A DNA stretch of 28,683 nt from positions 1 through 28,683 of the IMG/VR virus record IMGVR_UViG_3300046028_006282. One strand, given 5' to 3'. The notes under the pieces are model-generated. The model was not told the origin of the DNA. It ran no database searches and saw only the letters and a list, made by a program, of their open reading frames with translations. The stretch comes from a virus. Positions 1 through 28,683 of this stretch are shown one piece after another (positions within the stretch are counted from its first letter, which is position 1; each line of letters opens with the position of its first letter). Made by a program: the position numbers and the translations under genes.

Positions 1-1201
1 AGGATTCTGCAAATAGTTTTCTAACTTCTTCTTTATCCTCGGCTGGTAATACTCGAATGCTTAACCATGTTGGAATATACAATAGGTGCATGTTAATGAT
101 TCCGCCACCAGCTTCCATACCTTCCATAACATTTTGTAAATTAATCTTTTTAAATTTCTGTTGTATTTTCCATTTAGCGAACTCTGGAAGATGTTTTATG
201 TTTAATATCTGTATAGCAGTAGCAATACTAACCTGTATGTTATCCGGAGTGTTATCAAGCCTGTGTAAATTTTTAACTATAGTATCCCATTCGCTAGGGA
301 ACCGAATATAATAATTTCTTTGATCGACAGCATCGATACTGAAACCTACTTTCACTAATTTGAACTGTTTCCAAATTTCTATAATTTCTTCGTCTATTAA
401 TAACCCGTTGGTGTTGTATCTTATAAGAATTTTATCTGCATATCCTTGACGGATAATTTCTTCAAGAAACCATTTGTGTTCACGGATCATTAAAGGTTCG
501 CCGCCAGCAAAATACACTTGTTTTAGATTGGGGATTTGAGCGTACATTTCTTTCCAGAAGTCTGGATTTTCGTGCCATTTATTATTAAACTCTTTCCGAT
601 CCCACGACATTTGATCTTTAAGTTCCTTGGCTTGAAATATCGGATATAACTTTTTATGATCACCGACCCACTGACTGCTATCATGCGGACTGCACATCAC
701 ACATTTTAAATTACAGGTATGTCCTAACCGCAGATCTAGATAAACTAACTTATCAGGCACAGTGCCATCTTCTTCAGTTTGTTTAATTAATTCCGGAACA
801 TCGATACCATCTTCTATCCAAGTTCCAGTTTCCCACATGCGTTTACTAGCCACTCCTTTGCTTTCTTCTTCATAACATTTAGTACAGCTTTTAGGAATAT
901 TACCTTCCAGCATTGTAGTGCGCACAGATTTCATGTAATCATTGTTCCATGCTTCTAAAGGTTTACTATTACCAAAATTGGCTGGTTGCCCTTTTTCATT
1001 CTTAACTAATCCAACTGTATGATCGTTACCTGCACCGCTCGCATTAGCTGAACAACACAATCGCATATCGCCGTTGGGTCGTGTGGCAAAATGTATCCAT
1101 GGCAATACGCAGAACGTGTTGCTACCCGATTGCTCAGTTACTTTACGCTGCCATCTCCCTAACATCGTATCTTCAGGTTGGATCCAAAATACGTTATCCA
1201 T
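1..1201 (-). CDS. Twitch/SPASM-type radical SAM protein (3' end cut by window)
   Basis: Reading from the ATG at 1201 down to base 1, the frame stays open for 400 codons without reaching a stop, so the C-terminus is missing. The N-terminal part carries an auxiliary-cluster-like region: C31 in an FCVLPWIH block, the pair C49-C50 after PNGDMRL, and C106/C109 in CTKCY. It is followed by the radical SAM core motif CNLKCVMC (C163, C167, C170), a GGEP-type SAM-binding motif (FAGGEPLM) and a TNG strand. This order, with twitch-like cysteines before the core, matches what I remember of twitch-domain radical SAM proteins common in marine phage contigs. It overlaps the end of the upstream radical SAM gene by 8 bp, so the two are probably co-transcribed and translationally coupled. 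The substrate is unknown. The family is near certain; the role is not. Confidence 0.9.
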   Translation of the reverse strand, partial: MDNVFWIQPEDTMLGRWQRKVTEQSGSNTFCVLPWIHFATRPNGDMRLCCSANASGAGNDHTVGLVKNEKGQPANFGNSKPLEAWNNDYMKSVRTTMLEGNIPKSCTKCYEEESKGVASKRMWETGTWIEDGIDVPELIKQTEEDGTVPDKLVYLDLRLGHTCNLKCVMCSPHDSSQWVGDHKKLYPIFQAKELKDQMSWDRKEFNNKWHENPDFWKEMYAQIPNLKQVYFAGGEPLMIREHKWFLEEIIRQGYADKILIRYNTNGLLIDEEIIEIWKQFKLVKVGFSIDAVDQRNYYIRFPSEWDTIVKNLHRLDNTPDNIQVSIATAIQILNIKHLPEFAKWKIQQKFKKINLQNVMEGMEAGGGIINMHLLYIPTWLSIRVLPAEDKEEVRKLFAES

Positions 1202-2285
1202 TAAGTGATTCTCTTTCTATAAATTGATCTACGGGTTTTGATAATTCGTTTTTTCCACAGGTTCTTGCACAGGTTATTAATTTTTTAGTTGTCCAATACT
1301 CTGCCCATACTGTCTGATATTCGTAAGAATTTATAATATCTTTAACAGATTTTTCTAAGGCATTAATTGTTCCTAGATCACTGAGTAATTCATTGTATTG
1401 CTGTAATGCGTGTTGTCTTACATTATGGACTACACTATCTACTGTAGAATAGTTGTAAGGGGTAGATGCCAAAAAACAACAAGGCATTAAATTTCTAAAT
1501 GCATCGATATAAACTTCTTTGGTTTTTAATACATAACAATCTATTTCTGTATTTTTAACAATTTCTTCGTAATTTTCAATAATCTTTTTATCTAGAAATT
1601 TTATTACAGTATTTGTAGGGGGTCTCAGAATATCAACAGTATTCCCTACTTTATCGTAGACTTCAAAATTAGTGTCTCCTACGAATCTACTGCTATTCTT
1701 TGTGGTAAATCTTTCAAATCCAATATCTGCGGCAATGTTTTTTGCTTCGTTAATCTGATGCTGATTATGCTCAAATACAATATAGGCCCATTCGGCTCGA
1801 CCCCCTGCCGAAATAAATGCCTGTGCATTTTTTATTATCTTGTCATATTGTGTTCCGATACGATATCGACTGTGTGTATCACTTAACCCGTCGATACCAA
1901 ATATAACCAAATGGTTATCTGGTAGTGATGTAGCTAATTTTTGCCACCAATCAATTCCCCGTAGGCTTCCGTTGGTGTGAATTCTTATAGAAACATTGCT
2001 GTTATCAGTTATATATTGACACATATCTAGAAGATTATCGTTGAGCAACGGATCGCCAAAATTACCGCAGAAGTAAATATGCTCAACTTGATTCAACACT
2101 TCTTGATTGATAATGTGTTTGAAATCCGGTAGAGTCCATTCTTGTATTTTAATCAAAGAGTTCTCTACACCGCCGTGATGATTTCTACTGCACATCGGAC
2201 AACTTGCTTGACAGTTATTGGTGATTTCTAGGTGTATCTGTTTTAGATCTGTAAAAGGAAACATTGCAGAATATTTAGTAAGCAT
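1194..2285 (-). CDS. Radical SAM/SPASM-like enzyme
   Basis: This 363-residue protein has the radical SAM signature CQASCPMC (C25, C29, C32) that ligates the catalytic [4Fe-4S] cluster. A divergent glycine motif (FCGNFGDPLLND) stands where GGEP is usual, and there is an IHTNGS strand. The C-terminal third has further cysteines (DCYV, MPCCF, CARTCGKN) spaced like a SPASM/twitch domain for one or two auxiliary clusters. It is the first gene of a leftward pair with the next radical SAM gene. Its start lies only about 23 bp from the divergent ATG at 2309, leaving almost no room for separate promoters. Family members modify peptides, sugars or nucleosides; the substrate here cannot be read from sequence. 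Confidence 0.9.
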   Translation of the reverse strand: MLTKYSAMFPFTDLKQIHLEITNNCQASCPMCSRNHHGGVENSLIKIQEWTLPDFKHIINQEVLNQVEHIYFCGNFGDPLLNDNLLDMCQYITDNSNVSIRIHTNGSLRGIDWWQKLATSLPDNHLVIFGIDGLSDTHSRYRIGTQYDKIIKNAQAFISAGGRAEWAYIVFEHNQHQINEAKNIAADIGFERFTTKNSSRFVGDTNFEVYDKVGNTVDILRPPTNTVIKFLDKKIIENYEEIVKNTEIDCYVLKTKEVYIDAFRNLMPCCFLASTPYNYSTVDSVVHNVRQHALQQYNELLSDLGTINALEKSVKDIINSYEYQTVWAEYWTTKKLITCARTCGKNELSKPVDQFIERESLNG

Positions 2286-2308
2286 TGAAGTATGCCATAA
2301 ATATCTTT

Positions 2309-2815
2309 ATGAAATATCTAGGCAACTATAAAAATTGGATAAAAGATGAATGGATAGATGCGTTATTATCTAATCAAGGAACTGCTAGACCCTGTGACGG
2401 TAAGCGTCCCGACAGTCCAGAAGAGCAAAGAGAATATGCTAATGCTCGAGCAGCTGGTTATAAGGATTCGGATACCTACTTCTGGATGTTTGATAAAAAC
2501 AATCTGCCTTTTGATTTACCGACTCCCCCATTCATTACTGGCAAATATCACTGGTGGATCACTAAGATGTTACCTGGAAACTTCATGCCAATGCATGTGG
2601 ATCCTCATACCCAGTATGAAAACAACAGTAACAGATATTGGATGCCGTTACAGGATTGGCAGCCCGGACATATTTTCATGTACGAAAATCAAGTGATCAC
2701 TGACTACCTCGCGGGAGATGTATTTGTTTATAACGATCCCACAGCACTTCACGGTGCCGCCAATATCGGTCATGTCCCCCGATTAATATTACAAGTAAGC
2801 ACATATGATCAGTAA
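2309..2815 (+). CDS. 2OG-Fe(II) oxygenase-like (double-stranded beta-helix) protein
   Basis: I chose the ATG at 2309 over the TTG at 2285 because the TTG overlaps the divergent gene's start codon. The product is 168 residues. It shows an iron-binding facial triad: H96 and D98 in MHVDPHT and H148 in ALHGA, with R158 placed to bind the 2-oxoglutarate carboxylate. The surrounding strands (WWITKMLPG, GDVFVYND, LILQVS) fit a double-stranded beta-helix. Such proteins hydroxylate peptides, sugars or lipids using O2, Fe(II) and 2-oxoglutarate. The gene overlaps the next radical SAM gene by 11 bp, so the two proteins may act in one pathway. It could instead be a non-oxygenase cupin, but the HxD...H...R pattern favours an oxygenase. 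Confidence 0.75.
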   Translation: MKYLGNYKNWIKDEWIDALLSNQGTARPCDGKRPDSPEEQREYANARAAGYKDSDTYFWMFDKNNLPFDLPTPPFITGKYHWWITKMLPGNFMPMHVDPHTQYENNSNRYWMPLQDWQPGHIFMYENQVITDYLAGDVFVYNDPTALHGAANIGHVPRLILQVSTYDQ

Positions 2816-4031
2816 CATAGCAATTACCGGTATCAATCAATTCAAACAATCTGCGGTTGATGCTCTACATCAAGCTATTGTAGATGTTGATGGAATTGAA
2901 TTACTACCAACTGTGAGTTTATGCCATCATTGTCACAGTCATGTTCCAGCTTGGCGTTATCATCGAGATAACAAAGTTTATATTGTCAAACACTGTGCTA
3001 CTCACGGTATCAGTCATCACATGATCGAAAGTGACTACGAATTTTATAGTGGTATCTATTATACTCAGGACAATCCTAGATATAATTTCAATGGTGGAGT
3101 ATTGATCGAAGCCAGCGATCGGTGCAATTTAGAATGTCCACATTGTTATCATTTACCAGATAATAAAATCGTAGATCAATCAATTGAAACTCTCCTAGAC
3201 CAAATACGTAAATTACCACTGGGTGTTGATCAGGTAAATCGCATTATATTATCTGGGGCAGAGGCCACACTGCGTCCAGACTTCGCAGAATTGGTCACTT
3301 CTATAAAATCTCTGCATCCTGCTATATCGGTGACTGTTATGACCAATGGCATACAGTTCGGTAATCATGATTTTGTAAAACAAGTCAAGACCTCAGGACT
3401 AGATGGTGTTAACATCGGGTTAAATCATCCCGAATATATCGATCATCATGTGGTTAGACGCAAACAGATTGCTGCCATAGAAAACATGCATATAGAGAAT
3501 ATACCAATAAGTTATATTTCATATACCATGATCAGTCTAGATGAAGTGCATGACATCATGACTGAGATCTGTAGCAATTATTGGCAGGCCAAAAACTTTA
3601 GAATACGCTATGGCAGTGATATTGGCCGCAATCCTGGTCAAGAGCGTATCTTTGTCAGCGATGTTTATAAAGCCATTGAGACTTGGTGTAGGAACAACGA
3701 TAAATCTTTTGATAGAATCATAGAAGCAGACAATAACATCTATCATATCATGGCTCGGATTGAAAATAAAGATATTAGAATCATACAATGGTGTGATGAA
3801 ACTGACATTGACATGGAAGAATTGCGTTCAGGGCCGTGGTGCGATTTCGTTCCTGACGGTGTTACTAACTTCTTACATCAGATTATTCGTAGAGATGTTT
3901 GGAAAAACCAAGGATTAATATTGCCCGATACTCCGCCCGACAGATATAAATTTAATAATAATCCACACAATACTCCGCTGGATCTATTAAATCTATCCTG
4001 GAGTTCCAATAATCATGAACCTCTTGTATAG
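2805..4031 (+). CDS. Radical SAM enzyme with N-terminal CxxC...CxxHG domain (Tes-like architecture)
   Basis: This 408-residue protein has the radical SAM motif CNLECPHC (C107, C111, C114), an LSGAEATLRPD block in place of SGGEPTLRPD, and a VMTNG strand. In front of the core is a cysteine-rich module: C40-x2-C43, then a short beta segment (DNKVYIVK), then C64 and HG at 67-68. This CxxC...DGKVY..K.C..HG layout resembles the N-terminus of tetraether lipid synthase (Tes) and related radical SAM proteins. Extra cysteines near the C-terminus (WCDE, WCDF) may bind another cluster. The start overlaps the oxygenase gene and the 3' end overlaps the convergent methyltransferase by 39 bp. The function is unknown; a lipid or glycolipid substrate is only a guess from architecture. 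Confidence 0.88.
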   Translation: MISNIAITGINQFKQSAVDALHQAIVDVDGIELLPTVSLCHHCHSHVPAWRYHRDNKVYIVKHCATHGISHHMIESDYEFYSGIYYTQDNPRYNFNGGVLIEASDRCNLECPHCYHLPDNKIVDQSIETLLDQIRKLPLGVDQVNRIILSGAEATLRPDFAELVTSIKSLHPAISVTVMTNGIQFGNHDFVKQVKTSGLDGVNIGLNHPEYIDHHVVRRKQIAAIENMHIENIPISYISYTMISLDEVHDIMTEICSNYWQAKNFRIRYGSDIGRNPGQERIFVSDVYKAIETWCRNNDKSFDRIIEADNNIYHIMARIENKDIRIIQWCDETDIDMEELRSGPWCDFVPDGVTNFLHQIIRRDVWKNQGLILPDTPPDRYKFNNNPHNTPLDLLNLSWSSNNHEPLV

Positions 4032-4586
4032 AGGCAATTCTAATTCGCCTGCCCATATCACATTAATGTGACACTGTTGTTTGAATTCTTCTAGACTCTT
4101 TGCTGTTCTAACGTGTTCTGGAATATCATAATTATTACTCTGCAATACCAATAGGCTGTTGTGTGGCATTCCACTTATCCATAGGTCATATTGATCCTGT
4201 GTAATATGTTCGCAACTGGTATTGATGACAACATCTGCGTCACTGCGAATAGCACACATGTCTGCGGTAACTGCTCTGAATCTACCAGCCATATGCTCTA
4301 TTTTGTTTATTGTGTTTGCAATTTCCTCACAGGCCGGGTCAATATCAACACTTCGAATATGAGTGGCTATTATATTTGATTGAAATATCAAACTAGCCAA
4401 TACTCCGTTCCACCCCCCATGAATATCTATAGATACTACCTTATTAATTTGTTTTCTTAGATTTTGAATCAACCAGATTTTACTATTGATCTGCCCTTTC
4501 CAGAAACTTTCTAAAGTTCTGTGTGGATCTGGACTATTCCTAATAGCATCCATCCAAAATAAAATATGGTCAGAATCTAGATTCAT
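3993..4586 (-). CDS. Class I SAM-dependent methyltransferase-like protein
   Basis: This 197-residue protein has a Rossmann-type SAM-binding pattern. Motif I is degenerate (VVSIDIHGGWNGVLAS, about residues 50-65). Motif II, ending a beta strand, is SVDIDPACE (about 79-87). An acidic TADM lies at about 107-110, and a motif IV-like strand VVINTSCEHI at about 119-128. It is short for a full methyltransferase but keeps the core fold. The start codon overlaps the stop of the SGNH gene upstream (ATGA type), so it is the last gene of a three-gene leftward operon with the SGNH protein and a radical SAM enzyme. Its 3' end runs 39 bp into the convergent radical SAM gene. The substrate is unknown. Confidence 0.7.
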   Translation of the reverse strand: MNLDSDHILFWMDAIRNSPDPHRTLESFWKGQINSKIWLIQNLRKQINKVVSIDIHGGWNGVLASLIFQSNIIATHIRSVDIDPACEEIANTINKIEHMAGRFRAVTADMCAIRSDADVVINTSCEHITQDQYDLWISGMPHNSLLVLQSNNYDIPEHVRTAKSLEEFKQQCHINVIWAGELELPLYKRFMIIGTPG

Positions 4587-5335
4587 AATTTTAATTTATC
4601 TGCAATAATTTCAGCAGTGATTTCAGCACTGCGATGACCGGGGTGTGCAACATCTCTACCTTGATCTACATGGCTTAACATGTCGCACTCCAGAGCTTCG
4701 GCTGTAGCTCCAAATGAGCTGGCTTCATAGTATTTGGTTTTATCTTTCCATAATTGTTTGCTGATCAGTTGACACATCAATGCATTAGTTACAGCGTGTG
4801 ACGCATTCTGCGTCCATGCCCGATTATAAGGATCCTCAATATTCCATGATCCGTAATTTATAATATCACCATCTGCAAAATATGTGCATCGATCTAATCC
4901 TGTCCAGAATTGTACCACTGCTTTGGGTGTGGGATAATTTTTATGAAGAATCGCTGAATTGTACAATGAAAACATCATAGACGTTCCGGGAGACCCCATA
5001 TTAACTGCAGGTATACCTGTTTGCCTATAAAATGCTGCATCGATAGTTTCACTGTCATCAAGACCAATTCCAAATACCATTGAGCAACCAAATATTACCA
5101 CGCTTTCACTCCAATTGATTTCTTCAAAAGGTTTGGTTCTATAATATTGAGAATTTAATGTATAGTTAACCGGACGAGTTCGATATCTCCAATCGGAGGG
5201 CTGTATCTTTAAATTTTTTCTAAGAGCAACAAGATCATCAGTTCCCATATATTGACGAGTCAATCCGAGGCTATTAGGCCCTTGAGCTTTAACCAAAAAT
5301 TTATTTTCTTTAATAGATGATACAGTATCGATCAT
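4583..5335 (-). CDS. SGNH/GDSL-type hydrolase-like protein
   Basis: In this 250-residue protein the strand VVIFGCSMVFG at about 79-89 ends in S85 as a GxS nucleophile block (GCS instead of GDS). A second glycine block, NMGSPGTS, lies at about 112-119. Near the C-terminus DVAHPGH supplies the D228-x2-H231 catalytic dyad typical of SGNH block V. No signal peptide is visible. Family members are esterases or acetyl-transfer/removal enzymes, often acting on glycans. The gene is the middle member of a tightly overlapped leftward operon, with 4-bp overlaps on both sides. This fits a late step acting on the product of the neighbouring radical SAM enzyme and methyltransferase, but that is inference. 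Confidence 0.72.
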   Translation of the reverse strand: MIDTVSSIKENKFLVKAQGPNSLGLTRQYMGTDDLVALRKNLKIQPSDWRYRTRPVNYTLNSQYYRTKPFEEINWSESVVIFGCSMVFGIGLDDSETIDAAFYRQTGIPAVNMGSPGTSMMFSLYNSAILHKNYPTPKAVVQFWTGLDRCTYFADGDIINYGSWNIEDPYNRAWTQNASHAVTNALMCQLISKQLWKDKTKYYEASSFGATAEALECDMLSHVDQGRDVAHPGHRSAEITAEIIADKLKL

Positions 5336-6312
5336 TTATTTTTTGGTATCTTAGAATCGGCTGAACTTACACAGCTAGGTGTCACACATATTTTTGGTTC
5401 TGTAAACAAATTAAATCCTTTGTTGAGGGTACCTAGCGGCACATCATGACAACTGTATGATCTCTTAACCTCATTACCTCTTATTATAACACTTTGATAT
5501 CCACTATTGCAACTCCAATGTTGAAATTTATTAAATCCAAAAGCATTAAATCGTTCTGCTTGATCAAATAGATATTCTGTATTGTCTGCATCATATAATG
5601 CAATTTGATAAACATCATCGCCGTTGGCACGTTGTGGAAACCCAGTTTGCATTAAATCGATCATTTCCTCAGTGTAGCCATCTACAATGTTACTGGCTGT
5701 GGGATCACTCTGCGGCTTAAGAGTCACGTTAATTCCACGTTCGTGAAATCTCACACAGCGAGCATACAATTCGTCAAACTTCTCTGGCACCATAACTTGA
5801 TTGATAGTAACATGTACTAGTTCGTACTGCAACTGTAAACACTTGTCGCCAAATTCTTGTTCCTTGGCAAACTCATCATGAAAGCTGGCTGTGATACTAC
5901 GGCGTTGTAACATCTCAGTGTTCTTACACCATGTGTTCCACCATTTGCTACCGGGCGACAAATTAGTAGTCATATGAATACTTTGATATGTACTTTCAGT
6001 TTCATCTAGGTGCTTGACTAGCTCTAGAAGTTGTCGAAAGGCAGTAGGCTCGCCGCCTGAGAAACTCCAATGGAATTCTGTGAATCCATTTTCACGAGCC
6101 TGTCGCTTGATTTCATCTACTGTATTTTTATAAACATCCAAACTTTGGTAATCCTGTTTGTCACTGCGAGCATACGGCCAACAATAGGAACAGTTATAGT
6201 TACAGAAGCGGCCCAAAATCCAACTGGTGGAGAATAGTGGACGGCTCAACATTGTGCGTTGTCCAAAGCGTACGATATCTTGGAATGGAATTTTTTGAAA
6301 ATTGATTGTCAT
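5332..6312 (-). CDS. Radical SAM enzyme with C-terminal cysteine cluster
   Basis: This 326-residue protein carries CNYNCSYC (C37, C41, C44), the SAM-binding FSGGEPTAF motif at about residue 83-91, and a MTTNLSP strand. The C-terminal 65 residues contain WSCNSGY, YSCHD, KICVT and PSCVS cysteines, which look like a SPASM-type auxiliary-cluster region. Substrates known for SPASM enzymes include ribosomal peptides and glycans, but nothing here identifies one. It is the promoter-proximal gene of the leftward operon with the SGNH hydrolase and methyltransferase (4-bp overlap). No clear Shine-Dalgarno precedes the ATG at 6312. The upstream leftward sequence contains a TTAAATAT stretch that might serve as a late-type promoter. 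Confidence 0.9.
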   Translation of the reverse strand: MTINFQKIPFQDIVRFGQRTMLSRPLFSTSWILGRFCNYNCSYCWPYARSDKQDYQSLDVYKNTVDEIKRQARENGFTEFHWSFSGGEPTAFRQLLELVKHLDETESTYQSIHMTTNLSPGSKWWNTWCKNTEMLQRRSITASFHDEFAKEQEFGDKCLQLQYELVHVTINQVMVPEKFDELYARCVRFHERGINVTLKPQSDPTASNIVDGYTEEMIDLMQTGFPQRANGDDVYQIALYDADNTEYLFDQAERFNAFGFNKFQHWSCNSGYQSVIIRGNEVKRSYSCHDVPLGTLNKGFNLFTEPKICVTPSCVSSADSKIPKNK

Positions 6313-6341
6313 AAACTAGTCATATTTAACCGCAAATAAGG

Positions 6342-6370
6342 TTGCGTCTGTAGAAACGAGAGTATATAAT
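6342..6370 (+). promoter_or_regulatory. Sigma70-like promoter of the tRNA-like gene
   Basis: TTGCGT at 6342-6347 and a perfect TATAAT at 6365-6370 are separated by 17 bp. The tRNA-like 5' end at 6377 lies 7 bp after the -10 box, where transcription would be expected to start. The RNA could therefore begin at or very near its mature 5' end. Confidence 0.6.
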
Positions 6371-6376
6371 ATACAT

Positions 6377-6485
6377 GTGGTCGTGAGTGGAATGGCATAC
6401 CTCCAGTCCGTTGTGAAACGCACCAGGGAACGGGGCAACGTCTTAGACACAGCCTTTGTAGGTTCGAATCCTACCGACCACACCA
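6377..6485 (+). tRNA. tRNA-like gene, abnormally long (about 109 nt), isotype unresolved
   Basis: The ends are convincing. A perfect 7-bp acceptor stem pairs GTGGTCG (6377-6383) with CGACCAC (6475-6481), followed by discriminator A and an encoded CCA (6483-6485). The T arm is perfect: GTAGG 6458-6462, loop TTCGAAT, CCTAC 6470-6474. A plausible D loop with the conserved GG lies in 6385-6403 (GAATGGCA). The roughly 54 nt between the D and T arms do not fold into a canonical anticodon arm. The best candidate stem, GTTGTG (6410-6415) with CACAGC (6448-6453), leaves a 32-nt loop. Alternative pairings CCGTT/AACGG and CGTTG/CAACG are also possible. It may be a tRNA carrying an insertion, a degenerate long-arm tRNA, or a tRNA-like RNA that is not used in decoding. 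Confidence 0.62.
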
Positions 6486-6527
6486 ATTACTATTATAAGT
6501 AGTAGAACATAACTTAAGGAAAACATT

Positions 6528-6722
6528 ATGTCAAACACAGTAGAACAATTAAAATCAGCATTTGAAAACTTTCTAGCGGAAGATGCAAAATTTGCCGCTG
6601 GTAACAACGCAGCAGGAACTCGTGCTCGCAAAGCACTTCAAGAAGTTGGAAAAGCAGTTAAAGCTCGTCGTAACGAAATCACAGTAGAAAAGAACGCTCG
6701 TAAAGAAGCCAAGGCAGCTTAA
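6528..6722 (+). CDS. Histone H1-like small basic protein
   Basis: This 64-residue protein is rich in Ala, Lys and Arg. It has a helical N-terminal half (VEQLKSAFENFLAED) followed by a basic segment with RARKAL, KAVKARR and KEAKAA. It resembles the small histone H1-like proteins I remember in marine phage genomes, so nucleic-acid binding or DNA compaction is the likely role. A Shine-Dalgarno-like TAAGGA sits at 6515-6520, 7 bp before the ATG. It starts a rightward operon, with its stop abutting the next start at 6723. Confidence 0.75.
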   Translation: MSNTVEQLKSAFENFLAEDAKFAAGNNAAGTRARKALQEVGKAVKARRNEITVEKNARKEAKAA

Positions 6723-7214
6723 ATGACTGACAGTATCGATTTATCCGACATCGATATAAACATCGGTGGGAGTGGTGGTACCGATACCATCACTCTCGAT
6801 GCTGCAGGTTATCCAAATTATTATACCTCCAGTAACAGCAGTGGACTAACTGTAGGGGGTATTCAAAGTTTTGGGTCAATCACTGTTCCTAATACTATTA
6901 CAACCACTGGCACTACTGGTAATGGATATACACTAGGTTACGGTGCCGGCACCGGTACTTCATGGGTATCGCCAGCTACTCAAGGCTCACTAAAGGTTAC
7001 AGGCGATGCAGACTTTGATGGTGATGTTAAAATTAAAGGTCACAGCATAACTAACCTATTAGAAAAGATCGAAGAACGTTTAGGAATACTAAATCCCAAT
7101 CCTGAATTAGAAGAACGCTGGGACAAATTAAAAGAATTACGTAATCAATATATAGAGATGGAAAAGGATCTTCTTGAAAAAGAGAAGATAATGAAAATTT
7201 TAAAGGAATCATAA
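6723..7214 (+). CDS. Phage structural-type protein with C-terminal coiled coil
   Basis: This 163-residue protein has two parts. The first 95 residues are rich in Gly, Thr and Ser with beta-prone repeats (GGSGGTDTITLD, TTTGTTGNGYTLGYG), as in phage fibre or decoration proteins. A linker, SLKVTGDADFDGDVKIKG, follows and resembles a motif in the structural protein at 11796 (GDLKVTGDV). The last 60 residues (LLEKIEERLGIL to EKDLLEKEKIMKILK) are heptad-like and should form a coiled coil. I recall this organisation from marine T4-like phage contigs, where it is usually left as hypothetical or structural. It is packed between its neighbours with no intergenic bases. The virion location is inference. 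Confidence 0.6.
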   Translation: MTDSIDLSDIDINIGGSGGTDTITLDAAGYPNYYTSSNSSGLTVGGIQSFGSITVPNTITTTGTTGNGYTLGYGAGTGTSWVSPATQGSLKVTGDADFDGDVKIKGHSITNLLEKIEERLGILNPNPELEERWDKLKELRNQYIEMEKDLLEKEKIMKILKES

Positions 7215-7895
7215 ATGAATGTTCGACTGCTATCCTATAGTCAGCCCTCAGAGGAATTTGCAGATATTGGTGTCAAAGATGCACAGGAACTCATTGCGTA
7301 TTGCGCCCGTGTCAGCAACCCTTCCAATCAACTTAACTCAGACACATCAGAAAAACTTATCAGATACTTGGTCAAACACCAACACTGGAGCCCACTCGAA
7401 ATGGTCTCAGCCTGTATCGAAATCACTACCACAAGAGACATTGCTCGACAGATCTTGCGACACAGAAGTTTTAGTTTCCAAGAATTCAGCCAACGATATG
7501 CTGACCCTACTCAAGACCTCTCGTTTGTGGTTAGAGAAGCACGAAAGCAAGATCCAAAAAACAGACAGAACTCAATCGCATTGGAACCAACAATTGGCGA
7601 TGCAATGTTACAAGACCAATGGCGAGATAAACAGCTTGAACTTATCAAACTTGCAAAAGATACCTACGAATGGGCTGTCGATAAAGGCATAGCTAAAGAA
7701 CAAGCTCGTGCTGTGTTACCAGAAGGTAATACAGTTAGTAAACTTTATATGAATGGTTCCTTGCGTTCTTGGGTACACTTCATACAACTACGGTCAGCTA
7801 ATGGTACGCAACTCGAACATCAATTAGTGGCCAAGGCCTGTGCCGAGGTGATCGCTAAGATATACCCGATGGCTACAGAATTTATTTCAGAATAG
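7215..7895 (+). CDS. thyX: Flavin-dependent thymidylate synthase ThyX
   Basis: This 226-residue protein is the usual length for ThyX. It carries the signature RHRSFSFQEFSQRY at about residues 82-95, the RHRxxSxQExSxRY motif that binds dUMP and FAD. The conserved RAVLPEG segment is at about 160, and the C-terminal dUMP-binding helix (SWVHFIQLRS) is present. The enzyme makes dTMP from dUMP using methylene-tetrahydrofolate and reduced FAD. Phages carry it to sustain DNA synthesis when host supply is limiting. The start abuts the preceding stop (TAAATG). Confidence 0.97.
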   Translation: MNVRLLSYSQPSEEFADIGVKDAQELIAYCARVSNPSNQLNSDTSEKLIRYLVKHQHWSPLEMVSACIEITTTRDIARQILRHRSFSFQEFSQRYADPTQDLSFVVREARKQDPKNRQNSIALEPTIGDAMLQDQWRDKQLELIKLAKDTYEWAVDKGIAKEQARAVLPEGNTVSKLYMNGSLRSWVHFIQLRSANGTQLEHQLVAKACAEVIAKIYPMATEFISE

Positions 7896-7903
7896 GAGTT
7901 ATT

Positions 7904-8062
7904 ATGGCAACCAGTGATTTTTTAAAAGCAGCACTTGAAAAGAAAAAGGCATCACAAAAGCAAGGTGGTCAAAAAAACAGTAAAGACGACAATCACGGTA
8001 TACATGGCAGTCAGGTCAATGTCAATAAGCCCGCAAAGAAATCAGCAGGTCGTGGGCGATAA
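7904..8062 (+). CDS. Small basic hypothetical protein (52 aa)
   Basis: The ATG at 7904 follows an AGGAG Shine-Dalgarno (7894-7898) that overlaps the thyX stop. The product is 52 residues, lysine- and glutamine-rich, with an amphipathic N-terminal helix (SDFLKAALEKKKAS) and a Gly/Arg tail ending GRGR. No domain is recognised. The composition suggests nucleic-acid or ribosome contact, but that is only compositional. It ends the thyX transcription unit just before a strong promoter. Confidence 0.65.
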   Translation: MATSDFLKAALEKKKASQKQGGQKNSKDDNHGIHGSQVNVNKPAKKSAGRGR

Positions 8063-8088
8063 TCCAAAATCTATAAAAAACAATCATC

Positions 8089-8117
8089 TTGACATGTTTT
8101 TCAAAAGATAGTATAAT
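8089..8117 (+). promoter_or_regulatory. Consensus sigma70 promoter
   Basis: TTGACA at 8089-8094 and TATAAT at 8112-8117 are both perfect and are separated by the optimal 17 bp. A second TATAAT at 8133-8138 lacks a matching -35. The gene downstream starts at 8153, so the leader would be about 28 nt and includes an AAGGA Shine-Dalgarno (8142-8146). Confidence 0.85.
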
Positions 8118-8152
8118 TATATTGTTCGGCAGTATAATCTTAAGGAATAAAA

Positions 8153-8983
8153 ATGCGCAGCAATTATTGGTCGATTGGAAAATTTGCAGATTGGATTCGA
8201 GGTACGCCTAAGCCCAACTGTGGCACCTGTGAAGAATGGGATGCTTGGGAAGCGACTGCAAAATTCGCACACCCTGTGCGTTGGTGGATCGCAGAAGAAG
8301 GATTGGACTACCTTCAAACAATAGTCTGTTATATACCGGATAAACTAAATGATGTCAGATACTATATTAACAATCGTTGGGTTAGTCATTCTCATGCTCT
8401 TACTGCTCACCCTCGGGATATCAAGCCTGGTTCTTGGTCAGATGTTGGGAACCGTTTTCTCCCATGTCTTTTTAACGAATTAGTAGACTTTGTAGAAATT
8501 GAGCAAGCATGGCATCACTGCATGTGGAGTGACGAAGCCAAGACTGAATTTGAAGTGCCTTGGTGGCGCAGTGGTTGGTTGCGCTGGCGCACATGGCGCT
8601 GTCCAGAAGCAGGTATGGAATATTTGAAATGGGCTAGCACACTAACTAACGAAGAGTTCCTTGACGAGGATAAAAAACACGAAGCCGTTCCTACATACCA
8701 AGCTACTAGTGCCAAAGAAATTATCGAGCTTTATACTTGGTGGACCGTTACCTATCGCAATCGTCCAGATCCATACGAGGCCAGCGGGTGGACTGCGGCC
8801 TGTGAAGCACAGCGTGAAGCTAATGGTGGCAAGCTAAGTTTCAGCACACCAAAGGATCCTGCACTTAGGAAAACACAAGACAAAGCTCATAAGATTCTTC
8901 ACAAGATAGAAAAAGACTATGCCAAAGAAGACGAAGAGATGATGATTCGTTTAATTAGAATCCGTGAAAGTCTGTGGACTTAA
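8153..8983 (+). CDS. Conserved phage protein of unknown function, Trp-rich
   Basis: This 276-residue protein is unusually rich in tryptophan (YWSIGKFADWIRG, RWWIAEEG, PWWRSGWLRWRTWRC) and acidic or basic residues. It has an extended helical C-terminus (LRKTQDKAHKILHKIEKDY). I remember similar proteins in marine phage contigs but know no function. No catalytic motif is apparent. It sits directly behind a perfect sigma70 promoter with a good Shine-Dalgarno, so it is probably expressed early and strongly and may be involved in host takeover (inference from promoter only). Confidence 0.85.
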   Translation: MRSNYWSIGKFADWIRGTPKPNCGTCEEWDAWEATAKFAHPVRWWIAEEGLDYLQTIVCYIPDKLNDVRYYINNRWVSHSHALTAHPRDIKPGSWSDVGNRFLPCLFNELVDFVEIEQAWHHCMWSDEAKTEFEVPWWRSGWLRWRTWRCPEAGMEYLKWASTLTNEEFLDEDKKHEAVPTYQATSAKEIIELYTWWTVTYRNRPDPYEASGWTAACEAQREANGGKLSFSTPKDPALRKTQDKAHKILHKIEKDYAKEDEEMMIRLIRIRESLWT

Positions 8984-8984
8984 T

Positions 8985-9140
8985 ATGAAACCATTTCGAC
9001 TCTGGGTACAAGAAATTTGGAGAGAAAACTGCGAAGAGAGATTGACATTTGGTCAAGATCTTAGTACAATGAAACAATATTGGAACAACTATAAATGGTG
9101 GTTAAAACGTGAATATAGACATCAACAACGAAGAAACTAA
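8985..9140 (+). CDS. Small hypothetical protein (51 aa)
   Basis: The ATG at 8985 lies 1 bp past the preceding stop, giving a 51-residue basic, aromatic-rich product (RLWVQEIW, YWNNYKWWLKREYRHQQRR). It overlaps the next gene by 32 bp. The Trp/Lys/Arg bias is like that of the preceding protein. Its function is unknown. Support is positional: it fills a coding gap in the operon with tight spacing. Confidence 0.55.
   Translation: MKPFRLWVQEIWRENCEERLTFGQDLSTMKQYWNNYKWWLKREYRHQQRRN
9042..9070 (+). promoter_or_regulatory. Possible internal sigma70 promoter
   Basis: TTGACA at 9042-9047, 17 bp, then TACAAT at 9065-9070, lying inside the 51-residue gene. It could drive the genes from 9109 onward. 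It has one mismatch in the -10 box, and it overlaps coding sequence, so chance is possible. Confidence 0.4.
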
Positions 9141-9360
9141 TCAATTAGAAAATCTTTATCAAGACTATTGGACATTTCATGCCACAATGATTGACAAGGA
9201 TCACAGTCCGCTTGCAATTGCAGCCATTCTTATGACACAAGCATTGAGCATTTACAAAACTGTCTTAGAAGAAGATGAGTACAATTCTATAGTTGATTCA
9301 ATTTCCGATAAACGAGACAAGGTGACTAAACTTACATCAGATATGGGAGTATTACATTGA
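9109..9360 (+). CDS. Small acidic hypothetical phage protein (83 aa)
   Basis: Translation from the GTG at 9109 gives 83 residues. It has an acidic N-terminus, a central hydrophobic helix (PLAIAAILMTQALSIYKTVL) and a charged C-terminal helix. It resembles unassigned small proteins I recall in marine phages. The GTG start overlaps the preceding small gene by 32 bp, and its TGA overlaps the next TTG start, so it belongs to an overlapped four-gene run to 10495. The function is unknown. Confidence 0.65.
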   Translation: MNIDINNEETNQLENLYQDYWTFHATMIDKDHSPLAIAAILMTQALSIYKTVLEEDEYNSIVDSISDKRDKVTKLTSDMGVLH

Positions 9361-9773
9361 AAGCAGAACTACCAGCAGAAGGTATATTGAAAACCCGTGA
9401 ATGGGGATCTAGTAAAATGTACAAGATTACCTGCGAGTGTGGGCAGTCGAATCACGAACATGATATAGAAATCGAAGCAGATGAAACTGGTATTAATGTA
9501 AATGTGTATACCACAGTTAAAACTGACTATTGGTCCGAAAATATAAAACCCCGATATGATATTGACAGTATTTGGTTGCAGGAATTTGATTGGGCTTGGA
9601 AAAGTATTGTAAACAGTTTTGTTCGCAAGGTTAAACTAACCTGGGAACTATGGACTACTGGCGCTGTTACTGCACAAACTACTATTATTCTATCAGAACA
9701 ACAGGCCCTTAACTATGCAGAAACTTTAAAATCTGCAATCACCGATGTGAAAAAATTTAAAAAAGAAGCATGA
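9357..9773 (+). CDS. Hypothetical phage protein (138 aa)
   Basis: The likely start is the TTG at 9357, overlapping the previous TGA. An internal ATG at about 9417 (MYKITCECGQ) is an alternative. The segment CECGQSNHEHD contains two cysteines and two histidines, which could bind one metal ion. The rest is beta-rich (IEIEADETGINVNVYT) followed by two helices. I do not recognise a family. It overlaps the next gene by an ATGA junction, so translation is probably coupled. Confidence 0.65.
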   Translation: MKAELPAEGILKTREWGSSKMYKITCECGQSNHEHDIEIEADETGINVNVYTTVKTDYWSENIKPRYDIDSIWLQEFDWAWKSIVNSFVRKVKLTWELWTTGAVTAQTTIILSEQQALNYAETLKSAITDVKKFKKEA

Positions 9774-10300
9774 CCGATATCAGTAAAAGTCCTGATCGCA
9801 TGACCTTTCAGGCAAAGTCCTACGAAGAAAAGCTCGTAGAAGATCCTGCCAATCGAAATGCTCGTGCTATGGTTGAAATGTGGCAACAGTGGCGAGAGGA
9901 AGCAGACGGCAAAGAATTAGATGCTGAGTGGCAAAAGAACAATATGGAATACGATTTGCGAATCTGCACTCCTATTCTAAAAAAAGTTCGTAGTAGTGAT
10001 AGTTATGCTCAAAACTTATATGCGGCCATGTGTAACATGCGATTTCAAAAATTGGATGTTATTCCAATCTTAAAAGATGAATTATGGAGTTGTTCTTGGC
10101 GGCATGCTGGTGGTATTGTTGCTAATATGCGAATGCAAGGCGACTATATCGATTGGTACTGTAGCGGTATTGGGGAAGGACTAGGTAATGGAGACCCAGA
10201 TGGTACGAAGGGATATATACCTGAGGGAGTTGTAACTGATGAAATTAAGGAGGATCTAAAACAACTGGGGTGGATACCAGTTGAGTGGGATAAAGACTAA
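9770..10300 (+). CDS. Hypothetical phage protein (176 aa)
   Basis: This 176-residue, Trp- and Asp/Glu-rich protein starts in the ATGA overlap with the preceding gene. The first half is helical and charged (NARAMVEMWQQWREEADG). The second has WSCSWRHAGGIVANMR and a Gly-rich GIGEGLGNGDPDG segment. No known motif is visible. The next gene begins at the base after its stop. Confidence 0.65.
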   Translation: MTDISKSPDRMTFQAKSYEEKLVEDPANRNARAMVEMWQQWREEADGKELDAEWQKNNMEYDLRICTPILKKVRSSDSYAQNLYAAMCNMRFQKLDVIPILKDELWSCSWRHAGGIVANMRMQGDYIDWYCSGIGEGLGNGDPDGTKGYIPEGVVTDEIKEDLKQLGWIPVEWDKD

Positions 10301-10495
10301 ATGAGCTATTTGTTATTTGAAATTTGGAGCGAAGATGAGATTGGACACCAGGATTTGGTGGACACCACAGCAAGTAAAACAGAAGCGTTCGCTATCGCAG
10401 AACAGTGTCTAGGAGAAGGATTCGTAGCCGCTGTAGTATATCAAGAAGATGAATCGGGCGAACCTAAATTAATTAAACGTTTTGAGGGCGGTTGA
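10301..10495 (+). CDS. Small hypothetical protein (64 aa)
   Basis: This 64-residue acidic protein has alternating beta and helix segments (YLLFEIWSED, TEAFAIAEQCL, FVAAVVYQEDESG), a compact alpha/beta miniprotein. It starts immediately after the previous stop. Its own TGA stop lies inside the -35 box of the next promoter. The function is unknown. Confidence 0.6.
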   Translation: MSYLLFEIWSEDEIGHQDLVDTTASKTEAFAIAEQCLGEGFVAAVVYQEDESGEPKLIKRFEGG

Positions 10496-10520
10496 CAAGA
10501 CCCAAGTTTGGTGTTATAAT
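10492..10520 (+). promoter_or_regulatory. Consensus sigma70 promoter, -35 box contains upstream stop codon
   Basis: TTGACA 10492-10497, 17-bp spacer, TATAAT 10515-10520: both hexamers perfect. The TGA stop of the 64-residue gene is bases 2-4 of the -35 box. It serves the gene at 10552, which has an AGGAG Shine-Dalgarno at 10541-10545. Confidence 0.85.
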
Positions 10521-10551
10521 ATAAGTATTGTTTAATTAATAGGAGCATTCC

Positions 10552-11730
10552 ATGATGGCAACAAAGCGTAAATCCAAGGCGGTACATTTAACTGAAGCAA
10601 GATCTGCTAAAGGTCGTGATCATTCACCAAAATGGGATAATGTTGATACAATGTCCGAAGACGAATTCAGTCGTCATTTCCGTATCAGCATGGATTGGTA
10701 TCGCTTGGAATCATCTGGTAAAGAGTTAAAACCTAAAGTTATTACATGGATGGCTGCAAACGATTTCACTAAAGAACAGATTGCAACATTTAAAAAAACC
10801 AAAGATTGGCGTTGTAATCTTACCACAGGTTCGTTAGTTGCTAACCTGCTCAAGGGCATGCCCGATAGTCGTGCAGGGTTCAACGAAGGACGCAGTACAT
10901 CAAAATGGATTAAAGAATCAATTAATAAGATTCTAGAAGAAGGCAAAAATGATATTGAAGAGGAAGAAGATACCTCTAAGCCTATTATCCCATTAGTAAC
11001 AATACAAGATAGATTGCGAGAAACTGCTGGTAAAATGGCAGAAGAGATCGATTACGCATTAGATGAATTTACTACAAATCCAGAATCGTTTGATCCTAAG
11101 GCTATCAAAATACTTAATCTGCTCAAGGCTAAAGAAGCTAAAGCGGCACATGCTAGAATTATTAAGGGATTCTATACTAAATCCTATGAAGAACTGCAAG
11201 AAGCGGCAGAAGGTAACTGTGAACAGCTCAAAGAAGCCTATAGTCATCTTTCTAAACCACAGTTAAAAAAGATCATAGCTTTCTATCATGAGATTATTTC
11301 GGCCTGTGATATGCTAGGTCAAGAAGCTAAGGTTAATCGTAAGCCACGTGCTAAAAAAACACAGCCAAAAGAAAAGATCGTGGCCAAGCTCAAATATGCT
11401 AAAACCGATGAACAACTTAAATTAGTATCGATCAATCCAACAGAAATTATTGGGGTCAAAGAACTTTGGGTATACAATATTAAATCACGTAAGATTGGCA
11501 AATACGTGGCTAATGAATATCTGGAACTTGGTGTTAAAGGTACGTCAATCACAGGTTTCAATGAAAATCTAAGTGTGCAAAAGACACTGCGCAAGCCGGA
11601 AGAACAGCTTAAAGAGTTCAAAGCCGCAGGTAAAGTTCAGCTACGCAAGTTTTTAGATGACATTAGAGCTGTAGATATCAAACTTAATGGCCGTATCAAC
11701 GAAGATATTATCCTACTTAGAACACAATAA
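10552..11730 (+). CDS. Conserved phage protein of unknown function (392 aa), helical
   Basis: This 392-residue protein has two Met codons at the start (10552, 10555), either of which suits the AGGAG site. The N-terminal 150 residues are mixed and basic (KRKSKAVHLTEARSAKGRDHSPKW). The middle is strongly helical with EAKAAHARI-type heptads. The C-terminal 130 residues begin with a Lys-rich linker and contain beta-prone NPTEIIGVKELWVYNIKSRKIGKYVA. I remember full-length relatives in marine phage genomes but no assigned function. It is a monocistronic unit between a perfect promoter and an intrinsic terminator, suggesting independent, probably early, high expression. DNA or RNA binding is a guess from charge. 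Confidence 0.8.
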   Translation: MMATKRKSKAVHLTEARSAKGRDHSPKWDNVDTMSEDEFSRHFRISMDWYRLESSGKELKPKVITWMAANDFTKEQIATFKKTKDWRCNLTTGSLVANLLKGMPDSRAGFNEGRSTSKWIKESINKILEEGKNDIEEEEDTSKPIIPLVTIQDRLRETAGKMAEEIDYALDEFTTNPESFDPKAIKILNLLKAKEAKAAHARIIKGFYTKSYEELQEAAEGNCEQLKEAYSHLSKPQLKKIIAFYHEIISACDMLGQEAKVNRKPRAKKTQPKEKIVAKLKYAKTDEQLKLVSINPTEIIGVKELWVYNIKSRKIGKYVANEYLELGVKGTSITGFNENLSVQKTLRKPEEQLKEFKAAGKVQLRKFLDDIRAVDIKLNGRINEDIILLRTQ

Positions 11731-11747
11731 CAAAGTAAATACTCAGT

Positions 11748-11773
11748 AAAAGCGGGCCCGGTGCCCGCTTTTT
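11748..11773 (+). terminator. Strong intrinsic terminator
   Basis: A perfect 10-bp stem, AAAAGCGGGC (11748-11757) with GCCCGCTTTT (11763-11772), closes a CCGGT loop and runs into a T tract (11769-11773). It sits 17 bp after the 392-residue gene's stop. The flanking A and T runs make it potentially bidirectional. It separates the probable early block from the structural genes. Confidence 0.93.
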
Positions 11774-11780
11774 GTTTGTG

Positions 11781-11788
11781 GATAAATA
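11781..11788 (+). promoter_or_regulatory. Possible T4-type late promoter
   Basis: GATAAATA fits the NATAAATA octamer described for T4-like phages. It lies just after the terminator and 7 bp before the ATG of a structural gene. Transcription starting there would make a very short or absent leader. Confidence 0.42.
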
Positions 11789-11795
11789 TGTTACT

Positions 11796-12905
11796 ATGAA
11801 CAAAAAGAATCTCGAACAAGCCCTAGCAGCATTATCCGATGCTTTGACTAGCCAAGAACCCGAATCATTACTCAACGATCCATTGGTATTCGTTAGTCGT
11901 TTACCTAAGCGATCCTTGAGTGGCGATCATATATATCAGGGTAAAATACTAGGATTTAGCAGTGCCGGAATCACTGATCAAGCATCAAAAGAACAGATTG
12001 TAATCAAAGATGATTACGTTAGTATATCATCGTTGGCTGTTGGCAGCATTGAAGGCGATCTCAAAGTAACCGGCGATGTTACTGCTAGAACTATAAAAGC
12101 AGATGTTCTAGAAGTCAAAGAACTTAAAGCTGATATCAAGTTTGAAAAAGATTCTAACATTCCATTCAATGGTGCTAACAAAGGATTGATTTGGACAGGA
12201 TTAAAAACCACCAAACAGTTTATATTTGCTGCAGAACCTGATAGGTTTTTCAGCTCTGAAACCGTAGACGTTGCTAAAGGTAAATCTTTTTCAATCAACG
12301 GTATTAAAATTATTGACGATCAAGAACTAGGTTCTACCATTACCAAAAGTAATTTACGTGAAGTTGGTAGATTACGTGGACTGATAGTTGATGGCTCTAT
12401 AAGCATTAACAACTATCTATATTACAATGCTTCTTCAGACAGACTAGGACTAGGCACTGAAGAACCTAATGCTAGTTTTTCTGTTGCTGAAGATACCATA
12501 GAAGTTATGCTGGGTACTCGAGACAGTGTTCGCGGTATCGCGGGCACCTTTGCTAGTCATGCATTTGATCTAGTCACTGACAACACCACGAGAATTGGCA
12601 TTGCAGCCAACGGCGACATACAGTTAGGAAATACCAAACAGCCTCCTATACAGGTTAGCGTTCACGGAAAATTATCTGTGAGAGTAAACATGCCTGATCC
12701 GGAAGTTGACCTACATGTCAACGGTGCTATTAAATTCAACGGCAAATTACACAAATATGCCGCTACTCATCCTGTAGCAGGAGCATACAACACAGGTGAT
12801 ATAGTTTGGAACACTGAACCTAAAGTAAACAATTTTGTAGGTTGGGTCTGTGTGCAGGCAGGGGATCCCGGTATTTGGGCACCATTCGGAAAAATTGGAA
12901 CATAA
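11796..12905 (+). CDS. Virion fibre-type structural protein, paralogue 1
   Basis: I place the start at the ATG at 11796 (MNKKNLEQAL), not the upstream in-frame codon at 11772, which lies inside the terminator. The product is 369 residues. The N-terminal 120 residues have repeated beta-strand motifs (GDLKVTGDVTARTIKADVLEVKELKAD). From about residue 125 it aligns along its length with the next gene: GLIWTG, TKQFIF, DRFFSSETVD, REVGRLRGLIVDGS, RLGLGTEEPNA, WVCVQAGDPGIWAPFG. Beta-rich repeated sequence of this kind is typical of phage tail or neck fibres. I remember similar proteins in marine T4-like phages. The exact place in the virion is unknown. Confidence 0.78.
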   Translation: MNKKNLEQALAALSDALTSQEPESLLNDPLVFVSRLPKRSLSGDHIYQGKILGFSSAGITDQASKEQIVIKDDYVSISSLAVGSIEGDLKVTGDVTARTIKADVLEVKELKADIKFEKDSNIPFNGANKGLIWTGLKTTKQFIFAAEPDRFFSSETVDVAKGKSFSINGIKIIDDQELGSTITKSNLREVGRLRGLIVDGSISINNYLYYNASSDRLGLGTEEPNASFSVAEDTIEVMLGTRDSVRGIAGTFASHAFDLVTDNTTRIGIAANGDIQLGNTKQPPIQVSVHGKLSVRVNMPDPEVDLHVNGAIKFNGKLHKYAATHPVAGAYNTGDIVWNTEPKVNNFVGWVCVQAGDPGIWAPFGKIGT

Positions 12906-12907
12906 CA

Positions 12908-13756
12908 ATGGCCACACAACAAGAAAAATTAGATAATCTTTCAGCACTGCTTAACGATATCCTTTCTGAAAAAAATCAAGATACCAACATCGTTGAGCTA
13001 TCGTATCTTAAATTCAATGGCGATATCGAAGGCAAAGGATTGATATGGGCAGGTAGAGGACATACCAAACAGTTTGTTTATCAACCTAGTCCTGACAGAT
13101 TCTTTTCATCAGAGACCATTGACCTAGCTAAAGATCGTGCTGTGACTATTAACGGTGTTAAAATCATCGATGACAAAGAGCTAGGAACTTCTATTATCAA
13201 AAGTAGTCTACGAGAAGTTGGTAGGTTACGTGGATTGATAGTCGACGGGTCATTAAGTGTTAATCAATTTTTATATTACAATGCCACATCAGATAGATTA
13301 GGCTTAGGCACTGAAGAACCCAATGCTGCCCTCAGTATCTGCGATCAAGGTGTTGAAATAGTCGTCGGTGCTCGTGAATATAACAAAGCGGGAATAGGCG
13401 TATATAACAGCAGTGATCTAGAACTAATCACAGACAACACTACTAGAATTACTATCAGTGCAGGTGGTAACATTGAATTAGGCAATCGCAACAACGGTCC
13501 TATACAGGTATTAGTTCATGGTACTATGGGCGTTAATGTTGCTACACCAGATCCAAGAACCAATCTACATATAGGCGGCGCTATCAAATTTAACGATACC
13601 CTGCATCTCAAAGGCACACGTCCACCAGAAGGTGGCAGTTTCAAACAGGGTGATATTGTGTGGAATTCAGAACCGCAACAAAGACACTATGTTGGATGGA
13701 TCTGCATTCAATCAGGTAACCCAGGTATCTGGGCACAGTTCGGCGAAATCAGATAA
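12908..13756 (+). CDS. Virion fibre-type structural protein, paralogue 2
   Basis: The ATG at 12908 lies 2 bp past the previous stop and gives 282 residues. It is a shorter tandem paralogue of the preceding gene. It has a short helical N-terminus (EKLDNLSALLNDIL) in place of the 120-residue beta module, then the shared core GLIWAG, TKQFVY, DRFFSSETID, REVGRLRGLIVDGS, RLGLGTEEPNA and WICIQSGNPGIWAQFG. The two probably arose by duplication and then diverged at the N-terminus, which is where phage fibres usually attach to the particle. They may form adjacent parts of one fibre or alternative fibres (inference). Confidence 0.78.
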   Translation: MATQQEKLDNLSALLNDILSEKNQDTNIVELSYLKFNGDIEGKGLIWAGRGHTKQFVYQPSPDRFFSSETIDLAKDRAVTINGVKIIDDKELGTSIIKSSLREVGRLRGLIVDGSLSVNQFLYYNATSDRLGLGTEEPNAALSICDQGVEIVVGAREYNKAGIGVYNSSDLELITDNTTRITISAGGNIELGNRNNGPIQVLVHGTMGVNVATPDPRTNLHIGGAIKFNDTLHLKGTRPPEGGSFKQGDIVWNSEPQQRHYVGWICIQSGNPGIWAQFGEIR

Positions 13757-13757
13757 C

Positions 13758-14369
13758 GTGTCTCAAGCATTAGTCATTGGCAACGGTGAAAGCCGACGCA
13801 ATCTAGATCTAAACTCTCTCAAAATACACAATATTCTTATAGGCTGTAATGCCATACATCGTGATGTCACTGTGGATCATCTCATCTGCTGTGATCGAAG
13901 AATGGTCGAAGAGGCCATACAGAATTCCGATACTGCTAACACAGAAATATATGTTCGAGAAGATTGGTTCAAATATTATAGAAAGATACAAAAACTAAAA
14001 AATATCAAACAGGTTCCTGCACTGCCATATCAAGGTGAAGCCAAACGAGATCAGCCCGAGCATTGGGGCAGTGGTGGATATGCTGTGTTAGTGGCAGCTG
14101 AATTGGGATTTGAAGATATCACTTTAGTGGGGTTTGATCTTTATTCTAAAAACAACAAAGTCAACAATGTCTACAAAGGTACCAACAATTATGCTGCACC
14201 TGATTCACACAGTGTGGATTACAATTATTGGGTCTATCAGATTTCTAAAGTATTCCAACTGTATCCTTCAATACAATTTACAATACTAAATCAATCAGAT
14301 TGGGTATTACCCAGAGAATGGCAACTACCCAACGTTCAATTCAGAAATATTGAGCAATTAGTCTATTGA
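13758..14369 (+). CDS. MptE/DUF115-like protein, possible glycan-related enzyme
   Basis: The start is taken as the GTG at 13758, 1 bp past the previous stop; the longer frame from 13632 only runs through the neighbouring gene. The product is 203 residues. The N-terminus ALVIGNGESRRNLD is a nucleotide-binding-like GxGxS turn, and VDHLICCDRRMV follows. The motifs GSGGYAVLVAAELGFEDITLVGFDLY and NNVYKGTNNY are characteristic of the DUF115/MptE-like group, related to the Maf proteins of flagellin glycosylation. Phage versions are common near fibre genes, so a role in sugar addition to virion proteins is conceivable but unproven. Confidence 0.65.
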   Translation: MSQALVIGNGESRRNLDLNSLKIHNILIGCNAIHRDVTVDHLICCDRRMVEEAIQNSDTANTEIYVREDWFKYYRKIQKLKNIKQVPALPYQGEAKRDQPEHWGSGGYAVLVAAELGFEDITLVGFDLYSKNNKVNNVYKGTNNYAAPDSHSVDYNYWVYQISKVFQLYPSIQFTILNQSDWVLPREWQLPNVQFRNIEQLVY

Positions 14370-14393
14370 CATTAAATACTGTTGTTGTATAAT
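14366..14393 (+). promoter_or_regulatory. Consensus sigma70 promoter upstream of queD, -35 box contains stop codon
   Basis: TTGACA 14366-14371 and TATAAT 14388-14393 are perfect, with a 16-bp spacer. The TGA stop of the DUF115-like gene is bases 2-4 of the -35 box. Transcription should begin near 14400, leaving a leader of about 100 nt before queD. Confidence 0.82.
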
Positions 14394-14418
14394 AGTACAA
14401 TGCACACACACAGGCACT

Positions 14419-14455
14419 GAGAGGACTATATGGCATCATCCCTCTATAAAAATTC
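14419..14455 (+). promoter_or_regulatory. Candidate preQ1-type leader element before queD
   Basis: AGAGG (14420-14424) can pair with CCTCT (14441-14445) and is followed by an A-rich tail, ATAAAAA (14446-14452). The 3' strand and tail, CCCTCTATAAAAA at 14440-14452, match 13 consecutive bases of the Bacillus subtilis queC preQ1-I aptamer as I remember it. That aptamer also has AGAGG on the 5' side. The loop here is about 4 nt longer, and I cannot find a clear pseudoknot partner in TTCTGCAG. This is suggestive, not proven. Confidence 0.35.
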
Positions 14456-14534
14456 TGCAGTCATCAAACTTGCTACTTTTCAAACAAAGGAGACTAGAGA
14501 TGGCAAAATATATTTCAACAAAAACTTACGGTAA
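14430..14534 (+). CDS. Possible leader ORF (34 aa) overlapping queD start
   Basis: The ATG at 14430 is preceded by GAGG (14421-14424) at 5 bp. The frame runs 34 codons and ends 35 bp inside queD in another frame. It has no recognisable motif (starts MASSLYKNSAV). Translating it would disrupt the candidate leader hairpin, so it may be regulatory or fortuitous. Confidence 0.28.
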   Translation: MASSLYKNSAVIKLATFQTKETRDGKIYFNKNLR

Positions 14535-15039
14535 CGAACAAGGGCTTTCATGCTGTTTTAGACAGTGGAGAAGCACACATTCACATTGCTCACTGCTACA
14601 CGGGTATTCTATCGGTGTTCGTGTTCATTTCGAAAGTGAGACCTTAGACGATCGAAATTGGGTCATGGACTTTGGCGGGCTTAAAGCATTTAAGGCATGG
14701 TTAGAACACATGTTCGATCATACTTTAGTGATTGCAGAGGACGATCCTTATCTGTCACAATTCAAAGATATGGCAGCATTAGGATTACAAGATCAAGGTG
14801 GTATTTGTGATCTTAGAATTGTTCCAGCAGTCGGCTGCGAAAAATTCTCAGAATTAGCATTTAACACTCTAGACGAAATTATTAAAACCTATCAAGCAGG
14901 TCAAACGTGGCATCTTAAAAATGATAAAGGCGGCACTTTGAAAACCTTTGAATGTCGATATCCCGTAGGACAAGGTGTTAAACTACGTTCTGTAGAAGTA
15001 TTTGAACACGGTGCTAACTCAGCGATTTACGAAAGATAA
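14500..15039 (+). CDS. queD: QueD-like 6-carboxytetrahydropterin synthase / PTPS family
   Basis: The start is the ATG at 14500, chosen for its excellent AAAGGAG site (14486-14492, 7-bp spacing) over the in-frame codon at 14470. The product is 179 residues. It matches the PTPS/QueD fold: HSHCSLLHGYS (C30 in the catalytic position, H34), a VMDFGGLK strand-helix, FDHTLVI (D73, H74) and a CEKFSE segment replacing the usual PTSEN with its glutamate. QueD makes 6-carboxy-tetrahydropterin for preQ0 and queuosine, used for tRNA and sometimes phage DNA modification. The third zinc histidine of HGHS is Tyr36 here (HGYS), which may alter metal binding or specificity. No other queuosine gene is in the window. 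Confidence 0.82.
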   Translation: MAKYISTKTYGNEQGLSCCFRQWRSTHSHCSLLHGYSIGVRVHFESETLDDRNWVMDFGGLKAFKAWLEHMFDHTLVIAEDDPYLSQFKDMAALGLQDQGGICDLRIVPAVGCEKFSELAFNTLDEIIKTYQAGQTWHLKNDKGGTLKTFECRYPVGQGVKLRSVEVFEHGANSAIYER

Positions 15040-15044
15040 TTAAA

Positions 15045-15194
15045 TTGTGGCGTTTATGGGCGAAAGCCCTAGGTGAAAAAGTAGGCAGCACGGATCGAGA
15101 AGCCGACCGTGTTGCTGTAATACGTACAGTGATAGTGGGCGTTTACATCATTACTAATCTTTTTATTATTGCTGGTGTTATTAGACATTGGTAA
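15045..15194 (+). CDS. Small single-pass membrane protein (49 aa)
   Basis: From the TTG at 15045 the frame encodes 49 residues: an aromatic/basic start (WRLWAKALGEKVG), a charged middle (TDREADRVAVIR), and a membrane-length hydrophobic stretch (VIVGVYIITNLFIIAGVI) ending RHW. I recall very similar small proteins in marine phages beginning WRLWAKALGEK, which supports it being a real gene. The function is unknown; the topology suggests inner-membrane insertion with the N-terminus in the cytoplasm. It lies 5 bp after queD and is easily missed because it lacks an ATG. Confidence 0.7.
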   Translation: MWRLWAKALGEKVGSTDREADRVAVIRTVIVGVYIITNLFIIAGVIRHW

Positions 15195-15241
15195 ATAATT
15201 CATGAAAAAATTTAATGTACACAATTAAGAGATAGATTACA

Positions 15242-15865
15242 ATGATTTTAGAAATTGACAATTTATTAGATAGTGCAACTGCTGATAGTATTGAGAATTT
15301 TATGTTATCTATAGATTTTAATTGGGTATATATAAAATCAATATCAGGACCCTGTGTCAATGATGAGGCAGTGGCTAATGATCCTAAAATTAAAGAATCT
15401 GACGGATTTATGCATATATTTGTAGATAATAAACAACTAGTATGTCCACATGCTGGAATTATTCGTTCATTAATAAGTGCAATGGAACAACGTACTGCTA
15501 AGACAGTAAAAGAAGTCGAACGTTCAAGGGCTGTATTATTGTATAAAAACCCAACCTTTGGAGATTTTTATCAGGGTCCTCATACAGATTATGCCAACCC
15601 TCACATGGTCATGATATACTATGTAAGTGATAGCGACGGCGATACAATATTTTTTAATGAGAAACATACTGGAACGATCGATAATAGCAAAAAGACTATT
15701 AGTCAACGAATAACTCCTAAAAAAAATAAATGTATTATATTTGATGGATTACAATATCATGCTGGGAGTGTTCCCAAAAACTCTCACAGGATGTTTATTA
15801 ATATTAATTTTTGTTTTGAACAGGATAACAAAGCTGATAATAAATATCCCTATGCATACATTTAA
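15242..15865 (+). CDS. 2OG-Fe(II) oxygenase, prolyl 4-hydroxylase-like
   Basis: This 207-residue protein has a clear iron triad: H114 and D116 in GPHTDYANP, and H173 in [13 protein letters not shown]183 is placed to bind 2-oxoglutarate, and flanking strands ([26 protein letters not shown]) complete the double-stranded beta-helix. It resembles the prolyl 4-hydroxylase-type oxygenases frequent in marine phages. The substrate may be a protein side chain or a small metabolite; sequence does not say. It overlaps kdsA by 14 bp, so it belongs to the same rightward operon. Confidence 0.87.
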
Positions 15866-16685
15866 TATCGGCAGAGTTGTTGCCAACAATAACAATAAAA
15901 TTTTCCTAATAGCAGGCCCTTGCCAGATCGAAAGTCAAGATCATGCCGAATTCACTGCTGGCTCTATCAAAGAAATCTGCGATGAGTTAGACATTGATCT
16001 AATTTATAAAAGCAGTTTTGATAAGGCCAATAGATCCAGTATTGGAACACAGCGTGGCATTGGTATTGATGAAGGTCTAAAAATCTTAAATTCTATCAAA
16101 CACGAATTTGGAATTCCTGTACTCACTGATATACACGAGGCTTATCAAGCACAGTTATCAGCAGACGCTGGTATTGATATATTACAAATACCAGCATTCT
16201 TATGCCGACAAACTGATCTATTATTAGCAGCAGGTGCTACAGGGTGCGCAGTAAATGTCAAGAAAGGGCAGTTCCTTGCACCCCATGATATGAAAAATGT
16301 TGCGGCAAAGATCGCTTCAACCGGTAATACTCGTATTATGTTATGTGAAAGAGGTTATACTCACGGATACAATAATCTTGTGGTTGATATGCGCAGTCTA
16401 CCTATTATGGCAGACACTGGGTATCCCGTGATATTTGATTGCACACATTCTGTTCAACAGCCTGGTGGATTAGGATCAACGTCAGGCGGGGATCGCAAAA
16501 TGGTTCCTTATTTGGCTAGAGCAGCGGTAGCCACAGGATGTCTAGCAGGTGTGTTTATTGAAACACACGAAGATCCAGATAACGCACCTTCAGACGGTCC
16601 GAATATGATACCACTGCACGAACTCAAAGATTTACTTCAAGACCTAGTAGGCATCGATGGATACATTAAAAAACCAAGAAACTAA
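15852..16685 (+). CDS. kdsA: 3-deoxy-D-manno-octulosonate-8-phosphate synthase (KDO-8-P synthase)
   Basis: The start is the ATG at 15852 (MHTFNIG); the longer frame from 15741 only overlaps the oxygenase gene. The product is 277 residues, normal for KdsA. Hallmarks are [57 protein letters not shown] and [10 protein letters not shown]24, H199, E237 and D248 occupy the metal-ligand positions of the metal-dependent class, whereas the E. coli enzyme has Asn in place of the Cys. It condenses arabinose-5-phosphate with phosphoenolpyruvate to make KDO-8-P, the precursor of the inner-core LPS sugar. The adjoining glycosyltransferase supports a role in surface or virion glycans. Confidence 0.94.
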
Positions 16686-17463
16686 ACAACAAAGGAAACT
16701 TCGCAAAGCACTGTTGAAATCGGAAAAAGAAAATCAACAGGCTTTAGATAATATTGATCCCAATGTTAAGATTACTGTGCTATGTGTTCGCTTTGGTCAC
16801 AAATATGGCAGAGAGTATGTAGAAAGATTGCGTAACATGGTCTCGCGACATATGACCATACCCTACGAGTTTGTGTGTCTCACAGATGATCAACATCCAA
16901 TCACCGGTGTTCGTAGTATCGTACAGCCTAACGCAAACTACGCTCGCGGTTGGTGGCATAAGGTTCATATGTTTGATCCTAATATTCCACTAGCTGGGCG
17001 CATCTTATATTTTGATTTAGATGTTGTAATACATGCCAACATTGATAAACTCGCAGGATATCTCACCACAGAATTTGTAGGTATACATGATTTCAATAGA
17101 AAATTCCATGCCAATTGGAAATATCTCAACAGCAGTGTGTTAGCTTGGAATCACGGAAGCCAAACTGATATTTGGAATCAGTTCAAAACCAATCCCAGAG
17201 AAGCACAACGCCTAGCTGGTGATCAAGATTGGATTTGGAAACTGTGCAGAGATAAAATCAAATTTTGGCCTAGAGAATGGATACAGAGCTACAAGTGGGA
17301 AATGCGCAGCCGAGAAGAACTGACTTTGATCAATGGCAAACGGCAGTTCACTAATGTGCGTAATGATGTAGTCGTTGAGCACGGATGCTCTGTCGCTGTG
17401 TTTCACGGTGACCCAAATCCCTGTGCCGTACAAGATAAATTTGTTCTTGACAACTGGCGCTAA
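16657..17463 (+). CDS. GT-A type glycosyltransferase
   Basis: This 268-residue protein overlaps kdsA by 29 bp. After a charged N-terminal helix it begins a GT-A Rossmann strand ([13 protein letters not shown]). The DxD metal/nucleotide-sugar motif is D120-L-D122 in [11 protein letters not shown]. Downstream, [17 protein letters not shown] and VFHGDPNP correspond to the acceptor-side and C-terminal His-Gly motifs seen in GT8-like enzymes. No membrane segment is visible. Its substrate is unknown. Coupling to KdsA hints at KDO-containing or LPS-core-like acceptors, but common cotranscription does not prove a common pathway. Confidence 0.78.
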
Positions 17464-17475
17464 AGATGTTATACT
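17447..17475 (+). promoter_or_regulatory. Sigma70-like promoter for uvdE, probably leaderless
   Basis: TTGACA at 17447-17452, 17 bp, then TATACT at 17470-17475. It lies across the end of the glycosyltransferase gene. The uvdE ATG at 17482 is only 6 bp past the -10 box, so transcription should start at or next to the start codon. Confidence 0.7.
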
Positions 17476-17481
17476 AGCTGT

Positions 17482-18504
17482 ATGACTAAACGAATAGGCT
17501 TTGCCTGCAAATGGATCAACGACCCTTCCGAAGTATCCGGAATGAAAATCAATGCTCGTGATCGAGACTTAAATACAGGCGCTACCACAGTTAGATGGTT
17601 GCGAGAACATCCTCAAGAAGCAGAACAGCGACTTTGGGATTTAATGAAACGAAACATTGAAGCCTGCTACAAATTGGTAGACAGGGTGGGAACACTAGAT
17701 GAAAATCTTAGAATGGTACGACTCAGCAGCGATATACTTCCTGTATACACTGAGCCTAGTTGGAAGTGGTTTTGGCGGCAGCCCGATGTCAGAGCCTTTG
17801 CAGAAAGAGAGTTTGCCCGAGTCGGTGATTTGGCTAGGAAGAATAATGTTAGGCTCAGCTTTCATCCTGGGCAGTTTTGCGTGTTGGCGTCTGATACACC
17901 TGACATCGTAGAAAGATCAATAGAAGAATTTGAATATCATGTAGACATGGCCCGATGGATGGGCTATGGTAAAACATTCCAAGACTACAAGATCAATGTG
18001 CATATCGCAGGCCGTCAAGGCCCGGCAGGTGTTCGTGCAGCATTGAGCCGCATGACTCCTGAAGCTCGCAACTGCCTTACTATAGAAAATGACGAAATGA
18101 CCTGGGGCATTGACTCCAGTCTTGAATTAGTCAATGACTGTGCCCTAGTCCTTGACATACATCACCATTGGGTAAAAACTGGAGAATATATTGAAGCCAC
18201 TGATGACCGTGTTAAAAGGATTGGCGATAGTTGGCGTGGTGTTCGCCCTGTTATACATTTCAGTGTTTCACGGGAAGACTATCTTATTAACCATGCCACC
18301 GACACCTTTCCCTCTCTTGATGAACTGATTGAAAGCGGACATAAAAAAGCAAAACTCAGAGCACATTCAGAATTCTACTGGAACACAGCAGTTAATGAAT
18401 GGGCACTGAGTTTTAGACAACATTCAGATATCATGTGCGAAAGCAAAGCAAAGAATCTTGCTAGTTTTGCACTATATCAACAGGCATTACGCCTTGGGCT
18501 TTGA
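17482..18504 (+). CDS. uvdE: UV-damage endonuclease UvdE
   Basis: This 340-residue protein is of typical length. It has the UVDE TIM-barrel metal-site motifs in order: GFACKW at the N-terminus, LRMVRLSSDILP, LSFHPGQFCVLAS, INVHIAGRQG, LTIENDE, LVLDIHHHWV and the late VIHFSVSRE and RAHSEFYW. The enzyme nicks DNA 5' to cyclobutane dimers, 6-4 photoproducts and some abasic sites, starting repair without photolyase. This suits a phage in sunlit water. It has its own promoter inside the upstream gene. Its 3' end overlaps the opposing EF-hand gene by 18 bp. Confidence 0.95.
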   Translation: MTKRIGFACKWINDPSEVSGMKINARDRDLNTGATTVRWLREHPQEAEQRLWDLMKRNIEACYKLVDRVGTLDENLRMVRLSSDILPVYTEPSWKWFWRQPDVRAFAEREFARVGDLARKNNVRLSFHPGQFCVLASDTPDIVERSIEEFEYHVDMARWMGYGKTFQDYKINVHIAGRQGPAGVRAALSRMTPEARNCLTIENDEMTWGIDSSLELVNDCALVLDIHHHWVKTGEYIEATDDRVKRIGDSWRGVRPVIHFSVSREDYLINHATDTFPSLDELIESGHKKAKLRAHSEFYWNTAVNEWALSFRQHSDIMCESKAKNLASFALYQQALRLGL

Positions 18505-18687
18505 TTTGGATTTTGTAGCAGATTTGGCTTTAGACACTACTTTTTTTGCGACAGTTTTAGCTTTTTCAGCAACCACTTTAACTTCTTCCTTGGCTACTTC
18601 AACTACAACTTTAGCATCAGCAGCATCTACTTTACCGTCTTTATTAATGTCTGCACGTCCAAAGAGTTTCTTGAAAAATTCTAACAT
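18487..18687 (-). CDS. EF-hand/Lys-Ala-rich miniprotein (66 aa)
   Basis: A strong AGGAG site precedes the ATG at 18687, supporting this leftward gene. The product begins with an amphipathic MLEFFKKLFGRA, then a single EF-hand loop, DINKDGKVDAAD (residues 13-24, with D, N, D, D and D in the calcium positions). About 40 residues rich in Lys, Ala and Val follow and end KSKSKPKA. One EF-hand loop joined to a histone-like basic tail suggests a calcium-responsive nucleic-acid or membrane-binding peptide, but this is inference. Similar small EF-hand proteins occur in marine phage contigs as I recall. It faces uvdE tail to tail and is divergent from the SOD gene. Confidence 0.75.
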   Translation of the reverse strand: MLEFFKKLFGRADINKDGKVDAADAKVVVEVAKEEVKVVAEKAKTVAKKVVSKAKSATKSKSKPKA

Positions 18688-18713
18688 GATATTTTCTCCT
18701 GTGCTTTATTTAC

Positions 18714-18721
18714 TATAAATA
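18714..18721 (+). promoter_or_regulatory. Possible T4-type late promoter upstream of SOD gene
   Basis: TATAAATA is an exact match to the T4 late-promoter octamer. It lies 5 bp before the ATG at 18727, so the transcript would have almost no leader. Chance is possible in AT-rich DNA. Confidence 0.45.
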
Positions 18722-18726
18722 TTATC

Positions 18727-19287
18727 ATGACGCTACATTTTATTAAAAGTTTAACAGAAACCAAAGACAATCTAGAAATTCGGCAGGACAAGCTGAAATT
18801 CCCCAAAGATGCTTTAGATCCTGTAATGAGCGAAGCCACTATTAAATATCACTTCGATGGATTAGCCAGCAAGTATTTTGATCGTTATAATGCAGGAGAA
18901 GGTGACGCAGATTTTAACTACGGCGGTGCTATGCTGCACAATATTTGGTTTTCAAATCTCACTCCGCCCGTAGCTGCTAATAAGCCTCAAGGACTCAGCC
19001 TAGATCTTATAGATTCCAAATACACTAGTTTCGATAAATTCAAAGAAGAGTTTGAAAAAACTGCTATGTCAATTCAAGGCAGCGGTTGGATATATATGGA
19101 TAAGTCGGGTGAAATCCGAACTATTCGCAATCACGAATACAAAAAGAACATGAAGATTGCACTGTTGATCGATTGGTGGGAGCATGCATGGGCACTGGAT
19201 TATCAGCAGGACAAAGCCAAATATCTACAGAATATTTGGCGAATCATTGATTGGGAAACTGTTAACATTAGACTACAAGGAGAATGA
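18727..19287 (+). CDS. Fe/Mn-family superoxide dismutase (divergent)
   Basis: This 186-residue protein keeps the four metal ligands of the Fe/Mn-SOD family: H42 in KYHFDG, H71 in AMLHNIWF, and D149 and H153 in DWWEHAWALDY. Tyr50 is in the second-shell Tyr position. The usual second His pair of the first helix (KHHxTY) is replaced by GLASKY. Glutamine Q117 in IQGSGW is the Mn-SOD type position, and the Fe-type Gln before NH is absent, so manganese or cambialistic use is more likely. It converts superoxide to peroxide and oxygen. Placement near iscU/iscA suggests protection of iron-sulfur enzymes. No signal peptide is seen, so it is cytoplasmic. Confidence 0.88.
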   Translation: MTLHFIKSLTETKDNLEIRQDKLKFPKDALDPVMSEATIKYHFDGLASKYFDRYNAGEGDADFNYGGAMLHNIWFSNLTPPVAANKPQGLSLDLIDSKYTSFDKFKEEFEKTAMSIQGSGWIYMDKSGEIRTIRNHEYKKNMKIALLIDWWEHAWALDYQQDKAKYLQNIWRIIDWETVNIRLQGE

Positions 19288-19289
19288 CT

Positions 19290-19406
19290 ATGTTAGAAAC
19301 ATTATTTTGGTTAGCACTAGGAGCATTTGTAGGGTGGAATTTTCCACAACCTGAATTTGCCAAAGGAATTCAAGCAAAAGTATTAGGATTCTTTAAGAAA
19401 GGATAA
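19290..19406 (+). CDS. Small membrane-anchored protein (38 aa)
   Basis: The ATG at 19290 has an AAGGAG site (19278-19283) inside the end of the SOD gene. The product starts with a hydrophobic helix (LETLFWLALGAFVGW), then WNFPQPEFAKG and a basic end, GFFKKG. I recall similar short proteins with GAFVGW and FPQP in marine phages. It is probably inserted in the inner membrane. The function is unknown. Confidence 0.68.
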   Translation: MLETLFWLALGAFVGWNFPQPEFAKGIQAKVLGFFKKG

Positions 19407-19412
19407 TCCATC

Positions 19413-19487
19413 ATGGCTAAATTTAAAGCACACCATCCAAGGTCTATCAAAGCCACTGCTAGACGTGTAATTAGGAAGAAAAAGTAA
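19413..19487 (+). CDS. Very small basic peptide (24 aa)
   Basis: The ATG at 19413 follows AGGA about 10 bp upstream and encodes 24 residues, half of them Lys, Arg or His, ending RRVIRKKK. It fills the gap between two genes with 6 bp before and 1 bp after. Composition is like that of nucleic-acid-binding peptides. It could be fortuitous, but the tight packing favours a gene. Confidence 0.45.
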   Translation: MAKFKAHHPRSIKATARRVIRKKK

Positions 19488-19488
19488 A

Positions 19489-19878
19489 ATGGCATATTCA
19501 GACAAAGTGTTAGACCATTACGAAAACCCTCGTAATGTGGGTTCATTTGCCAAAGATGATCTCACAGTGGGCACAGGTATGGTAGGTGCTCCTGCCTGTG
19601 GTGATGTGATGAAATTGCAGATCAAAGTCAACAATGAAGGCATTATAGAAGATGCGAAGTTTAAGACCTATGGTTGCGGCAGTGCTATTGCTAGCTCTAG
19701 TCTCTGTACAGAATGGCTCAAGGGCAAGACACTTGACCAGGCAGGTACTATCAAGAACTCAGATATCGCTACAGAACTGGCGTTACCGCCCGTTAAAATC
19801 CACTGTTCGGTTCTTGCAGAAGATGCGATTAAAGCAGCGATAAAAGATTATCAAACCAAACATGATCTCGTTAACTGA
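19489..19878 (+). CDS. iscU: Fe-S cluster scaffold protein IscU
   Basis: This 129-residue protein is full length. It has all active-site residues at the same positions as E. coli IscU: C37 and D39 in GAPACGDV, C63 in TYGCGSA, and H105-C106 in [17 protein letters not shown]. The LPPVK segment is the HscA chaperone recognition motif. IscU accepts sulfur from IscS and iron to build [2Fe-2S] and [4Fe-4S] clusters. No iscS, hscA or fdx is present in the window, so host partners would be needed. It overlaps iscA by 17 bp. The intact LPPVK motif implies it can engage the host HscA/HscB. Confidence 0.96.
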
Positions 19879-20182
19879 ACTAGCCGCAGAAAAAGTTAAA
19901 ACCCAGCTAGAGCGTAGGGGAAAAGGACTAGGCATTCGTGTAGCCGTTAAAACTACCGGATGCTCAGGGCTTTCTTACGTTATGGAATATGTAGATGTAC
20001 CCTTGCCGGAAGACATGAGTTTTGTTAGCCGCAACGTACATGTATTTGTAGATCCTAAGAGCCTGGTTTATGTTGATGGAGTTGAAATGGATTGGGTTCG
20101 CAATGGACTCAATGAGGGATTTGATTTTAAAAATCCCAATGAAAAAGCTCGCTGTGGATGCGGCGAGAGCTTTACAGTTTAA
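19862..20182 (+). CDS. iscA: A-type Fe-S carrier protein (IscA/ErpA/HesB family)
   Basis: This 106-residue protein has the three conserved cysteines of A-type carriers: C34 in TTGCSGLSY and C98 and C100 in RCGCGESF. The usual LTxxAAxxVK N-terminus and NPN before the Cys pair are also present. It receives clusters from IscU and delivers them, especially [4Fe-4S], to apo-enzymes. It is translationally coupled to iscU (17-bp overlap). HesB-like carriers are known from marine phages; their pairing with a full IscU is less usual. I cannot separate IscA, ErpA and SufA by sequence alone. Confidence 0.95.
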
Positions 20183-20466
20183 TATTTTCCCACAGGTAAA
20201 TTAGTACTAGCCGGCATATCCCAAATTTTCTTCTGCTCCACTCCCTTGCGTTGAGCAAATCTCTTAGCATCACAATTTTCACAAACATGAAAGTAATTAT
20301 TGCTTAATCTCTTACGATCAACTTTTCGTATATCTCTTTCAAATTCTGCATCACAATTATCACAACGAAACACAGCTATGGTTTTTATACGTTCATAATT
20401 GTGTGTTACACCTAGTTTGCTGGTTCTAGAATAGTTGTTTTTCTGTCTTTTAGTCGTTAGAAACAT
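20179..20466 (-). CDS. Zinc-ribbon protein of unknown function (95 aa)
   Basis: The start is taken as the ATG at 20466 rather than the TTG one codon upstream. Two CxxC pairs, [10 protein letters not shown] and [10 protein letters not shown], about 28 residues apart, form a four-cysteine zinc ribbon. The N-terminus is basic ([16 protein letters not shown]) and the tail contains [14 protein letters not shown] recall a conserved form in pelagiphage-like genomes, function unassigned; DNA or RNA binding is likely. Its stop overlaps the iscA stop tail to tail, and its start is divergent from the giant structural gene. Confidence 0.78.
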
Positions 20467-20498
20467 CAAGTATTTACATTAGGCTTTTAAAATATTGG

Positions 20499-20506
20499 GC
20501 TAAATA
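20499..20506 (+). promoter_or_regulatory. Possible late-type promoter of the giant fibre gene
   Basis: GCTAAATA differs by one base from the NATAAATA late octamer and lies 30 bp before the ATG at 20537. No sigma70 -35/-10 pair is apparent in the 70-bp intergenic region. AGGA (20528-20531) is a weak Shine-Dalgarno. Confidence 0.35.
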
Positions 20507-20536
20507 CTAGAGAAAGTTTTATTCTTAGGATCAGCC

Positions 20537-23500
20537 ATGGCGAGAAAAGTAATTGATGTAGGTGTAGTCGGCAATGACGGCACCGGTGATAGTATACGTG
20601 ATTCGTTCCGAAAGGTCAACGACAACTTCAGAGAACTGTACAGTTCACTAGGACTGGGTGAAAAATTAACATTTATCGGTCTTGATGACACTCCTAGTTC
20701 CTATATTGGACTGAATGATGCAACAGGCAACACTCCACTACTAACAATTAACAACACAGAATCCGGAATTGCATTTAAACGTCTAGTAGCTGGTACAGGT
20801 ATCGCACTGGACTTTACTACCAACAACTCAGAGATACGAGTTATTTCTGAATTTGCAGAAATTTCGGGAGATCCAAATCCAAGATTAGGTGGTAATCTAA
20901 GTGCTCTTTTCGGAGGCAGTCAATATAGAATCAACGATCTTACTACTCCAATCACTCCCGGTGAAGCTGTAAACAAAGCCTACGCCGACACTAAAATATC
21001 CAAGGCTGGTGTTAATGCCATCGATCCAGCTACTAATTTAGCCACTACTAATTTTGGCACCATGACTGGTCCACTGATATTATCGAGGTCACCAGAACCC
21101 GACGATGATATTTTATATGACGGATTGATAGCTGCTACTAAATCATATGTTGATAACGCATCATTCGGTAGTGTGAGTAATTTGTTCGTGGCTCTCAGCG
21201 GTCAAGATGAAAGGCCTGGACTTGCAAGAGAATTCCAAGGTCGTGCATTGGCCTATGCCTACAGAACCATCGAAGCAGCATGTCGTCGAGCAGAAGAATT
21301 AGTTCTAGAAGCACGTCAAGAGATCGGACCTTATAAAAAGGTATTAACATTTAACAATCGTGCTGGTGAATGTACATTAGCATTGGCTCCTTTTGCATCT
21401 CCTTCTTCAGGTACAGGATTCAGCGGTGCCGTGAGAATGAGTCTATCTACCGCAACTATTCTAGGTGTTGGCACTAACTATTTTCCCGGGGACATATTAT
21501 CAATCAGCGGTGGAACTATCGCATCAGGCGGCGGCGCAGCGACCATTGAAGTATTAACCACCCTTACAACACCTGGTGCTATTTCTACTTTTAGAATCGT
21601 TTCTACAGGTTCATATAGTGCATTACCAGGTGCTGTGGCTGTGGCCACAACTATTACAACTTCGGCTGCTCCGGTAAGCATAGGAGCCATAGGTACCGGT
21701 GCTACGTTCAATTTAACCTATAAGGTTAATTCTGTTTCAATCAGCAGTGGTGGTAGTGGTTACAGTTTAGTTTCTGTGAGAATCGTCGGTGGTGGCGGTG
21801 CTGGTGCGTTTGGTACAGCCAATGTTACAGGTGGAGTTGTAACTGGGATCACTATCACAGATCAAGGCAGTGGCTTTACCAGTATCCCAACACTGACAGT
21901 GGATTTACCAAGATTTGCAATTAGAACCGATGGATTCAGAACTGATTTCACTGGAGATGTATTAACTAGTACTCCAGAAGCTATTCGCGGTCGTGATATC
22001 AGAGAAGGTCTATTTTTATTCGGAGAAACTTCAGGAGCATTAGCTCAGATTCTACAGCACGATGGATCTTTAGACAGTGGAGGCAACGAATTATTTGATG
22101 TTGATATCAAGTTCGGTGCTTTCCAAGTTGGTGAAGTTATATCTTATGGTGATGTCACTAAAAATATTCATTGCACGATCAACGTAGAAAGCGGTATCTA
22201 TGAAGAGAATTATCCTCTTAAACTTCCGCAAAACTGTTCTATCGTGGGTGATGAATTTAGACGTATAATTATAAGACCAAGAAGTGGTACTAGTTCAAGT
22301 CCCTGGTCCTTTATTAAATTCCGTAGAGATCTAACCATCGACGGATTAACCACCGCAACTAGACTTTATGGTTATCATTATCTGCAGGACAGTTCTCAAC
22401 CGGTATATCCCAAAGTTGATAACAAAGGTGCGTACACATCTGCGGCAGCATTGATTGATCTAAACAGACAGTTTTTACAGAATGAAGTCATAGCCTGGAT
22501 CGATTATCAGATAGCTAATAATATTGCCCCATTTACTACTACATTTGATTATGATGCTGCTGTGTGCAAACGAGATGTGGGATTAATTGTCGATTCCTTG
22601 GTATTCGATTTGAAATACGGCGAATACAACAGAACTATCTCAGCTGGTTTAAAATATTATCAAAATGCCAGCGGATTGATTGCCATTGGAGCTCAGCTAT
22701 CACAAACACTGGCTGCTATTACTAGATTAAACACATTGATAACTTCTGTGATAGCCAACACTGCGATCACAGTTAATCAAACTATTTTTTCCCAAATCAT
22801 TGATCCTGCTTTTACAGCAGAATCAGGATCATCTACAGTGATTAATGCGTTGATCGCTGCACTAAAAGATGTTATGGACGGCAGCGGCAGTGTAAACTAT
22901 CCTAAAGAAAACGATCAGATGGACGTGTTCCTAGCCAATGATGCTGTGCGCTGGCAGGCTATCACAGCACAAGGTCACGGCGGATTCATGTTAACTCTTG
23001 ACCCCACAGGACAGATATTAGCTAAATCTCCATATGCTCAGGAATGCGCATCATTCTCTAAGAGTATCGATGCACAGACATTTGCAGGTGGTATGTTCGT
23101 TGATGGTTTTGCAGGTAATCTACAATGGAAACACAACAGTACTATAACTGGAGCTGGCATTACCACAGGCACTAGATTGAGTGTTAGTGGGCTAGATCGA
23201 TTCCCACAACTGCCCGCCAGCTTCTTGGTAGATGATTCAGTTTACAGAGTAAACTATGTTCGAGACTTTGTTTATTCAACCACAGGTAGTACAGCTACAT
23301 TTGTGTTGGATGAAACCAATCCATTCTTGAGAACTGCTGGTGCTCAAACCTGTACTATCAGCACAGCATCACCTGCTGTGATCACAAAAACTGATCACAG
23401 ATTGCAGTCGGGTGCTATTGTAACATTCTCCAGCACAGGTACTTTACCCTCGGGAATTTCAGCTACCGCTGAATACTATGTGTTAGCCGACGGCTTGACT

Positions 23501-26500
23501 AACAATACCTTTAAGGTCACAGCAACATTTGGTTCTATTACTGCGGTAAACACAACCGCAGGCGGTACTGGTACTATCAGCTATCAAAGAACCTACGAAT
23601 TACTAATGCCTGGCAATAGATCAATGTTAGGCAATGATTACACACAGATCAATGACATGGGCTACGGAATCTTAGCTACCAACGGTGGATTAGTTGAAGC
23701 TGTGTCAATGTTTACCTACTATTGCTACATTTCATACTATTCTCTGAACGGTGCACAGATTAGATCAATCGCAGGGTCCAGTGCTCACGGTGTATATGCG
23801 CTAGTGGCAGAAGGTGCTGATCCTTTAGAGGTTCCAACTCCCACTGATGTGTATGAAGACTTTTCACAGAAAGTAAAATGTTACTTTCCAAGTAGTCCGT
23901 ATGCAAATACTGCAACTGGGTTACTCATCTATGTTTATGCATATGATTATGTTCCACTGGGCAGCAGTGAATTAGAAGTTGAACATACAATTTCAGGTCA
24001 ACCGGTATTATATCGTTACCCTGTTACTGCGGTAACTACATCAGATACATTCCCTACCGGAGTGGTTCGACTTAATCTTACTTCAGGTGTTGGATCAACC
24101 AGTGCTGGATTAGCTGCTGTGGTTCCTAACGGAACTGTTATGACTTTGAGAAGTAACGGACAAATAATTTTAACCAACGATCTTGTTGAAGTTGCGGTAA
24201 GGCCGTCAACTGGTTTGAAATTGCGTGAGACTGCAGATACTGTTTATCGTGTGTTACAATTTAGCTCATACACAGATCTAAACGGTCCTTATGAAGTCAG
24301 TATAACTAATGCTAGTCCAGCCGTGTTAAAAGTTTTGGCAACTGTGACAGATATTGCCACAAACGTCTGTACCACATCGCAGAATCATAAACTAAGAATT
24401 GGTGATAAATTTATACCAACTTCTACAGCCAATAACTTTGTCAGCGGTACTACCTACTATGTAATCAGTGTTCCGGAATATAACCAGTTCACTGTTTCAA
24501 CATCTCCGGGCGGTAGTGTGTTTGCTTTGGTCGACGGTGCTGGATTGACCATCAAAGGTGTTAAGACACATAAACTTTTAGAAAATTACACCCTATCATT
24601 TACTACCACAGGTACATTACCCGCAGGTATCGTTCCAGTCGACACACATTTTGTGATCAGCAGTGGACTTACTGACACTGAATTCCAAATAGCATTAACC
24701 AAAAATGGTACAGCTATCAACACCAGCTCAGCTGGCTCTGGCGTCCATAGATATGATCAGGAAGGTTTAACTAAAACCAACCTCAGAGAAAACTATGATT
24801 TCATAGATCTAACACTGTGGCAACCTGGTGAATTCATCAGCTCTGCTCCGACGGGCACTGAAGTCAGCGGCATAACAATAGCAAGTCCTGCAGTGATCAG
24901 CACAACATCAGGTCACGGATTTGCAGCAGGTGATGTAGTTAAATTTACCACATCAGCACCTGGTGTGTCGTTACCGACAGGATTAAGTAAAAATTCACAT
25001 TATCATGTGTTAGCTGCAGGATTAGGAGCCAACGATTTCCAAGTGAGTCTTGCACCAGGAGGCGCAGCAGTTGATACCTCCGGCGGTTCGTTTACGGACG
25101 CTAGAGTAGGTAAAGTCACCGGTCGTGCCGGCGACACTGCATTTGCGGTGGTACCAGTGGGTGGGGCTGCAACACCTAGAGTAAACGGTAGTAAATTTAT
25201 ATTCAAAGGTGAAGAATATATCATCAGTCTGTATGAACCGGAAAGTGTAACCAACGAATCCTATGCTAGAGTGACATTAAGCCGTGCGTTGATTCACAGT
25301 CTTATATCCTATGAAGCTGTAACTACCGTCAAATCAGCAGTTCCGATAAGAACCAACGGCGCTCTAGGTACACTGACTATTCGTATTGCACTGACTCGTG
25401 TTACTGGACACGACTTATTAGAAATTGGCACTGGATCTTATGCGGACACCAATTACCCTAGTGAAATTTTTGGAGCTTCAGTAAATCCCATAGATGAAGA
25501 TTCTGAAACACAGGAACGAGACGTAGGTCGTGTGTTCTATGTAACCACTGATCAATACGGTAATTTCAAAGTTGGTCCATATTTCAAAGTGGATCAAGGT
25601 ACTGGTACTGTTACATTCTCATCCAGTATAGCGTTAAGTAATCTAGACGGTATTGGATTCAAGCGAGGAGTAACTGTTTCAGAATTCTCAGTGGATTCTT
25701 CAATGTCTGAACAACGAACCGATACTGTGCCGACTGAGAATGCTGTTGCTATTCATGTTCAGCGTAGACTAGGTACTCTTGGAGACGGCAGTATTATCGG
25801 CGACGCAGGAAACTTACTTCCTCCCGGTGTTGGCGGATTCATGGCTCTCAGTGGTGTTCTGGGCATGAAAGGCACCATGAACCTTAACTTTAATAGAATA
25901 CAGAATGTTACAGATCCTGCCAGCGCACAGGATGCAGTAAATCTTCGTAGTCTAACATTTGCAAACTTCCAGAATACTACTATCACAGCACCCAGATCTG
26001 CAGACATACTGACATTCACAGGTGCGGGAGACTTTGCACAGAACTCTACAATGATTGGGGATGTTAGCCTAAGCATAGACAGTACTGCTAATACCGTGGA
26101 CGCACAGATCAATCCTGGTGTGATTATTGATGCTGATGTTAATGCAAACGCAGCCATTGATCATGCAAAATTAAATCTTGATAATGCTTATGTAACATCT
26201 GCGGCCAGCATCACAGGAGTTACTGCCACAGGCAGCGGCTCAACAGCTACATTAACATTCACTGCACCAATTTCTCCTGCTCCTTTCTCAGCGGGACAAC
26301 GAGTTGTGATCACAGGCATGAGTACAGCTGGATACAACGGCATCTATACCGTGGCATCCTGTAACACAACCACACTGACCTATAGTTCAACCACAACTGG
26401 AGCAGCCTCGGGCGGTGTTATAAGACCACTCAAAGGTATCGCAAGTTTTAACAGTGCAGAATTTAATGCAGACAATGGTTGGATCAGTTTGAAAAGCGGA

Positions 26501-27502
26501 GGTACTGCGCTAAGTTCATTAACACCAATCGGATCGTTAACTGTGTTAGGTAACAGTACACTAGGCACTGCCAATGTTACACAGGTACCTTTCAGCACAG
26601 TTATAGACAGCGGTGCCGGTGTTAAAAAATCTCAATATTCATCTACAGGATTCCTTAGAAGAACCAGCGGTATAAGTTTAACTGCAGATGGTGATTATGC
26701 TGTGGTAGAAGCTGCTGCAGGATCTGCAGCTAGTCCAGAAGCCAGCAAGCTGGTAATAAGAGATTCAAACGGTGACTTCGGTGCTAGAATTATTGACTTA
26801 AGCCAATTGAAACTGGACAATCAGGTGGGCATTGACACAGCTACCACAGGAACTGGCGGATATATTCGTTATTACGGTTTTAATACTGCTGGTGGCATTC
26901 TAATACAAGATGGAACTCTGTCATCAGATAAGGCCACTAGTTACTGGAACAATGTACATAATTTTAAAACACAAAACGGCGGTGCCGATGCTCCAATCAC
27001 TGCATCCAGCATACAGGTACAGGCCATCACCACAGGTGGCAATACTACAGCAGGTACTATCACAGGACGCTGGACTTTAACTGGAACATCGCCCAACGAC
27101 TCAAGACTGCAGGCCACATATTCAGCTGACTTGGCGGAATACTATGAAGGCGATCGAGAATATGCTGTGGGCACTGTGTTGATATTCGGTGGGGACAAAG
27201 AAGTTACTACATCAAACTCACATATGGATACCAGAGTGGCAGGTGTGGTTTCTGACACAGCAGCCTTTGCCATGTATGAAGCATGTCCAGGACTGAAAAA
27301 CTTAGTGGCACTGCAGGGACGTGTGCCTTGTCGTGTAGTTGGAAAAATATCAAAAGGAGATCTGCTAGTGACATCAAACATAGCGGGTGTGGCTATATCA
27401 GCAGGCAGCGTGGCCAACGTTGGAACCATAGTTGGTAAAGCATTAGAAACATATGACTCAGATCATATCGGAACAATTGAAATCGCAGTAGGGAGAACAT
27501 AA
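20537..27502 (+). CDS. Giant tail-fibre/virion structural protein (2321 aa)
   Basis: This is one uninterrupted frame of 2321 residues. The N-terminal 40 residues (DVGVVGNDGTGDSIRDSFRK, then VNDNFRELYSSLG) are a motif I associate with phage fibre N-termini and may be an attachment segment. A conserved helical block (RALAYAYRTIEAACRRAEE) sits near residue 235, then glycine-rich beta regions and a pectate-lyase-like stretch (INVESGIYEENYPLKLPQNCSIVGD) near 550. At least five degenerate beta modules with ASPAVI-type and YYV/YHV strands follow, then a fibre-like C-terminus. The last 130 residues (ADLAEYYEGD, VAGVVS, GRVPCRVVGKISKGDLL, GTIVGKALE) resemble the C-terminal intramolecular-chaperone/Peptidase_G2-like domains of phage fibres. 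Host recognition is the likely role (inference). Confidence 0.88.
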   Translation: MARKVIDVGVVGNDGTGDSIRDSFRKVNDNFRELYSSLGLGEKLTFIGLDDTPSSYIGLNDATGNTPLLTINNTESGIAFKRLVAGTGIALDFTTNNSEIRVISEFAEISGDPNPRLGGNLSALFGGSQYRINDLTTPITPGEAVNKAYADTKISKAGVNAIDPATNLATTNFGTMTGPLILSRSPEPDDDILYDGLIAATKSYVDNASFGSVSNLFVALSGQDERPGLAREFQGRALAYAYRTIEAACRRAEELVLEARQEIGPYKKVLTFNNRAGECTLALAPFASPSSGTGFSGAVRMSLSTATILGVGTNYFPGDILSISGGTIASGGGAATIEVLTTLTTPGAISTFRIVSTGSYSALPGAVAVATTITTSAAPVSIGAIGTGATFNLTYKVNSVSISSGGSGYSLVSVRIVGGGGAGAFGTANVTGGVVTGITITDQGSGFTSIPTLTVDLPRFAIRTDGFRTDFTGDVLTSTPEAIRGRDIREGLFLFGETSGALAQILQHDGSLDSGGNELFDVDIKFGAFQVGEVISYGDVTKNIHCTINVESGIYEENYPLKLPQNCSIVGDEFRRIIIRPRSGTSSSPWSFIKFRRDLTIDGLTTATRLYGYHYLQDSSQPVYPKVDNKGAYTSAAALIDLNRQFLQNEVIAWIDYQIANNIAPFTTTFDYDAAVCKRDVGLIVDSLVFDLKYGEYNRTISAGLKYYQNASGLIAIGAQLSQTLAAITRLNTLITSVIANTAITVNQTIFSQIIDPAFTAESGSSTVINALIAALKDVMDGSGSVNYPKENDQMDVFLANDAVRWQAITAQGHGGFMLTLDPTGQILAKSPYAQECASFSKSIDAQTFAGGMFVDGFAGNLQWKHNSTITGAGITTGTRLSVSGLDRFPQLPASFLVDDSVYRVNYVRDFVYSTTGSTATFVLDETNPFLRTAGAQTCTISTASPAVITKTDHRLQSGAIVTFSSTGTLPSGISATAEYYVLADGLTNNTFKVTATFGSITAVNTTAGGTGTISYQRTYELLMPGNRSMLGNDYTQINDMGYGILATNGGLVEAVSMFTYYCYISYYSLNGAQIRSIAGSSAHGVYALVAEGADPLEVPTPTDVYEDFSQKVKCYFPSSPYANTATGLLIYVYAYDYVPLGSSELEVEHTISGQPVLYRYPVTAVTTSDTFPTGVVRLNLTSGVGSTSAGLAAVVPNGTVMTLRSNGQIILTNDLVEVAVRPSTGLKLRETADTVYRVLQFSSYTDLNGPYEVSITNASPAVLKVLATVTDIATNVCTTSQNHKLRIGDKFIPTSTANNFVSGTTYYVISVPEYNQFTVSTSPGGSVFALVDGAGLTIKGVKTHKLLENYTLSFTTTGTLPAGIVPVDTHFVISSGLTDTEFQIALTKNGTAINTSSAGSGVHRYDQEGLTKTNLRENYDFIDLTLWQPGEFISSAPTGTEVSGITIASPAVISTTSGHGFAAGDVVKFTTSAPGVSLPTGLSKNSHYHVLAAGLGANDFQVSLAPGGAAVDTSGGSFTDARVGKVTGRAGDTAFAVVPVGGAATPRVNGSKFIFKGEEYIISLYEPESVTNESYARVTLSRALIHSLISYEAVTTVKSAVPIRTNGALGTLTIRIALTRVTGHDLLEIGTGSYADTNYPSEIFGASVNPIDEDSETQERDVGRVFYVTTDQYGNFKVGPYFKVDQGTGTVTFSSSIALSNLDGIGFKRGVTVSEFSVDSSMSEQRTDTVPTENAVAIHVQRRLGTLGDGSIIGDAGNLLPPGVGGFMALSGVLGMKGTMNLNFNRIQNVTDPASAQDAVNLRSLTFANFQNTTITAPRSADILTFTGAGDFAQNSTMIGDVSLSIDSTANTVDAQINPGVIIDADVNANAAIDHAKLNLDNAYVTSAASITGVTATGSGSTATLTFTAPISPAPFSAGQRVVITGMSTAGYNGIYTVASCNTTTLTYSSTTTGAASGGVIRPLKGIASFNSAEFNADNGWISLKSGGTALSSLTPIGSLTVLGNSTLGTANVTQVPFSTVIDSGAGVKKSQYSSTGFLRRTSGISLTADGDYAVVEAAAGSAASPEASKLVIRDSNGDFGARIIDLSQLKLDNQVGIDTATTGTGGYIRYYGFNTAGGILIQDGTLSSDKATSYWNNVHNFKTQNGGADAPITASSIQVQAITTGGNTTAGTITGRWTLTGTSPNDSRLQATYSADLAEYYEGDREYAVGTVLIFGGDKEVTTSNSHMDTRVAGVVSDTAAFAMYEACPGLKNLVALQGRVPCRVVGKISKGDLLVTSNIAGVAISAGSVANVGTIVGKALETYDSDHIGTIEIAVGRT
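23346..25110 (+). repeat. Degenerate repeated beta modules inside the giant fibre protein
   Basis: Four modules of about 60-80 residues recur with the order ASPAVI or equivalent, H-L/F in a gated turn, FTSTGTLPxGI, YYVLxxGL, F.VS. They lie near 23346-23582, 24337-24560, 24568-24750 and 24868-25110. A more distant copy lies near 26200-26420 (VVITGMSTAGYNGIYTVAS). They look like serial duplications that lengthen the fibre. Confidence 0.7.
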
Positions 27503-28683
27503 TGCCATTACCAAATCCAAATATAACTCCAGGGGCACCACCGCTAAGATGGGATAGAGTTCTAGAGGCATTCACACAGGTCAATGAAAACTTTGACAGT
27601 ATCGCTGCTACTATAAGTGGCGGAGGTGGTGGTCTATCGCCAATCAACTTTGACACACTAGATACCAATGTCAGCCCTGCCGCAGACAATACCTACAAAC
27701 TAGGTGCATTGGGCACCAACAGATGGAAGTCAGTGTTCTTGGCAGAATATCAAGACACACCAGCAGATTCAGCCAATGGTATTTACATTGGTTCCGCACA
27801 TATCAAAGGTATAGGATCACACATAGATCTTCCTATCAATTCAACCATCGATGGTGAACTGCTACAACAACCTTACTTCAATGCCATACAGGTTGACAAC
27901 GAATTAAGACTGGAAGCCACTGCTACATCAACTCCATTTGGTGAAACTGTGAATTTGAATTCAGGCACCGCTATGCAATTAGTGGTAAGCTCAGGTGCAG
28001 ATTCAATTACTTTTAATAACACAGGTGTTACAAGTCTTACAGGTACTGCTGGGCAGATTGGTGTTAGCGCAGCCACTGGAAATATCACCTTAACTAACTT
28101 AGGTGTGTTATCATTAACCAGTACAACTGCACTGCCTTCAGGTAGAACTGAAGGTGCAGGTATTAACATCAATGCCAGCACAGGCAGCGGAATCAAAGTT
28201 ACTAATACCGGTGTTCTAAGCATTGTAGCAGGTTCTGCAGCATTGACTGTGAACACAGATGTGGCCACTGGCATAGTCACTATCACTAATGCAGCACCAG
28301 CTGGTAACACATTTGGTTCTATCATAGTTGCAGGTGACACATCATTCCCTATCGTGGCTAACAGTCCAGGTGCTAACTTTAAAGTAAACAGTGGTGAAGG
28401 TATTACACTTACCAAAGACACTACCACAGATACTCTAACTATCACAGTGAATCCAGTATTTGATCTTAGAGGTTCAGTGTTTGCAGATGATTCTACTGTG
28501 ATGGTAGATGCTGTGAGTGGCACCTTACGAGGTATTTTCATAGGCTCTGTGTTCACAGACAATTCAACACAGATCATAGATGGCAACACTGCCACAGTCT
28601 ACGGTAACATAGAAGCCACAACATTGAGAACCAGTGAAGAAAAGATAGCACTAGGTCAAAATGCTGGTTTAAATCAAGCCTAT
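27502..28683 (+). CDS. Virion structural/fibre protein, 3' end cut by window
   Basis: The ATG at 27502 overlaps the preceding stop by one base (TAATG). 394 codons are present and the frame is still open. The N-terminus (PLRWDRVLEAFTQVNENFDSI) echoes the VNDNFRELYSS motif of the giant protein, suggesting a common attachment role. The rest is Thr/Ser/Gly-rich beta sequence with NTGVTSL, NLGVLSL and NTGVLSI repeats. Near the end is a 24-residue repeat beginning GSVFxDxST. It is likely another fibre or baseplate-linked spike component co-transcribed with the giant gene. Confidence 0.8.
   Translation, partial: MPLPNPNITPGAPPLRWDRVLEAFTQVNENFDSIAATISGGGGGLSPINFDTLDTNVSPAADNTYKLGALGTNRWKSVFLAEYQDTPADSANGIYIGSAHIKGIGSHIDLPINSTIDGELLQQPYFNAIQVDNELRLEATATSTPFGETVNLNSGTAMQLVVSSGADSITFNNTGVTSLTGTAGQIGVSAATGNITLTNLGVLSLTSTTALPSGRTEGAGININASTGSGIKVTNTGVLSIVAGSAALTVNTDVATGIVTITNAAPAGNTFGSIIVAGDTSFPIVANSPGANFKVNSGEGITLTKDTTTDTLTITVNPVFDLRGSVFADDSTVMVDAVSGTLRGIFIGSVFTDNSTQIIDGNTATVYGNIEATTLRTSEEKIALGQNAGLNQAY
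28471..28614 (+). repeat. 72-bp (24-residue) tandem repeat in fibre gene
   Basis: Two in-frame copies, 28471-28542 and 28543-28614, each begin GSVF(A/T)D(D/N)ST and carry an Asp then Gly at matching positions. The window ends soon after, so more copies may follow. Confidence 0.7.

Follow-up and report, generated by a model that had tools for sequence, protein, structure and literature searches.

To our knowledge, phages rich in radical SAM (rSAM) enzymes have been noted since 2010 and their function has never been assigned. The Campylobacter phages CP220 and CPt10 (Firehammervirus) are T4-related and carry 11-12 rSAM genes, five of them in one exchangeable cluster together with a putative amidinotransferase; the CP220 cluster also has two nucleotide-diphospho-sugar transferase genes (PMC2853527). 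The T4-like marine environmental viral genome TARA_ERS488813_N000010 has 12 rSAMs and Fe-S genes (PMC5332604), and in pelagimyophage rSAM cassettes are found in a hypervariable, LPS-related region (PMC7029224).

The locus described here lies at the start of a 28,683-nt stretch of viral DNA (the window). It contains a quartet of genes, three encoding rSAMs (RSAM4, RSAM2 and RSAM1) and one a methyltransferase (MT). CP220 and CPt10 resemble it in being T4-related phages with an rSAM module, but their rSAMs are just ~24-32% identical to the present ones, and since searches with RSAM1 and MT matched no Campylobacter phage, the quartet is not recognisable in them. TARA_ERS488813_N000010 likewise is a T4-like genome with many rSAMs alongside genes of Fe-S assembly, whereas neither the quartet nor a bacterial counterpart or gene context is described in the accessible part of that article (PMC5332604). 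Pelagibacter phage Mosig EXVC030M shares MoaA-like rSAMs, a distant MT, two Asp_Arg_Hydrox proteins, aminotransferases and an epimerase, but its MT and RSAM2-like protein are only 27% and 26% identical, respectively, and searches revealed no close counterpart of RSAM4 or RSAM1 in it. Phage modules rich in rSAMs are already known; what is new is the quartet, together with its counterpart in bacteria and a conserved tRNA-like element found where the island ends.

Genes of the window

Seven ORFs fill positions 2-6312, encoding four unlike rSAMs, a 2OG-oxygenase-like protein, an MT and an SGNH-hydrolase-like protein, all of them where an earlier note on this DNA had placed them. PF04055 scores above its cut-off (29.5) in RSAM1, RSAM2, RSAM3 and RSAM4, which carry the motifs CNLKCVMC, CQASCPMC, CNLECPHC and CNYNCSYC, respectively. 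The three overlapping units that had been proposed were recovered as a leftward pair (RSAM2>RSAM1, 8-nt overlap), a rightward pair (2OG>RSAM3, 11-nt overlap) and a leftward trio (RSAM4>SGNH>MT, two 4-nt overlaps), with MT and RSAM3 convergent. The rSAMs also differ in their auxiliary cysteines in the way first described, as detailed below.

RSAM1 (2..1201, minus strand) runs off the start of the window, which truncates it to 400 of 470 amino acids; the full form is found at 5668-7080 of another contig, L112. It has an N-terminal SPASM/twitch domain (PF04055 plus PF13186) and scores 369.3 bits with the twitch-domain rSAM model NF033640, against a cut-off of 170. RSAM2 (1194..2285, minus strand; PF04055 37.5 bits; phrog_21308) has SPASM-like cysteines at the C-terminus, and both C25/29/32 and the C-terminal Cys 250, 269, 339 and 343 are invariant in 18 relatives. 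RSAM4 (5332..6312, minus strand; PF04055 43.9 bits), the first gene of the island, ends in a four-Cys auxiliary domain whose Cys 268, 288, 309 and 314 are invariant in 10 phage relatives, and has at least 598 relatives in IMG/VR. Its predicted structure (pLDDT 92) is closest to MoaA and EpeE in PDB, neighbours too generic for naming a function, which was dropped. RSAM4 scores below NF038073 (STM4011-family rSAM; 38.8 against 200 bits), and all four rSAMs reach at most 46 bits with MoaA TIGR02666 (cut-off 284). The fourth member of the quartet, MT (3993..4586, minus strand), is predicted to adopt a class I methyltransferase fold (IHGGWNG...SVDIDP; pLDDT 96). A PDB sequence search with it gave no match, and its best structural neighbours are class I MTs and nicotianamine synthase (E ~1e-9); as many class I MTs match, no function was named from the structure.

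The remaining three genes are variable accessories. The Asp/Asn-hydroxylase-like 2OG-Fe(II) oxygenase (2285..2815, plus strand) was recognised by the motif H104-x-D and H156...R read from the sequence, its PF05118 (Asp/Asn beta-hydroxylase) score of 17.7 bits being below the cut-off of 22.6; the TTG start at 2285 is doubtful, position 2309 having the first ATG in frame. RSAM3 (2805..4031, plus strand) carries an N-terminal zinc ribbon of the HMPTM type (PF23545, 48.4 against 27 bits; PF04055, 53.7 against 29.5) and is Tes/TrsS-like, matching Tes/GDGT-MAS in PDB (7tol, E 1e-14), but it falls far under the family cut-offs of Tes (NF045702, 65.1 against 450 bits) and TrsS (NF045646, 78.9 against 490). 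The SGNH-hydrolase-like protein (4583..5335, minus strand) was assigned by motifs in its sequence (GCSM...GSPG...HPGH) and has no match in Pfam, NCBIfam or PHROG.

The cluster is present as first seen but does not end at the window edge. Contig L112, which is 99.96% identical to positions 4-6866, continues past it and carries four further rSAMs, one split by a frameshift, giving a total of 8 rSAMs in ~11 kb; the rSAM set is therefore larger than first seen and not due to chance.

At the boundary between island and structural module lies a tRNA-like element with encoded CCA (6377..6485, plus strand; Rfam tRNA 26.5 bits, below GA 29). It was found in 78 distinct copies, and the acceptor and T stems are paired in 63/63 with compensatory changes. 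Further along, the window encodes a Fe/Mn superoxide dismutase (SodB; 18727..19287, plus strand; PF02777 82.9 bits), which plausibly protects Fe-S enzymes, and IscU (NifU_N) and IscA-type Fe-S assembly proteins (19489..20182, plus strand; PF01592 179 bits, PF01521 62.9 bits), which plausibly supply Fe-S clusters to the rSAMs. Other genes of the window encode a KdsA-like enzyme (DAHP_synth_1 family), a sialyltransferase-like and a glycosyltransferase-like protein, large tail fibres, QueD and ThyX.

A quartet co-inherited in phages and bacteria

Co-occurrence in phages was evaluated on a sample picked by the tRNA-like element and thus independent of all the proteins. MT was present in 37/37 contigs with RSAM4 and in 0/11 without it (p 4e-11), and contigs covering 6 kb or more of the island carried RSAM2 in 19/19 and RSAM1 in 16/19 cases. 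Among 153 RSAM4 contigs, 151 have MT, while the 2OG family is found in 28, the SGNH family in 24 and RSAM3 in 21.

A chromosomal counterpart is found in Bdellovibrionota MAGs, where the quartet genes lie close together (among loci L241-L262; contigs up to 936 kb). Eighteen loci were counted (L241-L248, L250, L252-L258, L261 and L262); L249, L251, L259, L260 and L263 were left out as possibly non-chromosomal, L263 probably so. With a ThyX 68% identical to the phage family, L263 probably comes from a phage and was binned into a bacterial MAG. In the loci RSAM4 is 45-59% identical to the phage protein, and RSAM2, RSAM1 and MT adjoin it in most of the longer ones; unlike in phage, the genes are chromosomal, glycosyltransferases are present and the tRNA-like element is absent, the sole match of its model with E <0.01 being a normal tRNA-Ser in L246.

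RSAM4 is present in 17 of 291 genomes from a single phylum. All 17 have MT, compared with 10/274 of the others (p 6e-21), and an RSAM1 orthologue (at least 600 bits) is found in 15/17 against 0/274, the next-best match having 398 bits. RSAM4, MT, RSAM2 and RSAM1 thus form a conserved, co-inherited core in phages and bacteria, with RSAM3, the 2OG gene and SGNH as variable extras. The earlier note had judged that the rSAMs more likely catalyse successive steps and asked whether the seven genes recur together. That the enzymes are distinct, phage-borne and work as a set holds, the quartet being co-inherited and recurring in both samples; a single seven-gene pathway does not stand, as RSAM3, SGNH and 2OG do not recur in this way (21-28 of 153 contigs).

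In the tree of RSAM4 the freshwater phages form one clade, grouped with Bdellovibrionota sequences, with marine sequences outside; the tree leaves the direction of transfer unfixed. The bacterial loci and the phage islands share a GT-like and a PLP-fold family. Clear glycosyltransferases are fewer in the phage islands than in the bacterial loci.

Possible products of the pathway

Glycosyltransferases are tied to the core genes, as expected of a glycan pathway: a GT2 or GT-like gene (PF00535 matches included) is found in 15/15 Bdellovibrionota loci longer than 10 kb. Since the GT-like family has no Pfam match above cut-off, only the 8/18 loci with GT2 proper are firm. Because the quartet genes travel together and adjoin sugar-transfer genes in Bdellovibrio-like bacteria, the virus probably builds or decorates an unusual surface sugar or glycoconjugate. 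Our main reading, with a probability of about 0.45, is that of a pathway that tailors a glycan or glycoconjugate and lies in a hypervariable island of the phage. The KdsA-like, sialyltransferase-like and glycosyltransferase-like genes of the window and the two families shared by bacterial loci and phage islands speak for it, the smaller number of clear glycosyltransferases in the phage islands against it. Epimerase- and UDP-Glc-dehydrogenase-like genes are occasional in the loci surveyed, in which no flippase, polymerase or other export or polymerisation gene was recognised.

The region would form the margin of a hypervariable island of biosynthetic genes in a freshwater T4-like phage, its quartet homologous to the Bdellovibrionota quartet that sits among glycosyltransferases. 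By radical C-H chemistry the enzymes may oxidise, epimerise, deoxygenate or C-methylate a sugar, which could be linked to an amino acid or a lipid, with MT adding methylation. The 2OG oxygenase could then hydroxylate and the SGNH protein (de)acylate the tailored sugar, which glycosyltransferases would attach, so that host surface or virion may be remodelled during infection. Phage IscU and IscA would supply the Fe-S clusters and SodB protect them.

The main rival, which we regard as possible but unlikely, is modification of a peptide or protein, either a RiPP-like product encoded elsewhere or the tail-fibre or other virion proteins made beside the island. Peptides are where SPASM/twitch rSAMs are best known to act, and proteins are often substrates of Asp/Asn-hydroxylase-like oxygenases. 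In line with this, SPASM/twitch domains and such an oxygenase are present, the peptide epimerase EpeE is among the nearest folds of RSAM4, a tryptophan halogenase occurs in related islands and large tail-fibre genes lie in the window. However, clustering of small ORFs (20-120 aa) around the core genes of phage and bacterial loci yielded no family with a leader/core pattern, and no PqqD-type RRE was matched at E 0.01 in RSAM1-4, so that the earlier remark that no RiPP precursor is evident is upheld for these surroundings, though a precursor may lie at a distance. The small-ORF families considered and rejected comprise read-through of the tRNA-like element, H1-like, AbrB-like and IF-1-like genes and a conserved protein of 60 aa, all of which lack a variable core. 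A repetitive peptide beside MT in L255 and L258, considered as a multi-core precursor, appears by analogy with L261 and L255 to be the repetitive C-terminal tail of GT2 genes. The constant bacterial neighbours are glycosyltransferases and not precursors; a glycan, first judged as plausible as a peptide, is now favoured by this gene context.

A diffusible small molecule (nucleoside, cyclitol or aminoglycoside-like) aiding the phage against host or competitors is improbable. Related islands do hold a DHQ-synthase-like cyclase, DegT/StrS and class III aminotransferases, a sulfotransferase, the tryptophan halogenase and an amidinotransferase-like family (without Pfam confirmation), but such accessories belong to a minority of islands, the window and L112 contain no recognisable example, and genes for resistance or export were not identified. 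That seven unrelated auxiliary genes simply gathered in a phage variable region fits the wide differences in RSAM3, SGNH and 2OG among islands, but the near-perfect co-occurrence in two independent samples refutes it for the quartet, making it very unlikely overall. Although rSAMs participate in some phage DNA hypermodification pathways and the window contains QueD and ThyX, hypermodification of phage DNA bases is rejected as the main reading and most improbable of all, because the same quartet lies on bacterial chromosomes, adjoining glycosyltransferases, and no base-hypermodification kinase, glycosylase or transferase is among the families found in the window.

Within the glycan reading, we tentatively propose, as an account that is rather doubtful in its entirety, an undescribed four-gene rSAM/MT pathway native to Bdellovibrionota surface-glycan loci. 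It would have been acquired by an abundant freshwater T4-like phage lineage, where it would anchor a large exchangeable biosynthetic island and yield a new type of glycoconjugate, tailored by radical chemistry, which would change the surface of host or virion in the course of infection.

With a fixed four-gene core shared by abundant freshwater phages and bacterial chromosomes, the function of rSAM-rich phages becomes testable, and in a quartet-bearing Bdellovibrionota isolate the genes could be removed and the glycans analysed with no need of the uncultured phage. Should the product be a surface glycan, this would be a new chemistry of phage surface remodelling, and possibly of predator-prey recognition.

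Radical SAM genes in the window and beyond its edge

The seven open reading frames of the earlier note lie where it had described them, and four of these score above the Pfam cut-off for radical SAM (rSAM) proteins, here RSAM1 to RSAM4. The four had been regarded as distinct proteins and not recent copies, and the architecture indeed differs in each. RSAM1 is a member of NF033640 (369 bits vs. a cut-off of 170) with an N-terminal SPASM/twitch domain, RSAM3 carries an HMPTM zinc ribbon, and the C-terminal cysteine sets of RSAM2 and RSAM4 differ from each other.

The cluster extends past the window's edge. L112, a portion of a 16-kb IMG/VR contig, is 99.96% identical to window positions 4-6866 and continues leftward with full-length RSAM1, RSAM5, RSAM6, RSAM7 and RSAM8, the latter being a second twitch rSAM. 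The same extension holds a second methyltransferase-like gene, three more oxygenase-like genes, a GNAT-like gene and two genes of no recognisable kind. Two of the three oxygenase-like genes match Pfam Asp_Arg_Hydrox, one of them below the cut-off; names of L112 genes without a Pfam match were read from the sequence. A frameshift, either an assembly error or real, divides RSAM6 (L112 8047-9049) into 237 and 109 amino acids.

Phage modules rich in rSAM genes are already known. CP220 and CPt10 possess 11 and 12 of these genes, five of them in an exchangeable cluster (PMC2853527), pelagimyophages have a hypervariable region with rSAM cassettes (PMC7029224), and a T4-like marine genome has 12 rSAMs together with Fe-S genes (PMC5332604).

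The record containing the window (G000) is a virus fragment of 28,683 bases. It is identified as a phage by tail-fibre genes, one having a T4 gp9/10-like N-terminus, and by a conserved 392-aa protein whose relatives occur in Caulobacter phage Cr30, in phages of Sinorhizobium and Stenotrophomonas and in PA5oct-type phages; from these features it would be T4-like. The window revealed neither a capsid nor a terminase gene. One run of genes at 13632-17463 (sialyltransferase/MptE-like, QueD, a 2OG-type oxygenase, a KdsA-looking member of the DAHP-synthase family, glycosyltransferase-like) is possibly a second surface-modification set. SodB, IscU and IscA are adjacent at 18727-20182, and their neighbour is a very large tail-fibre gene, T4 gp9/10-like at its N-terminus. 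These three genes fit a demand for Fe-S clusters under oxygen. In the clustered set, IscU is absent from every other RSAM4 contig of at least 15 kb and thus lies outside the inherited unit.

A four-gene unit and a tRNA-like element at the island edge

Six viral scans, using the proteins themselves as queries, yielded 195 distinct contigs, many of them short. Among the 153 with RSAM4, the methyltransferase gene MT was present in 151 (immediately after RSAM4 in 70), RSAM2 in 110 and RSAM1 in 86. As these contigs were protein-selected and often short, the co-occurrence test was redone on contigs picked by a tRNA-like element. Where contigs covered at least 2.5 kb of the island, MT occurred in 37/37 with RSAM4 and in 0/11 without it, the RSAM4-negative groups being small; among those covering 6 kb or more, RSAM2 was found in 19/19 and RSAM1 in 16/19. 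RSAM4, MT, RSAM2 and RSAM1 are therefore inherited as a single unit. The earlier note's question whether all seven genes recur together is answered positively for this quartet and negatively for RSAM3, SGNH and the 2OG family (21, 24 and 28 of the 153 contigs), which are variable additions.

The element (109 nt, window 6377-6485, plus strand) lies in the 215 bp that separate RSAM4 from the histone H1-like Hc1 gene (PF07432; 6528-6722); this gene adjoins the island and is kept in 55 related contigs. It has a 7-bp acceptor stem, a T-arm and an encoded CCA, and lacks a canonical anticodon arm; the window copy has a hairpin closed by GUGA. ARAGORN did not call it, and the Rfam tRNA model scored 26.5 against a cut-off of 29. 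The fetched loci contain 78 distinct copies. Acceptor and T stems were paired in 63/63 distinct copies, although individual base pairs differ between copies, for example U-A replaced by A-U, or G-C by A-U. In a separate scan with the element's own pattern, 73 loci continue past it on the island side, and in 55 of these the adjoining gene is RSAM4. This putative RNA marks where the rSAM island borders on the structural genes. In L357 and L408 the element has a stretch in common with normal tRNA genes.

Two small genes were also observed in related phage contigs. A conserved protein of about 60 amino acids is encoded just before RSAM1 or RSAM2 (L080 7167-7367; L236 8956-9138; the merged contig L168, 5508-5702), its family spanning 13 contigs. 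A gene resembling translation initiation factor IF-1 occurs at L236 2490-2708 and in 17 other contigs.

A chromosomal counterpart in Bdellovibrionota

Scanning 84,980 species genomes with an RSAM4 alignment gave 23 loci, 18 of which were counted as Bdellovibrionota MAGs or near kin (45-59% identity), including L244, titled only 'bacterium', which groups with Bdellovibrionota in the RSAM4 tree. RSAM2 and RSAM1 adjoin RSAM4 in most of these loci, MT is also inside the fetched stretch in 10/23, and several loci have up to about 10 rSAMs in 21 kb. Contigs of up to 936 kb, and neighbours like the seryl-tRNA-synthetase-like gene and tRNA-Ser of L246, speak for a chromosomal location.

In 291 genomes drawn from the phylum of G005, RSAM4 was present in 17, and MT in 17/17 of these vs. 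10/274 others (Fisher p 6e-21, which overstates independence as the genomes are mutually related). RSAM1 orthologues of at least 600 bits occurred in 15/17 and 0/274, respectively, the next best match scoring 398 bits. The complete nesting is a stronger point than the p value.

Freshwater phage sequences form one well-supported clade in the RSAM4 tree, grouping with Bdellovibrionota at support 93, below the starred level. Marine sequences, some of them probably viral, fall outside this grouping. A single exchange between phage and Bdellovibrionota, in either direction, would be enough to account for the tree. Among the open-licence papers searched we found no prior description of the quartet, its Bdellovibrionota counterpart or the tRNA-like element.

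Possible product of the quartet and the variable accessory chemistry around it

Each of the 15 Bdellovibrionota loci above 10 kb includes GT2 (8 loci) or a gene from a GT-like family (9 loci) whose glycosyltransferase match is weak; the three loci with neither are all contigs below 6 kb. The GT-like family and a PLP-fold family are common to Bdellovibrionota loci and phage islands. Small-ORF clustering over phage and bacterial loci revealed no RiPP-type precursor peptide family, as the earlier note had also reported for the seven-gene cluster, and no RRE was found in RSAM1-4. On these grounds the product is more likely to be a glycan or glycoconjugate than a peptide. The preference is only moderate because RSAM4 comes closest in fold to MoaA and to the peptide epimerase EpeE, and a substrate may be encoded elsewhere. 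GT2 genes with long repetitive C-terminal tails adjoin the quartet in the Bdellovibrionota loci L255 (10823-13368) and L261 (about 12000-14200).

A tryptophan-halogenase gene (PF04820, 311 bits) lies at L105 2480-4096 in a related phage island. Across related islands the further tailoring genes comprise, besides tryptophan halogenase, a DHQ-synthase-like cyclase, aminotransferases, a sulfotransferase and PP-loop enzymes, and the accessory chemistry therefore varies from phage to phage around a fixed core.
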